From Flavobacterium silvaticum (GTDB lineage: Bacteria; Bacteroidota; Bacteroidia; Flavobacteriales; Flavobacteriaceae), in contig NZ_JAAMPU010000096.1 in the NCBI RefSeq assembly GCF_012911565.1, positions 1-64,000 of the forward strand: a DNA stretch of 64,000 bases, written 5' to 3'. Made by a program: the position numbers and the translations under genes. The notes under the pieces are model-generated. The model made no database searches, was not told the DNA's origin, and saw only the letters and a list, made by a program, of their open reading frames with translations. Below, in pieces: positions 1-64,000 of this stretch (its first letter is position 1; each line of letters starts with the position of its first letter).

Positions 1-80
1 TCATTCTGCATTTTGGCAAAAAAGTAATACCAGGAAATTATTGCCAATAATGGTCTTTGACTTTTGCGGCGATAGGCATG

Positions 81-216
81 GAACACAACGTTTGGCAGCC
101 AAGCGCGGTTGCGGACTTCCGAAGAAAGTTGGTTCGGCTGAACGTGAAAGTACAAAGAAAATCGATTGGTTCAATTACCGGAAAGCAGCAATCGCGTCTT
201 GGGTGCGGTTAGGTGC
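81..216 (-). other. attC-like recombination site A (trailing site of cassette 1)
   Basis: Read on the minus strand, the site opens with GCACCTAAC (216-208) and closes with GTTGTGTTCC (89-80). The inner arms pair imperfectly (CCCAAG.CGCG near the opening, GCGCTTGG near the close) around a long central segment. It is a near copy of site B at 938-1073. The opening box is the exact reverse complement of the leading edge of the lipoprotein cassette at 938-946. Confidence 0.6.
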
Positions 217-220
217 GGTT

Positions 221-910
221 TTAATTCGCCATCTTAAAAATTCCATAGTCCGAAAATTCAAGAACTGAAATTTTACCTTTTGGTTTTAGTAAATAGCTCT
301 TATGTGAGTAAATCCTATCTGACTTAGAAATTTGGATATCTTCAATTTGAATTTCAATTATTTCCATTTCTTTATTTTGTCTCAGAAAAAGATTTCCTTT
401 CTTTAATTTTAAACTTTCTAAATGTTGTGGATTGATAAATGGCTCATCTAGATTATAAAAGCATACACTATCTCGCGTTTCTACAAAACGTTCGAATTTA
501 TAAATTCCATTACTTATAGATTTATTTTGAAATCCGGCATTTTGATATTTTTTTACTTTTATATCAATACCTTCTTGAGAGATATTAAACTTTTCTATTG
601 GATCAAATATCTCTTTTTCTCGGGCTTCTTCGAAAGGTTCTAAACCAATTCCAAGAATAAATTTTCGATTTGGAATTTCTTCAAGATACATAACATCCAA
701 ATTTTTTGATAAATCAACTTCGAAAACATCTGAAGAATCCATAATGACAAAACCATGAATCATTGTATCTCTACCGCCAGTAGCAATATAATTATAAATT
801 ACTTTGGGTGAATCTTCTATTTTTTGACAGTATAATTGATAAGACCATTCAGTTTTGCAGCTTGCAAGTAGAGATGTCGAAAGGATGAAAGCTAAATATT
901 TAAATTTCAT
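221..910 (-). CDS. Putative lipoprotein of unknown function (cassette gene)
   Basis: This 229-residue protein has a short signal sequence ending in the lipobox LLASC (Cys at about residue 18), so it is probably exported and lipid-anchored. I recognise no domain; the rest is a mixed alpha/beta sequence rich in Lys, Glu and Ile. The gene is AT-rich compared with the core genes to the right. It lies alone between two ~135-bp attC-like sites, with its stop only a few bases before site A. One gene per cassette with the site at its 3' end is the standard integron cassette layout. No convincing -7 box is visible between site B and the start, so transcription may come from outside. Function unknown. 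Confidence 0.75.
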   Translation of the reverse strand: MKFKYLAFILSTSLLASCKTEWSYQLYCQKIEDSPKVIYNYIATGGRDTMIHGFVIMDSSDVFEVDLSKNLDVMYLEEIPNRKFILGIGLEPFEEAREKEIFDPIEKFNISQEGIDIKVKKYQNAGFQNKSISNGIYKFERFVETRDSVCFYNLDEPFINPQHLESLKLKKGNLFLRQNKEMEIIEIQIEDIQISKSDRIYSHKSYLLKPKGKISVLEFSDYGIFKMAN

Positions 911-937
911 ATTTCGGTTTTACAGTTGTTAAAAATC

Positions 938-1073
938 GCACCTAACGTTTGGCAGCCAAGTGCGGTTGCGGACTTCCGGAGAAAGTTGGCTCGGCTGAAC
1001 GTGAAAGTACAAAGAAAATCGGTTGGTTCAATTACCGATGAGCAGCAATCGCGTCTTGGGTGCGGTTGTGCGC
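938..1073 (-). other. attC-like recombination site B (trailing site of cassette 2)
   Basis: On the minus strand it opens with GCGCACAAC (1073-1065) and closes with GTTAGGTGC (946-938). The inner arms CCAAGACGCGATTGC and GCAACCGCACTTGG can pair with a few mismatches. The central segment holds a 6-bp hairpin (ATCGGT...ACCGAT at about 1018-1039). Predicted strand cut is between 946 and 945. The HNH gene stop is 8 bp from the opening edge. Confidence 0.6.
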
Positions 1074-1081
1074 TGTAAATA

Positions 1082-1873
1082 TTAGTTAAACGATAAATTA
1101 ATTTTATATTCTTTACCGTTGAGTGTAAATTCGATTGACGATTTATCCTTTTTTGTAATATTAGGGCTTCCTAAATCGAATTCCTTATGATGATTTGGAC
1201 AAAACAAAATAATGTTTTCAGGTAATTCTTGTCCTTGTTCATGTTTAGGAATAATGTGAGCCGCTTCTATATATTTTTCGCCATTACTTTTTGGAATAAA
1301 GGTTTGGCAAATTTGACATTTAAAATCTCGTACAATTTTAATTAAAGCAATAGTTTTATTATCTCGTTTATAGGCTTTATGGTTAATTGTTACTATTTCA
1401 GGTTCTCTCGCAGTAATACTATTTAGTTCAGCTAAAACTTCTTGTTTTGATTTTGTACGCTTTAAATATGAGATGATTTCATTTTGTTCAACTTCGTCAT
1501 GTAAACTTTCAATAGTGCTTTGGAATGTTGATACTCTTAATTTTTCAAAGTACATGTTACAAATTAATCTCAAACGCCTTTTAGGGTTTCCCTTTGCCCA
1601 TATATAAGTGATATGAAGATCTAATGCTGTTAAAGCCGCTTCGAGTTTCTCTTTTCCATATTCTAAAAATATATTTTCTAGAAAGTATTCAAATAGTGGA
1701 TTGCTTAAAGTTCTTGTAAATCGCTCGCCGTTCATCATTTTTACAAAAATATTGACAACAATAACTGCAGAATTTCGATTCATGTTTTGTTGATCGACTA
1801 ATGCTTGTATTCCTTCCTTTCTCGTAATCTGATTTTCGAAAACTTGTTTACAGATTTGATAAATAATTTCCAT
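1082..1873 (-). CDS. HNH endonuclease-domain protein (cassette gene)
   Basis: 263 residues. The C-terminal third carries an HNH nuclease module: CQIC (Cys186, Cys189), AAHI (His206), Asn220, and CPNHH (Cys225, Asn227, His228-229), with the two CxxC/CPNH elements placed to bind structural zinc. The N-terminal ~170 residues are helical with no domain I recognise. HNH modules of this kind occur in nicking or restriction-type nucleases, and as a cassette cargo a defence role is plausible but not shown. The gene is AT-rich and sits between the attI-like junction and site B. A near -7 box (GAACTTTG, one mismatch to TAnnTTTG) lies at 1881-1888 on the minus strand. Confidence 0.8.
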   Translation of the reverse strand: MEIIYQICKQVFENQITRKEGIQALVDQQNMNRNSAVIVVNIFVKMMNGERFTRTLSNPLFEYFLENIFLEYGKEKLEAALTALDLHITYIWAKGNPKRRLRLICNMYFEKLRVSTFQSTIESLHDEVEQNEIISYLKRTKSKQEVLAELNSITAREPEIVTINHKAYKRDNKTIALIKIVRDFKCQICQTFIPKSNGEKYIEAAHIIPKHEQGQELPENIILFCPNHHKEFDLGSPNITKKDKSSIEFTLNGKEYKINLSFN

Positions 1874-1903
1874 ATTTGATCAAAGTTCGAAGATTGGTTT
1901 ATA

Positions 1904-2000
1904 GCGAACAACTAATTTATCCCTTCCCAAATCCAACACATATCCTCCAACTAAAGTGCGATAAACGCATAAAAATAACAAATAAAACAATTATATCGAT
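1904..2000 (-). other. attI-like junction between integrase gene and first cassette
   Basis: On the minus strand, GTTGTTCGC (1912-1904) matches the GTTRRRY-type box and is an 8/9 reverse complement of the edge of site B. The ~90 bp between this box and the integrase stop (2001) would hold the native attachment site of the array. It contains no gene. Assignment rests only on position and box match. Confidence 0.4.
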
Positions 2001-3113
2001 TTATAGCATATCCAAAGGATTTTTAATATTGTGCATAGCTACATCGGTAACATGGGTATAAATCATGGTAGTTTTTGGGTTACTATGACCTAGAAGATTC
2101 TGTATGTAACGAATGTCGGTTCCTTGTTCCAGCAGATGAGTGGCAAAACTGTGTCTCAGTGTATGTAGTGTAATTTTTTTGCGGATATCTGCCCGTTCAG
2201 CAGATGTTTTAAGAACATTTTGTGCGGCTCTTTCAGAATATCTCTGCCCATTTTGTCCTTCAAAAAGAAATTGTTTTGGCTGATATATAGCTAAATATTC
2301 ATTCAACATAGCCAATGCTTTATGGGACAAGAGCGTATATCTGTCTTTTTTCCCTTTGGCATTGCGGATATGTATCAGCATACGATCGCCATCAAGGTCA
2401 GACATTTTCAAATTGAGTACTTCACTTATCCTGAATCCGCCGGAATATATGAGGCTCAAAAGCACCTTATGCTTGAGATTTGTAGCACATTTGAGCAAGC
2501 GACGTACTTCTTCAACACTCAAAACCACAGGTAATTTCTTTTCCCGTCGAGGCCGTTCAATATTATAGACCACCGTGTCATTCTTACGGAAACGCAAAAA
2601 TTGTTTGATTGCATTAATCGCCTGGTTTTGATAGGATATGGATTTTTCCGGAAGCACGATAAATTCATAATTGAATTGAGCCACGGTTCGTTCGGTAATC
2701 GTATCAAACTTGCGCTTAGCCAGATATTTCAGGAAGAATTCCGCAAGCCCTTTATAAGTATGAATAGTTGACGGACTATAGCGTTGCGCTTCCAGCCAAC
2801 GTACAAATTGCGAAAGTTCGGTCAGTTGATGCAATTCAAGCTGAATATCATAAAAATGGACACGGCGCTTTCGTTCTATTTTCTTGATTTTGGAATAATC
2901 AATCTCCGCCATAGTCGATAATTTGGCAAGAACGATTGGCAAATTTTCTGCGGAATACGGAATATACCAGCAGCGTTTGGTTTCACTCCAAGTGGCTCCG
3001 AATTCAAATCGGATAAATTCAAAAAGTCTGCGGTTTGTGGAAAAATGGAAACTCAATATTTCCTGTTCACGATGGTCTTGTAGGTCCAGGACCAATAAAG
3101 GTAGCGGTTGCAT
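2001..3113 (-). CDS. Tyrosine recombinase/integrase (integron-integrase-like)
   Basis: 370 residues. The C-terminal catalytic domain carries the full set R228, K253, H317-x-x-R320, H343 and nucleophile Y352, in the contexts GGFRISEV, HTLRHSFATHLL, LLGHSNPKTT and MIYTH. A core-binding SAM-like domain spans about residues 93-185. The first ~85 residues form an extra domain with an xWSxxKRCWYIPY motif. The last residues (NPLDML) resemble the SPLDAL end of IntI1, and the HTLRHSFAT...TTMIYTHV stretch is also very IntI-like. The ~20-residue IntI-specific insertion before the HxxR motif is absent. The gene's 3' end faces the cassette array. It probably recombines the flanking attC-like sites; a general XerC-like role is the alternative. 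Confidence 0.85.
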   Translation of the reverse strand: MQPLPLLVLDLQDHREQEILSFHFSTNRRLFEFIRFEFGATWSETKRCWYIPYSAENLPIVLAKLSTMAEIDYSKIKKIERKRRVHFYDIQLELHQLTELSQFVRWLEAQRYSPSTIHTYKGLAEFFLKYLAKRKFDTITERTVAQFNYEFIVLPEKSISYQNQAINAIKQFLRFRKNDTVVYNIERPRREKKLPVVLSVEEVRRLLKCATNLKHKVLLSLIYSGGFRISEVLNLKMSDLDGDRMLIHIRNAKGKKDRYTLLSHKALAMLNEYLAIYQPKQFLFEGQNGQRYSERAAQNVLKTSAERADIRKKITLHTLRHSFATHLLEQGTDIRYIQNLLGHSNPKTTMIYTHVTDVAMHNIKNPLDML

Positions 3114-3139
3114 ATTCGTAAATTTTGGCGTTTATGTAG

Positions 3140-3147
3140 CAAATATA
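3140..3147 (-). promoter_or_regulatory. -7 promoter box for the integrase gene
   Basis: TATATTTG on the minus strand matches the Bacteroidota -7 consensus TAnnTTTG, 26 bp before the integrase ATG. Confidence 0.5.
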
Positions 3148-3157
3148 ATTAATTTTT

Positions 3158-3300
3158 AGAAGCTGTTCCCGCTGCCTGCTTCAACTCCTCGTTTTATAAC
3201 CGTAGTTCGCACAAAAAATCAATGGCTTCCGGTGGTCGCCTTGATTTTATGGCTCACGATCGGTTGTAAAACTGCGGGGTTTTCACTGCATCGGGGCTAG
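3158..3300 (-). repeat. Dispersed structured element, copy 1
   Basis: On the minus strand it starts TAGCCCCGATG, has the core AAGGCGACCACCGGAAGCC, and ends GCAGCGGGAACAGCTTC. The same three blocks occur at 17031-17170 and 22051-22193 with variable sequence between them. Conserved blocks with variable spacers suggest a structured RNA. It may belong to a flavobacterial RNA family such as Flavo-1, but I could not check this. Here it lies between the divergent integrase and pyrD genes. Confidence 0.6.
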
Positions 3301-3363
3301 GCAATCGTTGATAAATAGACTGATTTCTATTTCAGAAGCTTTTTTTCGGTTGTCCCAAAAAAC

Positions 3364-3371
3364 TATCTTTG
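3364..3371 (+). promoter_or_regulatory. -7 promoter box for pyrD
   Basis: TATCTTTG fits TAnnTTTG and lies 24 bp before the ATG at 3396. It overlaps the upstream TTG at 3369, so translation cannot sensibly begin there. Confidence 0.5.
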
Positions 3372-3395
3372 CCAACCGAACCAATGCCATCCAGA

Positions 3396-4442
3396 ATGTA
3401 CAAACTCCTTTTACGCCCAATCCTGTTTCTTTTCGACCCGGAAGAAGTCCATTATTTTACATTTTCGGCCATACGATTCGCGTGCAAAATTCCTGGAATG
3501 TCTGGTCTTTTCAAATCGCTTTATGAAGTCCGCGATCCGTTGCTCGAAAAAGAAGTCTTCGGAATCAGGTTTAAAAATCCGGTGGGTCTGGCGGCGGGTT
3601 TCGATAAAGATGCCAAACTGTATAAGGAATTATCCTATTTTGGTTTCGGCTTTATTGAAATAGGCACCTTGACACCAAAAGCGCAACCTGGAAATCCCAG
3701 AAAACGTTTGTTTCGTTTGCGTGAAGATTCGGCGGTTATCAACCGGATGGGTTTCAATAACGGTGGTGCCGTAGAAGCAGCCAATCGGCTCAAAGAAAAC
3801 AAAACGGTATTGATTGGAGGAAACATCGGCAAAAACAAAGACACGGCCAATGAAGATGCCGGAACAGATTATGATATTTGTTTTGAAGCACTGTTCCCAT
3901 ACGCCGACTATTTTGTCGTTAACGTAAGTTCCCCGAACACGCCCAATCTTCGTGCATTACAGGAAAAAGAACCGCTCAAAGCTCTGTTGCTGGCGCTTCA
4001 GCAGAAGAATTTGTCAAAGCCATCGCCTAAACCAATCCTGCTTAAAATCGCCCCGGATCTTACCGATGAACAGTTGCTCGACATCATCGAAATTGTGAAT
4101 GAAACAAAGATTGCCGGTGTCATCGCAACCAATACGACTTTGTCACGTGATGGATTGGTATCTGAAAATAAAGTTGAAACAGGCGGATTATCCGGAAAAC
4201 CGTTGACGAATCGTTCAACAGAAGTCATACGGTTCCTGTCTGAGAAAAGCAACAAATCATTCCCGATAATCGGAGTAGGAGGAATCCATTCTGCCGACGA
4301 TGCCATCGAAAAAATCCGCGCTGGTGCCAGCCTTGTCCAGCTTTACACCGGGTTTATCTATGAAGGCCCGAAATTGGTGCGCGATATCAACAAACGCATC
4401 CTAAAAGAGCTCAAGCAGGGAACTTTGCACAACTGCGGTTAA
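3396..4442 (+). CDS. pyrD: Dihydroorotate dehydrogenase (quinone), class 2
   Basis: Oxidises dihydroorotate to orotate in pyrimidine synthesis, using FMN and passing electrons to the membrane quinone pool. From the ATG at 3396 the protein is 348 residues and begins [19 protein letters not shown], the usual N-terminal membrane-associating helix of class 2 enzymes. Visible motifs are [27 protein letters not shown] (with the catalytic serine of class 2), ATNTT, GGLSG and GVGGI. An in-frame TTG (3369) and ATG (3384) lie upstream, but the -7 box at 3364-3371 and family length favour 3396. It appears to be a single-gene unit. Confidence 0.95.
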
Positions 4443-4568
4443 GATAGTCATATATATAAATTATTACCATTTTATCTCATATCTTGTTTATTAGGTTTTT
4501 CGGTAATAATGTGAAACATTACGATTTTGAGTAATGATGATCGGTTTCAATCGATTTCGCAAAATCAC

Positions 4569-4576
4569 TATATTTG
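4569..4576 (+). promoter_or_regulatory. -7 promoter box before the HMG-CoA lyase gene
   Basis: TATATTTG fits TAnnTTTG but lies only 5 bp before the ATG at 4582. The transcript would therefore be nearly leaderless, or this match is fortuitous and the in-frame ATG at 4534 is used. Confidence 0.3.
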
Positions 4577-4581
4577 ACGCT

Positions 4582-5457
4582 ATGATTTCCGGAAACGCCC
4601 CAATCAAGATTATCGAATGCCCGCGCGATGCCATGCAAGGTATCAAAGATTTTATTCCGACCCAAAAGAAAATAACGTATCTGCAATCGTTGCTTAGGGT
4701 CAATTTCGATACGCTTGACTTTGGCAGTTTCGTATCGGCACGTGCCATTCCTCAAATGCAGGACACAGCCGAAGTGCTTGCAGGGCTTGACCTCAGTCGT
4801 TCCCAAACCAAACTGCTCGCCATAGTCGCCAATACCCAAGGGGCACAATTGGCAGCTGAGCACGAACCTATCCGCTATCTGGGTTACCCGTTTTCTATTT
4901 CGGAGAATTTCCAGATGCGCAACACCCATAAAACCATAGCCGAATCGATTGTCACGTTACAGGAAATCCTCAACATCGCATCGGCCAAAAACAAAGAAGT
5001 CGTCGCGTATTTGTCCATGGGTTTCGGAAATCCTTACGGCGATCCGTGGAATGTCGAAATAGTAGGCGAGTGGACCGAAAAATTATCGGGAATGGGTGTA
5101 AAGATACTGTCGCTGTCCGATACCGTAGGCAGTTCCACGCCCGATGTCATATCGTACCTTTTTTCAAACCTGATCCCAAAATATCCGAACATCGAATTCG
5201 GGGCACACTTGCATACGACTCCGGATAAGTGGCATGAAAAAGTAGATGCTGCCTTTCACGCAGGCTGCAGGCGGTTTGACGGTGCGATACAAGGTTTCGG
5301 GGGTTGTCCGATGGCTAAAGACGAACTCACCGGGAACATGCCGACCGAGAAATTACTGTCGTATTTCAGCCAGCACAAGCAAGATACCGGAACAGGTTGG
5401 ATGAGTTTTGAGAGCGCTTACAACGAAGCCTCTAAGTTGTTTGGTGCCTATCACTGA
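4582..5457 (+). CDS. Hydroxymethylglutaryl-CoA lyase family protein
   Basis: A TIM-barrel HMGL/DRE-type enzyme that by family splits HMG-CoA into acetoacetate and acetyl-CoA in leucine and ketone-body breakdown. From 4582 it is 291 residues. It shows KIIECPRDAMQG (the family usually has RDGLQ, the metal and catalytic site), SLSDTVG, HLHTTPDKW with metal-binding histidines, and GFGGCPMAKDELTGN (the cysteine-loop signature GxGGCP). The in-frame ATGs at 4534 and 4537 would add 16 or 15 residues that do not fit the family. It is convergent with the GH42 gene, whose stop is 1 bp away. Confidence 0.85.
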   Translation: MISGNAPIKIIECPRDAMQGIKDFIPTQKKITYLQSLLRVNFDTLDFGSFVSARAIPQMQDTAEVLAGLDLSRSQTKLLAIVANTQGAQLAAEHEPIRYLGYPFSISENFQMRNTHKTIAESIVTLQEILNIASAKNKEVVAYLSMGFGNPYGDPWNVEIVGEWTEKLSGMGVKILSLSDTVGSSTPDVISYLFSNLIPKYPNIEFGAHLHTTPDKWHEKVDAAFHAGCRRFDGAIQGFGGCPMAKDELTGNMPTEKLLSYFSQHKQDTGTGWMSFESAYNEASKLFGAYH

Positions 5458-5458
5458 A

Positions 5459-7552
5459 TCATTCCTCAACAATCAGGACGCCCCAGGGTTCGATGGCCAG
5501 TTTTTGGTTGGTATTGACTTTTTTACCCGATAGCAATTCGGTTCCTGAGCCTTTCGAATAGCTAAAAGAAGCGTCTTCCGATGAATAATTGTAGTAATAA
5601 TGGATGGTTTTGCCGAACTCATTTTTACCTGATTTGGTAATCAACGGCCAATGTAAATCTGTATCCGGAGCCAGTTTGAGTTTTTCGATTTCCTGCAGGA
5701 TAATCTTTTCCTGTATGGCATCGGAAACCATGCAGCCTTCATACACCAGGCTTCCTTTTCCGAATGTATTTTGTGTGACCGCCGGATATTTTCCAAAGTA
5801 TTTATGATCGTAAAAAGCAATCGGTTTTGCAGAGTCGGGAATCAGATATTCCGCCCAGGTATTGACTTTGTTGTTTTCATCCCCAACCCGGAACGGATCG
5901 TCTTTTAAGGAAAGTTCCTTGAAATTCGTAAACTCCTGATAGGTAAACCCACAGGCTTCACGTAACGGACCAGGCGCAAGTACAGGCCGGACCATTGAGT
6001 TTTCATCGCTGAAACCGCTTTTAAACTGCATAATCACATGGCCACCTTTTTTTACATAATCGCTGATTTTTTTAAGCAGGTCGTCGCTGGCAATATACAA
6101 TGACGGGATGATGACAAGGTCGTATTTTTCAAATTCGGGCCGTTCCGGAAATATAAAATCGACACCAATGTTGTTCTGATACAAAACCCTGTGGAATTGT
6201 GTGACCAGATTGTTCCTGTAAAAATTATTGTGGTCCGGCCCCCACGGATTTCCGCTTTGGTCGAATGGCATGAAATTCAACGCCGCATTCGCATCATGAC
6301 TGAACAAGATAGCGACTTTATTTTCTTTTTTAAGGTTGACCAGATGCTTCCCGATTTGTTTTAATTCCTGAGCAGTCCGGGTTACTTCCGAATAGGTCCG
6401 GTTCGGTTGCAGGTCATGTGACAGCACGCCTTTCCAATAGATTTCCTGTCCGTAATGAATGGAATGCCAGTGCCAGTATTCCACCATATTGGCGCCAGAA
6501 CCCAAGTGTGCGTATACGTTTTGCCTCAACTGGTTCGGATAGGGCGGTGACTGGATTCGGGAATTCCACCCGATGGTTTGGGCGTTGGTTTCGGTAATGA
6601 GGTAATTGTCATGCTTGACAGATCTGAAATAATCGCCGGCCAATGCAATCTCGCTTCCCGTAAGCTTATCCTGTGAATCGTGGTAAACATTGACCGCCAT
6701 GACATCCATGAGTTTCGAGCTTTCCATTTGGTCTACATCTTCGAATGCAGGCATAAAACATTGGGTCACGAACTGGTCAGGCCTTTTGTATTCGCGCACA
6801 ATCGCCGATTCCCAGGTTAGGAAATCCGCAAGAGCCTTTCTGTTGAAACGCTCCCATTCGAGTTTGTAGCCGGTATTTGTAATGCCGTCTCTCGGCGCGA
6901 GTTCTTCCCATCCGTTTATCGTCATTCCCCAATAATTGAGACCCCAGATTTTATTGAGGTTATCGGTCGTCTTGAATTTTTTCTTCAGATAATCCACAAA
7001 ACTGACCTGGAAATCGTGGTTGTTCACCCCTCTGGTCAGCGTCTCATTATCGACCTGGTAGCCAATGATAGCCGGGTGTTTTGCATAATGCTGCATCAGC
7101 TGGCGAATGATGCGTTCACTGTAAAAAAGGAAAGTCGGGTTTGTAATATCCATATTCTGGCGGATGCCGTAATACGTCCTGTCTCCTTTTTGCAGCTCGA
7201 TCAAAACTTCAGGATGTTTGTGCCAAAGCCATGCAGGAATGGAATAGGTAGGTGTTCCGAGGATAACCTTAATCCCGGCCGAATGCATTTTGTCTATGAT
7301 ACGATCCATCCACGCAAATTCAAACTGGCCTTCTACAGGTTCAAATAAGCTCCACGTCGATTCGCCTAACCTCACTACGGAAATACCTGCTTCTTTCATC
7401 ATTTTTACGTCTTCATCCAATCTGTCGGTGGGCATATATTCCTGATAGTAAGCCACCCCGTAGAGAATGTTGTCGAATTTTTTGACCTGGGCACTGACTG
7501 CCATTGAAATCAGGGACAGGCAAGAAATGAGAAAGCGTATGTTGGGATTCAT
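5459..7552 (-). CDS. Secreted GH42 beta-galactosidase
   Basis: From the ATG at 7552 this is 697 residues, beginning MNPNIRFLISCLSL and followed by a type I signal peptide with likely cleavage AVSA|Q. The export signal puts it in the periplasm or outside. Glycoside hydrolase family 42 features are GVAYYQEYMP near the N-terminus, YQVDNET (acid/base Glu of the NE pair), LITETNAQT (nucleophile Glu), and a middle glutamine-amidotransferase-like trimerisation domain (about residues 400-600). It removes terminal beta-galactosides. An in-frame ATG 57 bp upstream would put the signal peptide internally. No sugar-uptake genes are adjacent. Confidence 0.85.
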   Translation of the reverse strand: MNPNIRFLISCLSLISMAVSAQVKKFDNILYGVAYYQEYMPTDRLDEDVKMMKEAGISVVRLGESTWSLFEPVEGQFEFAWMDRIIDKMHSAGIKVILGTPTYSIPAWLWHKHPEVLIELQKGDRTYYGIRQNMDITNPTFLFYSERIIRQLMQHYAKHPAIIGYQVDNETLTRGVNNHDFQVSFVDYLKKKFKTTDNLNKIWGLNYWGMTINGWEELAPRDGITNTGYKLEWERFNRKALADFLTWESAIVREYKRPDQFVTQCFMPAFEDVDQMESSKLMDVMAVNVYHDSQDKLTGSEIALAGDYFRSVKHDNYLITETNAQTIGWNSRIQSPPYPNQLRQNVYAHLGSGANMVEYWHWHSIHYGQEIYWKGVLSHDLQPNRTYSEVTRTAQELKQIGKHLVNLKKENKVAILFSHDANAALNFMPFDQSGNPWGPDHNNFYRNNLVTQFHRVLYQNNIGVDFIFPERPEFEKYDLVIIPSLYIASDDLLKKISDYVKKGGHVIMQFKSGFSDENSMVRPVLAPGPLREACGFTYQEFTNFKELSLKDDPFRVGDENNKVNTWAEYLIPDSAKPIAFYDHKYFGKYPAVTQNTFGKGSLVYEGCMVSDAIQEKIILQEIEKLKLAPDTDLHWPLITKSGKNEFGKTIHYYYNYSSEDASFSYSKGSGTELLSGKKVNTNQKLAIEPWGVLIVEE

Positions 7553-7664
7553 CGGATAAAGAATAACCATATTTAAAGTGTAATTTAAACATTTAATTTC
7601 CAATAACAAATGGAACCGAAAAATTCCCGAAAGATTTTATAAATTCCCGCGAATAAATCGCAAT

Positions 7665-8144
7665 ATGTCGCATCAATTACTCTTTCAACTGCAATCTGGA
7701 AATCCCGAAGACGAAGAATTCAACCTGTTCCTTTTCGCCATTCTCATGACAGGCGTCATTATGGTTTGCCTGTGTTTTATTGTTGCCCTGATCCTGATTG
7801 CGCTGGCAATTGTGGTGATTCTGGGGTTGATAGGCATCGGCGCGTTATCGGCCTCTGTCATTGTCGGGCTGAGTCAAAAGTCGTTGACCAAAGGATTCAA
7901 GACGTTTGTAATTGTGTTTTCGACGTTGACAAGCGGAGTCATAGCTGCATTCGGATTTTGGGGAATTAATAGTATCACGCATTGGTGGTCGACAAAAATG
8001 GCACTATTGACCGGTTTGGGGATAGGCCTTGTAGGTGGTTTTGCCATTGGATTCATCATCGCATACCTGATCCGGAAACTGAGCAATTTCATCAAACTGA
8101 AACTCGAAAAGAGAAAGCGACTCAGGGAAAAAACAGTGGAGTAA
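7665..8144 (+). CDS. Small membrane protein of unknown function
   Basis: 159 residues, about four hydrophobic helices (roughly 24-55, 60-75, 83-103 and 112-140) and a very basic C-terminal tail (KLKLEKRKRLREK) that should stay in the cytoplasm by the positive-inside rule. No family recognised. It stands alone between divergent GH42 and convergent dehydrogenase genes. Confidence 0.7.
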   Translation: MSHQLLFQLQSGNPEDEEFNLFLFAILMTGVIMVCLCFIVALILIALAIVVILGLIGIGALSASVIVGLSQKSLTKGFKTFVIVFSTLTSGVIAAFGFWGINSITHWWSTKMALLTGLGIGLVGGFAIGFIIAYLIRKLSNFIKLKLEKRKRLREKTVE

Positions 8145-8146
8145 TA

Positions 8147-9109
8147 TTATTTCAGGACTTCAGGATTGGCGATGTTCGTCGGAGTTCCGTCTATAAAATT
8201 TATCACATTTTCAAAGGCTTTCCCAAAATACAACTCGTAGCCGTTTTTCTCGACATAACCCAAATGGGGCGTGCAGATGACATTCTCGAGTTGCAGTAAA
8301 TCATAGTTTTTATCGTAGATGGGTTCGTCTTCATAGACATCGATTCCGGCCAGGAGCTTTCCCTTTTTCAGTACATTCAGCAAGGCACCGGATTCAATCA
8401 GTTCAGCGCGGGCGGTATTGATGAAGGCCGAATTGGCTTTCATACGTTCCAGGTCTTCCTGCTTTACAATTCCCCTGGTGGTTTCGGTCAGGCGCAGGTG
8501 CAGCGTCACGATATCTGAATTCTCAAAAAAATATTCTTTTGACGCCGCTTTTGCAAAACCATCGGCAACTGCTTTTTCGCATGACATTTCGCTTCCCCAA
8601 ACCAACACATTGGCACCGAAAGCCTTTGCATATTGTGCGATTTTCTGGCCTATTTTTCCGTATCCCCAAATGCCGATCGTCTTTCCGTGGATCGTCGATC
8701 CGATGTTCACCTGCCATTTGCCGTCTTTCATTCCCTGGATTGCCTGCGGTATTTTGCGCACGACGTTCATCATCAAAGCCCAGGTGAGTTCTGCCGGCGC
8801 GATTGGCGATCCGATTCCTTCAGCTACCGCAACGTTGTATTTGGTACAGATCGAGAGATCGAGATGATTCGATATTTTACCGGTCTGGCTGATGAGTTTG
8901 AGGTTCGGCAGCAGTTGCAACAAACCTTCGGAAATCTCAGTCCTTTCGCGTGTAAGCACGAGGATTTCGCAATCGTCTATTTTTGATGCCAATGTCCGCG
9001 GATCTTTCTCAGTTTTATGAAGAATCCGGAAGTCCTGACCTTTCAATATGCTGAAACAATCCAGTTTTTCAATGACGTTCTGGTAATCATCTAAAATGGC
9101 AATCTTCAT
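8147..9109 (-). CDS. D-2-hydroxyacid dehydrogenase family protein
   Basis: 320 residues of the NAD-dependent D-isomer-specific 2-hydroxyacid dehydrogenase family, which interconverts 2-oxoacids and D-2-hydroxyacids. The Rossmann motif GIWGYGKIGQKIA (GxGxxG, residues ~146-158) is followed by a catalytic triad in expected order: Arg in INTARAELI, Glu in YEDEP, and His in TPHLGY. The substrate cannot be read from sequence. Its ATG follows the TPR lipoprotein stop by 1 bp, so the two are translationally coupled at the end of a minus-strand operon. Confidence 0.85.
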   Translation of the reverse strand: MKIAILDDYQNVIEKLDCFSILKGQDFRILHKTEKDPRTLASKIDDCEILVLTRERTEISEGLLQLLPNLKLISQTGKISNHLDLSICTKYNVAVAEGIGSPIAPAELTWALMMNVVRKIPQAIQGMKDGKWQVNIGSTIHGKTIGIWGYGKIGQKIAQYAKAFGANVLVWGSEMSCEKAVADGFAKAASKEYFFENSDIVTLHLRLTETTRGIVKQEDLERMKANSAFINTARAELIESGALLNVLKKGKLLAGIDVYEDEPIYDKNYDLLQLENVICTPHLGYVEKNGYELYFGKAFENVINFIDGTPTNIANPEVLK

Positions 9110-9110
9110 A

Positions 9111-10823
9111 TCAGTTCAGGATTCTTGATGATTTTATAGAAATATCGGCATACTTCCAGGCTTCGTTGAATTTGGTTTCGGTTTGCAGATACATTTTTTT
9201 ATCCTGCTTTTTTTCATAGGCATTCATCAATCCTTTTAACGCCCAGCCGTTTTTGCGGAAGGTCTTTAAATCGGCTTCATACACTTTTATCGCGTCGTCG
9301 TACTTTCGGGCATCGATTAAAACAGCGCCCAGATTATGACGGACAGAGAAGAACCAATCAGGCGGCTCGTCGTAATTCAACGCATCTTCCTCTGCGACGG
9401 CTTCGGTAAGTAACGTGATTGCTTTGGTATAATTCTTTTCGCTTGCGCAGATTTCCCCTTCGAGGGTTTTTGCCGCTATTTCACATAAGTCATATAAGTT
9501 GTTGATGCCCCAAATGGTCAGGTCTTTTAGTTTGGGATCGGTCATTATAGTTCTGATTTCTGACAAGTGTTTTTTGGCGATATCAGTTTTGTTTTCTGAT
9601 AATGAAGCCATTCCCTGGGCATAATTCCAAATGACCGACGGGTATTTCAAATCTTTTTCAGGTTGTTTTGAATTTCGGATTTCATTCCACTTCCCAAGTT
9701 TGACCTCAACATACCACGGAATCGAATAATAATGCTGTAAAGTGGCCCATGCCGGATCACGCAACAGTTTTTTATGGGCGTGTCTTGCAGTGGCATTCGC
9801 CGATTCGAGAGCCATCTTGCTTTCTCCGTCAAGCGTGGCACAGGCCGAAATAAAATGATGGTTATGTGGATAGTAAGCCAACGGATAGGCACCTTGTGCA
9901 TGGCACGCATCGAGATAAGTATCGTCTGCATCAACCGCCTTCCGGTTTGTGACGACGCCATCGTGATATCGGCCGGTCCTGATATAGATATGTGATGGCA
10001 TATGCAACAAATGCCCCGAACCCGGAACCAAATGTTCGAGTAATTTCGCACTTGCATCGGCGGCTTCCGGATGATGCGACATTTCCTGTGCATGGATGAA
10101 AAAGTGATTGGCACCAGCGTGATTTGGTTCTGCAGAAAGACATTTTTCAAGCACTTGTATTATTTCGTGCGTCCACGGTTGAGGTTGTCCGTCTTTTTTC
10201 CACAGATCCCAAGGATGTATATCCATGATCGATTCGGCGAACAAAGAACCAATAGTGGCATCGTCCGGATATTTCTTATAGACCTTCCGCATCGCATCGG
10301 CATAAGTGGAATCAAGCGATTTGCGGGTAAGCGTCGTGTCGTTTGAATATCGATGTGACAAAGCTTCGATGAGGTCTTTCTCTTTTGGTGTACAATGGAC
10401 AGAATGTTTCTTCGCCTTGTTGACTGCTTCAAACGCACGTTCAAAATTGTCTTTTTCCATTCCACCGTTGTAATTCGGGCCGAGCACATAGGCAAATCCC
10501 CAGTAACCCATGGCGCAAAGTGAATCCTGGCGTGTAGCTTCAAAGAAAGAACGGGCAGCTTCGGCATGGTTGAACCCGAACGAAAGCATCAATCCCTGGT
10601 CAATGTATTTCTGGACTTCCGGATTTTTTGTCGAAACCGGAAAATGAATGCCATCGAGACCTTTGAAAAATGGTGCTTTTTTATCGGAAGCATACCAATT
10701 GGCATCTGAAACTTCGGGCGTCCCGCAACTGTATGAAGAAGAAACGATGGTTTGTGACACTTTTTCCTTTTTGTCGCACGAAAGGGAAAGTAGCGTAAAA
10801 CACAGAATATAAAGTTTTTGCAT
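9111..10823 (-). CDS. TPR-repeat lipoprotein
   Basis: 570 residues with a short signal sequence ending at LLSLSC, giving a likely lipid-anchored Cys at about residue 16. The body is alpha-helical; clear tetratricopeptide-type helices include AARSFFEATRQDSLCAMGYW near the N-terminus and HNLGAVLIDARKYDDAIKVY near the C-terminus. A His-rich stretch (AYYPHNHHFISA) lies mid-protein. TPR arrays bind other proteins; the partner is unknown. It lies 28 bp after the serine hydrolase gene and 1 bp before the dehydrogenase gene. Confidence 0.8.
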   Translation of the reverse strand: MQKLYILCFTLLSLSCDKKEKVSQTIVSSSYSCGTPEVSDANWYASDKKAPFFKGLDGIHFPVSTKNPEVQKYIDQGLMLSFGFNHAEAARSFFEATRQDSLCAMGYWGFAYVLGPNYNGGMEKDNFERAFEAVNKAKKHSVHCTPKEKDLIEALSHRYSNDTTLTRKSLDSTYADAMRKVYKKYPDDATIGSLFAESIMDIHPWDLWKKDGQPQPWTHEIIQVLEKCLSAEPNHAGANHFFIHAQEMSHHPEAADASAKLLEHLVPGSGHLLHMPSHIYIRTGRYHDGVVTNRKAVDADDTYLDACHAQGAYPLAYYPHNHHFISACATLDGESKMALESANATARHAHKKLLRDPAWATLQHYYSIPWYVEVKLGKWNEIRNSKQPEKDLKYPSVIWNYAQGMASLSENKTDIAKKHLSEIRTIMTDPKLKDLTIWGINNLYDLCEIAAKTLEGEICASEKNYTKAITLLTEAVAEEDALNYDEPPDWFFSVRHNLGAVLIDARKYDDAIKVYEADLKTFRKNGWALKGLMNAYEKKQDKKMYLQTETKFNEAWKYADISIKSSRILN

Positions 10824-10851
10824 ATCTAAAATTACAAAAACTGCCCAAAGA

Positions 10852-12168
10852 TTATTCTTTGGTAAACAAAAATTCGCCTCCGCCTTGTTTTAAGGTCAGC
10901 GTCTTTTTTGTAGTATCGAATTCGATAAGTATTCCGGCGGCATCAAACCTGAATTTATCCTTTTCAAATGCTTCCAATGGAAATGCCGATTGACCCGTAG
11001 CCTGGGCCGTAAGCTTGCTTCCTTCTTTGGCAATGGTAATTTTCATTGGCATCTGTGTAGTAGAATACACACCTGTATAGGTATCGAGCTGTTCCGGTGT
11101 GAGTGCTACAGACTTAAAATCCGGAATTGAAAAAGGTTGGCTATAAACGGCATTCAGCGCCACGATCAGTATGTCGTTCATATTGAAATTATTTCCGTTC
11201 GAAAGCAGCACCACAGAAACATCCTGTTCATCGATGTGGCAAAATACAGATGAAAACCCGTCAATGGAACCGGTATGCCCAAATCCTTTTTTATCACCAA
11301 AAGGCAACGAGAATAAAGCCATTCCATAATCGTCTTTGATATCTTTCATCATATCAAGGCTTTTGGCAGAAATGATTTTGCCTTTGAATAAAGCCTCTAT
11401 GAAGACAGATAAATCAGTCGGAGTCGAAACTATCGCTCCGGCACCAAGAGGCACGGATGGATCTGTCTCTATTTCCTGTTTCCAGCTTTTATCGAATCCA
11501 TACGATTTGCAGTCGCCAGCTGCCACATTGATTTTTTTCCCGGAATATGTATGCTTTAGTCCCAGCGGTTGTGTGATGTCTTTGGAAAGCAATTCGGCAT
11601 ACGGTTTCCCATATATTTTTTCCAGGATAATGCTCAGCAGGATGTAATTCGAATTGCTGTAATCGGCGGTGGTGCCGGGTTCAAACACACTTTCTTTTTT
11701 GGCGATTTGTGCAATCAGCTGTTGTTCTGTTTGAGGATGTATGGCCCACGACATGAATTCCGGATCGTCGGTGATATTGTAGATTCCACTGCGGTGATGC
11801 AATAATTGATAAATAGTGATTTTACCGGAATTCGGAACTTCAGGAAAATAACCTCCGATATTTTGGTCGAGACTGAGTAATTTGCTTTCGACTGCTTTGA
11901 GGATAAGGGCCGCCGTAAAGGTTTTGGAAATGGAACCAATGTGGTATTTTGATTTTTCGGTCGCGCGGATATTGTTTTCGACATCGGCAAACCCAATGGA
12001 TTTGGTGTAGATGACTGAACCGCCTTTGGAAATCGCGACGCTTCCCATAAATTTATTGTGCTGTTCAAGCGCATCGAAATAGGAATCGAGTCTGGTTTTG
12101 TCGATGGTTTGGGCAGATGCATTAAGAATGAAAAGACAGGTCGATAGAATAAGTAGTGTTTTTTTCAT
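10852..12168 (-). CDS. Secreted serine hydrolase of the beta-lactamase (class C/PBP4-like) family
   Basis: 438 residues with a type I signal peptide (cleavage near NASA|Q). Active-site motifs in order are SxxK in IGSISKTFTA, the YxN motif in DYSNSNY, and HTG in GHTGS. A C-terminal beta-rich domain (about residues 350-438, YTGVYSTTQ...) resembles the DUF3471-type tail seen on such hydrolases. Family members are esterases, D-amino-acid peptidases or beta-lactamases; the substrate is not predictable. Its start overlaps the archaemetzincin gene by 47 bp, which suggests translational coupling. Confidence 0.85.
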   Translation of the reverse strand: MKKTLLILSTCLFILNASAQTIDKTRLDSYFDALEQHNKFMGSVAISKGGSVIYTKSIGFADVENNIRATEKSKYHIGSISKTFTAALILKAVESKLLSLDQNIGGYFPEVPNSGKITIYQLLHHRSGIYNITDDPEFMSWAIHPQTEQQLIAQIAKKESVFEPGTTADYSNSNYILLSIILEKIYGKPYAELLSKDITQPLGLKHTYSGKKINVAAGDCKSYGFDKSWKQEIETDPSVPLGAGAIVSTPTDLSVFIEALFKGKIISAKSLDMMKDIKDDYGMALFSLPFGDKKGFGHTGSIDGFSSVFCHIDEQDVSVVLLSNGNNFNMNDILIVALNAVYSQPFSIPDFKSVALTPEQLDTYTGVYSTTQMPMKITIAKEGSKLTAQATGQSAFPLEAFEKDKFRFDAAGILIEFDTTKKTLTLKQGGGEFLFTKE

Positions 12169-12787
12169 TGTATTTCTGATTACCGTTTGGGTTTTGTCGT
12201 GTGTTTTCAGTCTTATTGAATTTCCATCCGTGATTTTTCAAAAAAGCGGTGCAATCTTCACAGAATCCTTTTTCTTCGTCTATTACGTTCGCACCTTCGG
12301 CATCACGCATCAGACAGGTTTTTTCGGGACAATGTGACAAGCCTTCGGTATGGCCGAGTTCATGAAGGACGACTTTGTGAAACTGCTCTTTTTTGTTGTA
12401 AGAGGCCAACCGGTAATCAGAAATTACACATGCTTTTCCAGGCCGATAGCCCAAACCCATAATGCCCCAATCCTGGAATTTACCTTTTGTCGTGCTGATA
12501 TCTTTATGTGTCAGGCCTACAACCACCGAATCTTCCCCAATCCTGGCGTTGAGGTATTTTATGATGCTGTCCGCCCTGTAACGACCTCTGACCTGGTTAT
12601 ATGATTTCGGCGGAAAATCCATGTTCTTCCTGAGAATGACGTTTGGATTTATGGCTTTTACCTGAACCAGTACCTCTTTGGCCATAGACGCATCAAAATT
12701 TCCTAAAGGCTGGATCACGATATGTTTTGTCCTTGGTCCTGAACAGGAAACGATTGCAAAAAGCAAAATCAGTAATAGTCTTTTCAT
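12122..12787 (-). CDS. Archaemetzincin-family zinc metalloprotease lipoprotein
   Basis: 221 residues from the ATG at 12787 (an ATG 9 bp upstream is possible). The signal sequence ends in the lipobox IVSC. The signature HELGHTEGLSHC followed by PEKTCLM and, 15 residues on, CEDC matches the archaemetzincin pattern HExxHxxGxxHCx4CxM...CxxC. That pattern binds one catalytic and one structural zinc. Family members are peptidases found mostly in archaea and vertebrates and patchily in bacteria. A membrane-anchored form suggests envelope protein processing. The C-terminal ~16 codons overlap the next gene. The MBL hydrolase gene ends 13 bp upstream. Confidence 0.88.
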   Translation of the reverse strand: MKRLLLILLFAIVSCSGPRTKHIVIQPLGNFDASMAKEVLVQVKAINPNVILRKNMDFPPKSYNQVRGRYRADSIIKYLNARIGEDSVVVGLTHKDISTTKGKFQDWGIMGLGYRPGKACVISDYRLASYNKKEQFHKVVLHELGHTEGLSHCPEKTCLMRDAEGANVIDEEKGFCEDCTAFLKNHGWKFNKTENTRQNPNGNQKYNEKNTTYSIDLSFHS

Positions 12788-12800
12788 TGATGCCAATTAA

Positions 12801-13904
12801 TTAATCAATCGTTTCCCACCATTTGGAGAATTGCTGTCCGCCCTCGAGGTAAACCAATTCCCCAATCATCGGTGTCCATAATGGAATTCCAGATGCTATT
12901 GCATTTTCGGTAATCTTGCGTATCGGCTCGTCCCAATCGTGCAGGGCGAGGTTGAATTTTGCCCAATGGACGGGAAGCACCGCTTTGGCCTGCAAGTCTT
13001 TTGCGGCGTTCATTTCATCTTCTGGCAATAAATGAATGTACTTCCAGGCCGGATTGTATTGTCCGCATTCTATAATTGCCAGATCGAAAGGGCCGTGAAC
13101 CGCACCGATGTTTTTGAAATGGGAATCATATCCACTGTCGCCACCGATGAAGATTTTTTTCGATGGTGTCTTGAGCACGAAAGAAGACCATAAGGTACCG
13201 TTTCGTTTAAAAGTGCGACCCGAAAAATGACGTGCAGGCGTACAATCGAGACGGATGTTGTCACGAAGCAGGATATGCTCGTTCCAGTTGAGTTCATTGA
13301 TGCGCTGCGGATCGTAACCCCAGGCTTCCAGGTGCGCACCCACACCGAGACTCGTCACGACAGCCGAAACCTTCGGGATTAGTTTTCTGACTGTTTTATA
13401 ATCGAGGTGATCCCAGTGATCGTGCGTAATGATGAGAATGTCTATGTCAGGGAAATCATAGGTGGAATATACATCGGAACCCTTAAAACTTCTTGTCGTC
13501 GGCGGAATAGGAGAGGCCGAACCACTGAACACGGGATCGACAAGTATCTTGAGGCCATCGATTTGGATAAAGTAAGACGAATGCCCGAACCAGACCAGGA
13601 CATTTTCATCCGGAGCCAGTGATTTGAGATCGGTTTTACGGGAGGGAATGGGTTGTTTTGGTTTACGACGAGCACCCCGGCCAAAGAAGAAATTGTAAAG
13701 AACCGTAGACATTTTTGCATCTTCAGCGAGGTTCGGTGTAAAGGAAATATTCTGGAATTCACCTTTATCGAAATTCGTGGCAGCAAGAATACGATCGAGA
13801 CGTTTGCCTTTTGGTTTCTTCCCGAATTCGGGGCGTTGCATAAAGGCGTAAGTGAGAAGAATCAGTAAAAGTATGGTGGAGATTAAAATCAGGAGAAAGG
13901 ACAT
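12801..13904 (-). CDS. MBL-fold metallo-hydrolase (NAPE-PLD/UlaG-like)
   Basis: 367 residues. An N-terminal transmembrane helix (about 3-22, LLILISTILLLILLTYAF) anchors a metallo-beta-lactamase-fold domain. Metal ligands are visible in ITHDHWDHLDY, RHFSGR, GGDSGYD and PVHWAKF. This arrangement fits the branch that includes N-acyl-phosphatidylethanolamine phospholipase D and UlaG-like lactonases. A lipid-related substrate is possible but not shown. It is the first gene of the minus-strand operon through 8147, with a -7 box at 13919-13926. Confidence 0.85.
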   Translation of the reverse strand: MSFLLILISTILLLILLTYAFMQRPEFGKKPKGKRLDRILAATNFDKGEFQNISFTPNLAEDAKMSTVLYNFFFGRGARRKPKQPIPSRKTDLKSLAPDENVLVWFGHSSYFIQIDGLKILVDPVFSGSASPIPPTTRSFKGSDVYSTYDFPDIDILIITHDHWDHLDYKTVRKLIPKVSAVVTSLGVGAHLEAWGYDPQRINELNWNEHILLRDNIRLDCTPARHFSGRTFKRNGTLWSSFVLKTPSKKIFIGGDSGYDSHFKNIGAVHGPFDLAIIECGQYNPAWKYIHLLPEDEMNAAKDLQAKAVLPVHWAKFNLALHDWDEPIRKITENAIASGIPLWTPMIGELVYLEGGQQFSKWWETID

Positions 13905-13918
13905 GGTTGCTGTTTTTC

Positions 13919-13926
13919 CAAAGTTA
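13919..13926 (-). promoter_or_regulatory. -7 promoter box for the MBL-archaemetzincin operon
   Basis: TAACTTTG on the minus strand, 14 bp before the ATG of the MBL hydrolase gene. Confidence 0.45.
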
Positions 13927-13993
13927 ATGGTTAACTGATAACGGCCGAAAGAAATAAAATTGTTTCAGAAGTAATTGTATGTAATCATCCAAA

Positions 13994-14290
13994 TCAACTT
14001 CCGGATAATTCGGGGTCGGGATTTTTATTTTTTCCTTTCATGGCAAATGCAAAGCTGATAAACCAGCCAAGTATTGTCCAACCGACTAAGAGGTTCATCA
14101 CCAAGACCAGTTTGAAATTTATTTTATCGCGGGCAATGACGGTTGGAATAAAGTAAACGAATGCGGCAAAAATTCCCGCCATTATCTTTTCAGGCGTAAT
14201 CTCTTTGTTTTCAAACGGAATATCGCTTTGTTGTGACCAAAGTGAATAAATGCTTAAAAGCGCTAAGGTTACTGCATATGTTGATTTCAT
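13994..14290 (-). CDS. Superinfection-immunity-like small membrane protein
   Basis: 98 residues with a signal-like N-terminal helix and two further hydrophobic segments (about 36-53 and 61-85). The segment MNLLVGWTILGWFISFAFA matches the NLxxGWTxxGWxxAxxWA pattern of the superinfection immunity protein family (T4 Imm-like). In that family the name comes from a phage protein that blocks DNA injection, but chromosomal members are mostly uncharacterised. It lies alone, 26 bp after the GH30 gene's stop side. Confidence 0.65.
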   Translation of the reverse strand: MKSTYAVTLALLSIYSLWSQQSDIPFENKEITPEKIMAGIFAAFVYFIPTVIARDKINFKLVLVMNLLVGWTILGWFISFAFAMKGKNKNPDPELSGS

Positions 14291-14315
14291 CGTTCAGGAT
14301 GTTGAGATACGAAAA

Positions 14316-15722
14316 TCAAAAAACGTAAGTGATTACAGATCCGGCCGGTAAATGCCCGCCTACCGCATTTCCGCCCAATGCAATCCAGAAGTTCTTTTTC
14401 ACATTGGTTTTATTGACCACTACGAGTACGAATTTCCCATCTGGTGTTTTGAATGCAACATTCGCTAAACCTTCAACCTGTGTCGTTTCGATACGCTTTG
14501 AACCCGGCCGCACGAATTTTGCCGCATGGGCCATATGGTAATACGCGACATTGCGGGTGACTTTTGATCCGTCGATTGTCACGGCTCCCATACACGAGGT
14601 ACAACCACCGCGATCCGTGTGCGGGTCATACTTAAGGTCTGATGCGAGGTTCCATTGCAGCACGGTTTTCGCCCAGTTTTGGGTCGCGCCGATGAGCAGG
14701 TTTTCGACATTCCATTTGAGGTCGTTCGGGAAATCGCCGGGGCCGCCAGTCCATTGTTCGGTAAAATAGATGTTCTTATCAGGATGTGCATCGTGGACTT
14801 TGCTCATGGCGTCTATCGTGCCTCCATATAAATGGAAAGCTGAACCGTCGACGAATTTTTTAGCTGCCGCATCATCAAGGATTTCAAGCGGATATTCGGG
14901 CTTGTCGCAATTGTGGTCGTACACAATGATTTTAGTTTTGACACCCGCTTTTTCGAATGCCGGGCCGAGATTGTCGCGGACGAAAACCTTCTGGTCTTTG
15001 GCAAGCATCAGTAAACTCGGATTGTTTCCGGGATGAAGCGGTTCGTTTTGGACGGTGACGGCATCGATGGTAATTCCTTCGAGTTTCATCCATTTGATGT
15101 ACATCACGAAATAATTGGCATAGGTACCATAAAATTCCGGCTTCAGTGAACCACCACGGGTATCGCCATTGTCCTTCATCCAGACTGGTGGCGACCAGGG
15201 CGAGCCCATGATTTTAATTTTAGGATTGATCTTTAGGATTTTTTTGAGGATTGGGATCAGTCCGGTGCGACGGTCGTTTTCGAGGCTGAATTTTTCAAGT
15301 TTAGGGTCGGTTTCACCTGCTGGCAAATCATCGTAAGAAAATACTTTGTCGTCGAGATCTGATGCGCCAATGCTGATTCTCAGATAGCTGATGCCAATAT
15401 TGTTTTTATCGGTACCGAATAATTCCTTGAGCAGATCGTCCTGAGCCTTCGGGTCCATTTGGGAAATAAGCTGGGCGCTTCCTCCGGTCAGGCAATATCC
15501 AAAGCCGTCTATGCTCTGGAATGTTTTGTTTTCGTTGAGACGGATGATGTCGCCGGTTTTAGCATTGACATTCGTAAATCTGAAATCTTCCTGTTTGGAA
15601 AAAAGTGCCGATTTATCTGGAGTCGTGAGCCAGGATTGGACGGTAAAGTGATTGTTTTGTGCGGATAAATTGCCAATGCAGATTACATTGAGTGCAAAAA
15701 CGATTTTAAGGAAGCGGTTCAT
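14316..15722 (-). CDS. Secreted GH30 glucosylceramidase-like glycoside hydrolase
   Basis: 468 residues with a type I signal peptide (LSAQ|N). Family GH30 features are DGFGYCLTGGSAQ near the N-terminus, SPWSPPVWMKDN, TVQNEP (acid/base Glu), YFTEQWTGG (nucleophile Glu) and a C-terminal beta domain (KRIETTQ...VNKTNVKKNFWI). Family members cleave beta-glucosyl, beta-1,6-glucan or xylan linkages. The exact substrate is unclear. Single-gene unit with its own -7 box. Confidence 0.88.
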   Translation of the reverse strand: MNRFLKIVFALNVICIGNLSAQNNHFTVQSWLTTPDKSALFSKQEDFRFTNVNAKTGDIIRLNENKTFQSIDGFGYCLTGGSAQLISQMDPKAQDDLLKELFGTDKNNIGISYLRISIGASDLDDKVFSYDDLPAGETDPKLEKFSLENDRRTGLIPILKKILKINPKIKIMGSPWSPPVWMKDNGDTRGGSLKPEFYGTYANYFVMYIKWMKLEGITIDAVTVQNEPLHPGNNPSLLMLAKDQKVFVRDNLGPAFEKAGVKTKIIVYDHNCDKPEYPLEILDDAAAKKFVDGSAFHLYGGTIDAMSKVHDAHPDKNIYFTEQWTGGPGDFPNDLKWNVENLLIGATQNWAKTVLQWNLASDLKYDPHTDRGGCTSCMGAVTIDGSKVTRNVAYYHMAHAAKFVRPGSKRIETTQVEGLANVAFKTPDGKFVLVVVNKTNVKKNFWIALGGNAVGGHLPAGSVITYVF

Positions 15723-15738
15723 TGAAAGTTGTTTTACC

Positions 15739-15746
15739 CAAAGTTA
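15739..15746 (-). promoter_or_regulatory. -7 promoter box for the GH30 gene
   Basis: TAACTTTG on the minus strand, 16 bp before the ATG at 15722. Confidence 0.45.
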
Positions 15747-15793
15747 GCAGATTAACGAACCGAAAAAATTAAATTATCCAGATAAAAAATTGC

Positions 15794-15819
15794 GTAGTTA
15801 AATAACTACATTATATTTG
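15794..15819 (+). promoter_or_regulatory. Operator palindrome and -7 box of ArsR operon 1
   Basis: A perfect 7-bp inverted repeat GTAGTTA-AA-TAACTAC (15794-15809) sits 2 bp before the -7 box TATATTTG (15812-15819). The half-site is partly repeated just downstream (TAGCCAAATGACT). This is the expected place for autorepression by the ArsR protein encoded next. Confidence 0.55.
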
Positions 15820-15834
15820 TAGCCAAATGACTTC

Positions 15835-16158
15835 ATGATGAATTTGAGACGAGATGTTTTCCAGGCAATTGCAGATCCGACACGAAGGGCAATCCTGTTG
15901 CTGCTGACTTCCCAAACCATGACGGCGGGTTCAATCGCTAATAACTTCGATTCCGCCAGGCCGACCGTTTCAAAACATCTGCAAATACTTACAGAATGCG
16001 GATTGATACTGCAGGAACAGCAAGGCCGTGAAATCTACTATCAGCTTAATACCCAAAAGATGAAGGAAATAGCGGAATTCCTGGAACCTTTCCGCAAGAT
16101 TTGGGAAGAGCGTTTCGATAAGCTCGAAAATCTGATGAAAAACTACAAAAGCAAATAA
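15835..16158 (+). CDS. ArsR-family transcriptional regulator (SdpR-like), operon 1
   Basis: 107 residues of winged helix. The N-terminal signature [16 protein letters not shown] and the recognition region [13 protein letters not shown] are typical of the SdpR-like ArsR group, which lacks the metal-binding cysteines of ArsR/SmtB sensors (no ELCVCDL motif). Such regulators often sit beside SRPBCC genes, as here: the SRPBCC gene follows after 1 bp and a DoxX gene after that. It probably represses its own operon through the palindrome at 15794-15809. A paralogue lies at 32360-32680. Confidence 0.88.
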
Positions 16159-16159
16159 A

Positions 16160-16624
16160 ATGGAAGCGAAGACAAAAATCAGTACCGAACAAGATAGGCA
16201 AGACCTGGTTATAACCCGGGAATTCGACTTATCAGTAGCGTTGCTTTTCAAGGCTTTTGAAGACGCGGATCTTTTTGAACAATGGATGGGAACAAAAGTG
16301 CTGAAGCTTGAAAATAAAAAACACGGCTCCTATGCTTTTGAAACATCGCAACGAGGCAATGTGGTTTTTCGTGCCAACGGAACAATCCATGAGTTTATAC
16401 GGAACGAGAAAATCACAAGGACGTTCGAGATGGAAAACACTCCGTTTCCGGTTCAGTTGGAATTTCTTGAATTTGAAAAAATCAGTGAGGAAAAAAGTAA
16501 GCTGACCCTGCATATCGTCTTCAAATCTATTGCGTTCAAAAACCAATTGCTCCAGATGCCTTTTGCCCATGGAATCAATATGGCGCACAACAGACTTGAG
16601 GAAATCATGAAATTTTTAAATTGA
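16160..16624 (+). CDS. SRPBCC/AHSA1-domain protein, operon 1
   Basis: 154 residues. The opening LVITREFDLSVALLFKAFEDADLFEQWMG and closing KNQLLQMPFAHGINMAHNRLEEIMKF fit the START/Bet v1-like AHSA1 fold, a hydrophobic ligand-binding cavity. The ligand is unknown. The middle gene of ArsR-SRPBCC-DoxX; it starts 1 bp after the regulator's stop. Confidence 0.8.
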   Translation: MEAKTKISTEQDRQDLVITREFDLSVALLFKAFEDADLFEQWMGTKVLKLENKKHGSYAFETSQRGNVVFRANGTIHEFIRNEKITRTFEMENTPFPVQLEFLEFEKISEEKSKLTLHIVFKSIAFKNQLLQMPFAHGINMAHNRLEEIMKFLN

Positions 16625-16630
16625 AATACT

Positions 16631-17008
16631 ATGGCTAAAAGGAACAAAATTATCTATTGGATCGCGACGGTTTGGCTGGCACTTGGAATGGTTTCTACGG
16701 GAATTGTCCAGCTTATCGGCATGAAAGAAGAAGTAGATGAAATTTCTGTAAAACTTGGTTATCCGGCTTATTTTCTGGTTATCATCGGGGTTTGGAAATT
16801 GCTGGGTGTGGTTGCGGTACTTATCCCAAAATTCCCATTGCTCAAAGAATGGGCATACGCCGGATTTTTCTTTGTGATGACGGGTGCTGTTTTTTCACAT
16901 CTCGCGGTTGGGGATGAACCGTTGGAATATTTCGGGCCTACGTTATTATTGTCGCTGACTATTCTTTCATGGTATTTTCGGCCTGCCGATAGACGGTTAG
17001 CGGTTTAA
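16631..17008 (+). CDS. DoxX-family membrane protein
   Basis: 125 residues with four predicted helices (about 9-27, 46-65, 72-92 and 97-115). The segments GWxxxxxVSTGIVQLIG and GYPAYFLVIIGVWKLLGVVAVL match the DoxX-like family pattern (KLxG and YP/AYF). Function of DoxX-like proteins is not established, though some are linked to oxidative or solvent stress. It closes the operon 6 bp after the SRPBCC gene. Confidence 0.78.
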   Translation: MAKRNKIIYWIATVWLALGMVSTGIVQLIGMKEEVDEISVKLGYPAYFLVIIGVWKLLGVVAVLIPKFPLLKEWAYAGFFFVMTGAVFSHLAVGDEPLEYFGPTLLLSLTILSWYFRPADRRLAV

Positions 17009-17030
17009 AGTTTCTTTTGGTATTAAAGCC

Positions 17031-17170
17031 TAGCCCCGATGTGAGCGGTTAGCCTTTCGCAGATCCTATGTATTTTTTGCCGCAAGATGAGGGCGACCAA
17101 CGGAAGCCATTAGATTGAGCCGCAAAAAAGCATTGGAGCAAGAAAGCTATGAGCGGGCAGCGGGAATTTG
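17031..17170 (+). repeat. Dispersed structured element, copy 2
   Basis: It starts TAGCCCCGATG, has the core AGGGCGACCAACGGAAGCC at about 17090-17108, and ends GCAGCGGGAATTTGCTTC. It begins 22 bp after the DoxX stop codon in the same orientation. See the copies at 3158-3300 and 22051-22193. Confidence 0.6.
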
Positions 17171-17652
17171 CTTCAAATATCCATTAATCGATGGAAGGGT
17201 TTTCAAACTAATTTTCCTTTGAATGAGCTTTTAACATTTGGTACATTTTTTATGTACTTATTGTGTCGCTGAGATTTGTAATTTGCAACCGGGGAGGGGC
17301 CAATGCTGTTCCCTACAAAATCTGAAAATAGGTTTGTTACATTTTTTATTACACTTCGTTCCATACAGTTCGGCTACGCCTCGGGTTATGTACCAATTAG
17401 CTTCGCTCAGTTCGGCTAAAGCCTCCGGGTGTTAAATTTTTACATTCTGGTTTTTGCTCATTTCAATTCTGACTTTTTCTAACGATACTTCCGAACAACC
17501 AATTTTCGATCTTTTCCGTCTTTCCTGACTTTCCTGACTTTCCTGACTTTAAGACTTATATTCTTTCCCGACGCCTATCTGCACTTCCGATTTCCCGAAC
17601 CACGAACTTCCGATCTTTCCAGACTTCTAACCACACTTCCAATCTTTTTCCT
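17171..17652 (+). other. Gene-free region upstream of guaB with pyrimidine-rich repeats
   Basis: No credible gene. The left part carries degraded-looking sequence (for example GTTCGGCTACGCCTCGGG at ~17367). From about 17465 to 17650 the plus strand is strongly pyrimidine-rich. It holds 3.4 copies of the 9-mer CTTTCCTGA (17520-17550) and several ACTTCCGAA/ACTTCCGAT repeats. No known riboswitch was recognised. Confidence 0.5.
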
Positions 17653-17660
17653 TACATTTG
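17653..17660 (+). promoter_or_regulatory. -7 promoter box for guaB
   Basis: TACATTTG fits TAnnTTTG, 30 bp before the guaB ATG. Confidence 0.55.
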
Positions 17661-17690
17661 CACGCAATTTAACCACAACAGTTAATTGCA

Positions 17691-19163
17691 ATGAATGCAC
17701 ACACTTCCAAGATCATCGGTGAAGGATTGACTTACGATGATGTTCTCCTGGTTCCCAATTATTCCTCTGTACTTCCGCGCGAAGTATCCATAAAATCCAA
17801 ATTTTCACGCAATATCGAGCTCAATGTCCCAATCGTTTCGGCGGCTATGGACACGGTCACAGAAAGTGCCATGGCAATCGCAATGGCACAGGAAGGCGGA
17901 ATCGGCGTACTTCACAAGAACATGACCATCGACCAACAGGCTGCGAAAGTCCGCAAGGTAAAGCGTGCCGAAAGCGGGATGATCATCGATCCGGTGACGC
18001 TTCCATTGACTTCGACGGTTGCCGATGCCAAAGCCGCGATGAAGGAATTCGGGATCGGCGGTATTCCGGTTGTCGATGAAAGCCAGAAACTCAAAGGGAT
18101 CGTTACCAACCGCGACCTGCGTTTCGAAAAGAACCTGTCTCGCCCAATCGTTGAGGTAATGACATCTGAAAACCTCATAACGGCTGCCGAAGGTACCTCC
18201 TTGCAAGAAGCCGAGGTAATCCTGCAAGGCCACAAAATCGAGAAACTTCCGGTCATCAATTCGAATAATGAACTTGTCGGGTTGATTACATTCCGCGATA
18301 TCACAAAACTTACGCAGAAGCCAATTGCCAACAAAGACAGCTTCGGGCGTTTGCGCGTTGCAGCTGCTATTGGAGTTACAGGCGATGCTGTAGACAGAGC
18401 AGAAGCGTTGGTAAATGCCGGTGTAGATGCTATTGTTATAGATACGGCTCACGGGCATACCGCAGGTGTTGTCGGGATTTTAAAAGAAGTCAAGTCGCGT
18501 TTCCCAAAAGTAGATGTGATTGTCGGAAATATCGCCACTCCTGAAGCTGCAAAATATCTTGCCGAAAATGGTGCCGATGCGGTAAAAGTAGGAATCGGTC
18601 CAGGTTCTATCTGTACCACACGTGTCGTTGCGGGTGTTGGGTTTCCGCAGTTTTCCGCAGTATTGGAAGTAGCTGCAGCCCTTAGAGGTAGCGGTGTTCC
18701 GGTTATTGCCGATGGCGGTATCCGTTATACAGGCGACATTCCAAAGGCAATTGCCGCGGGAGCAGATTCCGTAATGATGGGATCGCTGCTTGCAGGTACA
18801 AAGGAATCTCCGGGTGAAACCATCATTTTTGAAGGACGTAAGTTCAAGTCATATCGTGGAATGGGTTCGGTGGAGGCCATGAAAGAAGGATCAAAAGACC
18901 GCTATTTCCAGGATGTGGAAGACGACATCAAGAAATTGGTTCCGGAAGGAATCGTCGGCCGTGTTCCCTATAAAGGCGAACTCAATGAAAGCATGCAGCA
19001 ATTCATTGGCGGTCTCAGGGCCGGAATGGGTTATTGTGGTGCGAAAGATGTTCCGACGTTACAGGAAACCGGACGTTTTGTTCGGATTACTTCAAGCGGA
19101 ATAACAGAAAGCCATCCGCATAATGTGACTATTACCAAGGAAGCACCGAATTATTCGAGGTAG
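17691..19163 (+). CDS. guaB: IMP dehydrogenase
   Basis: 490 residues. Converts IMP to XMP with NAD, the committed step toward GMP. Domain order is an N-terminal barrel part ([27 protein letters not shown]), a tandem CBS insert at about residues 95-210, and the rest of the barrel with the catalytic loop [11 protein letters not shown] (Cys308), [10 protein letters not shown] and the flap SYRGMGS. Full family length. It is preceded by a -7 box and followed by a structured element and a strong terminator, so it is probably monocistronic. Confidence 0.97.
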
Positions 19164-19164
19164 G

Positions 19165-19236
19165 GCCGAGCGTTAAAAAAATGTCCAGTAGACATTTTTA
19201 GCGAAGGAGCCTGGAGGCGCGTCGGGGCTTGTTAAA
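19165..19236 (+). repeat. Hairpin-bearing element after guaB
   Basis: A perfect 9-bp stem AAAAATGTC/GACATTTTT (19177-19185 and 19191-19199) is flanked by GCGTTA and TAGCG that extend the pairing with bulges. GGGCCGAG and GTCGGGGC lie outside it. It sits directly after the guaB stop, ahead of the intrinsic terminator. Confidence 0.45.
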
Positions 19237-19247
19237 ATTGAATAATT

Positions 19248-19272
19248 GCGGCTCTTTGGGGCCGCTTTTTTA
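19248..19272 (+). terminator. Rho-independent terminator of guaB
   Basis: GCGGCTC-TTTG-GGGCCGC stem (one G-T pair) followed by six T. Confidence 0.8.
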
Positions 19273-19317
19273 TGAAGTTAAAAAGCTATTTATTAAGTTT
19301 GGTAACAATCCAAAGAT

Positions 19318-19680
19318 ATGCAACACCGCGCCAAATCAATCCGACCGTTTATAGGAGCAGACAATTTTGAACTTTCCCGCAATTTCTACACAGATATTGG
19401 ATTCGAAGAAACGGTTTTAGACAAAGGTTTTTCTGTCTTCAAATCCGGAAATCTTGCTTTTTATCTTCAGGATGCAAGTGTACGCGACTGGATTGACAAC
19501 ACCATGATTTTTATGGAAGTCGAAGATGTCCGGCAATTCTGGGATGATTTACAAAAACTCGGACTTCCTTCAAAATATCCTTCGGTACGACTGGTTCCTG
19601 TTCGTGAAGAATCATGGGGACGTGAATGTTTCGTCCATGATCCTTCAGGGATTTTATGGCACTTTGGAGAGTTTTTCTAA
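19318..19680 (+). CDS. VOC-superfamily (glyoxalase/bleomycin-resistance-like) protein
   Basis: 120 residues with the beta-alpha-beta-beta-beta VOC layout: IRPFIGADNFELSRNFYTDIGF at the start, FMEVEDV in the middle and ECFVHDPSGILWHFGEFF at the end. Such small single-module proteins dimerise to form a metal or ligand site. Substrate unknown. Stands alone, with no adjacent partner on its strand. Confidence 0.82.
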   Translation: MQHRAKSIRPFIGADNFELSRNFYTDIGFEETVLDKGFSVFKSGNLAFYLQDASVRDWIDNTMIFMEVEDVRQFWDDLQKLGLPSKYPSVRLVPVREESWGRECFVHDPSGILWHFGEFF

Positions 19681-19709
19681 AGCCTTTTTGCTTTTTCGCC
19701 TAGTTAGGT

Positions 19710-21938
19710 TCAATCCGAAAAACGCAGATTACCTAATAATTTCTTATCGCCCACAATCCATAAAATATCATTCTGTTCGAGGATCAAATGCGAATCCGGA
19801 TTCAGTATGCGATTGCCGCCTCGTTCCACGCCAACCACAAGTCCTTTGGTCTTTTCGCGTATCTGTGATTGCCTGATGCTTTTTCCGGCAAATTCAGTAC
19901 GCCCGATTTCAAACTGCTGGAGTACAATTTCAGAATTGGAATTATCCGATGTCGCGCCAATTTCATTTCGTTCCAGGTATTTCTTGAATTCATCTACCTG
20001 TTCATCTGTCCCAATCACGCAAATTTCATCACCTGGAAATAACCGTTCGTTTCGTGCCGGAATATTGATGGTCACTTCGCCACGTTTGATGAATGCGATG
20101 TTGACGCCCATCTGTTCCCGAAACTGTAGTTCCTCTAACGTATGCCCGGCAATGTTCGATTCGCGTGAAATATCGAACAGCGTCATATGTCCTTCCCAAG
20201 GTGTCAAGTCGCTGCGCTGGCGTTTCATTTTGATGATTTCGCGTGCGTTGAGGTTATTCAGGAAGCGGGTTTCGATACGATGGTATTGCTTGTTGAGTTT
20301 TTTCGGGAAGATGGAATACACGATGATACACGCACAAAAAGCCAGGAAAGCGATTTCTGCCGAAAAGAAATTGTCAAGCAGAAATCCGATGTAAAACAAC
20401 GCCAATACAAATCGGAACAGCACCATCATTACGATCGGCCCGCGATACCGTCGTTCAGCCATCAATTGTGTCACCTGTTCCACCGCGACGCGACGTAAGG
20501 ACAAAGCCCAGAAAAAAGGTGCCAACGCAGCTAATGTCACAAAAGCCGCCAATGCATGCCCGAATCCGTAATGGTCCACAATCGGAAGGAAGAAATTACG
20601 AGAAAGTAAAATTCCGCCAATAATGATGACCGAATGCAAAACTACCTGAAGAATATAAGCCCGAAGCACGATTTGCCAGTTGCTAGCCGATTTGATCGAT
20701 TGCGCATTCGCCGAATACCGTTCGATGCGTTTGAGCCATTTTCTCGGCAATATGCGGCCCAGGTATTCGGCCATAGGTGTAGACCATTTCACCATAAAAG
20801 GAGTGGTGAAAGTAGTGATTGCCGATACCGCGACCACAATCGGATATAAAAATTTACTCGTCACATGAAGTGAACTTCCCAGCGTGGCGATTATAAACGA
20901 GAATTCCCCAATCTGGGAAAGGCTCATTCCCGTCTGTACCGATTGTCGCAACGGTTGGCCCGAAAGCAACGCACCGAAAGTGGAAGCGATCGGTTGTCCT
21001 ATAATGACCAGAAGTGTCAGTATCCCGACAGGGACGATATGTTCGGTTAGTGTATTCGGATCGATAAGCATCCCGACAGATACAAAAAATACGGCGGCGA
21101 ATAGATCCTTTACGGGTTTGACCAAATGCTCGATGTGTTCGGCCTGTGTCGTTTCTGCAATGATAGAACCCATGATGAACGCACCAAGGGCAGGAGAAAA
21201 TCCGGCTCCCGAAGCCAGTATTACCATGACCAGGCAAAGCGCTATCGAAATGATAAGCAGCATTTCGTCCGTCAACAGGTTTTTGGCCCGCTTGAGCAAC
21301 GTCGGGATAAAGAAAATACCGCACACGAACCACAACGTCAGGAAAAACAGTAGTTTGAGTACGCTCATAAGCAATTCCATTCCGGAGAATTGGTTACTCA
21401 CGGCAACGGTAGACAGCAATACCATCATCAAAATCGCCACGATGTCCTGGACAATGAGCGACCCGATTACAATCCCGGCGAAACGTTTTGCTTTTACGCC
21501 CAATTCGTCGAAAGTTTTTAAAATGATTGTGGTGGAAGAAACCGAAACAATCACACCTAAAAAGATACTGTCCATCGAACTCCACCCCATAAGACGTCCG
21601 GTTCCATAGCCGAAACATGTCATGAGCAGAATCTGTGTTACGGCCGTAATCGAAGCCGTTCCACCAACCTTCATCAATTTCCGGAAACTGAATTCGAGTC
21701 CGAGGCTGAATAACAAAAAGATAATCCCAATCTGCGCCCAGACCTCCACGCTGTGCATGTCCTTGACCGATGGAAAAAAGTCGAAATGGTTTCCTGCCAA
21801 AAAACCTGCAATAAGATAACCGAGCACCAAAGGCTGCTTGATCATGCGGAACAACAACACGGCAATTGCGGCCGTCATCAGGATTAGTCCCAGATCGGAG
21901 ATAAGTGGGTAGAGTTGCTGGGTGGTTTCGGCAGCCAA
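19710..21938 (-). CDS. CPA2-family monovalent cation:proton antiporter (KefB-like)
   Basis: 742 residues. The first ~400 form a 12-helix Na+/H+ exchanger domain (VLGYLIAGFLAG, FLLFSLGLEFS, GFSPALGAFIMG). A few extra hydrophobic helices follow at about 430-560. The cytoplasmic tail has two RCK_C/TrkA-C modules (about residues 600-670 and 690-742, FPGDEICVIGTDEQ and LEQNDILWIVGD). The NAD-binding RCK_N half typical of KefB/KefC is not evident; instead the helices intervene. It probably exchanges K+ or Na+ for protons under control of a ligand bound by the RCK_C pair. It is a single gene. Confidence 0.85.
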   Translation of the reverse strand: MAAETTQQLYPLISDLGLILMTAAIAVLLFRMIKQPLVLGYLIAGFLAGNHFDFFPSVKDMHSVEVWAQIGIIFLLFSLGLEFSFRKLMKVGGTASITAVTQILLMTCFGYGTGRLMGWSSMDSIFLGVIVSVSSTTIILKTFDELGVKAKRFAGIVIGSLIVQDIVAILMMVLLSTVAVSNQFSGMELLMSVLKLLFFLTLWFVCGIFFIPTLLKRAKNLLTDEMLLIISIALCLVMVILASGAGFSPALGAFIMGSIIAETTQAEHIEHLVKPVKDLFAAVFFVSVGMLIDPNTLTEHIVPVGILTLLVIIGQPIASTFGALLSGQPLRQSVQTGMSLSQIGEFSFIIATLGSSLHVTSKFLYPIVVAVSAITTFTTPFMVKWSTPMAEYLGRILPRKWLKRIERYSANAQSIKSASNWQIVLRAYILQVVLHSVIIIGGILLSRNFFLPIVDHYGFGHALAAFVTLAALAPFFWALSLRRVAVEQVTQLMAERRYRGPIVMMVLFRFVLALFYIGFLLDNFFSAEIAFLAFCACIIVYSIFPKKLNKQYHRIETRFLNNLNAREIIKMKRQRSDLTPWEGHMTLFDISRESNIAGHTLEELQFREQMGVNIAFIKRGEVTINIPARNERLFPGDEICVIGTDEQVDEFKKYLERNEIGATSDNSNSEIVLQQFEIGRTEFAGKSIRQSQIREKTKGLVVGVERGGNRILNPDSHLILEQNDILWIVGDKKLLGNLRFSD

Positions 21939-22050
21939 TTGGAGGATGTTTTTTGTTTATTTGATGATTCGTCAATGCGAAAAGTGAAACCGTAAGATAG
22001 TACTTTCGGCCAATAGCGAAAAACGATCTGGGTTAAAGATTTGTTTTTTT

Positions 22051-22193
22051 TGGAGCTGATCCCGCTGACACGCTTTAAGCTTTTTCAATCCCGCTTGTTT
22101 TGCAGGCACAAAAAAGGGCTTCTGTTGTCGCCTTTTTTGAGCGGCAAAACTATCGCGTTATTTTCAAAAGGCTTTACGCTTGCATCGGGGCTA
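22051..22193 (-). repeat. Dispersed structured element, copy 3, fused to the purB stop codon
   Basis: On the minus strand it starts TAGCCCCGATG, has the core AAGGCGACAACAGAAGCCC, and ends GTCAGCGGGATCAGCTCC. Its first three bases are the purB TAG stop codon, so it forms the immediate 3' end of the purB transcript. Confidence 0.6.
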
Positions 22194-23537
22194 TATCCCG
22201 GTGTAGTTTGCAGGCGTGATTTTCAAAAGTTCCTGCTTGATTTCGTCAGTTACATCAAGCGTTTCGATGAATCCGTGGATCGCATTTTTGTCAATCGCAG
22301 TGTTAGTCCGCGTCAGGCCTTTGAGGGCTTCGTAAGGGTTCGGATAGCCTTCGCGTCTCAGGATGGTTTGGATCGCTTCGGCCACGACGGCCCAGTTTTT
22401 TTCGAGGTCTTCGGCAAATTTGGATTCGTTAAGCAATAGTTTGTTCAGGCCTTTGAGTGTAGCCTCAAAAGCGATTATCGTATGCCCGAACGGAACACCG
22501 ATGTTTCTTAAAACCGTACTGTCTGTCAAATCGCGTTGCAACCTTGAGATAGGAAGTTTGGCCGAAAGATGCTCGAACAAGGCGTTAGCGATTCCTAAAT
22601 TGCCTTCGGAATTCTCAAAATCAATCGGGTTCACTTTATGTGGCATGGCCGATGAACCGATTTCCCCGGCCTTGATTTTCTGTTTGAAATAATCCATCGA
22701 CACATATGTCCAGATGTCGCGGTCCAGATCGATCAATATGGTGTTGATTCGTTTCAATGCATCGAAAAAGCCTGCGAAATGATCGTAATGCTCAATTTGT
22801 GTCGTCGGGAACGAATGCTGCAACCCAAGTCTTTTCTCAACGAAATCTGTCCCGAACTGTTGCCATGAAATTTGAGGATACGCCACATGATGCGCATTGA
22901 AATTCCCCGTCGCCCCACCGAATTTGGCCGCGAAAGGCACATTGAAAAGCTGTCTTAATTGTTCTTCGAGCCGTTGGACGAACACCGCGATTTCCTTGCC
23001 CAATCGGGTAGGGGAAGCCGGTTGTCCGTGCGTGCGTGCAAGCATCGGGATATCCTTCCATTCTACACTCAGTTCTTTTAATTTGGCAATGACGGCAATC
23101 AACGATTTTAGATATACGTTCTCAAAAGCTTCTTTGGTGGAAAGTGGAATCGCAGTATTGTTTATGTCTTGTGATGTCAGCCCGAAATGGATGAATTCCT
23201 TGAAATCTGCCAACCCCAGTTTATCGAATTCGGCCTTGATGAAATATTCGACTGCCTTGACATCGTGGTTCGTAGTCTTTTCGATTTCCTTGATGGCAAG
23301 TGCATCGTCGGTACTGAAATTTTCATAAATGCGACGAAGCTGCGGAAAAACGGCCTGACTCACATTGTTTAATTGAGGCAACGGCAACTCGCACAACGCG
23401 ATAAAATACTCGACCTCGACAAGCACGCGGTATCTGATAAGCGCTTCTTCTGAAAAATAAGGAGCGAGCGAATAGGTTTTGTTCCTGTAGCGTCCGTCGA
23501 TAGGTGAAATGGCGTTGAGTTCAGAGAGTTGTTGCAT
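22191..23537 (-). CDS. purB: Adenylosuccinate lyase
   Basis: 448 residues from the ATG at 23537. Cleaves SAICAR and adenylosuccinate in purine synthesis, releasing fumarate. Motifs are LNAISPIDGRY at the start, GLTSQDINNTA, ARTHGQPASPT and the fumarase/aspartase signature SSAMPHKVNPIDFENSEGN. An in-frame TTG eight codons upstream (23561) lies inside the -7 box and is not a start. The stop codon TAG is the first three bases of a dispersed structured element. Confidence 0.96.
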   Translation of the reverse strand: MQQLSELNAISPIDGRYRNKTYSLAPYFSEEALIRYRVLVEVEYFIALCELPLPQLNNVSQAVFPQLRRIYENFSTDDALAIKEIEKTTNHDVKAVEYFIKAEFDKLGLADFKEFIHFGLTSQDINNTAIPLSTKEAFENVYLKSLIAVIAKLKELSVEWKDIPMLARTHGQPASPTRLGKEIAVFVQRLEEQLRQLFNVPFAAKFGGATGNFNAHHVAYPQISWQQFGTDFVEKRLGLQHSFPTTQIEHYDHFAGFFDALKRINTILIDLDRDIWTYVSMDYFKQKIKAGEIGSSAMPHKVNPIDFENSEGNLGIANALFEHLSAKLPISRLQRDLTDSTVLRNIGVPFGHTIIAFEATLKGLNKLLLNESKFAEDLEKNWAVVAEAIQTILRREGYPNPYEALKGLTRTNTAIDKNAIHGFIETLDVTDEIKQELLKITPANYTGI

Positions 23538-23558
23538 TGTCGTGATTTTAGAGAAATG

Positions 23559-23566
23559 CAAAGATA
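23559..23566 (-). promoter_or_regulatory. -7 promoter box for purB
   Basis: TATCTTTG on the minus strand, 21 bp before the ATG at 23537; it decides the start by excluding the upstream TTG. Confidence 0.6.
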
Positions 23567-23605
23567 GGTTTTAGGGCTGTATCTAAAAAGCCTGGTAGCT
23601 GTCTT

Positions 23606-25345
23606 TTATTCCTTTCTTTCCCCAATCTGCTGACGCCACAACGCGTAATACAATCCTTTTGCGTCAAGAAGCTCATCATGTGTACCGTGTTCGGTAATCT
23701 GGCCTTTTTCAAGTACGTAAATTGTATCAGCGTGCATGATGGTCGAAAGCCGGTGCGCGATCAAAACTGTAATCTGTTGGCGGTTATCGCTGAGTTCGCG
23801 TATGGTTTGCGTAATTTGTTCTTCAGTTATTGAATCGAGTGCCGATGTCGCTTCGTCAAAAATGAGAAGCCTCGGATTCCGAAGCAATGCACGTGCAATT
23901 GACAATCGCTGTTTTTCACCTCCCGACAGTTTGCGTCCGCCTTCACCTAAAATGGTATCGAGGCCGTCTGGCGCATTCTGCAGTATGGTCATCGCCGATG
24001 CATTTTCCATAGCCGAAAGCATCTCCGCTTGGGTGGCATCTGGTTTTACGAACAACAGGTTTTCACGTATCGTCCCGAAAAACAATTGCGTATCCTGGGT
24101 TACGAAACCCATTTGTCGCCGGATTCGGTTGTATCGCAGTTCTTTTATGGAAACGCCGTCGTATAAGATGTCGCCTTCAACTGGTCGGTACAATCCGACA
24201 AGTAATTTTACGAGCGTAGATTTTCCGGAACCTGACGGCCCCACAAAGGCAATCGTATCGCCCAATTTTGCTTTGAAAGAAATATTCCGGATGGCATCGG
24301 TCGAAGCGTTGCGGTGCCTGAAAACCACATTGGAAAATTCCAGTTCCGATATCGGCCCGCTGTCGACCCAATCTTTCGGGCTGTATTCAACCGGTTTTTC
24401 AAGGATGTCGTTGAGCATCGACAGCGCTGTTTCCGCTTCGCGCCAGGAAACGATGATGTTGCCCAAATCCTGTAACGGACCGATGATGGCTACAGAAATG
24501 AACTGCATTGAAATCAGCTGGCCGGCGGTGAGTACATTGCGGAAAATCAGCCACAATAAAATAAAAAGAATCGATTGCTTGAGCAGGATCAGTATGCTTC
24601 CCTGAAGGAAACCGAGCGTGCGCATCTTTTTGACCTTGGCCATTTCCGAATCGTAGATTTCACGTGTATGCAGCTTGAGCCGTTTGATTTCGGAATACGT
24701 CAGGCCGAGGCTTTTGACGAGTTCTATGTTGCGAAGGCTTTCGGTTATGGTGCCGCTCATTTGACGGTTCTGGCGCATCAGTGAACGCTGGAGCGTCTTG
24801 ATCGACCGGCTCAATAAACTCGTGATTCCGCCCAGCAATACGAATCCGACAAAAAATATCGGGATCAAAGCCCAGTGTTTGGTCACGGCGTACCACATCA
24901 AAAAACCGATGCCGACAAGCGATGAAAAAAGTACATTGATAAACGCCGTGATGAATTTTTCGGTGTCGCTTCGAACTTTGAGCAAAACCGCGAGGATCTC
25001 GCCACTTGTCTGGTCTTCGAATTCCTGGAATGGGAGCCGCAGCGTATGTTTAAGGCCTTCATTGAAAATGTCCATGCCGAAACGCTGGACAATCATTCGA
25101 AGCACATATTCTTTAAGCGAGAGGAAGATTCGTGCACCGATAGCGACCGCAAGCGCAAGGATCAGTAAGTGGATTATGCCTTTCGGGATTTGTTTCGATT
25201 CGCTGTTTTTGAGTGCATAACCGTCTACGATCTGTCCGAAAATAATCGGGTCATATAAAGCGAGGATTTGTGCAAAACCCGCAAGCAACAAGGCGAGGAA
25301 AATGTAGTTAGCGTAAGGTTTGAGGTATTTCCAGAAGAGCTTCAT
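23606..25345 (-). CDS. ABC exporter half-transporter, MsbA-like (fused TMD-NBD)
   Basis: 579 residues. An ABC transmembrane domain of six helices (about 15-315) is followed by an ATPase domain with Walker A GPSGSGKST, Q-loop FVTQDTQLFFG, signature LSGGEKQRLS, Walker B LLIFDEATSALD and the switch histidine in LIAHRLSTI. The layout is that of lipid or multidrug exporters, acting as a homodimer in the inner membrane. Substrate unknown. Single-gene unit between purB and a VOC lipoprotein. Confidence 0.88.
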   Translation of the reverse strand: MKLFWKYLKPYANYIFLALLLAGFAQILALYDPIIFGQIVDGYALKNSESKQIPKGIIHLLILALAVAIGARIFLSLKEYVLRMIVQRFGMDIFNEGLKHTLRLPFQEFEDQTSGEILAVLLKVRSDTEKFITAFINVLFSSLVGIGFLMWYAVTKHWALIPIFFVGFVLLGGITSLLSRSIKTLQRSLMRQNRQMSGTITESLRNIELVKSLGLTYSEIKRLKLHTREIYDSEMAKVKKMRTLGFLQGSILILLKQSILFILLWLIFRNVLTAGQLISMQFISVAIIGPLQDLGNIIVSWREAETALSMLNDILEKPVEYSPKDWVDSGPISELEFSNVVFRHRNASTDAIRNISFKAKLGDTIAFVGPSGSGKSTLVKLLVGLYRPVEGDILYDGVSIKELRYNRIRRQMGFVTQDTQLFFGTIRENLLFVKPDATQAEMLSAMENASAMTILQNAPDGLDTILGEGGRKLSGGEKQRLSIARALLRNPRLLIFDEATSALDSITEEQITQTIRELSDNRQQITVLIAHRLSTIMHADTIYVLEKGQITEHGTHDELLDAKGLYYALWRQQIGERKE

Positions 25346-25410
25346 TGTTGTGTGAAGATACTAAAATCACGGATCATATCGCTACTGATAAAGCTCGAAA
25401 CAGATGGAAT

Positions 25411-26004
25411 TCATTTAAGCTCAGAAAGTATCAGCTTGGTTTGCTTAAATGTATTTTTCATTGCCTTATCCCTGACTTTTGGGTCATTACTGTTAATCAG
25501 GTCAAAATATTCAACAGGAACAACCTGCCACGATAAGCCGTATTTGTCTTTGCACCAGCCGCAGGACCCTTCTTTTCCGCCGTTTGCAGTCAGGGCTTCC
25601 CAATAATAATCTACTTCTGCCTGGTCTTTACAATTGATGACGAATGAAATGGCTTCGTTGAATTTGAACAAAGGGCCGGCGGCGAGAATACTGAACTCCG
25701 TACCGGCAACTTCTATGACCGCGGTTTCAAAACTGCCCTGATCCTGGCCGTTTTCCTGAGGCGGATTTTTATACTTGCGATAGTCTTTGAGTTTGCCATT
25801 CCTGAAAATGGAAAGGTAGTAATCAGCGACTGCTTTTGCATCTTTTTCCACCCAAAGACAGGGTGTTATTTTGTGTGCAATGGAATCAGAAGCCTGACTG
25901 GATGCCTTGTCAGCTTCACCGGTCTCATTGGAATTTTGTTGTGAGTTTCCGCAACCCATTACCAGAAGTGATGCGGTAAAAAAAATGGGGATATATTTTC
26001 TCAT
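25411..26004 (-). CDS. PhnB-like VOC-fold lipoprotein
   Basis: 197 residues. The signal sequence ends in the lipobox LLVMGC, then a low-complexity Ser/Asp linker, then a PhnB-like VOC domain (ITPCLWVEKDAKAVADYYLS...GTEFSILAAGP...FKFNEAISFVINC...GGKEGSCGWCKDKYGLSWQVVP). PhnB-like domains are normally cytosolic, so the exported, anchored form is unusual. Function unknown. The secreted 130-residue gene ends 11 bp upstream, so the two form a likely operon. Confidence 0.8.
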   Translation of the reverse strand: MRKYIPIFFTASLLVMGCGNSQQNSNETGEADKASSQASDSIAHKITPCLWVEKDAKAVADYYLSIFRNGKLKDYRKYKNPPQENGQDQGSFETAVIEVAGTEFSILAAGPLFKFNEAISFVINCKDQAEVDYYWEALTANGGKEGSCGWCKDKYGLSWQVVPVEYFDLINSNDPKVRDKAMKNTFKQTKLILSELK

Positions 26005-26015
26005 CGGGATTGATA

Positions 26016-26408
26016 TTAACTTTTTAAATCACTCAGTAAAAAACGCATCGTATCTCTGCGGAAATCAAACGTGCTTTGGTTTCCGTGTGTATCGAAGGTA
26101 TCAAATCTTAAAATTAATTGTCCGGATTCCATTTTATATTTTCCGTTTCCGGTGACAATTAGTTTTAGATTTCTTTCCTTTATTTTCTGTCCTATTGGGC
26201 TCATTTGACTTTCGGGACTTGTCTTGCAATATTCTAAAAAAGTAAAGTTTCCATCGGCACTGATTTCTATAAGATCGATTGCATTGGCCTGATCATATTT
26301 GTAAGTGGAACGACAATATGTTTTTTCCGGTATTTTCTGAGCGACTGTAAAAACTGAATTTATAATCAAAGCGAAGAATATTATGCTGGGAATTGACTTC
26401 ATGTACAA
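26016..26408 (-). CDS. Secreted hypothetical protein
   Basis: 130 residues with a type I signal peptide (FTVAQ|K). The mature part is beta-rich with SADGNFTFLEYCKT and GNGKYKMESGQLILRFD, resembling small lipocalin-like or strand-repeat domains, but I do not recognise a family. It probably shares a transcript with the VOC lipoprotein 11 bp downstream. An alternative ATG lies two codons in. Confidence 0.65.
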   Translation of the reverse strand: MYMKSIPSIIFFALIINSVFTVAQKIPEKTYCRSTYKYDQANAIDLIEISADGNFTFLEYCKTSPESQMSPIGQKIKERNLKLIVTGNGKYKMESGQLILRFDTFDTHGNQSTFDFRRDTMRFLLSDLKS

Positions 26409-26580
26409 TAGATTTTAATGAATATTTCCATAAATGATTCTCATATTCAGCTGTTTATTATTCCAAACTTACAATTTTCGTCCAACAAACTTGCGTAAGG
26501 ATTTCAAAAAAATTAAAACACAATGACGTTGAAAAACCAGTTTAAAAATGGGGTTTGTCAGTGAACGACAAGAAAATGTT

Positions 26581-27267
26581 TTACAAAGCAGTCAAACGTT
26601 TGCGCAACACTGCAATTCCCTCAGATGCGGTCATTGATATGACTTCAACGGCATTCGGCATCCACGGAATCTCCGCAGGTTTCGGATCTATGTAAAAAAC
26701 GGGGACTTCTGGCCGGACATAAGATATCAATCCCGCCGCAGGATACACTTGCAAAGAAGTTCCGATCACGACAAGAATATCGGCGTCATCTGCAAGCCTG
26801 ATTGCTTCTTCCATAGCCGGAACCGCTTCACCGAACCAGACGATGTGCGGCCGGAGCTGGCTTCCGTCAGTTGCTTTCTGTCCAAGTGCAATATCAGCTG
26901 TCCAATCTATGATCGCTTCAGGATTGTGTGAACTTCTTGCCTGTAACAATTGGCCGTGCAGGTGAACGATTTTCGAGCTTCCGCCGCGTTCGTGCAAATC
27001 ATCTACGTTTTGGGTCACGACGGAAATGTCGAAATCTTTTTCCAGTTCGGCTAGCCCGATGTGTGCGGCATTCGGTTTGACGTCTTTGAGCTGTTTTCTG
27101 CGTTGGTTATAAAATTCAAGTACGAGTGCTGGATTTTTTTGGAAACCTTCTGGTGTCGCGACTTCCATTACATCGTGGCCTTCCCATAGTCCGTCGGCGT
27201 CTCGGAATGTCTTGATTCCGGATTCGGCAGAGATTCCGGCTCCGGAAAGTACGAGTAGTTTTTTCAT
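26581..27267 (-). CDS. SIR2-family NAD-dependent protein deacylase without zinc cysteines
   Basis: 228 residues from the ATG at 27267. Sirtuin motifs are GAGISAESG (NAD loop, residues 9-17), FRDADGLW, TQNVDDLHERGG, the catalytic His104 in VHLHG, and VIGTSLQVYPAAGL. Tyr53 and Arg56 in FYNQRR match the YxxR pair of class III (CobB/SIRT5-like) enzymes, which remove succinyl and malonyl groups. The region that normally carries the four zinc cysteines (after RSSHNPEAIIDW) has none, and the whole protein contains no Cys. It starts 1 bp after the serine hydrolase stop. An in-frame start 63 bp upstream would overlap that gene and does not fit the family. Confidence 0.88.
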   Translation of the reverse strand: MKKLLVLSGAGISAESGIKTFRDADGLWEGHDVMEVATPEGFQKNPALVLEFYNQRRKQLKDVKPNAAHIGLAELEKDFDISVVTQNVDDLHERGGSSKIVHLHGQLLQARSSHNPEAIIDWTADIALGQKATDGSQLRPHIVWFGEAVPAMEEAIRLADDADILVVIGTSLQVYPAAGLISYVRPEVPVFYIDPKPAEIPWMPNAVEVISMTASEGIAVLRKRLTAL

Positions 27268-27268
27268 G

Positions 27269-28462
27269 TTACTGTTTTTTGAGATTGTAGGGGATATAAT
27301 TTTCCCATTGCCACGGCGTGTACGTATCACCTATTGCTGTTTCGAGCAGTTCCTTGAAGATACTTTCGGCATTGTCGCTGTTGCTCATGATGATTATTCC
27401 AATTCCGGCTTTCGGAAAAAGGATTGAATAATGCTGGAAACCGTCGCCGTGCCCTTCCTTGAAAGCACCAGTTCCGTATGGAGTCGTCAGTAACCCCCAC
27501 CCGAGACCGTAACCCAGGTTGATACTGTCATTTGCCTCGGAATCCTTTACACTTAATGGCCCGAATTGGGCAACCGAACGTATCTTAACTTGTTGCCGGA
27601 ACATTTCGTCTGTGGTTGACTTTTTGAGCAACTGATTTGTCAGGATAGCTTTGGTAAACAGGATATAATCTTCGAATGTAGTCTCTAATGTGCTGGCCGA
27701 CCTCGCATCATTATCCTTATCTTTTTCGTACAATTCGCCATTTGATTGATGGCCCATACAATAATCTTTTTCAAAACGGGGCTGCCACGTGTACGAAGAG
27801 TTGTTCATTTGAAGTGGAATGAAAACATATTCACGCATCAATTCCTCCAATGGTTTGTTCAGGTAATATTCCAATACGACCTGCAAGTAGACCAGTCCTT
27901 CGCCGGAATAGCTGTATCTGGAACCCGAAGTTGTTTTGACACGCAATTTCTGGTCTGGTTCCGTCCATCTCCAATTTGGAAAGCCTGACGTATGATCGAG
28001 GCACATACGGGCGGTGATTTTTCTATAAGCGGGGTCGTCCTTCAGGTCTTTATAGTTGTCATGCCATTTTTTTGTCGGCGTGTATTCGTAGATGGGTTTG
28101 GGCAGATAATCCTGAAGCGGCTTGTCGAGGTCAAGAATTCCTTCTTCCACAAGCCGCATCACCATGGTCGCAAAAACGGGTTTGCTTAATGAAGCGCCGT
28201 ACATATTCGTATCCATTTTTATCGGCTCTTTTGTCCGGATGTTTTTGTATCCGAACGTCTTCGCGTAAACCGGTTTGTTATCATTAAAGACGGCAACCGC
28301 CAATCCCTGGACATTGGCGGCTTTTATCAACGTCTCGATTTTCGTATTCAGATCTGCTGAGGAAATACGTGTGTTGTCAAGCTTTCGGATTGATTGGCCT
28401 ATGCAGGCACCTGTAAAAAAGAGAACTAAGAAAAAAATCCGACGGTGGTTTTTTGATGACAT
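27269..28462 (-). CDS. Secreted serine hydrolase, class C beta-lactamase fold
   Basis: 397 residues with a signal peptide (cleavage near CIGQ|S). Motifs are SLSKPVF (SxxK), YSYSGEG in the YxN position and GHGDGF in the KTG-like position. The protein ends in a PWQWENYIPY tail. Family members are esterases or peptidases; substrate unknown. It is upstream of and probably cotranscribed with the sirtuin gene (1-bp gap). A near -7 box (TATCTTTA) lies about 25 bp upstream. Confidence 0.82.
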   Translation of the reverse strand: MSSKNHRRIFFLVLFFTGACIGQSIRKLDNTRISSADLNTKIETLIKAANVQGLAVAVFNDNKPVYAKTFGYKNIRTKEPIKMDTNMYGASLSKPVFATMVMRLVEEGILDLDKPLQDYLPKPIYEYTPTKKWHDNYKDLKDDPAYRKITARMCLDHTSGFPNWRWTEPDQKLRVKTTSGSRYSYSGEGLVYLQVVLEYYLNKPLEELMREYVFIPLQMNNSSYTWQPRFEKDYCMGHQSNGELYEKDKDNDARSASTLETTFEDYILFTKAILTNQLLKKSTTDEMFRQQVKIRSVAQFGPLSVKDSEANDSINLGYGLGWGLLTTPYGTGAFKEGHGDGFQHYSILFPKAGIGIIIMSNSDNAESIFKELLETAIGDTYTPWQWENYIPYNLKKQ

Positions 28463-28565
28463 GGATGGCGTTTTATCCGATTTACATAAAGATAGAAAAT
28501 GGCGGCAAATTACAGAAGCGTTATTTATTGGAATGGTATGTAACGATTCGGTCCTGACGAACCAT

Positions 28566-28573
28566 TATATTTG
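28566..28573 (+). promoter_or_regulatory. -7 promoter box for the TrmH-family gene
   Basis: TATATTTG, 15 bp before the ATG at 28589. It overlaps the in-frame TTG at 28571 and so argues against that start. Confidence 0.55.
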
Positions 28574-28588
28574 TGTAACCGCAATTTT

Positions 28589-29251
28589 ATGGCAGATATA
28601 CAACTCCTGGAGTACCTCGAAGGTTTCCTGACCGAAAACCGCAAAGCTAAATTTCACGATATTCTTTCGAGACGAACCAATCATTTTACCGTTGCCATCG
28701 AAGATGTATTCCAGCTTCACAACACAAGCGCGGTTATGCGATCGTGCGAGGTTTTTGGGATTCAGCAGCTCCATGTGATTGAGGAGAAATACAGCAAAAC
28801 AATCGATAAGGAAATTGCGATGGGCGCAGAAAAATGGGTCGATATAAACAGATTCGGCAGTATAAGCGAATGTATTTCACATCTGAAATCTTCGGGTTAC
28901 AGGATTGTCGCAACGACGCCTCATGAAAATGATTGCCTGTTGGAAAATTTCGACATTAACCAAAAATCAGCTTTCTTTTTTGGGACGGAACGCAACGGGC
29001 TTTCACAGGAAGTTCTCAACGCGGCCGACGGTTTCCTCAAAATTCCGATGGTCGGTTTTACCGAAAGCCTCAATATTTCCGTATCTGCAGCCATCATTTT
29101 GCAAAGCCTGACTTCACGCTTGCGTAATTCCGATATAGACTGGCGGTTATCAGAATCTGAAATAATTGAAAAACGCCTCGACTGGGCGCGAAAGTCAATT
29201 AAGGATATCAAACGGATCGAACAACGGTTCAATCAAAATATTGATTCTTAA
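28589..29251 (+). CDS. trmH: TrmH/SpoU-family tRNA (guanosine-2'-O-)-methyltransferase
   Basis: 220 residues of the SPOUT superfamily, which transfers methyl from SAM to a ribose 2'-OH. Motif 1 is NTSAVMRSCEVFG, motif 2 FFGTERNGLSQE and motif 3 IPMVGFTESLNISVSAAIIL, together forming the trefoil knot that binds SAM. The C-terminal helical tail (RLDWARKSIKDIKRIEQRF) resembles TrmH enzymes that make Gm18 in tRNA. Substrate assignment is by similarity only. Single gene with its own promoter. Confidence 0.88.
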   Translation: MADIQLLEYLEGFLTENRKAKFHDILSRRTNHFTVAIEDVFQLHNTSAVMRSCEVFGIQQLHVIEEKYSKTIDKEIAMGAEKWVDINRFGSISECISHLKSSGYRIVATTPHENDCLLENFDINQKSAFFFGTERNGLSQEVLNAADGFLKIPMVGFTESLNISVSAAIILQSLTSRLRNSDIDWRLSESEIIEKRLDWARKSIKDIKRIEQRFNQNIDS

Positions 29252-29350
29252 ACGAATAGCGGAATTGTACTATTTAGTTTACAAATTGCACTAGGGTATT
29301 TTTCCAATGATTTGTTTTTCTTTTGAATTTACACCGAAAAGCCAATCATT

Positions 29351-32179
29351 ATGACCAAAACCTCTGCTTTTATTGCATTTATTTTAACATTTTTTAGCTT
29401 TCAATGCGTTTTATCTCAGGATAACATTTGGTATGTTTCCCCAAACGGAACCGGAACCGGAACCAGTTGGGCGCAATCTTCCGGTGATTTACAGGCCGTT
29501 ATCAACAACGCGGTTGCCGGTGATCAGGTTTGGGTCAAACAAGGAATGTATCAGAGAGCTGTTGGCCAGAATTTTTCTTTGAAAGATGGCGTTTCGGTGT
29601 ACGGTGGTTTTCCCGATGCTGAAAATCCAACGTTGGCTGAACGTAACCCCAAGGCATTCGAGACCATCCTCAACGGTAATCAGGCTCGTGTACTTCAGGC
29701 GTCAGGCCTTTTCGAATCGCTAAGCCCTGATACCATACTCGATGGCTTTATCATCCAGAACGGTTACGCAAACGTAGGCGCCGGAATTTGGGCGTACAAC
29801 TGCGATGCTACCTTCCGCAACCTGACTATCAGGAATAATACCTCTTTTCAGGGCTTGGGCGGCGGCGTAAGCATAAGCAATTCCAATTCTACTTTCATCC
29901 ATGTACTGATCCATCATAATTCCACTGTCGTAACACCGGGAACAGATGGCGAAGCTGCCGGAATTCGTATCAACAGCGGCAACCTTAAATTTTACAATTG
30001 CGTTATAGCGGACAACCATGCACAAGGTCCTATAGGCGGAATTTGGCTGGTGACATCAAACGTTTATTTCTACAATAGTATTATCTACGGAAATACGGCC
30101 GAGGTTCAGTTCACGACCTTTACCAACGACAATTACAACGCCGGATCTAATGGTAACTTTTATGCGTATAATTGTATACTGCAAGGATGTGGTGGCAGCG
30201 ATTATTTCCTGGAAGGGCCTCAATATCAGGTTTACGGACATGACATGGGTGGTAACCTCGATATCAACCCTACGTTCAATGCTGATTATTCCATATCTGC
30301 CAGTTCTTTCGCGATCAATAAAGGAAATACCGCTGCATTTGAAGCTGCCGTGAATACAGTCGATAAAGACTTTTTCAATAATAACAGAATCGTCGATGCC
30401 ATAGATATCGGGCTTTCAGAAAGCCAGACGGTGCAATCTGAAATCTTGTATGTAAAGCAAAACGGGACGGGCGACGGATCTTCCTGGGCGAATGCCTCGG
30501 GTGATTTACAACTGATGATGGACAATCAGTTCAGGAATAGGGAAGTGTGGGTTGCAGAAGGAACTTATAATGCGCCTGACCCTTATTTCCGTTTAAGGGA
30601 CAGCGTCAAGGTGTATGGCGGATTCCCGTCTGAAGGAAATCCGACATTTGCAGATCGTGATGCTGAACTTCATCCTACGGTGCTGACATCAGTATATCGG
30701 GCCATTATCGGAAATTTTTATCCCTCAGGCCAGAACCTTTCTGCCGAAACGTTGCTCGATGGTTTTGTCATCACCAACAATGAAGATTCTCCCGAATACA
30801 TGTACGGGCTTTTTGAAAGCAACTCAGACGCAAGCTATTCGAACATTGTATTCACCGGTTTGAATTACAGCGCTGCAGAGATGCGGAGGGAAGGCCATAA
30901 TTCGTTTACCGATTGCTCGTTCGTAAACAACACAGCGATCAATACGGAAGGTGTCAATTATCCATACACCGTAATGTTGTTCGACAGGGCACAGAGTACA
31001 TTTACCAGATGTCTCTTTTCGGGGAACTATGCTTTCATGGGTTCGGCTATGGCTGTAATCGATGATAGCGACGCCCGTATTGACGAATGCGTTTTCGCTA
31101 ACAATGACAACGACGTGACATCGGGAGTCGGGAAGGTTGTACTCATCCTCAACAGTAAAGCCACCATTACCGATTCCATATTCGAGGAAAATGGGGACAA
31201 TTCATATGACGGCGGAATACTTACGGTTTTTGGTACGAATACCTATCCAGATGCACCTTGGATGATACATCCGCTGAATGTGACTATCGACCGTTGCACC
31301 TTTAAGCATAACCATAACTGCGCACTGTGGTATCAAGGCAAACAAGGCGATTTCCTATCCGTTAACAACTCCTTGTTTGCAAACAACAGGGCAGCCGGTA
31401 GCGGCGGCGCGATAACCCGGTCATTCGGGGGCGAATTCTTCATCACCAACAGCACGTTCACACAGAACCATGCACCAAACCCATTGGGCGGGGCGATTTA
31501 TATGAGTGATACGGCACTTGGTATACCGATAGGAACCACCGAAATCCGCAATTCGATAATTTACAACAACACTTCTTTCTTTCCGTACGGGCAAAATCTG
31601 TGGACTTATCGGTCCATCAACATCAAAAATTCACTTATTGAAGGAAGTGGCGGCAGCGCAAACTGGGACGGAGGCATGTTCAACGATTTTAATCTTCCTG
31701 ACTTTTGCATTGATCTGGGTGGGAACCTTGATACCAACCCCATGTTCGTGGATGCCGCAAATGAAGATTACAGATTGATCCAAGAGAGTCCTGCCATCAA
31801 TGCCGGTGATTCCGCCTTGTTCAATACCGGTCTGATTCCGGATTTGTACCTGAGCGTCCTGGATTTGGATGGAAACGACAGAATCCTGGACGACGTCATC
31901 GACATGGGCGCTTTTGAATTCGATCCGTTTTTGGGTACAGATACGGTTTCGTTGACCAATGGTATTTCGATTTATCCGAATCCGGGCAATGGACTGATAA
32001 CGGTTCATTCTGCTGATGCGGCAGTTTCAGAAGTGAAATTGTATGATTTGTTGGGTAAGGAATTGATGGCTGTGCAACAGGGCAGCATCAACGTATCGCA
32101 ATTCCCCAATGGAATTTATGTGGTGAAGGCAACGTTGGATAACAATAAGTCTTACAGTATAAAACTGATTAAAAAGTAA
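29351..32179 (+). CDS. Secreted beta-helix protein with T9SS type A sorting domain
   Basis: 942 residues. A type I signal peptide (CVLSQ|D) is followed by two homologous right-handed parallel beta-helix modules. Each opens with the same block, LYV/WYV..NGTG.G.SWA...GDLQ, then VYGGFP (about residues 25-100 and 368-440). Repeated IRNNT/NNTA/NSIIYNN turns mark the helix coils. The last ~75 residues (ISIYPNPGNGLITVHS...FPNGIYVVKATL...SIKLIKK) are a T9SS sorting domain, so it is secreted across the outer membrane and attached or released. Such proteins are often adhesins or polysaccharide-binding. Substrate unknown. Confidence 0.85.
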   Translation: MTKTSAFIAFILTFFSFQCVLSQDNIWYVSPNGTGTGTSWAQSSGDLQAVINNAVAGDQVWVKQGMYQRAVGQNFSLKDGVSVYGGFPDAENPTLAERNPKAFETILNGNQARVLQASGLFESLSPDTILDGFIIQNGYANVGAGIWAYNCDATFRNLTIRNNTSFQGLGGGVSISNSNSTFIHVLIHHNSTVVTPGTDGEAAGIRINSGNLKFYNCVIADNHAQGPIGGIWLVTSNVYFYNSIIYGNTAEVQFTTFTNDNYNAGSNGNFYAYNCILQGCGGSDYFLEGPQYQVYGHDMGGNLDINPTFNADYSISASSFAINKGNTAAFEAAVNTVDKDFFNNNRIVDAIDIGLSESQTVQSEILYVKQNGTGDGSSWANASGDLQLMMDNQFRNREVWVAEGTYNAPDPYFRLRDSVKVYGGFPSEGNPTFADRDAELHPTVLTSVYRAIIGNFYPSGQNLSAETLLDGFVITNNEDSPEYMYGLFESNSDASYSNIVFTGLNYSAAEMRREGHNSFTDCSFVNNTAINTEGVNYPYTVMLFDRAQSTFTRCLFSGNYAFMGSAMAVIDDSDARIDECVFANNDNDVTSGVGKVVLILNSKATITDSIFEENGDNSYDGGILTVFGTNTYPDAPWMIHPLNVTIDRCTFKHNHNCALWYQGKQGDFLSVNNSLFANNRAAGSGGAITRSFGGEFFITNSTFTQNHAPNPLGGAIYMSDTALGIPIGTTEIRNSIIYNNTSFFPYGQNLWTYRSINIKNSLIEGSGGSANWDGGMFNDFNLPDFCIDLGGNLDTNPMFVDAANEDYRLIQESPAINAGDSALFNTGLIPDLYLSVLDLDGNDRILDDVIDMGAFEFDPFLGTDTVSLTNGISIYPNPGNGLITVHSADAAVSEVKLYDLLGKELMAVQQGSINVSQFPNGIYVVKATLDNNKSYSIKLIKK

Positions 32180-32300
32180 GTACTTATCTTTTAACTTTCT
32201 TTGTTAAATGCGGCATTAAATGTCGCATTTTTTGCTTCCTTTTTTTCGGAAGGAAGTGCTGCTGATACATATCCTAAAAAAAAAATCAAATTTTCATTGC

Positions 32301-32340
32301 GCAACCAAATGATTGCATATATTTGCAACTGAATGATTGC
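32301..32340 (+). promoter_or_regulatory. Operator-like repeats and -7 box of ArsR operon 2
   Basis: GCAACCAAATGATTGC (32301-32316) and GCAACTGAATGATTGC (32325-32340) are 16-bp repeats with two mismatches, start-to-start 24 bp. The -7 box TATATTTG (32318-32325) lies between them. The second copy contains the upstream in-frame ATG (32333), which supports the later start at 32360. Likely autoregulatory sites for the ArsR protein. Confidence 0.6.
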
Positions 32341-32359
32341 GCAATTTAATTCAAAACAG

Positions 32360-32680
32360 ATGAAAAGGGATGTTTTTCAGGCTTTGGCCGATCCGACACG
32401 CAGGGCGATTTTATTGCTGATTGCCGCACAGGCCATGACGCCAAATGCCGTGGCCGAACACTTTAAATCTAGCCGGCAAGCGGTTTCAAAGCATCTGCAG
32501 GTGCTTTCGGAAGCCGATTTGCTGACCCAGCAAAAAAACGGGCGGGAAATTTTTTACCATTTGAATCCGGATCGCATGACAGAGGTAGAAGAGTGGATTA
32601 CCAAATTCAAAAGTTTACTGGCCACCAAATTCGAACAATTAGACAACGTATTAGAACAATTAAAAAATCAGAAATCATGA
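32360..32680 (+). CDS. ArsR-family transcriptional regulator (SdpR-like), operon 2
   Basis: 106 residues from the ATG at 32360. Very close in layout to the regulator at 15835: [29 protein letters not shown]. No metal-sensing cysteines. An in-frame ATG at 32333 would add nine residues, but it lies within an operator-like repeat and practically at the expected transcription start. Its stop overlaps the SRPBCC start by 4 bp (ATGA), so the two are coupled. Confidence 0.87.
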   Translation: MKRDVFQALADPTRRAILLLIAAQAMTPNAVAEHFKSSRQAVSKHLQVLSEADLLTQQKNGREIFYHLNPDRMTEVEEWITKFKSLLATKFEQLDNVLEQLKNQKS

Positions 32681-33180
32681 AGAATCCTCTTTTATTTAAT
32701 TTTTCAGTAGACAAGGAAAACAAAAAAATCTATGTTAAACGTGAATTCGCAGCAGATTTGGACCGGGTCTGGGCGGCATGGACAAAACCGGAATTGCTCG
32801 ACCAATGGTGGGCGCCAAAACCATGGAAAGCCAAAACAAAAAGCCTTGATTTCCGTGATGGCGGAAGATGGCTCTATGCCATGGTTAGCCCGGAAGGTGA
32901 AGAGCATTGGTCTTTGGCAGACTACAGCAATATCGAAGACAAAAAGCAGTTTTCCAACCTTAATGCTTTTTGTGACGAGAATGGAGTCATCACTAACGGA
33001 ATAAGCCGTTCGCAATGGACAAACACATTTACGGGAAACGGAGATTCAACAACGGTAAACATCGACATTACTTATGAGACCGTAGAGGCTTTGGAAAAAA
33101 TGATCGAAATGGGCTTTAAGGAAGGCTTTACGATGGGATTGGGCAATCTGGAAGCGTTGCTGGATTCGGGGAAAGCCTGA
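32677..33180 (+). CDS. SRPBCC/AHSA1-domain protein, operon 2
   Basis: 167 residues. VKREFAADLDRVWAAWTKPELLDQWWAPKPW is a clear AHSA1-type SRPBCC opening and GFTMGLGNLEALL its closing helix. A hydrophobic-cavity fold with unknown ligand. The start at 32677 overlaps the regulator's stop; upstream in-frame ATGs lie inside the regulator gene. No DoxX gene follows, unlike operon 1. Confidence 0.85.
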   Translation: MKNPLLFNFSVDKENKKIYVKREFAADLDRVWAAWTKPELLDQWWAPKPWKAKTKSLDFRDGGRWLYAMVSPEGEEHWSLADYSNIEDKKQFSNLNAFCDENGVITNGISRSQWTNTFTGNGDSTTVNIDITYETVEALEKMIEMGFKEGFTMGLGNLEALLDSGKA

Positions 33181-33206
33181 TTTTTTGGATTTATCAGTAT
33201 TTACGA

Positions 33207-33237
33207 CCCTTGGATTTTTGTTCAAGGGTTTTTGTTT
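33207..33237 (+). terminator. Rho-independent terminator of ArsR operon 2
   Basis: ACCCTTG and CAAGGGT form a 7-bp stem, followed by a T-run (TTTTTGTTTT). Confidence 0.7.
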
Positions 33238-33260
33238 TATGTCGCTTCGCTCTTTTTTTT

Positions 33261-33294
33261 GACACGAAGACACGAAGGCGCAAAGACACAAAGA
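33261..33294. repeat. 8-bp periodic GACACGAA repeat
   Basis: GACACGAA GACACGAA GGCGCAAA GACACAAA: four imperfect 8-bp units in a short intergenic stretch. Similar 'cacgaag/cacaaag' repeats are widespread in bacterial intergenic DNA. Confidence 0.5.
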
Positions 33295-33367
33295 AGATTT
33301 TAAATCAAATTTTGACTTGAAAAGAGATACGAAAAAAACTTCGCTTTTAGCTAAGATTAGCCAGCTT

Positions 33368-34138
33368 CTAATTTTTCTTTTTGAGGATTTTGTATTCCTC
33401 GTAGCATTCGGAAATGGCTTCCATAACCTGTAAGTCATTCGCGGTTTTGGCGAACGATTCCGAATAATTGCATCGGGCCAGGATTTCAGGGATTTCGCTT
33501 TTGTCCACACCTAAAAGGGCGGCGACAGTCTCGCGGTCGTATTTGGATTCGAGCAGGTTGCGGACGTTTTCGTCCTTTTTATATTCACGCAGCTTTTTCA
33601 GTTCAGCCGGTTTTTTCCCGAAGAAATTATACAAAGCATCGGCCGGATTGAATAGCGAACCCATGACTTTTCCAAAGGCGCCGGGAGAATAAGCACCGGC
33701 TTCATAACCCTGAGGCAAGCCGGAAATACTATACCGATAATTTTCTGGAATCGGGATCAGTTTGGTGTCTACTTCGAGATATCCGGTCAATCGGTAAGGC
33801 TGAATGATTACTTCTTCAAGCGCAATTGCTTTTTCCGTAAGTGAAATGGTAGCTGTTTTGTTTCTGATCCAGTCATTTGTGACGCGAACCATAAGTGGCT
33901 GGAAACCGATCAGTGAAACATGGAGTGTATCGTTTACTTCGGCCTCGATCTCAAAACGTCCGCGCTCGTCGGTAACGGCGCCTTTGACCTTGTTCAGGTT
34001 CACGATGTTGGCGTTCATTAGCGGCAATAGCGTAGCATCGTTCGAAACGACACCGGAAATTTTTTGGATTCCTTCGTTTTTCTGGGCGAAAAGGCTGGTG
34101 GCAATCGCTAAAAAAAGAAAGACTGTAAACGATCTCAT
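33368..34138 (-). CDS. Secreted carboxypeptidase-regulatory-like domain protein
   Basis: 256 residues from the ATG at 34138, with a type I signal peptide (SLFAQ|K). Residues ~22-110 form a CarboxypepD_reg-like (CNA-B type) beta-sandwich: ISGVVSNDATLLPLMNANIVNLNKVKG...VTDERGRFEIEA...LHVSLIGFQPL. This is the domain seen at the N-terminus of SusC-like receptors, but no TonB plug or barrel follows. The helical C-terminal half (KKLREYKKDENVRNLLE...) is unfamiliar. Probably periplasmic. An in-frame ATG 39 bp upstream would bury the signal peptide. Confidence 0.75.
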   Translation of the reverse strand: MRSFTVFLFLAIATSLFAQKNEGIQKISGVVSNDATLLPLMNANIVNLNKVKGAVTDERGRFEIEAEVNDTLHVSLIGFQPLMVRVTNDWIRNKTATISLTEKAIALEEVIIQPYRLTGYLEVDTKLIPIPENYRYSISGLPQGYEAGAYSPGAFGKVMGSLFNPADALYNFFGKKPAELKKLREYKKDENVRNLLESKYDRETVAALLGVDKSEIPEILARCNYSESFAKTANDLQVMEAISECYEEYKILKKKN

Positions 34139-34246
34139 GCTTGGTTTTAAAGGGCTAAAATAAATAAATAGCGCCAAGTTCGTTTACAGTCTTTTTAGAA
34201 TTATATGAAAATTAACAGAGAACAGTCAATTTAAACTGGTTCTATG

Positions 34247-36091
34247 TTAATCTTTCCTTGTACGGCGCGGCTTCGGAGCGTCGAAACTATCGGAACGCCG
34301 CGGGGCGCGCGGTGCAAATCCATCCGGCTTTTTGCGTGCGCCGTCCTTTTTGGCGAACGATGTTTTGTCTGAACGATCGGAACGGAAACCACCTCTGTCC
34401 CCACGGTCGAATTTGCGGTCGCCCCTTGGTGCAAAATTTCCGGAATTGCGTCCGTTGTGATCGCGTCTGCCGCTGTTTCCACCGCCGTCGTTTTTAGAAA
34501 TTTCCACATTGATGCGTCGGCCTTCAAGCGTAACGTTGTTCAATGTTTCCATTACTTTATCGCTCAAATGCGGATCTGTACTGAAGAATGAGAAGCCTTC
34601 TTTCACATCGACTTTGTACACGTCTTCTTTCCCTAATTCAAGCACTTCGCGAAGGAAATCCTTGAGTTGCATCCAGTCGAAATCGTCGCGTGAACCTATG
34701 TTGATGAAATAACGTGTGGAATTTTCATTGAACGATGCTTTGCCTTCACGTCTTTCATCGGACGAAACCTGGGCAGAAACATTGCGTGTATTCTTGTAAT
34801 AATTAAGGAATTGGTTGAATTCCACCGATACCATTTTCTTGATGAGTTCTTCTTTGGAAAGATCCTTCATCAATTCATAAATCGCTGGCAGGTAATTGTC
34901 GATCTCGTGGTCGACTTCAACATCCTTGATTTTGTTGGCCAAATGGAACAACTGGATTTCGCAGATCTCAATTCCAGATGGAATCGTCTTTTCTACGAAT
35001 TTCTGTTTGATGATACGCTCGATAGCAGAAATCTTACGCATTTCACTTTTCGTGATGATGACAATCGAGGTTCCTAATTTCCCGGCACGACCTGTACGGC
35101 CTGAGCGGTGATTGTAGGTTTCGACTTCGTCAGGAAGCTGGTAGTTGATAACGTGAGTCACATTATCCACGTCGATTCCACGTGCGGCCACATCGGTCGC
35201 AACCAACATTTGAACCTGTCTTCCGCGGAACGATTTCATTACCGAATCACGTTGCGCCTGAGACAAATCCCCGTGCAGGGCTGCAGCGTTATATCCGTCT
35301 TCGATGAGTTTTTCGGCAACATGTTGTGTGTCGCGTTTGGTGCGGCAGAAAACAACTGAGAAAATATCCGGATTCGAATCTGCAAGGCGTTTCAGAGCCT
35401 CGTAACGGTCACGCGCATTTACAAGGTAAAATTCGTGGGAAACCGTAGCCGAACCCGAGTTGCGTGCACCAACTGTGATTTCGGTCGGATCGCTCATGAA
35501 TTCTTTGGCGATACGGGCTACTTCAGCCGGCATGGTCGCAGAAAACAACCAGGTTTTCTTTTCGTCCGGAGTTGTGGAAAGAATAGAGACGATGTCTTCG
35601 TAAAAGCCCATGTTGAGCATTTCGTCTGCCTCGTCCAGAACGCAGTAATTGATTGTGGTGATGTTGACCAGGCCACGGTTGATCATATCCTGCATACGGC
35701 CTGGAGTCGCTACAATGATTTGTGCGCCTTTACGAACTTCGCGCGCTTGTTCGGTAATTGAAGCACCTCCGTAAACGGCCACGGTGTGAAGGCCTTTTAC
35801 ATATTTGGAGTAATGCTTTATCTCGTTGGTTATCTGCAAACAAAGTTCGCGTGTAGGGGCAAGGATAAGCGCCTGTGTATTCCTGTTATTTACATCCAGT
35901 TTCTGGATCAGCGGAAAACCGAATGCGGCTGTTTTGCCAGTTCCGGTCTGCGCCAGTGCGACAATGTCAATTTCGTCGGCCAACAATAGGGGAATCGCTT
36001 TTTCCTGTACGTCTGAAGGAGTTTCAAATCCCATGTCCGCGACAGCCTGTAAAAGGGATTCGTTTAGTCCTAATTGTTCAAATTTGTTCAT
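34247..36091 (-). CDS. deaD: DEAD-box RNA helicase, DeaD/CsdA-like
   Basis: 614 residues. The helicase core has motif Q (GFETPSDVQEKAIP), motif I AQTGTGKT, Ia PTREL, II DEAD, III SAT and VI HRSGRTGRAG. A DbpA-type RNA-binding domain follows (about residues 465-535, RYFINIGSRDDFDW...). The tail is a disordered Gly/Arg/Asp-rich segment (GRRDHNGRNSGNFAPRGDRK). DeaD proteins unwind RNA in ribosome assembly and mRNA decay, often under cold stress. The RGG-like tail would aid RNA binding. Own promoter at 36114-36121. Confidence 0.92.
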   Translation of the reverse strand: MNKFEQLGLNESLLQAVADMGFETPSDVQEKAIPLLLADEIDIVALAQTGTGKTAAFGFPLIQKLDVNNRNTQALILAPTRELCLQITNEIKHYSKYVKGLHTVAVYGGASITEQAREVRKGAQIIVATPGRMQDMINRGLVNITTINYCVLDEADEMLNMGFYEDIVSILSTTPDEKKTWLFSATMPAEVARIAKEFMSDPTEITVGARNSGSATVSHEFYLVNARDRYEALKRLADSNPDIFSVVFCRTKRDTQHVAEKLIEDGYNAAALHGDLSQAQRDSVMKSFRGRQVQMLVATDVAARGIDVDNVTHVINYQLPDEVETYNHRSGRTGRAGKLGTSIVIITKSEMRKISAIERIIKQKFVEKTIPSGIEICEIQLFHLANKIKDVEVDHEIDNYLPAIYELMKDLSKEELIKKMVSVEFNQFLNYYKNTRNVSAQVSSDERREGKASFNENSTRYFINIGSRDDFDWMQLKDFLREVLELGKEDVYKVDVKEGFSFFSTDPHLSDKVMETLNNVTLEGRRINVEISKNDGGGNSGRRDHNGRNSGNFAPRGDRKFDRGDRGGFRSDRSDKTSFAKKDGARKKPDGFAPRAPRRSDSFDAPKPRRTRKD

Positions 36092-36113
36092 TATGAATTT
36101 TTAAAATTGGGTG

Positions 36114-36121
36114 CAAAGGTA
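36114..36121 (-). promoter_or_regulatory. -7 promoter box for deaD
   Basis: TACCTTTG on the minus strand, 22 bp before the ATG at 36091. Confidence 0.55.
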
Positions 36122-36233
36122 GGGTTTTATTCCCGATGAGCAGTCGGTAAATAATAATTAATTAATAATTAACGAGTTAAGGAGTGCTGTTGTAGATTAC
36201 GGGTTTTCGGTTATCTGATATTTGACCTTTCTG

Positions 36234-36812
36234 TCAGGTATTTGAATTCAAGAAATCGATCAGTTTTCCAAGTGCTCTTCCGCGATGGCTCATCTTAGCT
36301 TTTTCGTACATTTCCATTTGGGCAAAAGTCCTGTCGTAGCCTTCCGGAATAAAAACCGGATCATAACCGAAACCTTTATTTCCAATAGGTTCGTATGTGA
36401 TTTTTCCGCGGACAATTCCTTCAAACAAATGTTGATTTCCGTTTAAATTCAACGCGATGACCGTTTTGAATTGGGCCGAACGGTTTGGCTTTCCATCTAG
36501 TTCCGACAGCAGTTTTTTGATGTTGTCCGATGCGTTTTTCTGTTCTCCGGCGTATCTGGCGGAATATACTCCAGGAGCATTGTTAAGCGCTTCGACTTCA
36601 AGGCCGGTGTCATCGGCGAAACAATCCGGATTGTATTTTTCAGAGACGAAATTGGCTTTGAGGATGGCATTGCCTTCCAGGGTATCGGCAGTTTCGGGAA
36701 TGTCGTCATCGGAACCGATATCGGACAGACTTATCAGCTCGATATGTCCAGGTAACATCGCGCGGATTTCCTCGATTTTGTGTTGATTTTGGGAGGCGAA
36801 TAGTAATTTCAT
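36234..36812 (-). CDS. rdgB: RdgB/HAM1 non-canonical purine NTP pyrophosphatase
   Basis: 192 residues from the ATG at 36812. Hydrolyses dITP, ITP and XTP to monophosphates, keeping deaminated purines out of nucleic acids. Motifs are LLFASQNQHKIEEIRAML at the N-terminus, FADDTGLEVEALNNAPGVYSARYAG, GNKGFGYDPVFIPEG and MSHRGRALGKL. An in-frame ATG 27 bp upstream adds residues not found in the family. The gene is divergent from the large T9SS protein gene. Confidence 0.93.
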   Translation of the reverse strand: MKLLFASQNQHKIEEIRAMLPGHIELISLSDIGSDDDIPETADTLEGNAILKANFVSEKYNPDCFADDTGLEVEALNNAPGVYSARYAGEQKNASDNIKKLLSELDGKPNRSAQFKTVIALNLNGNQHLFEGIVRGKITYEPIGNKGFGYDPVFIPEGYDRTFAQMEMYEKAKMSHRGRALGKLIDFLNSNT

Positions 36813-37107
36813 GGCACAAATATCTGAAATATGCATCATGTGAAAATTTAAAATCTGAAAAAACCTACAAATAAAACCGCCCGTATGTCAAGGAATCATT
36901 AACAATTTTATCATATTGGCAAATTTTGAGACTTATTGAATGAAATTTACCGATGAAATCAAACTCTTTATCAAATTATTGGGGAATAGTAGGTTTTCCC
37001 ACTTATAATATGTTATTTTGCTGCTTGTTGCCGAAAATTGCCTTGATTGAATCCAGCGTAATTTTTTAACAAAGCAACGCCCAAATTGTTAATTAAAATT
37101 ATTCCGT

Positions 37108-40100
37108 ATGGTTTCAAAACTACTCGTTTCCAATGCTTTTTCCTCGAAAGTTTGCCGAAGCTTGTTTATGATGGCTATGATCTTTTTGTCGATCCAGGCA
37201 GACGCCCAGACAGTAACCCGCATCATCACAGATTACAACGGCTTTTATTTGTCAGATGCGACATCTTCGACCAACCAGCCTGATGATCGCCACAACGTAC
37301 TTGCATTCAGATATGCGGGAGTGACCTATTCGACAGGCGTCAACGATGCTATCCTGACTGCGAACTCAGGTTCGGTAGGGGCATTTACAGCTGCTAATTT
37401 TCAGGCGTATGCATTCCAAAGCATGGCCGGAAGCGTCGGAAGCAGTAATTATATGGCCTTGGCGACAAAGGTCGATGGCGTGGCGAGTGGTTATAACCTC
37501 TCTGCTATAAACAGCTACACTGTTCCATACGTTCTTACAGATGGTCAGCACGGACTTGATGTCGGTACGGGTGTGACGAATATTCCTGCATCGGCAATCA
37601 TTAATATACCTGTGACGGTTCCAAACGTTATTGACTTCGCAGACGCGATTCCGGATTTCGTATTGGGAGCCATCGCTGATCCTGCCGGATCTACAGATAA
37701 ATATTCATTTATAGATGCCTCGGGTAATACGGTAGGTAATGTTGTCAATTCAACCATAAGTGCGGCTTCGGCCATCGGTACGTATAAGGTAGATTTATAT
37801 ACATTGGCCAGTGCCACTTTTGCCACGACTACACCTAACGGAACATTCAACTCGGCGAATACCAGAAATATTTTCATGCAGGCTTTCAAATTGTCTGAAT
37901 TTGGAATTACCAGTGCGAACTATGCCAACATTGTTGGTTTCAAGATTGTTCCCGGCGGTGATACCGATCCGGCGTTCTATGCTTTCAACACCCAAACGGT
38001 CCAGAATGCTGCGCCGCGTATCACAACCCAACCGGTAAGCCAGGTGGTTTGTCCTGACGGATCCTCATCTGCTACTTTTACTGTTGTGGCTTCAGGTACA
38101 GGTTTGAGCTACCAGTGGAAAAAGAATGGCGTGAATATTTCCGGAGCAACTTCTGATACCTATACTATAAACCCTGTTGTTGCCGGAAGTGCCGGAAGCT
38201 ATACAGTTACAGTAACAAATTCTGCTGGTAGTGTCACAAGCGTCCCTGCCACATTGAACTCTTTCTTCTATACACAACCTGTAAACGAAACAACGTGTCA
38301 GGGAACGGCTGTTAGCCTTTATGCACCTGCTGGCGGAACGGGAGTATCGTATCAGTGGTACCGCAATACTACGGCGAGTACTTCCGGGTCAACTGCGGTA
38401 GGAAGCAACTCTCCGACATATTCACCGGTTGTATCTGCAGCAGGAACACTTTATTATTATGTTGTGGCCACCGCGACAGGAGGAAGCAGCTGTGCAGTTA
38501 CATCTAATATTGTATCAGTGGCAGTAAGTGCAACTTCGGTAGCAGGTACCGCTACAGGAAGCACTACGGTTTGTACGGGATCTACAGCAACGATGTCTGT
38601 TTCGGGTTACACTGCCGGTGCAGCTATCCAGTGGCAGGTTTCGACTACCTTGACCGGAACTTATTCGAACGTTACCGGAGCTACTTCGGCATCTTACACA
38701 ACAGGTACGTTGACTGCTACAAGATATTACAAGGCACGTATCACCAGCGGTGTTTGTGCGGCTGTACTTTCCAATGCAGTTACCATTACGGTTTCTCCAG
38801 CTTCTGTTGCCGGAACGCCGTCATCAAATCAGAATATCTGTTCCAATACAAGTACTACCGTTTCAGTTACCGGATATACAGGAACGATCCAGTGGGAACA
38901 ATCTGCAAACGGTTCCACGGGCTGGGCTCCTGTAACCGGGGGAAGCGGAGCAACTACAGATACCTATACGACTCCTAACCTTACTTCTGCGACATATTAC
39001 AGGGCTGTTGTGACGAGTTCGCCTTGTGCGTCAGCTACAACTTCAAATGTCCAGATTTCAATCACGCCGGTTTCCAATGCCGGAACGGTTTCTTCCAACC
39101 AGACTATCTGTACGGGAAGTTCGACTTCAGTATCGGTTTCCGGAACTGTGGGAACTATCCAATGGCAACAATCTGCCGATGGCTCAACGGGCTGGGCTAA
39201 CGTAACAGGCGGAAGCGGAGCTACTACGGCAACGTACACCACACCAAACCTTACTGCTACAACCTATTATCGTGCTGTTGTTACTAATTCACCTTGTACT
39301 TCTGCTACTTCATCGAATGTCCAGGTTACTGTAAATCCTGCGTCAGTTGCCGGAACGGTTTCTTCCAACCAGACTATCTGTACGGGAAGTTCGACTTCAG
39401 TATCGGTTTCCGGAACCGTGGGAACTATCCAATGGCAACAATCTGCCGATGGTTCGACAGGTTGGGCTAACGTAACAGGCGGAAGCGGTGCAACGACAGC
39501 AACCTATACAACACCGACACTTACTGCAACTACTTATTATCGTGCAGTCGTCACCAATTCACCTTGTACTGCTGCGAATTCATCAAATGTCCAGGTTACG
39601 GTTAATCCTGCTTCAGTAGCCGGAACGCCATCTGCCAATCCGACAATCTGCCCTAACACTTCGACTGTTATTTCATTATCAGGTTACACCGGAACAATCC
39701 AATGGCAACAATCTGCCGATGGTTCAACAGGCTGGGCTAACGTAACCGGTGGAAGCGGAGCTACAACTGCTTCTTACACTACTGCAACTTTGACAGTAAC
39801 TACCTATTACCGTGCGATTGTTACCAATTCACCTTGTACTTCGGCTACTTCGGCTACCGTAACCGTAACGGTTTCAAGTACGAATACCTGGGTTGGAGTT
39901 ACGAGTACCGATTGGAATACACCTTCTAACTGGAGCTGTAATATTATACCGGATGCGACAATCGATGCGAATATTCCAGTAGTCGGGTCAGGATTATATC
40001 CGGCACTTGCAAATGCTACCGGTACTTGCCGCAACCTGAATGTGTCTACCGGAGCTAGCGTTATTGTTACGGGAACTGGTTTTATCCGCATTGCAGGAGC

Positions 40101-41844
40101 AATCAACAGTACGGGTACAATCAATGTGGTTGACGGAGGTGTCAGCTTTATCGGATCGTCTGCGCAGACAATACCTTCAAATGCATTCCAGACAAACTTT
40201 GTCAAAAATCTTACATTGAATAATACAGCCGGCGTAACGAACAACAGCGTGTTGAGTATTACAGGAACGTTGAATCCTCAGGCTGGAACATTCACAACAG
40301 GCGACCAGATTACTTTAAAGAGTAATGCGACCACAACCGCTATGATTGCTCCTGTAACAGGTGTTGTTAGTGGCACTATGACCATTGAACGTTATATTCC
40401 TGCACGTCGTGCCTTCAGATTCCTTACTTCACCTGTCAATGGCGGAACTATCCGTGCTAACTGGCAGGAAGGTGGAGCTGCTGTGATTGGTTTGGGAACA
40501 GATATTACAGGTGCTTCACCAATTACCAACGGTTTCGATTCCTCTTTGAGTAACAATGCATCGATGTTCAGATACCTTAACATCAATCCTGGAACTGGCA
40601 GTAACTGGGTGGCCGTTACAAATACCAATGCTACGAACCTCGTAGCTGGTACGGCATACAGGATTCTTGTTCGCGGAGACCGTTCCGTAGATCAGACAGA
40701 TAACGAAGCAACACCTACAAATACAACTATCCGTTCTACAGGTACAATCCTTCAGGGCGATGTTGTCCGTACCGATATTAATCAGACGGCTGCCGGATTC
40801 AGTTTTATCGGAAACCCATATCAGGCTCCTGTAAATATGGAAACAGTTTTGGGTAACATTACCGGGACAACCAATATCAACAGAACGTTTTATTATATCT
40901 GGGATCCGACAATCAATACACGCGGTGGTTATGTCACTGTCAACGTATCAAGCAACACCAATACAATCCAGGATCCGGACGGGCCATACTCTTCAGTTGC
41001 CGACAGGTTTGCACAACCAGGACAAGCGTTTTTTGTAATGACTGATGCCAACGGAGCCGGACAATTGACGTTCCGTGAATCAGACAAAGGAACTTCGACC
41101 GTTACGACACATTTGTTCCGTACAACAGCCGAAGATCAGGTATCAAGCATCAGAATGACGCTTTACGATTCGGCTGCCCTTGCCGCCAGTGGCCCTGCTG
41201 CGGACGGTTTCGTTGTCAACTTCGACCCGACTTACACGAACGATGCGGATTCGATGGATGCCAAGAAGCCTGTCAACCAGGATGAAAATGCAGGCATGCT
41301 GATTGGAGATTTGTCTTACAGCTTCCAGAGCCGTGCCATGCCGGTTGCATCAGATGTGATTCCATTGACCCATACACAATACCGTCACACGCAATATACG
41401 TATCGCGCAAGGGTTACCGGTCTTTTCGGAACGATTGCCTATCTGCAGGATACCTATTTGGGAACACAGACAGAATTGACAAACGATGGTGTGACCGACG
41501 TAACTTTTGAAGTAAACGAAGCAGATGCGGCCAGTATCGCAGCCAACCGTTTCAACATTGTATTCGAAGAAGCTCTCGGAACCCCTGACAGTGAATTCGC
41601 CAATAGTGTCTCTGTATATCCTAACCCGGTGACTGACGGTAAATTCTTTATCAAAGTACCTTCAGGAGATAATTATACCGTAAGCCTTGTAAATGTACTT
41701 GGACAACAGTTCACTACTACAAATGTGGCTACAAGTGCGAATACATTGCAGGTTATGCCAGATAAATTACTATCTTCAGGCGTATATATGGTCCGTGTAA
41801 CAAATGGCAATGTGAGCGCCACTAAGAAATTAATCGTAAAATAA
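37108..41844 (+). CDS. Giant secreted Ig/PKD-like repeat protein with T9SS type A sorting domain
   Basis: 1578 residues. Signal peptide to about residue 34 (ADAQ|T); an N-terminal domain of unknown type (35-300); Ig-like repeats (YQWKKNGVNISGATSDTYTI pattern) from ~300; four near-identical 90-residue repeats (about 569-928) with IQWQQSADGSTGWANVTGG; then a C-terminal region with TWVGVTSTDWNTPSNWSC and FRFLTSPVNGG typical of T9SS cargo. It ends in a sorting domain (SVYPNPVTDGKFFIKV...SSGVYMVRVTNG...KKLIVK). Likely a cell-surface adhesin or structural protein. The downstream 73-residue gene overlaps its stop by one base. Confidence 0.88.
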   Translation: MVSKLLVSNAFSSKVCRSLFMMAMIFLSIQADAQTVTRIITDYNGFYLSDATSSTNQPDDRHNVLAFRYAGVTYSTGVNDAILTANSGSVGAFTAANFQAYAFQSMAGSVGSSNYMALATKVDGVASGYNLSAINSYTVPYVLTDGQHGLDVGTGVTNIPASAIINIPVTVPNVIDFADAIPDFVLGAIADPAGSTDKYSFIDASGNTVGNVVNSTISAASAIGTYKVDLYTLASATFATTTPNGTFNSANTRNIFMQAFKLSEFGITSANYANIVGFKIVPGGDTDPAFYAFNTQTVQNAAPRITTQPVSQVVCPDGSSSATFTVVASGTGLSYQWKKNGVNISGATSDTYTINPVVAGSAGSYTVTVTNSAGSVTSVPATLNSFFYTQPVNETTCQGTAVSLYAPAGGTGVSYQWYRNTTASTSGSTAVGSNSPTYSPVVSAAGTLYYYVVATATGGSSCAVTSNIVSVAVSATSVAGTATGSTTVCTGSTATMSVSGYTAGAAIQWQVSTTLTGTYSNVTGATSASYTTGTLTATRYYKARITSGVCAAVLSNAVTITVSPASVAGTPSSNQNICSNTSTTVSVTGYTGTIQWEQSANGSTGWAPVTGGSGATTDTYTTPNLTSATYYRAVVTSSPCASATTSNVQISITPVSNAGTVSSNQTICTGSSTSVSVSGTVGTIQWQQSADGSTGWANVTGGSGATTATYTTPNLTATTYYRAVVTNSPCTSATSSNVQVTVNPASVAGTVSSNQTICTGSSTSVSVSGTVGTIQWQQSADGSTGWANVTGGSGATTATYTTPTLTATTYYRAVVTNSPCTAANSSNVQVTVNPASVAGTPSANPTICPNTSTVISLSGYTGTIQWQQSADGSTGWANVTGGSGATTASYTTATLTVTTYYRAIVTNSPCTSATSATVTVTVSSTNTWVGVTSTDWNTPSNWSCNIIPDATIDANIPVVGSGLYPALANATGTCRNLNVSTGASVIVTGTGFIRIAGAINSTGTINVVDGGVSFIGSSAQTIPSNAFQTNFVKNLTLNNTAGVTNNSVLSITGTLNPQAGTFTTGDQITLKSNATTTAMIAPVTGVVSGTMTIERYIPARRAFRFLTSPVNGGTIRANWQEGGAAVIGLGTDITGASPITNGFDSSLSNNASMFRYLNINPGTGSNWVAVTNTNATNLVAGTAYRILVRGDRSVDQTDNEATPTNTTIRSTGTILQGDVVRTDINQTAAGFSFIGNPYQAPVNMETVLGNITGTTNINRTFYYIWDPTINTRGGYVTVNVSSNTNTIQDPDGPYSSVADRFAQPGQAFFVMTDANGAGQLTFRESDKGTSTVTTHLFRTTAEDQVSSIRMTLYDSAALAASGPAADGFVVNFDPTYTNDADSMDAKKPVNQDENAGMLIGDLSYSFQSRAMPVASDVIPLTHTQYRHTQYTYRARVTGLFGTIAYLQDTYLGTQTELTNDGVTDVTFEVNEADAASIAANRFNIVFEEALGTPDSEFANSVSVYPNPVTDGKFFIKVPSGDNYTVSLVNVLGQQFTTTNVATSANTLQVMPDKLLSSGVYMVRVTNGNVSATKKLIVK
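38811..39890 (+). repeat. Four in-frame 270-bp tandem repeats
   Basis: Units start at 38811, 39081, 39351 and 39621, each 90 codons and opening CGGAACG[GC]. Units 2 and 3 are nearly identical over long stretches, indicating recent duplication or ongoing homogenisation. Each encodes one Ig/PKD-like domain. Confidence 0.9.
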
Positions 41845-42065
41845 TGAGATTGACTATGAAAAATAACGCTCTGGCTTCCTTCTTTAAAACCGCTTTGGTT
41901 ATCGCTTTTTTTGCTCTACCGGTTCAGGCGGCATTTGCTCAGGACGAATTCGATGAAGATGTAGATGACGAAACACCTCAGACATTTATCGACGGCTTTG
42001 TGGTTGTCGGTCTTGCTGCCGGTGCCGTTTACGGATTGACCCGCGTCAAAGCAGACAAGGAATAA
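41844..42065 (+). CDS. Small acidic exported/membrane protein, coupled to the T9SS cargo gene
   Basis: 73 residues (69 from the internal ATG at 41856). A signal peptide (QAAFAQ|D) is followed by a very acidic stretch (DEFDEDVDDETPQT) and one hydrophobic helix (FVVVGLAAGAVYGL) ending in a short basic tail. The start overlaps the giant cargo gene's TAA (TAATG), so the two are cotranslated. I do not recognise the family. A role as a partner of the cargo protein is inference from coupling. A terminator follows. Confidence 0.72.
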   Translation: MRLTMKNNALASFFKTALVIAFFALPVQAAFAQDEFDEDVDDETPQTFIDGFVVVGLAAGAVYGLTRVKADKE

Positions 42066-42087
42066 TTTCTGGTTCCTTATAAAATCA

Positions 42088-42119
42088 AAACCGCTCTCTT
42101 GCAAGGGGGCGGTTTTTTT
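42088..42119 (+). terminator. Rho-independent terminator of the T9SS cargo operon
   Basis: AAACCGCTCTC pairs with GGGGGCGGTTT (G-T pairs allowed), loop TTGCAA, followed by seven T. Confidence 0.78.
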
Positions 42120-42174
42120 ATGACGGCTATGGCTTAAATGCAATATTCCGTTTTTTGGTTATGCAGATAATACT

Positions 42175-42182
42175 TATTTTTG
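42175..42182 (+). promoter_or_regulatory. -7 promoter box for the alpha-oxoamine synthase gene
   Basis: TATTTTTG, 38 bp before the ATG at 42221; upstream in-frame ATGs at 42155 and 42161 precede it and cannot be starts from this promoter. Confidence 0.5.
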
Positions 42183-42220
42183 CACGCAATTGCAGGGTTT
42201 CTCCTGCAGCCAATTACACT

Positions 42221-43489
42221 ATGGTAAAAGACTTATTCGAAAGAATCCAAAACAGCAAAGGCCCGTTGGGCAAATGGGCTTCACAGGCCGAAGGATATTA
42301 CGTATTCCCAAAACTCGAAGGAGAACTCGGACCGCGTATGCAATTTCACGGAAAAGAAATCCTGAACTGGAGCATCAATGATTACCTCGGATTGGCGAAC
42401 CATCCGGAAGTACGTAAAGCCGACGCCGATGCTGCACAGGAATACGGAGCCGCTTATCCCATGGGCGCCCGAATGATGAGCGGACACACCAGCCTGCACG
42501 AACAATTGCAGGATGAATTGGCTGCTTTCGTTCAAAAAGAAGCTGCTTACCTGCTTAATTTCGGTTATCAGGGAATGGTTTCTACCATTGATGCATTGGT
42601 GACAAAGAATGATGTAATCGTATACGATGTGGATTCACATGCGTGTATCATAGACGGTGTCCGTTTGCACATGGGTAAGCGATTTACCTATAAGCACAAC
42701 GATATCGAAAGTATCGAAAAGAACCTTGGGCGTGCCACCAAAATGGCCGAAGAAAACGGAGGCGGAATCCTTTTGATTACGGAAGGTGTTTTCGGGATGC
42801 GCGGACAACAAGGGAAACTGAAAGAAATCGTCGCCCTCAAACAAAAATATAACTTCCGTTTGCTGGTTGATGATGCCCACGGATTCGGGACGCTTGGAAA
42901 AACAGGAGCCGGAGCGGGCGAGGAGCAAAATTGCCAGGACGGCATCGATGTGTATTTTTCGACTTTTGCCAAATCGATGGCCAGTATAGGCGCTTTCATT
43001 GCCGGCGATAAAGACATCATCGATTATTTAAAATACAACCTGCGTTCGCAAATGTTCGCCAAAGCATTGCCGATGATCCTGACTAAAGGTGCGCTTAAAA
43101 GGCTTGAGATGCTGCGGACGATGCCGGAACTCAAAGACAAGCTTTGGGAAAATGTCGATGCGTTGCAAAACGGCCTTAAAGGGCGCGGTTTCAATATTGG
43201 CGATACCAATACGTGCGTAACTCCGGTTTATCTTGAAGGAAGCATTCCGGAAGCCATGATGCTCGTAAACGATTTGCGTGAGAACTATCACATCTTCCTT
43301 TCGATCGTTGTGTATCCGGTAGTGCCAAAAGGAATCATCCTGTTGCGTATGATCCCGACCGCTTCACATACGCTCGCCGATATAGAGGAAACACTTGATG
43401 CATTCGATGCGATCCGTGAGAAACTGGTCAATGGGGTTTACCTTGAACTGGCTCAGAAGCATACGGTTGATGTGAGTGATGAGAGGTAA
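42221..43489 (+). CDS. PLP-dependent alpha-oxoamine synthase (serine palmitoyltransferase / cysteate acyltransferase-like)
   Basis: 422 residues from the ATG at 42221. The fold-type I PLP domain shows SINDYLGLANHPEV, SGHTSLHEQLQDELAAF, DVDSHACIIDGVRL, VDDAHGFGTLG and STFAKSMASIGAF, where the Lys forms the PLP Schiff base. These are features of the family that condenses an amino acid with an acyl-CoA: BioF, KBL, serine palmitoyltransferase, and the cysteate acyltransferase used for capnine sulfonolipids in Flavobacterium. The absence of nearby biotin or threonine-catabolism genes and the PMGARMMSGHT variant lead me to favour a sphingolipid or sulfonolipid role, by inference. Single gene with a terminator. 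Confidence 0.82.
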   Translation: MVKDLFERIQNSKGPLGKWASQAEGYYVFPKLEGELGPRMQFHGKEILNWSINDYLGLANHPEVRKADADAAQEYGAAYPMGARMMSGHTSLHEQLQDELAAFVQKEAAYLLNFGYQGMVSTIDALVTKNDVIVYDVDSHACIIDGVRLHMGKRFTYKHNDIESIEKNLGRATKMAEENGGGILLITEGVFGMRGQQGKLKEIVALKQKYNFRLLVDDAHGFGTLGKTGAGAGEEQNCQDGIDVYFSTFAKSMASIGAFIAGDKDIIDYLKYNLRSQMFAKALPMILTKGALKRLEMLRTMPELKDKLWENVDALQNGLKGRGFNIGDTNTCVTPVYLEGSIPEAMMLVNDLRENYHIFLSIVVYPVVPKGIILLRMIPTASHTLADIEETLDAFDAIREKLVNGVYLELAQKHTVDVSDER

Positions 43490-43519
43490 TTAATAACTAA
43501 CGATTAACAATTAATAATT

Positions 43520-43547
43520 ACTGCCTTGGGAACGGGGCAGTTTTTTG
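43520..43547 (+). terminator. Rho-independent terminator of the alpha-oxoamine synthase gene
   Basis: ACTGCC...GGCAGT stem followed by six T. It is preceded by short AT-rich repeats (TAACGATTAACAATTAATAA). Confidence 0.7.
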
Positions 43548-43618
43548 TTTTTTAAGCCATTCGTCATTCATCATTTGTCATTCGTCAAATTACCCTATCT
43601 TTAAGTAAAATCCATCTT

Positions 43619-44095
43619 ATGAAAAATAGTGTAATATCATTTGCCATAGCTATATCACTCATTGGTTGCAATAAAAAAGAAGAAATCAAGGCAGGCGAAA
43701 GCCCGATCAAAACAGAAACAGATACTATCGTTAGTTCCTCAGAAACCGAAAAAAATTGTTATGAATTCGTCCAGCAAAAAGACACGATTTCACTGTCTTA
43801 TAATCAAACCGGAAATAAGGTAAACGGCGAATTGCATTTCAAGAATTTTGAAAAAGACAGCAGCCACGGAAAGGTCGAAGGTATATTTTCCGGAGATACC
43901 TTGAAGTTGGACTACACATTTCAATCTGAAGGAACCGAATCTGTACGCGAAATGAATTTCCTCAAAAACGGATTGTCACTGATTATGGGAACTGGAGACA
44001 TGGAAGATAAAGACGGAAAAATGTCATTCAAAAATCAAAAACATATCAAATATATCGATGCCATTGTTTTGGTGAAAGCCGATTGTAAGAATTGA
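43619..44095 (+). CDS. Putative lipoprotein of unknown function
   Basis: 158 residues. Signal sequence ending in the lipobox SLIGC, then a charged linker rich in Glu, Lys and Thr. The folded part has the pattern DTISLSYNQTGNKVNGELHFKNFEKDSSHGKVEGIFSGDTLKLDYTF, a beta-strand repeat common in small Bacteroidota lipoproteins. No known family name. Stands alone. Confidence 0.75.
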   Translation: MKNSVISFAIAISLIGCNKKEEIKAGESPIKTETDTIVSSSETEKNCYEFVQQKDTISLSYNQTGNKVNGELHFKNFEKDSSHGKVEGIFSGDTLKLDYTFQSEGTESVREMNFLKNGLSLIMGTGDMEDKDGKMSFKNQKHIKYIDAIVLVKADCKN

Positions 44096-44200
44096 GGTGT
44101 CTGATTGTTATCCAGTGAATTACTGGCTGTTCTTTAATTTGTGAGTTGATTTTTTCTATCTTTCCATCGGAGTCATAGCAATCATAACTCACGATAGAAT

Positions 44201-44815
44201 ATGGAAAACCAGGAACTGAACAACGAAATACGCAAAGAGTTCCAACTCGACAGGATCATCCTTTTCACCGATGCCGTATTCGCCATTGTCATAACCTTGA
44301 CTGCGATTGAAATCCGGTTGCCGGAACATTCGGATGAAAGCATCCAGCAGCAATTGTTTGAGTTGCTTCCGGTGATATTCGCCTATGTGGTCAGTTTTCT
44401 GTTCATCGGACAAATCTGGTATCAGCACCTTAAGCTTTTCAGCCTCATCCGGGATTTTGACAAAGGTCTTATCGTCCGGAACCTGCTTATGTTATTCTGG
44501 CTCGGTTTCCTGCCATTCAGCGTAACGCTTATCGCGCGAAAAAGCAGCTTTATTTCTATCTGTATTTATTTTTCAGTGATATTCCTTTGCCGTGGTGCGC
44601 AGTTGCTTTTGCAGCATTATATATTGGTCAAAAGGCCGAATCTGAGGCATGAAATCGGTATGGAAGACGAACTGCTTCGGTTCAAAAAATCCCGGCTCGC
44701 TATGTTATTGCTGGCGGTTGTTTTTATCCTTGTTACATCCACGATGCTCCTCATAGACGATCCCGAACTCAGCAACATTGCCTGGTGGTGGTTCGTGCCG
44801 TTCCCTTCGTGTTGA
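44201..44815 (+). CDS. TMEM175/DUF1211-family membrane protein, 3' end apparently frameshifted
   Basis: 204 residues with five or six predicted helices. The first helix has the family motif RIILFTDAVFAIVITL (RxxxFSDxVFAI type), which lines the ion pore of TMEM175 K+ channels. The frame stops after WWWFVPFPSC at 44815. A -1 shift at the run TTCCCTT (about 44799) would continue as FVLKFFQKKLEAKESRQIVD to a stop at 44868. That gives a normal last helix and basic tail, so a frameshift or sequencing error near the 3' end is likely. Convergent with the GNAT gene. Confidence 0.82.
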   Translation: MENQELNNEIRKEFQLDRIILFTDAVFAIVITLTAIEIRLPEHSDESIQQQLFELLPVIFAYVVSFLFIGQIWYQHLKLFSLIRDFDKGLIVRNLLMLFWLGFLPFSVTLIARKSSFISICIYFSVIFLCRGAQLLLQHYILVKRPNLRHEIGMEDELLRFKKSRLAMLLLAVVFILVTSTMLLIDDPELSNIAWWWFVPFPSC

Positions 44816-44864
44816 AGTTCTTTCAGAAAAAACTCGAAGCGAAAGAAAGCCGTCAGATTGTGGA

Positions 44865-45986
44865 TTAAAGCGGTTTGATAAAAGTTGCCCGACGCTTTTG
44901 TACCGGAGAATTAAAGAATTTCCACAGGTTATGTATGGCGTGATTCTCTTCTAATTCCGGTGTCCGAACGCACCATTTGATGCCGTTGTCGCGGAACGAA
45001 CGGAAATATTCCGCCATGATGATTGCCGTAAGCCCGCGGTTCTGCCATTCCGGGTCAGCGCCGATCAGGTAGAACAAGACTTCATCCGTATGCTTTTTGG
45101 CCCACCACAAACGCAGCCAGCCGAAAGGGAACAGCTTTCCGTCTGAATCTTTTATCGCTTTGGTCAGTGAGGGCATACAGATGCTGAATGCAATCAGTTT
45201 TCCGTTTTCGTCCTCGATGAACTTAAGGAATTCCGGATTGACCATATCGATGTATTTGTCCTTGAAGAACTGTTTCTGCCGGTCCGATATCGGAACGAAA
45301 GAAGTCAGTTTCGTATACGATTCATTAAAAAGATCGAACATACGATCCACAAAAGGCAATACTTCCTTGATGGTTTTCGGATTATAGACTTTGAGGTTAT
45401 AGCGTTTCTTGATGAGTGCTTCACCTTTTAAATAAGGTGCAACCTGTTCTTCCGTCGGAAAAAGGAAACGGCTTTCGACCCATTCTTTTTCCTGTTTCAT
45501 CCCAAGAGCCTTGAAATGGTCTATGTAATAAGGATCGTTATACCACGTAATCATGGTGCTCATCTGGTCGTAGCCCATGGTCAATGCACCGGTTTTGTCC
45601 ATGTTCGAAAAGCCCATCGGGCCTTCTATGTTCTCCAGATTGTGTTTCTTGCCGAGTTCGGTTACTTTGGCCAATAAGGTTTTTGTGACTTCGATATCGT
45701 CGATAACGTCGAACCATCCGAACCGGACGTTCTTCTTGCCCATGTCGCGCACTTCCGTCCAATTGATGATGGCTGCGACACGGCCAACGGCTTTTCCATC
45801 GCGATATGCTATATAGAAATAGGCTTCGGCATGTTCAAAGACCGGATTCTGGGTTTTGTCGAACGACATTTCCTCTTCTATGATAAGCGGCGGAACCCAA
45901 TACGGATTTTTTTTGTACAGGCTGAACGGAAAGGTGATGAACTCGCGGATTTCGGCCTTGGTCTGTGCTTCCTTAATTGTGATCAT
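44865..45986 (-). CDS. GNAT-like N-acetyltransferase family protein
   Basis: 373 residues from the ATG at 45986. The sequence has KAVGRVAAIIN and a distal GNAT core (LIGADPEWQNRGLTAIIMAEYFRSFRDNG), where QNRGLT resembles the acetyl-CoA-binding R/QxxGxG/A site. The large size and unusual middle are characteristic of a Bacteroidota group of uncharacterised acetyltransferases. A long upstream in-frame extension (to 46289) lies inside the outer-membrane protein gene and is not used. Its ATG overlaps that gene's TGA by one base (TGATG), so they are translationally coupled. Confidence 0.78.
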   Translation of the reverse strand: MITIKEAQTKAEIREFITFPFSLYKKNPYWVPPLIIEEEMSFDKTQNPVFEHAEAYFYIAYRDGKAVGRVAAIINWTEVRDMGKKNVRFGWFDVIDDIEVTKTLLAKVTELGKKHNLENIEGPMGFSNMDKTGALTMGYDQMSTMITWYNDPYYIDHFKALGMKQEKEWVESRFLFPTEEQVAPYLKGEALIKKRYNLKVYNPKTIKEVLPFVDRMFDLFNESYTKLTSFVPISDRQKQFFKDKYIDMVNPEFLKFIEDENGKLIAFSICMPSLTKAIKDSDGKLFPFGWLRLWWAKKHTDEVLFYLIGADPEWQNRGLTAIIMAEYFRSFRDNGIKWCVRTPELEENHAIHNLWKFFNSPVQKRRATFIKPL

Positions 45987-46951
45987 CAGGGTTTTGCAGG
46001 TTCTTCTGGTGTGACTTCGTCCTTTCGTTTCTTCTTTTTCTTTTTGTCTTTCTTGCCATCGGCTTTTTCTTCGCCAGGCAGACGGATGATCACATCTTCG
46101 TAATTGGCATCGAACCGCCATGAAAAGCCTATTCCTGCATTGAGGACAGATGGTGTGCTTTTTACGCCGGCTCCGATCGAAGCATCGATCTGCATGTTTT
46201 CCGCAAGCAGGTAAGCCGCGCCGCCCCGGAAAATAAGGTCTCCGTAAAAATCGCTCTGGATCGCCTGGTTTTCGATGAATGCGGACCATCTGTCATTGAC
46301 TCCGTACGTCAGTGTCAATACGTAACCCATGGTCTCGAAGTTAGATCCGAAGCGATCCATGTAGAAATTGGTCACGAAAACATATCGTCCCAATTGGTTC
46401 TGGGTGATGATCATGGCTTTCCCTGACACTTTCTGGTCTTGGGTCAGCGGCGGGAATTTGTCGGACATCTTGATATTAGCACCAACATAAACCCCAACGG
46501 CGGGAATCACATCTCTCCATCGGAACCTGTGATTGGCTTTCCAGCTGCGCAGATCGGGCTTGTCGTCGAAGTGTTTTTTGTGTGGATCATAAACGAGGTA
46601 TTTAGCCCCGATATATCCCTGACGAAAACCGCGTCTGTTAAAATCGCCAGTCGCGTTATCGACCTGTTCGTTTGAATAGGTGAGTTCCCCAATGAATTCG
46701 AGTTGCTCTAAAAGTGCACCGTATCTGAGCACAAGTTCTGTGTCAAGACCATCGATATCGTACTTGAGCACATCGTGATTCATGGAATTGTAGGTTACAC
46801 CGAGTTCTGCCTGTATCACCGTTTTTCCTACCGAAAACGCCGACATGGATTCGCCGGGACGGTTGGAATTGATGACATCTGTAAACTGGGCAAAAACCGG
46901 CGACGCGGCAAGTAACAGTATAGCTGGGATTTTTTTTCCGATGTAGGACAT
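45986..46951 (-). CDS. Outer-membrane beta-barrel protein (MetA-like transporter family)
   Basis: 321 residues. A type I signal peptide (SPVFAQ|F) is followed by amphipathic beta-strands. The opening INSNRPGESMSAFSVGKTVIQAELGVTYN and later GVNDRWSAFIENQAI match the putative MetA-pathway/transporter outer-membrane family. The C-terminus carries a very basic segment (KDKKKKKKRKDE) and a Pro/Glu tail that is unusual for a barrel. The cargo is unknown. It is coupled to the GNAT gene, and has a -7 box at 46979-46986. Confidence 0.75.
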   Translation of the reverse strand: MSYIGKKIPAILLLAASPVFAQFTDVINSNRPGESMSAFSVGKTVIQAELGVTYNSMNHDVLKYDIDGLDTELVLRYGALLEQLEFIGELTYSNEQVDNATGDFNRRGFRQGYIGAKYLVYDPHKKHFDDKPDLRSWKANHRFRWRDVIPAVGVYVGANIKMSDKFPPLTQDQKVSGKAMIITQNQLGRYVFVTNFYMDRFGSNFETMGYVLTLTYGVNDRWSAFIENQAIQSDFYGDLIFRGGAAYLLAENMQIDASIGAGVKSTPSVLNAGIGFSWRFDANYEDVIIRLPGEEKADGKKDKKKKKKRKDEVTPEEPAKP

Positions 46952-46978
46952 AAGCAGGTTGTGGCGTAATCAGGTGCT

Positions 46979-46986
46979 CAAAGGTA
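46979..46986 (-). promoter_or_regulatory. -7 promoter box for the outer-membrane protein-GNAT operon
   Basis: TACCTTTG on the minus strand, 27 bp before the ATG at 46951. Confidence 0.5.
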
Positions 46987-47040
46987 GCATTTTATTATTT
47001 ATTTAAGAGCCGATTCCGATTCCCCGCTTATTCCTTTTTG

Positions 47041-47048
47041 TAATTTTG
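47041..47048 (+). promoter_or_regulatory. -7 promoter box for the DUF4834 gene
   Basis: TAATTTTG fits TAnnTTTG, 17 bp before the ATG at 47066. Confidence 0.45.
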
Positions 47049-47065
47049 GGAAAATTTATTCGTAA

Positions 47066-47344
47066 ATGGATACGGCATCTTTCAATGGTTTTTTACGCAC
47101 GGTAATCTATATCGTATTCTTCTATTATCTTTTCAGGTTCGTGGCGAGGTTGCTTTTTCCGGTGCTTGTCAAAAAAGCGGTAGCCCATGCCGAGGAAAAG
47201 TTCCGTTCCGAATACGGAGGTTACACCAAACAGGATTATTCCAGAAAGCCCGACGGAGATATTTCCATAGACACCACAAACGCAAAACCTACGCGGGAAA
47301 AGAAAAAAGTAGGTGATTATGTTGACTTCGAAGAAATTGATTAA
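47066..47344 (+). CDS. DUF4834-family small membrane protein
   Basis: 92 residues. One N-terminal helix (LRTVIYIVFFYYLFRFVARLLFPVLV) followed by a charged cytoplasmic tail ending KKKVGDYVDFEEID, the conserved end of this flavobacterial family. Function unknown; homologues commonly lie next to YfhO genes, as here. Confidence 0.82.
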   Translation: MDTASFNGFLRTVIYIVFFYYLFRFVARLLFPVLVKKAVAHAEEKFRSEYGGYTKQDYSRKPDGDISIDTTNAKPTREKKKVGDYVDFEEID

Positions 47345-47382
47345 TGCCAAAACCAATTCTCGGATGCTTGCGGCTTTTTAAC

Positions 47383-47390
47383 TACTTTTG
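47383..47390 (+). promoter_or_regulatory. -7 promoter box for the YfhO gene
   Basis: TACTTTTG, 20 bp before the ATG at 47411. Confidence 0.45.
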
Positions 47391-47410
47391 AGCAGTAATT
47401 CCCGCACTTC

Positions 47411-49825
47411 ATGAAGCAACTTCAACGTTTTTATCCGCATCTGCTCGTTATCATCGGATTTATTTTTGCGTCTTTGCTATACTTTTATCCGGTACTTCAG
47501 GGTAAAAAGATTTACCAGAGCGACATAGCCCAATATACAGGAATGGCCAAGGAGCAGAACGATTTCCGGGCTGCTGGCAAAGGCGAACCGTATTGGACGA
47601 ATTCTTCTTTTGGCGGGATGCCGACATACCAGCTTGGTGCGAATTACAAACACGATTACATTGGTGTGCTTGACGATGCGTTGCGTTTCCTTCCCCGTCC
47701 CGCCGATTATCTTTTCCTGTATTTCCTCGGATTCTATGTACTGATGCTGGCCATGAAAGCCGATCCATTGAAAGCTTTCCTCGGTGCGCTCGCTTTCGGT
47801 TTTTCCACCTATCTTATTGTCATTCTCGGTGTCGGGCACAATGCCAAGGCACATGCGATTGCCTATATGCCAGCTGTTGTCGCCGGTGTTATTTTAGTTT
47901 TCAGGCGAAAGTACATCGTCGGTGGTTTGCTTACGTTGATTGCCGCCGCTCTTGAAATAAACGCCAACCATTTCCAGATGACGTATTATTTATTGTTCCT
48001 GTTGGGAGCGATCGTAATTTACTATCTGTACGAATTCATCAAAGCTAAAGAATACAAGGAACTCGCAAAGGTTTTCGGTGTTTTTGCCATTGCCGGAATC
48101 CTTGCCATGGGCGCGAATGCCTCTAATTTGATGGCGACTTCGGAATTCGCCGATTTCAGTATCCGCGGAAAATCGGAACTTACCTTCACACCCGAAGGCG
48201 GCAAAAAAGGAAGTGCCGCGATGGATTACGACTACATTACCGAATACAGTTATGGCATCACGGAAAGCCTCGACCTGATCGTGCCGCGTATGTTTGGAGG
48301 TTCCAACGGAGAGAAACTCGGGCCTGATTCACATATGTATGAATTCATGGTCAACCAGGGCGTTCCGGAAAACCAGGCCAGGGATGCGGTGGACAGTATG
48401 CCTTTGTATTGGGGCGACCAGCCTATCGTCGCGGCTCCGGCTTACATTGGCGCGGTCGTTTTCTTTTTTGGGCTGATTGGCCTGTTTGTCGACAAACGAA
48501 ATATCAAATATGCTTTCCTTGCCGGCGCTTTGTTGTCCTTGTTTTTATCATGGGGAAAAAACTTTCCGGCTTTGACCGATTTCTTTATCCATAATGTGCC
48601 GCTTTACGATAAGTTCCGTGCGGTTTCATCAATCCAGGTTGTGCTTGAATTGTGTTTTCCGGTTCTGGCGATCATGGGGCTGCAATCGTATTTTCAATTG
48701 GAAAAAGAACAAAGGATCAAGGCATTATATAAGCCTGTGGGTGTTTTCTTCGGACTGATTGCACTCTTGTTCCTGTTCAAAGGTTCGTTCGATTTTGCAG
48801 GAGGAAGCGATGCGATGCTTCTGCGGAATTATGGCCCTGATTTCGTCGATGCCTTAAAAGCAGACCGCAAAAGTTTCTACAGCAGCGATTTGTTGCGTTC
48901 ATCGTTCTTTGTGATTATTTCGATTGCTGTGCTTTGGTTGTGGTCGACGGAAAAACTCAAACAGCGTTCGGCTTTGATCCTTCTGGGTATTTTTATGATT
49001 GGTGATTTGTTTTTCATAGACAAGAATTATGTGAGCCAGAAAGATTTCGTCGATGCGCGTGAGGTCGATATGCCATTCCAGGCATCGGAAGCAGATAATG
49101 CCATTTTGAAGGATACGACACATTACCGGGTTTTTGAAACCAGCCAGATAAACCAGGCACGTACCTCTTATTTCCATAAATCGATTTCCGGTTACAGTGC
49201 TGTGCGCCCGCGTCGTATGGAAGAATTACTGCACTACCAGATTGCGAAAAACAATCTTGAGATACTGAATCTGCTCAATGTAAAATATGTGATCCAGCAG
49301 AACGAAAAAGGCGAGGAGTTCGTGATCCCGAATACGGAAGCCAACGGGAATGCATGGTTTGTAGATCAGGTTCAGTCCGTAAATTCAGCCGACGCCGAAA
49401 TGAAAGCACTTGACAAACTGAAGTCAAAACATATTGCTATTGTCAATACGACCCAATTTCCGCAGGCTGCTTCAAAACAATTTTCCCGTGACAGTGTAGC
49501 ATCTGCCATTTCATTGATTAAATATGAACCGAATCGCGTCATTTACCAAACTAAAAATGCAGCTGACGGTTTTGCCGTATTCTCAGAAATGTATTATCCT
49601 AAAGGCTGGATTGCCACAATAGACGGAAAAGAAACCCCGATCCTGCGTGCCGATTACACCTTGCGCGCCTTGAATGTGCCGGCCGGAAACCACAAAATCG
49701 AGTTCCGTTTTGAACCGGAAGTCATCAAGACCGGAGGCGCCATCACGCTTGCAAGCGGCTTTGCCATTGTGTTGCTTGCAGCAGGGGGATTGTATTACGA
49801 ATTCAGACGCAAACAAAAAAAATAA
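47411..49825 (+). CDS. YfhO-family multi-helix membrane protein
   Basis: 804 residues with about 12 transmembrane helices and a C-terminal extracytoplasmic domain. Family features are the first loop QSDIAQYTGMAKEQNDF, YWTNSSFGGMPTYQ and the ending FSEMYYPKGWIATIDGKETPILRADYTLRALNVPAGNHKIEF. YfhO proteins belong with GT-C-fold glycosyltransferases and in Bacillus glycosylate lipoteichoic acid. Here it probably transfers sugar from a lipid carrier onto an envelope molecule. It is followed after 4 bp by a glycosyltransferase and then a flippase, forming a surface-glycan operon. Confidence 0.88.
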   Translation: MKQLQRFYPHLLVIIGFIFASLLYFYPVLQGKKIYQSDIAQYTGMAKEQNDFRAAGKGEPYWTNSSFGGMPTYQLGANYKHDYIGVLDDALRFLPRPADYLFLYFLGFYVLMLAMKADPLKAFLGALAFGFSTYLIVILGVGHNAKAHAIAYMPAVVAGVILVFRRKYIVGGLLTLIAAALEINANHFQMTYYLLFLLGAIVIYYLYEFIKAKEYKELAKVFGVFAIAGILAMGANASNLMATSEFADFSIRGKSELTFTPEGGKKGSAAMDYDYITEYSYGITESLDLIVPRMFGGSNGEKLGPDSHMYEFMVNQGVPENQARDAVDSMPLYWGDQPIVAAPAYIGAVVFFFGLIGLFVDKRNIKYAFLAGALLSLFLSWGKNFPALTDFFIHNVPLYDKFRAVSSIQVVLELCFPVLAIMGLQSYFQLEKEQRIKALYKPVGVFFGLIALLFLFKGSFDFAGGSDAMLLRNYGPDFVDALKADRKSFYSSDLLRSSFFVIISIAVLWLWSTEKLKQRSALILLGIFMIGDLFFIDKNYVSQKDFVDAREVDMPFQASEADNAILKDTTHYRVFETSQINQARTSYFHKSISGYSAVRPRRMEELLHYQIAKNNLEILNLLNVKYVIQQNEKGEEFVIPNTEANGNAWFVDQVQSVNSADAEMKALDKLKSKHIAIVNTTQFPQAASKQFSRDSVASAISLIKYEPNRVIYQTKNAADGFAVFSEMYYPKGWIATIDGKETPILRADYTLRALNVPAGNHKIEFRFEPEVIKTGGAITLASGFAIVLLAAGGLYYEFRRKQKK

Positions 49826-49829
49826 CGTC

Positions 49830-51104
49830 ATGAAGAAAGTGCTGATCGTTACCTATTATTGGCCACCTGCAGGCGGTCCGGGTGTTCAGCGCTGGTTGAA
49901 ATTCGTCAAATATCTGCCGGAGTTCGGGATTGAACCTATCGTTTATATTCCGGATAATCCGCATTATCCCATAATAGACGAAGATTTGGTGAATCAGGTT
50001 GCTGAATCCGTTACCATCCTGCGGCATAAAATAATTGAACCCTATACGGTGGCAAGTATCTTTTCCAAAAAGAAGGTCAAGCAAATGAGTGCCGGAATCC
50101 TTATGCACAGCAGTCATCAGTCACTTATTGAAAAACTGGCACTGTGGGTCAGGGGAAATCTGTTTATTCCTGATGCACGTGTGTTGTGGGTCAGGCCATC
50201 TGTTCGCATCCTGAAAAAGTATATCCGCGAACACAATATCGAAACCCTGATTACTACGGGCCCACCTCATAGCCTTCATCTTATCGGGCTTGCCCTGAAA
50301 AAGAATTTGCCTTTGAAGTGGATTGCAGATTTCAGGGATCCATGGACGACGATCGGATATCAAAAAGAACTGAGGTTGTCTGAAAAAGCTACAGAAAAAC
50401 ACAGGCGTCTTGAAGAAGAAGTATTGCTTTCGGCCGATGAAATCTTGGTAACAAGCCCTACCACGGCAAGCGATTTTAGCGATATAACAACTAAGCCGAT
50501 TCATTTGATAACCAATGGATACGATGTCGAAAGCGTGGTTGAGAAACCTTTGGATGCCAAGTTTTCGATTGCACACATAGGGTCGTTGTTGTCAGAGCGC
50601 AACCCGAAGCTGTTATGGACGGTTCTGAGTGAAATGATCCATGAAATTCCAGGTTTTGGGAATGATCTCGAAATAAAACTCATAGGTACGATAAGCAATC
50701 AGGTGTTGGAATCGCTGGAAATCTATAGCCTCAAGCCCTATTTGAAATTGCCGGGATATATGTCTCACGAGCTGGCAATAGCGGAACAAAGGTGTTCACA
50801 GGTATTGCTGTTGGTAGAAATAAATTCACTTGATACCAAAAGCATCATTCCGGGAAAATTATTCGAATACATGGTTTCGGGAAGGCCGATTGTTGCGATT
50901 GGCCCCGCCGGATCAGACTTTGCAGAAATCATAAAAGAAACAAATAGCGGAAAATTCGTCGATTATGGCGGAAAGGAAGAGCTTAAAAAAGTACTTACGG
51001 CCTATTACGATTCCTATCTTGCAGGCGACCTGAAATCCAATGCCATAGGGCTGCAGAAATATTCCAGGCGAAATCTTACGGCCGAACTCGCACGTCTTAT
51101 CTGA
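49830..51104 (+). CDS. Glycosyltransferase (GT4-like)
   Basis: 424 residues from the ATG at 49830. It opens KKVLIVTYYWPPAGGPGVQRWLKFVKYL, the usual GT-B fold start, and its C-terminal half includes LPGYMSHELAIAEQRCSQVLLL and GKLFEYMVSGRPIVAIGP, where Glu binds the nucleotide sugar in GT4-type enzymes. It transfers a sugar to an unknown acceptor in the cytoplasm. Upstream in-frame starts lie inside the YfhO gene. The flippase gene begins 1 bp after its stop. Confidence 0.87.
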   Translation: MKKVLIVTYYWPPAGGPGVQRWLKFVKYLPEFGIEPIVYIPDNPHYPIIDEDLVNQVAESVTILRHKIIEPYTVASIFSKKKVKQMSAGILMHSSHQSLIEKLALWVRGNLFIPDARVLWVRPSVRILKKYIREHNIETLITTGPPHSLHLIGLALKKNLPLKWIADFRDPWTTIGYQKELRLSEKATEKHRRLEEEVLLSADEILVTSPTTASDFSDITTKPIHLITNGYDVESVVEKPLDAKFSIAHIGSLLSERNPKLLWTVLSEMIHEIPGFGNDLEIKLIGTISNQVLESLEIYSLKPYLKLPGYMSHELAIAEQRCSQVLLLVEINSLDTKSIIPGKLFEYMVSGRPIVAIGPAGSDFAEIIKETNSGKFVDYGGKEELKKVLTAYYDSYLAGDLKSNAIGLQKYSRRNLTAELARLI

Positions 51105-51105
51105 T

Positions 51106-52578
51106 ATGGGAATCGTAATCAGGCAATCCATCCGCAATACGGTCATTACCTACATCGGTTTTGGCATCGGGGCTATAAATGCATTGATTCTTTATCCACA
51201 CTTTTTAGGAAAGGAACTATACGGATTGACTGGTTTTGTGCTATCTGCAGCAAATGTCATTATGCCAATCATGGCTTTTGGCGTGCACAATACATTGGTC
51301 AAATATTTTGTCCAGTATAAAACCGAAGAGGAAAAGAATGGCTTTCTTACTTATGTAGTTCTGCTTCCGTTGCTTTTGATCATTCCGCTTTTTCTGGTCG
51401 TTTCTATTTTTTACGACCCGATAGCGCTTTATTTTTCGAGTAAAAATCCCGGAGTATATACCTACTTCTGGCAAATTCCGATTATCGGCTTCTGTATGGG
51501 GTATTTCGAAATCTTTTATGCCTGGGCCAAGGTTCACCTGGAATCGGTTTTTGGGAATTTCGTGCGGGAATTATTGCTGAGGGTTTTGATTTCCATCGGA
51601 TTGACCGGCGTTTTCCTAAAATGGTACGATGCCGCTTTCTTTATTAACCTGACGCTGTTGGTGTATCTTATTGCGACCGTTGCCATGATGGTTTATGCCT
51701 TTCGTGTTCGTCCGTTTCGCATGGATGTGACATTTCCGGTGAACCACAAAGAGGTTTTTACGTATTCGATTTTTATCATTCTTTCCGGAAGCATTGCCAA
51801 TGTCCTGCTTGATCTGGACAAAACGATTTTAGTCAAGTTCGTAGATGCGGAATACATTGCCTTTTACGGAGTGGCTATTTTCATCGCTACGGTCATTTCG
51901 GTTCCGGCGCGGGCGATGCAACAGATAACGTACCCCATCACGGCAAAATTAATGGCCGAAGGAAAACACGATGAACTCAACGATCTCTATAAAAAAAGTT
52001 CTATCACACTCCAGGTTTTAGGCGGATTGATCTTCGCCGGAATCGTGGTCAACATACGCCAGTTGTACCTCATGATGCCGCCTGAATACAGCGCCGGATT
52101 GTTCTCGGTGTTCGTTGTCGGCCTGAGCAAATACATCGACCTGATTTTGGGCAACAACAACGCAATCATCTTCAATTCCCATTATTACCGCGCGGTGTTG
52201 ATCCTGGGTATTTTGCTGACCCTGATAATGGTCGGGCTCAATTTATGGCTGATTCCGATTATGGGCATCGACGGTGCTGCGATAGCGACTTTGATTTCCA
52301 TCGGATTGTATTTGCTGGCAAAACTGCTGTTTGTGGTACTGAAAATGGATTTGTATCCGTTTACAGTCCGGACGTTATATTCAACCGGAATTCTCATTGT
52401 CACGATCCTTGGGTTTTATTTTTGGGAATTTCCGTTCCATCCGATTTTGAATATCGGGCTCAAGTCTGTACTGGTTACTTTCTTTTTTATGGGGGCACAT
52501 TATTTTTTGAATGTATCGTCAGAAGTCAACGGTATGCTCCACTTAGCATTATCGCTGTTTAAAAGACGAAAATCCTGA
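51106..52578 (+). CDS. Polysaccharide/lipid-linked glycan flippase (MOP superfamily, Wzx-like)
   Basis: 490 residues and about 14 predicted helices. The pattern IRQSIRNTVITYIGFGIGAINALILYPHFLGKELYGLTGF and the repeated bundle layout match the polysaccharide synthase/Wzx branch of the MOP superfamily. It probably flips a lipid-linked glycan across the inner membrane. Last gene of DUF4834-YfhO-GT-flippase, with 1 bp to the GT gene. The substrate is not predictable. Confidence 0.85.
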   Translation: MGIVIRQSIRNTVITYIGFGIGAINALILYPHFLGKELYGLTGFVLSAANVIMPIMAFGVHNTLVKYFVQYKTEEEKNGFLTYVVLLPLLLIIPLFLVVSIFYDPIALYFSSKNPGVYTYFWQIPIIGFCMGYFEIFYAWAKVHLESVFGNFVRELLLRVLISIGLTGVFLKWYDAAFFINLTLLVYLIATVAMMVYAFRVRPFRMDVTFPVNHKEVFTYSIFIILSGSIANVLLDLDKTILVKFVDAEYIAFYGVAIFIATVISVPARAMQQITYPITAKLMAEGKHDELNDLYKKSSITLQVLGGLIFAGIVVNIRQLYLMMPPEYSAGLFSVFVVGLSKYIDLILGNNNAIIFNSHYYRAVLILGILLTLIMVGLNLWLIPIMGIDGAAIATLISIGLYLLAKLLFVVLKMDLYPFTVRTLYSTGILIVTILGFYFWEFPFHPILNIGLKSVLVTFFFMGAHYFLNVSSEVNGMLHLALSLFKRRKS

Positions 52579-52603
52579 TCATGGCAGAGAAGGCATGATA
52601 AAA

Positions 52604-52657
52604 TTGTGGAGATTGTAACTGTGGAGATTTAAAAAGCCACACGTGCAATCTCCACAA
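52604..52657. repeat. 12-bp inverted repeat with wide loop
   Basis: TTGTGGAGATTG (52604-52615) and CAATCTCCACAA (52646-52657) are perfect inverted copies. A further TGTGGAGATT copy lies inside the loop (52620-52629). The run of T needed for an intrinsic terminator is absent. It lies between the flippase and ABC genes. Confidence 0.6.
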
Positions 52658-52768
52658 ATCTTACAAAGCCCCTGTTTGAGTTCTCAGCAGGAACGGCTCC
52701 AAATCCCTGAAAAAAGTTTTTCCGCGACACGCTCCAAATCAGTATATTGCTGTTCTAAACAAACACTC

Positions 52769-53656
52769 ATGCAATTACAGATTCACGATCTCACCAAAAC
52801 GTACCCGAACGGCGTGCAGGCGCTCAAGGGAATTTCATTGACCATCAACCAGGGAATGTTCGGGCTTTTGGGGCCGAACGGGGCAGGAAAATCATCACTC
52901 ATGCGCACCATCGCGACACTGCAGGATGCCGATTCCGGAAGCATTACACTAGACGGCATCGATGTGCTTAAAGACAAAGAGGCCGTTCGCCGTATGTTGG
53001 GTTACCTGCCTCAGGATTTCGGCGTTTATCCGAAAATCTCGGCAGAACAGATGCTCGATCATATCGCGGCCCTGAAAGGAATTTCGAATAAATCGGAACG
53101 AAAAGAAGTCGTGGCGTCTTTGCTCGATAAAGTGAACCTGGGTTCCCATAAAAAGAAAAACCTCGGCACGTATTCGGGCGGTATGAAACAGCGTTTCGGG
53201 ATTGCGCAGGCGCTTTTGGGCCAGCCGAAACTGATTATCGTAGATGAACCTACGGCCGGTCTCGATCCGGCAGAAAGAAACCGTTTCTATAATTTGTTGA
53301 GCCAGATTGGCGAAAATACCATAGTGATCTTATCGACGCATATAGTTGAAGACGTGCGGACGCTGTGTTCCGATATGGCCATCATCTGCCAGGGCGGATT
53401 AATGTATCAGGGAACGCCGGACGATGCACTGAACCTGGTTCATGGTAAAGTATATACCAAGAATATCGATAAGGCTGAAGTACAACAGTTCAAGGCAAAT
53501 TACAATTTGATTTCCACCCAGCTCAAATCGGGCCAGCTGACCGTGCGCATCGTGAGCGACGAAAATCCGGGTGCCGGTTTCGAACCTGCCGAAGCCACGC
53601 TCGAAGATGTGTATTTCAACCAGATTTCCCACGTTACCGACGTGGTCACTCTTTAA
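52769..53656 (+). CDS. ABC transporter ATP-binding protein
   Basis: 295 residues from the ATG at 52769. Walker A GPNGAGKSS, Q-loop YLPQDFGVYPKISAEQ, signature YSGGMKQRFG, Walker B LIIVDEPTAGLDP and a switch His in LSTHIVED. The last ~70 residues are a short C-terminal regulatory extension. The ATPase partner of the permease/M1 fusion that starts 9 bp downstream. An in-frame ATG upstream (52643) adds 42 residues of unlikely composition. Confidence 0.9.
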   Translation: MQLQIHDLTKTYPNGVQALKGISLTINQGMFGLLGPNGAGKSSLMRTIATLQDADSGSITLDGIDVLKDKEAVRRMLGYLPQDFGVYPKISAEQMLDHIAALKGISNKSERKEVVASLLDKVNLGSHKKKNLGTYSGGMKQRFGIAQALLGQPKLIIVDEPTAGLDPAERNRFYNLLSQIGENTIVILSTHIVEDVRTLCSDMAIICQGGLMYQGTPDDALNLVHGKVYTKNIDKAEVQQFKANYNLISTQLKSGQLTVRIVSDENPGAGFEPAEATLEDVYFNQISHVTDVVTL

Positions 53657-53665
53657 GCTGTCCGT

Positions 53666-56600
53666 ATGTTTAAAGAGATATTTTTATTTGAGATAAAGTA
53701 CCGCTCGAAGCGTGCGGCTACATGGTTGTATTATGCGGCGTTCCTTATTCTGGGCTTTCTTTCGGTTTCACAGGGATGGACGCCGGCCACAGAGAAAGTA
53801 CATCACAATTCACCGTTCATCATTGCCGATTGCAACGTGTTTTTCAGTATGATGATGATGTTGGTCTGTTCAGCTATTATGGGCGTTCCGTTGTATCGCG
53901 ACATCGAGCATGGCACCAAGAATTATTACCTGTCATATCCCATAACCAAACCGGGTTACTTTTGGGGACGTTTCTTTGGTTCGTTCGTATTTGTATTGCT
54001 CATCGGAACTTCCATTTCGCTGGGCTGTTACCTGGGGTCGCTTGTGGGCCCGATATTCGACTGGGTTCCGGCGGAACGTATCGGAGAAAACCATTGGGAT
54101 TATTACATACAGCCGTTTTTGACCATGGCGGTTCCGAACCTGTTCCTGGCTTCGGCTATTTTCTTCGGATTGGTCGCATTCTTCCGGGATGTTAAAGTCA
54201 TCTACACCGGAAGTATTTTATTGCTGATCGGATACCTTCTGGCCAATTTCCTCACGCGTGACCTGGATAACCGTGAGCTCGTAAAGATACTCGATCCGTT
54301 TGCCATGAATACGCTTGCACTTGAATCGCGATTCTATACACCTGTCGAACGGAATACCTTACTGGTTCCGGTTCAGGGAGCTTTCCTGGTGAACCGGTTG
54401 TTGTGGTCGGGCGTGGCCTTCGTAATTCTGATGGCGACATATTTCGGGTTCAGTTTCAAACGATTCTTTGGCGGAAGCAGCAAAAAGCAACGCCACGTTG
54501 AGGTTGAAGAGACTATCGCAGATTATGGTGCACCAATTCCAAAAGTAGCCATCCACTTCGCTAAAAGCTACTACCGCAAAATCATGTTCAGCCTTGCAAA
54601 AATCGAATTGCTCAACATACTTCGCGATAATTACTTCAAGGCCATATTACTTGGGGGCGTGGTATTTTTGTTTGTCGATTTCTGGATCGGTAATACGACG
54701 TTCGGGGTTTCGGCCCTGCCGCTTACGGTAAATCTGATGCAATACAAGAATTATGATTACGTATTGTTTATTTTTATTATCATTATTTTCTACACGGGGG
54801 AAACCGTCCATCGTGATAAGTCTACTGGTTTTGCACTTATAAACGATGCGCTCCCAACGCCCGATTGGGTATTGTACGGCTCAAAACTTCTTGGATTAAC
54901 AGGACTTGCATTCTTCCTCGCCATTGTTCCTTTGTTCGCCGGTGTCATCGTGCAGGTTCTTAAGGGGTATTTCGAATTCAGGTTCGATGTCTATTTCATT
55001 GAGTTATGCCTTATCAGTTTTGTTCAATACCTGCAAATTGTCATGTTGTCGTTTGCGGTGCATGTACTCGTGAACAATAAGTTTGCAGGCCACGGCATAG
55101 GGCTTATCATCTGGATCGTAATGTTCCTGTTGCGTAATGTGGGCGAAATGGGGTACAACCTGTTTTTCTATTCGTATGCGCCGGGTTATATGTGGAGCGA
55201 TATGGATGGCATCAACAGTATGTGGAAAGGCGTTTTCTTTTTCAATTTATACTGGATGTTGTTCGGGGCGTTGTTGCTCGTCATTGCCGCTGCATTTTAC
55301 ACTCGTGGTGTCTTTAGCGGACGAAAGGAACGTTTCCGTAGTGCCAAGTCAAAATATAACGGTCGCCTAAAGATGATGACGGCCATTTTCCTTCTTGGGT
55401 TTTTACTGACAGGCGCGTACAACTACTACAATGTAAGCGTCCTCAACAATTATCTCACATCTGAAGAAGCCCGTGAACGACAGGCTGAATACGAAAAGAA
55501 ACTCAAAAAATACGAAGCGTTGCCTCAGCCAAAGGTCAATCATTTGTATGCCGATATCGCTATCTATCCAAAGGAAAGGAGGGTGCATACCTCGGCACGG
55601 ATTGAATTGGAGAACAAGACCGATAAGCCTATTTCTGATTTGCACCTGAACGGCGAAGGTCTTGAACGTTTCAGCGTGAAGATCAATGGCAAACTGTTGA
55701 CGAACATATCCTATCCGCTCATCTACAAACGCGGCAAATTCAACTTCCTGCGACCGGCGAACGATACGGCGAAATATCGTATCTATCATCTCGACAAGCC
55801 ACTTATGCCGGGTGAAAAGATGATTGCGAATGTCGAATCGGACAACGTAAACAAAGGCTTTACGAACGATATGAGTGGCACCGACATTCTCAGCAACGGA
55901 ACTTTCTTCGCAGGTGGATTGCCGTCTATGGGATACGATCCGAACGGTGAATTGTTCAGCGACGAGAAACGCAAGAAATACAAGCTCAAACCGAAGGATG
56001 AAGAATTGCCGCCATATACGGATGCGGTTGGCGTAAAAACATTGTTGTTCAATGACGATGCCGATTTCGTGACGATGGAATTCACCGTAAGCACCGACAA
56101 AGGCCAGATTCCGATTGCGCCCGGAAAAGAAATCAAACGATGGGAAAAGGATGGACGTGTGTATATCAATTACGCCCAGACAACGCCTAAAGTCGATTTG
56201 TTCTTCGATGTGATTTCTGCGCGGTACGAAGTGCTCAAAAAGCCGTTTCAGCTCCAGGGTGCACAAAAAGTCGGTATTGAATTGTACTATCACAAAACGC
56301 ATAATACCAATCTCGATAGGTTCCTCAAATCGTATGAAGATGGTTTGACGTGGTTTTCAAAATGGTACGGAAACTATCAGTTCGATCAGTTGCGACTGCT
56401 CGAATTCCCTAAATATCGCAGCTTTGCACAATCGTTCCCAAATACGGTTTCCTATTCGGAATCGTTCGGATATACGGCTGATTTCAAACCAGATGATTTT
56501 GATTACGGATACTATGTCACAGCCCACGAATTGGCGCACCAATGGTGGGGGCATCAGGTAACGCCGAACAGGACGCTTGGTTCTAACCTGATTTCAGAAG

Positions 56601-57313
56601 CCCTTGCCGAGTATACGGCTCTTATCCTTAGTGAAAAGCGTTACGGGAAGGACAATATGAAGCGCTTTTTGAAGCAGGAACTCGACGATTACCTTCGCGG
56701 TCGGGCCAACGAATCTAAAAAAGAAAATGTATTCATTGATTGTAACCGACCGTATCAATGGTATAACAAAGGTTCGCTCATTCTGTACGGACTCCGGGAT
56801 TTAATTGGAGAAGATACCCTGAACAAAGCGTTGAAGGAATTCCGCGACCAGTTCGCTTTCAAGGAAACCCCGCCGTTTGCCGGAAGCCATGATTTGTATA
56901 ATGCCATCGATAAACACGTTCCTGATTCGCTCAAATATTATCTCCAAGACACCTGGAAGAAAATCACACTGTACGAGAATAAAGTACTCGATGTAAAAGT
57001 CACTCCGGGTAAGGGTGATGAGAAAATAGTGACATTGACGGTTTCGACCAGAAAGATGTATGCCGATGCAAAAGGTGAGGAAAAACCGGCAGCATCCATG
57101 GACGATTACATTGATATTGGGGTTTTCGCACCTGAAACTACCGACAAGGACGGACGCAAAAAAGTGAATGTGCTGTACCTGCAGAAACACAAACTAAAAG
57201 CCGGGACACATAAAATCACTGTGAAAGTAAAAGGAGAAGTCACCAAGGCCGGAATCGATCCGCTTATAAAACTCATCGACCGAATCCCGGACGATAACAT
57301 AAAAGACTTATAA
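53666..57313 (+). CDS. ABC-2 permease fused to M1-family aminopeptidase
   Basis: 1215 residues. Residues 1 to about 590 form an ABC-2 type permease with 12 or more helices. From about 620 the protein has an M1 N-terminal beta domain (YADIAIYPKERRVHTSARIEL), then the peptidase domain with HELAH (His954, Glu955, His958) and a third zinc ligand Glu978 in ISEALAEY. The substrate-binding GAMEN motif is replaced by SYSESFGY, as I recall for this subfamily. A peptidase tied to a transporter suggests peptide or envelope-protein processing at the membrane. Cotranscribed with the ATPase gene. Confidence 0.88.
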   Translation: MFKEIFLFEIKYRSKRAATWLYYAAFLILGFLSVSQGWTPATEKVHHNSPFIIADCNVFFSMMMMLVCSAIMGVPLYRDIEHGTKNYYLSYPITKPGYFWGRFFGSFVFVLLIGTSISLGCYLGSLVGPIFDWVPAERIGENHWDYYIQPFLTMAVPNLFLASAIFFGLVAFFRDVKVIYTGSILLLIGYLLANFLTRDLDNRELVKILDPFAMNTLALESRFYTPVERNTLLVPVQGAFLVNRLLWSGVAFVILMATYFGFSFKRFFGGSSKKQRHVEVEETIADYGAPIPKVAIHFAKSYYRKIMFSLAKIELLNILRDNYFKAILLGGVVFLFVDFWIGNTTFGVSALPLTVNLMQYKNYDYVLFIFIIIIFYTGETVHRDKSTGFALINDALPTPDWVLYGSKLLGLTGLAFFLAIVPLFAGVIVQVLKGYFEFRFDVYFIELCLISFVQYLQIVMLSFAVHVLVNNKFAGHGIGLIIWIVMFLLRNVGEMGYNLFFYSYAPGYMWSDMDGINSMWKGVFFFNLYWMLFGALLLVIAAAFYTRGVFSGRKERFRSAKSKYNGRLKMMTAIFLLGFLLTGAYNYYNVSVLNNYLTSEEARERQAEYEKKLKKYEALPQPKVNHLYADIAIYPKERRVHTSARIELENKTDKPISDLHLNGEGLERFSVKINGKLLTNISYPLIYKRGKFNFLRPANDTAKYRIYHLDKPLMPGEKMIANVESDNVNKGFTNDMSGTDILSNGTFFAGGLPSMGYDPNGELFSDEKRKKYKLKPKDEELPPYTDAVGVKTLLFNDDADFVTMEFTVSTDKGQIPIAPGKEIKRWEKDGRVYINYAQTTPKVDLFFDVISARYEVLKKPFQLQGAQKVGIELYYHKTHNTNLDRFLKSYEDGLTWFSKWYGNYQFDQLRLLEFPKYRSFAQSFPNTVSYSESFGYTADFKPDDFDYGYYVTAHELAHQWWGHQVTPNRTLGSNLISEALAEYTALILSEKRYGKDNMKRFLKQELDDYLRGRANESKKENVFIDCNRPYQWYNKGSLILYGLRDLIGEDTLNKALKEFRDQFAFKETPPFAGSHDLYNAIDKHVPDSLKYYLQDTWKKITLYENKVLDVKVTPGKGDEKIVTLTVSTRKMYADAKGEEKPAASMDDYIDIGVFAPETTDKDGRKKVNVLYLQKHKLKAGTHKITVKVKGEVTKAGIDPLIKLIDRIPDDNIKDL

Positions 57314-57349
57314 ACTGTAACGACTATGATGGTTTAGTCAGTAAATTAG

Positions 57350-57380
57350 ACCCTGTCGAAATCTATCGGCAGGGTTTTTT
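57350..57380 (+). terminator. Rho-independent terminator of the ABC-M1 operon
   Basis: CCCTGTCG and CGGCAGGG form a stem with one mismatched pair, followed by six T. Confidence 0.75.
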
Positions 57381-57394
57381 AATGTATCCACATC

Positions 57395-57898
57395 ATGAAA
57401 AAAGAAAAAAAAGACACCAATTTCTTTGAAAATTTCGCGTCGGCAGTCACCAAATGGACGGGAAGCACAGCTGCATTCCTCATCGCATTCTTCGTAGTCA
57501 TCATTTGGGGAATCACCGGCCCCATATTCCATTATTCCGAAACCTGGCAGCTTGTCATCAATACCGGAACCACGATCATCACGTTCCTCATGGTTTTCCT
57601 GATCCAGAAATCCCAGAATAAGGATTCGATGGCCATTCAGCTAAAGCTCAATGAACTGGTGGCTTCACATGAATATGCAAGCAACAGACTGATCGATGTT
57701 GAGGATTTGTCTGAAAAGGAACTGCTGGTACTTCACAATTACTATCTCGAACTGAGCAAAATGTGCCAAAAAGAAGACAGCCTGCTTATGACACATTCCA
57801 TAGACGAGGCCAAAGACAATCACACCATCAAACGTCACAGTCGTAAAAAACTCGCTAAACTCGCCGACGACATTGAGGAAGGCAAGGAAGAAATCTGA
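57395..57898 (+). CDS. Low-affinity iron permease family protein
   Basis: 167 residues. Two helices (about 20-42 and 53-70) and a soluble C-terminal part. The pattern FENFASAVTKWTGSTAAFLIAFFVVIIWGITGP and INTGTTIITFLMVFLIQKSQNKDSMAIQLKLNEL matches the low-affinity iron permease family (named after yeast Fet4). Whether bacterial members carry iron is not established. Single gene. Confidence 0.85.
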   Translation: MKKEKKDTNFFENFASAVTKWTGSTAAFLIAFFVVIIWGITGPIFHYSETWQLVINTGTTIITFLMVFLIQKSQNKDSMAIQLKLNELVASHEYASNRLIDVEDLSEKELLVLHNYYLELSKMCQKEDSLLMTHSIDEAKDNHTIKRHSRKKLAKLADDIEEGKEEI

Positions 57899-57969
57899 TG
57901 ACGGTGGAAATTATGTAAGATGCCACTGTCAAAAGTGCAGTATCTTATCTGCACTAAAATCCAAATCTT

Positions 57970-58335
57970 ATGTTCCGGATCCCTTCGAGATTACACGCAT
58001 CGATAGACTACGGGGTTGTGCTTTTCCTGCTTTTTTCACCTGCTTTTTTTGACCTGCCGCCAGCCACGGCGAATTTCACATATGCACTTGGCATAATACA
58101 TTTGTTGCTTACCGCGTTGACGAATTTCGAGCTGGGTATTTTGCACGTGATTCCTTTTCGTATACACGGAATCATCGAACTTGTGGTTTCTATATCACTG
58201 GTTGGCGTGGCATTCTATCTGGGAGATCTCGAAGGAAGTTTACCAAAGATTTTCTACCTGACTTTTGCCGGAGCCGTGTTTTTAGTTTGGCTCTTGACGG
58301 ATTATAAATCTGATGTTCGGCGTCGTGTGGTTTAA
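57970..58335 (+). CDS. Small membrane protein of unknown function
   Basis: 121 residues with four predicted helices. It begins MFRIPSRLHASIDYGVVLFLLFSPAFFDLP and has a short basic end (DYKSDVRRRVV). I recognise only a family of small Bacteroidota membrane proteins with no known role. It lies alone between the iron permease-like and TIGR02757 genes. Confidence 0.7.
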   Translation: MFRIPSRLHASIDYGVVLFLLFSPAFFDLPPATANFTYALGIIHLLLTALTNFELGILHVIPFRIHGIIELVVSISLVGVAFYLGDLEGSLPKIFYLTFAGAVFLVWLLTDYKSDVRRRVV

Positions 58336-58393
58336 AAAATGCTAGATTGACCAGCAGATTTTAGACGTAACTTGCGGCTCAGGAAAATCAAAC

Positions 58394-59149
58394 ATGAAAT
58401 TCGAAGACCTCAGCTCTTTTCTCGATGAAAAGGCAGATTTGTACAACAATCCCAAATTCATAGAATCGGATCCAATCCAGGTTCCGCATCGGTTTTCACA
58501 AAAAGAAGATATCGAGATTGCCGGTTTCCTCAGTGCTACGATTGCCTGGGGAAACCGCAAATCGATAATCACGAATGCCTCCAGAATGATGGAGCTCATG
58601 GGCAATTCGCCTTATGATTTCGTGTTGTCGCATACTCCCGATGATCTTGCACGGCTTGACGGATTCGTCCATCGCACCTTCAATTCACACGACTTTTCAA
58701 CTTTTATTTCCGGCCTCAGGAATTTATATAGGAACCACGGAGGTTTGGAAAATGCTTTTTCGTCAGATATGAATCTGCAGATTGCCATAAGCCATTTCCG
58801 GACAAAATTTTTTGAAATCCCGCATCAGCAAAGGACACAGAAACATCTGTCCGATCCGTTAAAGAATTCGGCGGCCAAACGAATCAATATGTTCCTGCGC
58901 TGGATGGTGCGCAAAGACAATAAAGGGGTCGATTTCGGTATCTGGGATTCCATTTCGCCATCGGCATTATCGTGCCCGCTTGACATTCATTCGGGAAATG
59001 TAGCCCGAAAACTCGGCTTGCTCAAACGAAGCCAGAATGATGGAAAGGCATTGGCAGAGCTTGACGCTTCTTTGCGTAAACTCGATGCTTTGGATCCGGT
59101 AAAGTATGATTTTGCTTTGTTCGGGTTGGGTGTTTTTGAGGGGTTTTAG
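58394..59149 (+). CDS. TIGR02757 (DUF2400) family protein
   Basis: 251 residues of a conserved, uncharacterised helical family. Diagnostic stretches are PIQVPHRFSQKEDIEIAGFLSATIAWGNRKSI, NMFLRWMVRKDNKGVDFGIW and PLDIHSGNVARKLGLLKRSQNDGKA. The family has weak similarity to helix-hairpin-helix DNA glycosylases in its C-terminal part, which is suggestive only. Single gene. Confidence 0.85.
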   Translation: MKFEDLSSFLDEKADLYNNPKFIESDPIQVPHRFSQKEDIEIAGFLSATIAWGNRKSIITNASRMMELMGNSPYDFVLSHTPDDLARLDGFVHRTFNSHDFSTFISGLRNLYRNHGGLENAFSSDMNLQIAISHFRTKFFEIPHQQRTQKHLSDPLKNSAAKRINMFLRWMVRKDNKGVDFGIWDSISPSALSCPLDIHSGNVARKLGLLKRSQNDGKALAELDASLRKLDALDPVKYDFALFGLGVFEGF

Positions 59150-59352
59150 TGAGGTAATTAACAATTAATAAGTAACGATTAACAATTAGCTGCTGCTGGC
59201 TGTCGCGGTTGACTTTTTTTATTTAAGATTTTTTACATAAAAACTACCGCAGTGGTATGTCCAGGATCGTTACCTTGTAAGGGTGGGAGGGGCAACCTCT
59301 TTTTTGTTTTGGATTTATTTTTCGGATGATTTTATCTTCGGCAGGTATCGGT

Positions 59353-59360
59353 TATATTTG
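59353..59360 (+). promoter_or_regulatory. -7 promoter box for the alpha/beta hydrolase gene
   Basis: TATATTTG, 8 bp before the ATG at 59369 and 20 bp before the ATG at 59381, favouring the second start. Confidence 0.5.
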
Positions 59361-59380
59361 GTTATCTGATGACAAACATT

Positions 59381-60427
59381 ATGAAAAAACGTATCACAAG
59401 TTTCCCCGTAATTTTCTTTTTGATCATACTGATAGCTACTTCGTGCGCAAGACCTGTCGAAACCAAATCAGCGGAGCCTGTTTCCATTACCGACTATTTC
59501 AAACCGACAGATTCCATCGAAACAGGTGGCGTCAGGCTTATTCCAATTAAAACTCCTTTGGGTGATTTTAAAGTCTGGACAAAACGGTTCGGATTGAATC
59601 CAAAGATAAAGATACTTTTACTGCACGGCGGGCCTGGATTGACCCACGAATACATGGAATGTTTCGAATCTTTTTTTGAGCGTGAAGGGTTTGAATTCTA
59701 TGAATACGACCAGCTTGGTTCTTATTACAGCGATCAGCCTAAAGACAGCAGTTTATGGACGGTTCCGCGGTTTGTCGAAGAAGTGGAACAGGTCCGCAAA
59801 GCCATCGGTGCCGACGCCTCTAATTTTTACATCGTCGGAAATTCGTGGGGCGGAATCCTGGGGATGGAATATGCGCTCAAATATCAGCAAAATCTAAAAG
59901 GGTTGCTCATTTCCAATATGATGGCGAGTGCGCCTGAGTATGGAAAATACGCCGATGAGGTGTTGGCAAAGCAAATGAAACCGGAAGTACTTGCGGAAAT
60001 CCGTTCCATCGAAGCCAAAAAAGATTTCTCGAATCCGCGTTATATGGATTTGCTGATCCCGAATTATTATGCCCAACATATTTGCCGGCTGCCGGAATTC
60101 CCGGATGGTTTCAACCGGGCCGGAAAACATATCAATCCAGCTGTGTATACCATTATGCAAGGCCCGAGCGAATTCGGTATCAGCGGAAGGCTCGCCAAAT
60201 GGGACATCAAAGCCCGCCTTCATGAAATTACGATACCGACCCTTATGATTGGGGCAAGGTATGACACCATGGATCCAAGAGCTATGGAAGAACAGAGCAA
60301 GTTGGTCAAAAAAGGACGTTATTTATATTGCCCGAACGGAAGCCATTTATCCATGTGGGATGACCAGAAGGTTTTTATGGCAGGCGTTGTCGGGTTTATC
60401 AAGGATGTCGATTCGGGACGATTCTGA
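59381..60427 (+). CDS. Proline-iminopeptidase-like alpha/beta hydrolase, lipoprotein
   Basis: 348 residues from the ATG at 59381. The signal sequence ends in IATSC, a probable lipidation site. The hydrolase core has the oxyanion motif LLHGGPGLTHEYM, the nucleophile elbow GNSWGGILGMEYAL (Ser), an Asp in the DTMDPRAME region and a catalytic His in GSHLSMWDD. The HGGPG plus GNSWGG pattern places it near prolyl iminopeptidases, which release N-terminal proline. Envelope location is inferred from the lipobox. Convergent with the next hydrolase. Confidence 0.85.
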   Translation: MKKRITSFPVIFFLIILIATSCARPVETKSAEPVSITDYFKPTDSIETGGVRLIPIKTPLGDFKVWTKRFGLNPKIKILLLHGGPGLTHEYMECFESFFEREGFEFYEYDQLGSYYSDQPKDSSLWTVPRFVEEVEQVRKAIGADASNFYIVGNSWGGILGMEYALKYQQNLKGLLISNMMASAPEYGKYADEVLAKQMKPEVLAEIRSIEAKKDFSNPRYMDLLIPNYYAQHICRLPEFPDGFNRAGKHINPAVYTIMQGPSEFGISGRLAKWDIKARLHEITIPTLMIGARYDTMDPRAMEEQSKLVKKGRYLYCPNGSHLSMWDDQKVFMAGVVGFIKDVDSGRF

Positions 60428-60439
60428 AGCTGATACAGC

Positions 60440-61303
60440 TCATTTGGTCAGAAAGGCAATCGTTTTTTCAAAAACAGCATTTATTTTCGGATGAGCTCCG
60501 GCCCAGAATCCGCCAAAATGATCTTCATCTTTTACAGTGATAATTTCATTGCGTACATGAGCCGCATCCAGTTTTTTGCCAAAAACGACCCCATGGGGCA
60601 GCAACACATCTTTTTCATTCACGACAATCAGGCAAGGGGCAAAAACGGTGAAGTCACCGGTTGCGATCGGGGAAACCAATTCATTTGAGGCATCTGCCCC
60701 GGACAGATACCATTGTGTGACCAACCCATAAAAATCCTCGCCCGGATTCCGTAAGTCGAACGCCGGATTGATGTAGACGACCCTGTCGATTTTGTTTTCG
60801 ACGGAATCGCGTTTAATCTTAACCTGTAATGCGGCTGCCAGTAAAGAACCGCCGCTGTCTGATACAATAGATACTTTGCTGTCTGATCCGCCAATTTTGA
60901 TTTGGTTTCCAATGATCCATTTGTAAACTGTTTCAACATCTTCGAGACTTTTTGGGAACGGATTTTCCGGTGCTTTCCGGTAATCGACCGAAATGACGAT
61001 TGCATGGGCCGCATTTGCCAGTTTGCGCGAGATATTTTCATGGGTATCCAGGTCACCGGCTACCAATGCGCCACCGTGGATATTATAGATGATGTTCCAT
61101 TTTTTCGATGCATCCGGATAATAGATACGTATGGGAACGCCATCTGCTTTTTGATCTTCTGTCCTGAAAATCTTTTCGGGTTCGATACCCAGCGATTTTA
61201 TATCGCCCGAAATCAGTTGTCGGACCATATCAGGCGTAGGGACTTCCTGGGAGAATGCCCTTGCACAAACGAAAAGAAACAAAACGATACCGATTTTTTT
61301 CAT
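60440..61303 (-). CDS. Secreted HSL-like alpha/beta hydrolase (esterase)
   Basis: 287 residues from the ATG at 61303, with a type I signal peptide (RAFSQ|E). Motifs of the hormone-sensitive-lipase group are IHGGALVAGDLDTHE (oxyanion HGG), SVDYRKAPENPFP, the nucleophile in SDSGGSLLAA (Ser), Asp in VNEKDVL and His in DEDHFGGF. Likely an esterase acting on short-chain esters outside the cytoplasm. Substrate unknown. Confidence 0.85.
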   Translation of the reverse strand: MKKIGIVLFLFVCARAFSQEVPTPDMVRQLISGDIKSLGIEPEKIFRTEDQKADGVPIRIYYPDASKKWNIIYNIHGGALVAGDLDTHENISRKLANAAHAIVISVDYRKAPENPFPKSLEDVETVYKWIIGNQIKIGGSDSKVSIVSDSGGSLLAAALQVKIKRDSVENKIDRVVYINPAFDLRNPGEDFYGLVTQWYLSGADASNELVSPIATGDFTVFAPCLIVVNEKDVLLPHGVVFGKKLDAAHVRNEIITVKDEDHFGGFWAGAHPKINAVFEKTIAFLTK

Positions 61304-61337
61304 TGCCATTGCTTTTTAAAATGTGGATTCAAATTAC

Positions 61338-61634
61338 TCAACCGCCATAATACGGTTCCGAATAGATTTTCAACATCGACCTGAAATTATCGAAAAATAC
61401 AATCAGCATCTGTGATATGTCTTCCTCATCTGAAACCAGGTATCGCAATTCCATTCCGGTTTTACCGTCGAATTCAACATCTTCCAGAACATCCTTTAGC
61501 TTTACATTATCTAATGTAATATTGAGGTTCATAATGACTTTTCTATGTGCTTCGGCAATTTTGCGTTCGAGGTATTCGTCTTCGAGGAAAAATTTCTTGC
61601 CGTGTTGTTCAAAGTCGTAGTCGTAAAAGGGCAT
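61338..61634 (-). CDS. Conserved hypothetical protein
   Basis: 98 residues from the ATG at 61634 (an in-frame ATG 39 bp upstream is less likely). Soluble and acidic: MPFYDYDFEQHGKKFF and a stretch DVEFDGKTGMELRYLVSDEEDISQMLIVFFDNF. No family recognised. A near -7 box (TATCTTTA, about 61649-61656) lies upstream. Confidence 0.6.
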   Translation of the reverse strand: MPFYDYDFEQHGKKFFLEDEYLERKIAEAHRKVIMNLNITLDNVKLKDVLEDVEFDGKTGMELRYLVSDEEDISQMLIVFFDNFRSMLKIYSEPYYGG

Positions 61635-61810
61635 TGGATTTTTTTTGTAAAGATAGCAAGTCGGGAGTCGCATGTCAACCCGATAGCTGTTATCCGGATT
61701 GAGCCGCTTTATGTTTACTATAATACTGTTTACAAAAAAATGTAAACGGAGTGTTAGTAAACAAGGTGTGGCTGCTTTTTAAAATGGGAATGGTGCAGAA
61801 AAAAAAACGA

Positions 61811-61975
61811 AAGCCGGGTCCGGCCGGAAGCGTGAAGGATGCGAGCGGCACCCCACAGGCACAATACCCTGGCCGGGCGGTTTTGGGGCAGCGACAACGG
61901 AGCTCACCCCAAAGCCTGCGAGACCGGTATTGTGACGAGGAGTACAGCGGGCAGCCTGACCCTTGGGGCACGCCC
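61811..61975. repeat. GC-rich structured intergenic element
   Basis: Nested inverted repeats: GGGTC/GACCC outside (61816-61820, 61958-61962), CACAATACC/GGTATTGTG (61860-61868, 61926-61934), and TTTGGGG/CCCCAAA (61882-61888, 61907-61913). The stretch is markedly more GC-rich than the AT-rich DNA on both sides. Together with flanking sequence it fills most of the 423-bp gap between 61634 and 62058. It looks like a non-coding structured RNA or mobile repeat. Confidence 0.55.
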
Positions 61976-62057
61976 AAATTATTAATTGGCTTCGACCAGT
62001 TCGGTTTAAAAAAACCTCGTGTTTTAATTATTCATTATTAATTAAGACCTTTGCCGC

Positions 62058-63398
62058 ATGTCATTCGAACAATTCAAACTTCCCAAAGCCCTTCAGAAAG
62101 CCGTTGACGAACTCGGTTTTGAAAATCCGACACCTATCCAGCAGCGCGCTTTTCCGGTGATTTCATCGGGACGCGACATGATGGGAATCGCCCAGACCGG
62201 AACCGGAAAGACCTTTGCCTATTTGCTTCCGCTCCTCAAGCAATACTCGTTCACGCCGACGCATACGCCAAAAATCGTGATCCTCGTACCGACGCGCGAG
62301 CTGGTGGTGCAGGTGGTCGAGGAAGTGGAAAAACTGACCAAATATATGTCGGTACGTACACTTGGTATTTATGGAGGGGTGAATATCAATACCCAGAAAA
62401 CATCGGTTTATCAAGGAATCGATATCCTTGTCGGTACACCGGGTCGCGTGATGGATCTGGCTCTCGATAATGTATTGCGGTTCGATGAGACCAAGAAACT
62501 GGTGATAGATGAATTCGACGAGATGCTGAACCTGGGTTTCCGTCCGCAGATCACCTCGATATTGGCGATGATGAGCCAAAAGCGACAGAATATTTTGTTT
62601 TCGGCAACCATGACGGATGATGTGGACGATGTGCTCAACGATTATTTCGATTTTCCGGAAGAAGTCACGCTTGCCGCATCCGGGACGCCTTTGGAGAAAA
62701 TAGAGCAATCGGCTTATGCGGTCCCGAATTTCAATACGAAGGTCAATCTGTTAAAGGAATTGCTTCGTACCGATGATTCTTTCGAGCGCGTGCTGGTATT
62801 TGTCAACAATAAAAAGATAGCCGATATGTTGCACGAGAAGATCGAAGAAGATTTTCCGGAGCAATTCGGCCTTATCCATTCCAATAAGTCGCAAAATTAC
62901 AGGCTTCATTCCATGGCTGATTTCCAAAGTGGGCAACTGCGCGGATTGATCACCACCGATGTCATGGCGCGTGGGCTCGATATTTCAGATATTACCCACG
63001 TCATCAATTTCGAGATGCCTGAACTCCCGGAGCAATACATGCACCGTATCGGTAGGACAGGACGTGCGGATAAATCCGGGACAGCGATTTCATTCGTGAC
63101 GCCACGTGAGGAAGATATCCGCGTTGAAGCGGAAGTATTGATGAACCGTGAAATCCCGAGCGTGGATTTTCCACCAAATGTTGAAGTCTCGACCTTATTG
63201 ATCGGCCCTGAGAAAGAAAAGGAAAAAGTAAAATTCCTGCTCAAGAAACCAAAGCTGACTGGTGGCGCATCAACGCATGAAAAATCTGCGAAAAATAAAA
63301 AAGTGAACCTTGGCGGGCCTTCCAAGACGAAGAAGAAAACAGGTTCGGTGAACCGCGGTTTGTTGCGGGCCCAGGCGGCGAAGAAAAAGAAGAAGTAG
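62058..63398 (+). CDS. DEAD-box RNA helicase (RhlE-like) with DEFD motif II
   Basis: 446 residues. Motif Q region LGFENPTPIQQRAFPV, motif I AQTGTGKT, Ia PTREL, motif II VIDEFDEM, III SAT and VI HRIGRTGRADKSG. Motif II reads DEFD in place of the canonical DEAD; Asp and Glu needed for ATP hydrolysis are kept. The C-terminal tail is Lys-rich (KNKKVNLGGPSKTKKKTGS). Probable role in RNA remodelling or ribosome assembly. Followed by tandem repeats and a terminator. Confidence 0.9.
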   Translation: MSFEQFKLPKALQKAVDELGFENPTPIQQRAFPVISSGRDMMGIAQTGTGKTFAYLLPLLKQYSFTPTHTPKIVILVPTRELVVQVVEEVEKLTKYMSVRTLGIYGGVNINTQKTSVYQGIDILVGTPGRVMDLALDNVLRFDETKKLVIDEFDEMLNLGFRPQITSILAMMSQKRQNILFSATMTDDVDDVLNDYFDFPEEVTLAASGTPLEKIEQSAYAVPNFNTKVNLLKELLRTDDSFERVLVFVNNKKIADMLHEKIEEDFPEQFGLIHSNKSQNYRLHSMADFQSGQLRGLITTDVMARGLDISDITHVINFEMPELPEQYMHRIGRTGRADKSGTAISFVTPREEDIRVEAEVLMNREIPSVDFPPNVEVSTLLIGPEKEKEKVKFLLKKPKLTGGASTHEKSAKNKKVNLGGPSKTKKKTGSVNRGLLRAQAAKKKKK

Positions 63399-63400
63399 TT

Positions 63401-63557
63401 GGTTAACAGTTAACAGTTAACAGTTAACAAGTAACAGTTAACAGTTGAAGCACGTTGATGGAACAATAATGATTAAATAAAAAACTCCGGTTCATTTTAA
63501 AACCGGAGTTTTTTATTTTCGTTAACCGTTAACCGTTAACCGTTAACCGTTAACCGT
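63401..63557. repeat. Tandem GTTAACA and GTTAACC 7-mers flanking a bidirectional terminator
   Basis: About six copies of a GTTAACA-type 7-mer lie at 63401-63446 and five to six copies of GTTAACC/CGTTAAC at 63521-63557. A bidirectional hairpin lies between them. GTTAAC is itself palindromic. Confidence 0.75.
63481..63514. terminator. Bidirectional Rho-independent terminator
   Basis: A perfect 12-bp stem AAAACTCCGGTT / AACCGGAGTTTT with A and T tracts at both ends. It serves the helicase gene on the plus strand and the partial gene on the minus strand. Confidence 0.85.
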
Positions 63558-64000
63558 TCACTTACTTTCTTCCAGAACCTTATTCGGATCATACCCAAAC
63601 AAATGATGCTCCTTGATGAGTTCCGCGATACCTTTTGGCAGCATTTCTTCCCAACCCGGAATTCCGCCGGTGATCATTTTGAGAACGACACGTGAGAAAA
63701 TTTCGAGGTTGTGCGGATCGAAGTCGTCTATGTCGATTACTTTTCCGTTGAATTTGAAGAACTTGTACAATTCTTTCATCCGCGGATGGACTTTGAGGTT
63801 TTCGGAATTGATGATTTCCCCATCTTCCCCAATCATCGGATACAGGAATACCTTCAAATCGCGATAAAACAGTTTCCCGAAAGCTTCAAGGATGCCGCCG
63901 CTCAAATGACGATAATATTTCTCGTCGAAAATATCCACAAGGTTGTTCACGCCCATGGCCAATCCCATACGGGCCTTGGTATAGTTCGAGAAATATTCGA
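63558..64000 (-). CDS. Partial conserved protein of unknown function (5' end off window)
   Basis: At least 146 codons of a soluble protein; the frame is open to the right edge of the window (EYFSNYTKARMGLAMGV...). Visible stretches are YYRHLSGGILEAFGKLFYRDLKVFLYPM, VHPRMKELYKFFKFNG and GGIPGWEEMLPKGIAELIKEHHLFG. I cannot place the family with confidence. The internal ATG at 63968 is not the start, because the frame is open upstream and the sequence is continuous in character. Confidence 0.75.
   Translation of the reverse strand, partial: EYFSNYTKARMGLAMGVNNLVDIFDEKYYRHLSGGILEAFGKLFYRDLKVFLYPMIGEDGEIINSENLKVHPRMKELYKFFKFNGKVIDIDDFDPHNLEIFSRVVLKMITGGIPGWEEMLPKGIAELIKEHHLFGYDPNKVLEESK

What the first reader, a model, noticed from the sequence alone, without database searches (positions are those of the whole stretch)
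81..2000. Integron-like cassette array in a Bacteroidota chromosome
Two ~135-bp sites (81-216, 938-1073) are about 90% identical, flank single AT-rich genes, and carry edge boxes fitting RYYYAAC/GTTRRRY. The edges behave as integron logic demands: cassette 1 begins GTTAGGTGC and its own trailing site begins GCACCTAAC (9/9 complementary). Cassette 2 begins GTTGTTCGC and its site begins GCGCACAAC (8/9). A third cassette begins at position 88 and runs off the window. Integron arrays are well known in Gammaproteobacteria but little described in Flavobacteriia.
Basis: partly seen in the sequence, partly recalled or inferred. Interest (0 to 1): 0.85.

Follow-up and report, generated by a model that had tools for sequence, protein, structure and literature searches.

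The report
Integron-like gene-cassette array, non-standard recombinase
This bacterium, probably a Flavobacterium, carries one end of a long integron-like array of swappable gene cassettes beside a recombinase that lacks the part thought essential for integron integrases, and similar arrays turn up in many Bacteroidota.

Summary
The two window sites belong to a family of about 60 copies on 8 contigs of this genome. Of 52 cassettes between consecutive sites, 36 have 15-nt ends complementary at 14/15 and 16 at 10-13/15. Inner stems keep pairing while their sequence changes. A tyrosine recombinase (2001-3113, minus strand) sits beside the array, followed by an attI-like stretch (1913-2000). The layout recurs in Bacteroidota. 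In two groups of close relatives (five and two genomes) recombinase and attI are conserved and the sequence diverges at the GTT where the first cassette begins: cassette turnover at a fixed point. The recombinase is not IntI: the segment that carries the IntI-specific insert is 16-21 residues in 51 family members and 58 in 20 of 20 IntI. Extrahelical bases and the GTTRRRY consensus are not general, and this site type was not found beside the IntI genes examined. It works like an integron but fails IntI-integron membership. Ten searches of open papers showed no earlier description. Recombination, and its single-stranded route, are inferred, not shown.

The parts
1..89 (-). Right end of a third cassette that runs off the contig. 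It shares its ending (GCATGGAACACAAC) with two related cassettes on contigs C82 and C87 that have no ORF of 60 aa; its own site would lie off-window to the left.
   Evidence: Sequence; same ending on C82 and C87; those two cassettes are 89% identical and without an ORF of 60 aa.
87..210 (-). attC-like site 1 (AAC 87-89, core 90-207, GTT 208-210); the 3' site of the cassette-1 gene. The + strand is the better-folding strand.
208..946 (-). Cassette 1 body with complementary 15-nt edges; gene 221-910 (229 aa, no Pfam or NCBIfam match at E<=0.1). A 46%-identical homologue lies between the last site and the recombinase in another genome of the same genus (L102).
944..1067 (-). attC-like site 2 (AAC 944-946, core 947-1064, GTT 1065-1067); the 3' site of the HNH cassette.
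1065..1912 (-). First cassette of the array: HNH endonuclease gene 1082-1873 (263 aa); cassette start GTT at 1912-1910 complementary to the other edge at 13 of 15.
   Evidence: HNH_2 1.4e-08; edge match (locus L070).
1913..2000 (-). attI-like region between the recombinase stop codon and the first cassette (88 nt).
   Evidence: equivalent region conserved in close relatives.
2001..3113 (-). Tyrosine recombinase, 370 aa, XerA-like core plus a ~90-residue N-terminal domain; catalytic R228 K256 H317 R320 H343 Y352 present; no IntI-specific insert between residues 277 and 292. Transcribed towards the array.

Best explanation
The window holds the integrase end of a long integron-like cassette array. 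On the minus strand the order is: recombinase gene, attI-like site, then repeated units of [GTT-gene-AAC + hairpin site]. The recombinase most likely inserts circular cassettes at the attI|GTT junction and excises them by recombining two cassette sites. The site is most likely recognised as a folded single strand. In a circular cassette the outer 15-nt arms would pair, with one fixed G.T, and the inner ~17-bp stem pairs, so the fold mimics a double-stranded recombination site. The strand used would be the window + strand (the bottom strand relative to most genes), because in this genome's inner stems wobble-type pairs are G.T on that strand 88 times and A.C 3 times (there are also 67 other mismatches). 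Shown by computation: the array, the edges, the covariation, the turnover at the fixed junction, the unit (gene plus its 3' site, two duplications), and the co-occurrence with this recombinase family. Inferred: that this enzyme does the recombination, that single-stranded DNA is the substrate, and that strand choice uses wobble asymmetry instead of extrahelical bases.
For: About 60 sites in the genome. Edge complementarity in four data sets: 52 own cassettes; 68 from relatives, 63 of them at 12/15 or better; 75 of 105 at 12/15 or better in a third set against 1.1% of non-partner pairs; 22 of 32 from IMG/VR against 2.5%. Fixed G.T at edge position 11 in 46/52, 63/68, 84/105 and 30/32 (same calls). 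Inner-stem covariation 0.66 against 0.20. The + strand folds better in 54 of 54 own sites by MFE, 53 of 54 by ensemble energy. G.T versus A.C in own inner stems 88 to 3. Family recombinase and sites: both in 98 genomes, recombinase only 16, sites only 76, neither 205 (odds ratio 16.5). A site lies in the fetched stretch (mostly 1.5 kb either side) of 34 of 53 family recombinase loci and of 0 of 20 IntI loci. A first-cassette start was found in 28 loci. Turnover at attI|GTT in groups of 5 and 2 close relatives. A 511-nt exact cassette duplication starts at AAC and carries its own site. A TAnnTTTG box follows the recombinase stop in 14 of 28 attI regions against a shuffle mean of 1.2 and 2 on the reverse strand.
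Against: No recombination assay and no circular cassette was seen. Single sites fold only slightly better than shuffles. In relatives the strand asymmetry is weaker: G.T 146 to A.C 78; 45 cores favour the + strand, 49 are ties, 3 favour the other. 30 of 105 and 10 of 32 consecutive pairs fall below 12/15, perhaps because a site between them was missed. 76 genomes of the sample have sites without the recombinase at E<=1e-45, 63 of them also without IntI. 3 of 55 nearby sites and 3 of 34 loci break the orientation rule. The window's own attI lacks the exact TAnnTTTG box. In G155 the shared pieces beyond the array are not in the same order as in G340 and G174. Published work says single-stranded cassette recombination needs the I2 helix, absent here (PMC7790495, two sections read).
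Confidence: 0.8

Rival explanations
1. The array is an integrase-less cluster of canonical attC sites moved by an ordinary IntI elsewhere; the neighbouring recombinase is a bystander.
For: Cassette logic is the same as in IntI integrons; IntI over the cut-off occurs in 105 of 395 genomes of the phylum sample; 63 sampled genomes have sites but neither IntI nor the recombinase at the thresholds used.
Against: No IntI over the cut-off in this genome. Of the 108 genomes with an IntI match one (G095) belongs to the window's class and none to its order. IntI and sites are negatively associated (37/71/137/150, odds ratio 0.57). 0 of 20 IntI loci and 0 of 17 IMG/VR loci with an IntI-sized insert hold a site of this type; the site model was built from this family, so this says only that this site type is not there. 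The family recombinase lies beside the array with a junction found in 28 loci.
Confidence: 0.04
2. The local recombinase moves the cassettes, but as a conventional double-stranded Xer-like reaction at repeated sites (comparable to pdif modules); the hairpin is secondary.
For: The enzyme is Xer-like and lacks the I2 region. Published work ties single-strand recombination to I2 (PMC7790495). AAC-GTT and parts of the core are conserved.
Against: Stem arms differ between site types yet keep pairing, as expected for recognition of structure rather than sequence. Wobble-type pairs in this genome are nearly all G.T on one strand. The two edges of one cassette are brought next to each other only in the circular form, where they can pair.
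Confidence: 0.13
3. The repeats are structured RNA elements such as terminators between genes, kept by selection on RNA.
For: Covarying stems between genes.
Against: The longest ORF is on the minus strand in 43 of 52 cassettes (5 plus, 4 without an ORF of 60 aa), so the transcript would carry A.C mismatches where the + strand has G.T. No Rfam family matched the window. Edge complementarity and exchange at attI are not explained.
Confidence: 0.02
4. The cassettes are small transposons with 15-nt terminal inverted repeats.
For: Each cassette has inverted 15-nt ends.
Against: The ends differ between cassettes; no transposase is among the 25 of 35 Pfam families shown for 54 cassette proteins; copies point one way within each contig; the exchange point is fixed at attI|GTT.
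Confidence: 0.01

Closest known systems
IntI integrons (sedentary chromosomal integrons)
   Same: Integrase gene, attI junction, promoter-like box, tandem small cassettes, most genes followed by their own palindromic site, exchange at GTT, complementary cassette ends (9-11 consecutive nt in most classical cassettes according to PMC2727003, passage read; here 10 plus a wobble plus 4).
   Different: The recombinase lacks the IntI-specific insert; extrahelical bases are not universal; GTTR only, not GTTRRRY; asymmetric spacer (about 5 nt against 1, read from the alignment); fixed G.T in the outer arm; this site type was not found at the IntI loci examined.
Treponema integrons
   Different: Those integrases are described in that paper as intI; the window's recombinase is below the IntI cut-off.
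XerA / XerC / XerD / XerH recombinases
   Same: Closest solved relative by sequence is XerA (5hxy, 153 bits) and by fold too (5hxy_F Z 24.1, rmsd 14.6, 259 aligned; IntI4 2a3v_A Z 22.4, rmsd 3.3, 263 aligned).
   Different: Adds a ~90-residue N-terminal domain with a W..T..WY.P pattern in most Bacteroidota members aligned, and is tied to a cassette array.
pdif modules of Acinetobacter plasmids (recalled, no call)
   Same: Xer-type enzymes moving gene modules between short sites.
   Different: Recalled pdif sites are short double-stranded XerC/D sites in alternating orientation; here ~118-nt cores that form hairpins, in one direction within each contig, with a recombinase and attI beside them.

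Membership tests
IntI integron | Integrase with the IntI-specific additional domain (I2) | tested here: not met
   Segment aligned to query 277-292: 16-21 residues in 51 family members (2 of 53 left out as broken), 22-24 in three own paralogues, 58 in 20 of 20 IntI; TIGR02249 200 bits against a cut-off of 265; no helix of 4 or more residues between 278 and 293 in the model.
IntI integron | attI site next to the integrase where new cassettes enter | tested here: met
   Junction found in 28 loci; divergence begins at that junction within groups of five and two close relatives.
IntI integron | Tandem cassettes, gene followed by its own palindromic site | tested here: met
   43 of 52 cassettes have the longest ORF in that direction, 5 the other way, 4 have none; site moves with the gene in two duplications; covarying stem.
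IntI integron | R boxes RYYYAAC / GTTRRRY | tested here: not met
   GTT/AAC invariant and position 4 R in 52 of 52, but positions 5-7 are not restricted to RRY.
IntI integron | Extrahelical bases on the R''-L'' arm | tested here: not met
   On that arm in 28 of 54 own cores and 7 of 97 relatives' cores; on the other arm in 9 and 21; absent in 17 and 69.
IntI integron | Cassette promoter Pc at the platform | tested here: inconclusive
   TAnnTTTG box in 14 of 28 attI regions, shuffle mean 1.2; absent as an exact match in the window.
IntI integron | Recombination of the folded bottom strand of the site | not testable with these tools
   Indirect only: strand asymmetry.
XerA-type tyrosine recombinase | Catalytic R-K-H-R-H-Y and family score | tested here: met
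   Residues conserved in 51 of 51 (H343 in 50); NF040815 228.9 bits, cut-off 220.
XerA-type tyrosine recombinase | Chromosome dimer resolution at dif | not tested
   No assay and no dif search.
pdif module | Short XerC/D sites in alternating orientation | tested here: not met
   Cores are 113-121 nt and point one way within each of the 8 contigs examined; the pdif definition itself is recalled.

The most novel reading that the evidence does not exclude
A second class of integron, found in many Bacteroidota and in IMG/VR contigs, in which an Xer-type recombinase without the I2 helix captures cassettes as folded single-stranded hairpins and chooses the strand by wobble asymmetry. It would be either a sister or ancestor-like form of IntI integrons, or an independent invention.
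Probability: 0.65. Interest if true: 0.95.

Novelty: new variant of a known kind. Interest (0 to 1): 0.88.

Why it matters
Surveys recognise integrons by IntI, whose extra domain sets it apart, together with attC sites (PMC9024848 and PMC9668308, passages read). A review lists Bacteroidota among phyla with integrons (PMC8618304, passage), but IntegronFinder 2.0 names Salinibacter ruber as its one complete integron in Bacteroidetes beside those in Chlorobi and Ignavibacteriae. In the phylum sample here sites of the present type occur in 174 of 395 genomes. If the reading holds, many Bacteroidota carry a cassette-capture system that IntI-based surveys would miss. It offers natural material for an open question: whether the I2 helix is required for single-strand cassette recombination or is only one way to do it. 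Some cassettes here carry anti-phage or toxin-antitoxin genes: a PtuA (Septu) protein with a methyltransferase, a Drt9 reverse transcriptase, ParDE, and a PIN-domain protein with DUF6364, which suggests a role in storing defence genes.

Tried and rejected
A canonical IntI in this genome was sought and none reached the cut-off. Plasmid and phage collections gave no match to the site at E<=1e-5. Rfam gave nothing in the window. An attempt to pull canonical attC arrays out of ten IntI regions as a control for edge length gave only two cassettes (edges matching 9 and 11 of 15), too few to use. A genome-contig scan with the single protein returned one locus, a Flavobacterium MAG with a 60%-identical recombinase; that the window itself is Flavobacterium is inferred from this. 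A single-sequence structure prediction was poor (pLDDT 35); a second one with an alignment was good. The N-terminal domain was not folded or searched alone, and the structure comparison hardly tested it. IMG/VR contigs that hold arrays were checked for phage genes in one case only: 9 of 10 ORFs of L236 had no PHROG match and one was a DNA methyltransferase, so a viral home is not shown. Trees do not settle whether the family is sister to IntI or includes its root: IntI is one clade (100/99), but the family as labelled needs two changes and long branches meet. In one search family members were labelled 'array' by similarity, not because each had a site.

Rows dropped and limits: one search ran the profile only over the 8 contigs that had hits. 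One search used 107 of 121 matches (14 duplicates from overlapping loci left out), and one of its 68 cassettes runs into a stretch of N. score at most 5 and 8 candidates per genome. One search used 142 listed sites (this genome's rows left out; the listing itself was cut) and 23 IntI positions chosen by me. One search left out 2 of 53 family loci (one truncated, one with a stop). One search used the site nearest the recombinase for each of 34 loci, from 46 rows (two rows for L131). One search counts the attI consensus on 27 of 28 loci. Searches scanned 54 proteins: at most two ORFs per cassette of 75 aa or more, one long ORF across a locus boundary left out, plus the HNH protein. One search leaves out 3 loci with sites but no insert length. 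In one search my first choice of GTT was wrong for a few cassettes; one search corrects it. One search includes pairs where an undetected site may lie between the two. On rechecking I lowered the best explanation from 0.85 to 0.80 and two rivals by 0.01 each, because the first set summed to more than 1 and because one search shows that the far flank of G155 is not collinear.
Full report
What is there. The window is G000:C95:1-64000 of a 3.77 Mb genome in 107 contigs; the one named relative found is a Flavobacterium MAG, so the genus is inferred. The two repeats are 142 nt and 89% identical. A search of the genome gave 40 rows, 34 with E<0.05. A profile built from the copies, run over the 8 contigs with hits, gave 60 sites above 30 bits on C90, C87, C76, C82, C81, C77, the end of C102 and the start of C95. 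Within each contig the sites point one way, and 6 of the 8 contigs end inside a site. Only C95 (138 kb) and C102 (232 kb) carry long stretches outside the array. I infer one array of about 50 kb between them; the order of the inner contigs is not known.

Cassette ends. Between consecutive sites there are 52 cassettes, 187-3405 bp long. Their 15-nt ends are complementary: 14/15 in 36, 13 in 9, 12 in 2, 11 in 2 and 10 in 3; non-partner pairs peak at 7. Position 11 is a G.T pair on the + strand in 46 of 52. The same pattern was found in 68 cassettes from relatives (35 at 14/15, 23 at 13/15, 5 at 12, 5 below; G.T in 63), in a third set (75 of 105 at 12 or better against 1.1% of non-partner pairs) and in IMG/VR contigs (22 of 32 at 12 or better against 2.5%).

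Site structure. Cores are 113-121 nt. The inner stem has 16 consensus pairs, 14 with changes on both sides; 94.4% of cells pair, against 69.8% in shuffles and 35-46% when slid; covariation is 0.66 against 0.20. With DNA parameters the + strand folds better in 54 of 54 by MFE and 53 of 54 by ensemble, although the two window sites, taken singly, are only 0.8-1.5 SD better than shuffles. In own inner stems G.T on the + strand outnumbers A.C 88 to 3, beside 67 other mismatches; in relatives 146 to 78, beside 53. Because the longest ORF is on the minus strand in 43 of 52 cassettes (5 plus, 4 none), an RNA copy would carry the mismatches, not the wobbles. That argues for DNA folding. Extrahelical bases are missing from 17 of 54 own and 69 of 97 relatives' cores.

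Polarity and unit. Most genes read on the minus strand, so the gene is followed by the site on its left. A cassette duplicated in another genome of the same genus (L099) is identical over 511 nt, starts exactly at AAC and takes the left site with it; on the right the identity runs on into the next site, so that end is not resolved. In this genome the only duplicated cassette pair found has left cores 95% identical over 118 nt and right cores alike only in part (88 of 117 nt at 83%).

Recombinase. It is 370 aa and XerA-like: NF040815 228.9 bits, over the cut-off; TIGR02249 integron integrase 200 bits, below the cut-off of 265. The best solved relatives are XerA (153 bits) and, third, IntI4 (126 bits, in two pieces with a gap where IntI carries its extra domain). 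In 51 family members that segment is 16-21 residues; in 20 of 20 IntI from the phylum sample it is 58. The catalytic residues are conserved. The model (pLDDT 90.3, pTM 0.71) aligns to IntI4 with Z 22.4, rmsd 3.3 over 263 residues, and to XerA with Z 24.1 but rmsd 14.6. No IntI over the cut-off exists in the genome.

Association and layout. Among 60 relatives sites (first model, E<=0.001) were found in 30 and the recombinase (E<=1e-40) in 24. In 395 genomes of the phylum the family recombinase (E<=1e-45) was found in 114 and sites (second model, E<=1e-4) in 174: both in 98, recombinase only 16, sites only 76, neither 205 (genomes are related, so the odds ratio of 16.5 is descriptive). Canonical IntI over the cut-off occurs in 105 and is not enriched with sites (odds ratio 0.57 for the 108 at E<=1e-50). 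A site lies in the fetched stretch of 34 of 53 family recombinase loci, 0 of 20 IntI loci and 0 of 3 own paralogues. In 31 of the 34 the nearest site is on the 3' side and opposite strand. In a wider listing 55 of 142 sites lie within 40 kb of a family recombinase, 52 of them on the 3' side and opposite strand. A first-cassette start complementary to the first site's edge was found in 28 loci. The DNA before it tends to TATAWAYNA|GTT (27 loci) and holds a TAnnTTTG box within 60 nt of the recombinase stop in 14 of 28, shuffle mean 1.2, reverse strand 2; that TAnnTTTG is the Bacteroidota promoter box is recalled. In IMG/VR, 19 of 43 loci with a short insert hold sites against 0 of 17 with an IntI-sized insert; in 19 of 22 loci with sites the array is on the 5' side of the recombinase, which is mostly about 265-290 aa there. 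That is the divergent order of classical integrons.

Turnover. Five genomes with closely similar recombinases (G340, G155, G367, G174, G359) and a further pair (G142, G345) keep the upstream flank, recombinase and attI, with 84-94% identity in the last 90 nt of attI. From the GTT onward identity is 60-66% in the next 90 nt, against a shuffled background of 60%. Beyond the array similarity returns: G174 and G340 are collinear over three stretches (11938-15140 and 11196-14776 in script coordinates), whereas in G155 the matching pieces are in another order. I take them to be the far flank; this was not tested further.

Cargo. Named families include a PtuA protein with a methyltransferase in one cassette, a Drt9 reverse transcriptase, ParDE, PIN with DUF6364, an OGG-like glycosylase and a Schlafen/AlbA_2 protein (tallies over 54 proteins). 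The HNH gene of the first cassette is at 1082-1873. The two array kilobases of the window are 31-34% G+C, the recombinase kilobase 40%, and 3001-12000 is 43-47%.

Literature. Papers say that the extra domain marks IntI and permits single-strand recombination (PMC9024848 passages; PMC8138268 passages; PMC9668308 passages; PMC7790495 abstract and two sections). Ten counted searches, read as listings, showed no description of this system. The library lacks most subscription journals and preprints, so an earlier report cannot be excluded.

Verdict. It works like an integron. It is not filed as an IntI integron, because a defining feature was tested and not met. What remains open is the chemistry: no recombination was observed, and the single-strand route is inferred from structure and strand asymmetry.

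Noticed in passing
L221 (G399:C1:5186000-5205900): An array of this site type on a stretch with no family recombinase match in the listing; 8 of 8 cassettes match at 12/15 or better, like integrase-less CALIN clusters.
   Followed up: partly
L236, L263, L264, L268 (IMG/VR contigs): Arrays beside 266-289-aa recombinases too short to hold the ~90-residue N-terminal domain, in the divergent layout of classical integrons. Whether the contigs are viral is unclear; 9 of 10 ORFs checked in L236 had no PHROG match.
   Followed up: partly
L099 (G011:C43): Sites of ~172 nt mixed with ~139-nt ones in one array, and an exact 511-nt cassette duplication.
   Followed up: partly
window 2844-3113 (residues 1-90 of the recombinase): N-terminal domain with a W..T..WY.P pattern (weak DUF5710 match below its cut-off; alignment); its role is unknown and its fold was not searched alone.
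   Followed up: no
L033:3496-4030 (contig C87): A ParDE cassette with relatives in array loci of other genomes (L043, L053, L100, L112), about 35-49% identical.
   Followed up: partly
L094 (G000:C105:181542-182207): A second recombinase paralogue in the genome with no site in the stretch examined, about 1.5 kb either side.
   Followed up: no
relatives' inner stems (97 cores of A2): A.C mismatches on the + strand are common in relatives (78 cells), opposite to the wobble trend of this genome; unexplained.
   Followed up: no
G155 (L313) against G340 (L312) and G174 (L315): Shared pieces beyond the array are in a different order in G155, which may be a rearrangement at the far end of the array.
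   Followed up: no
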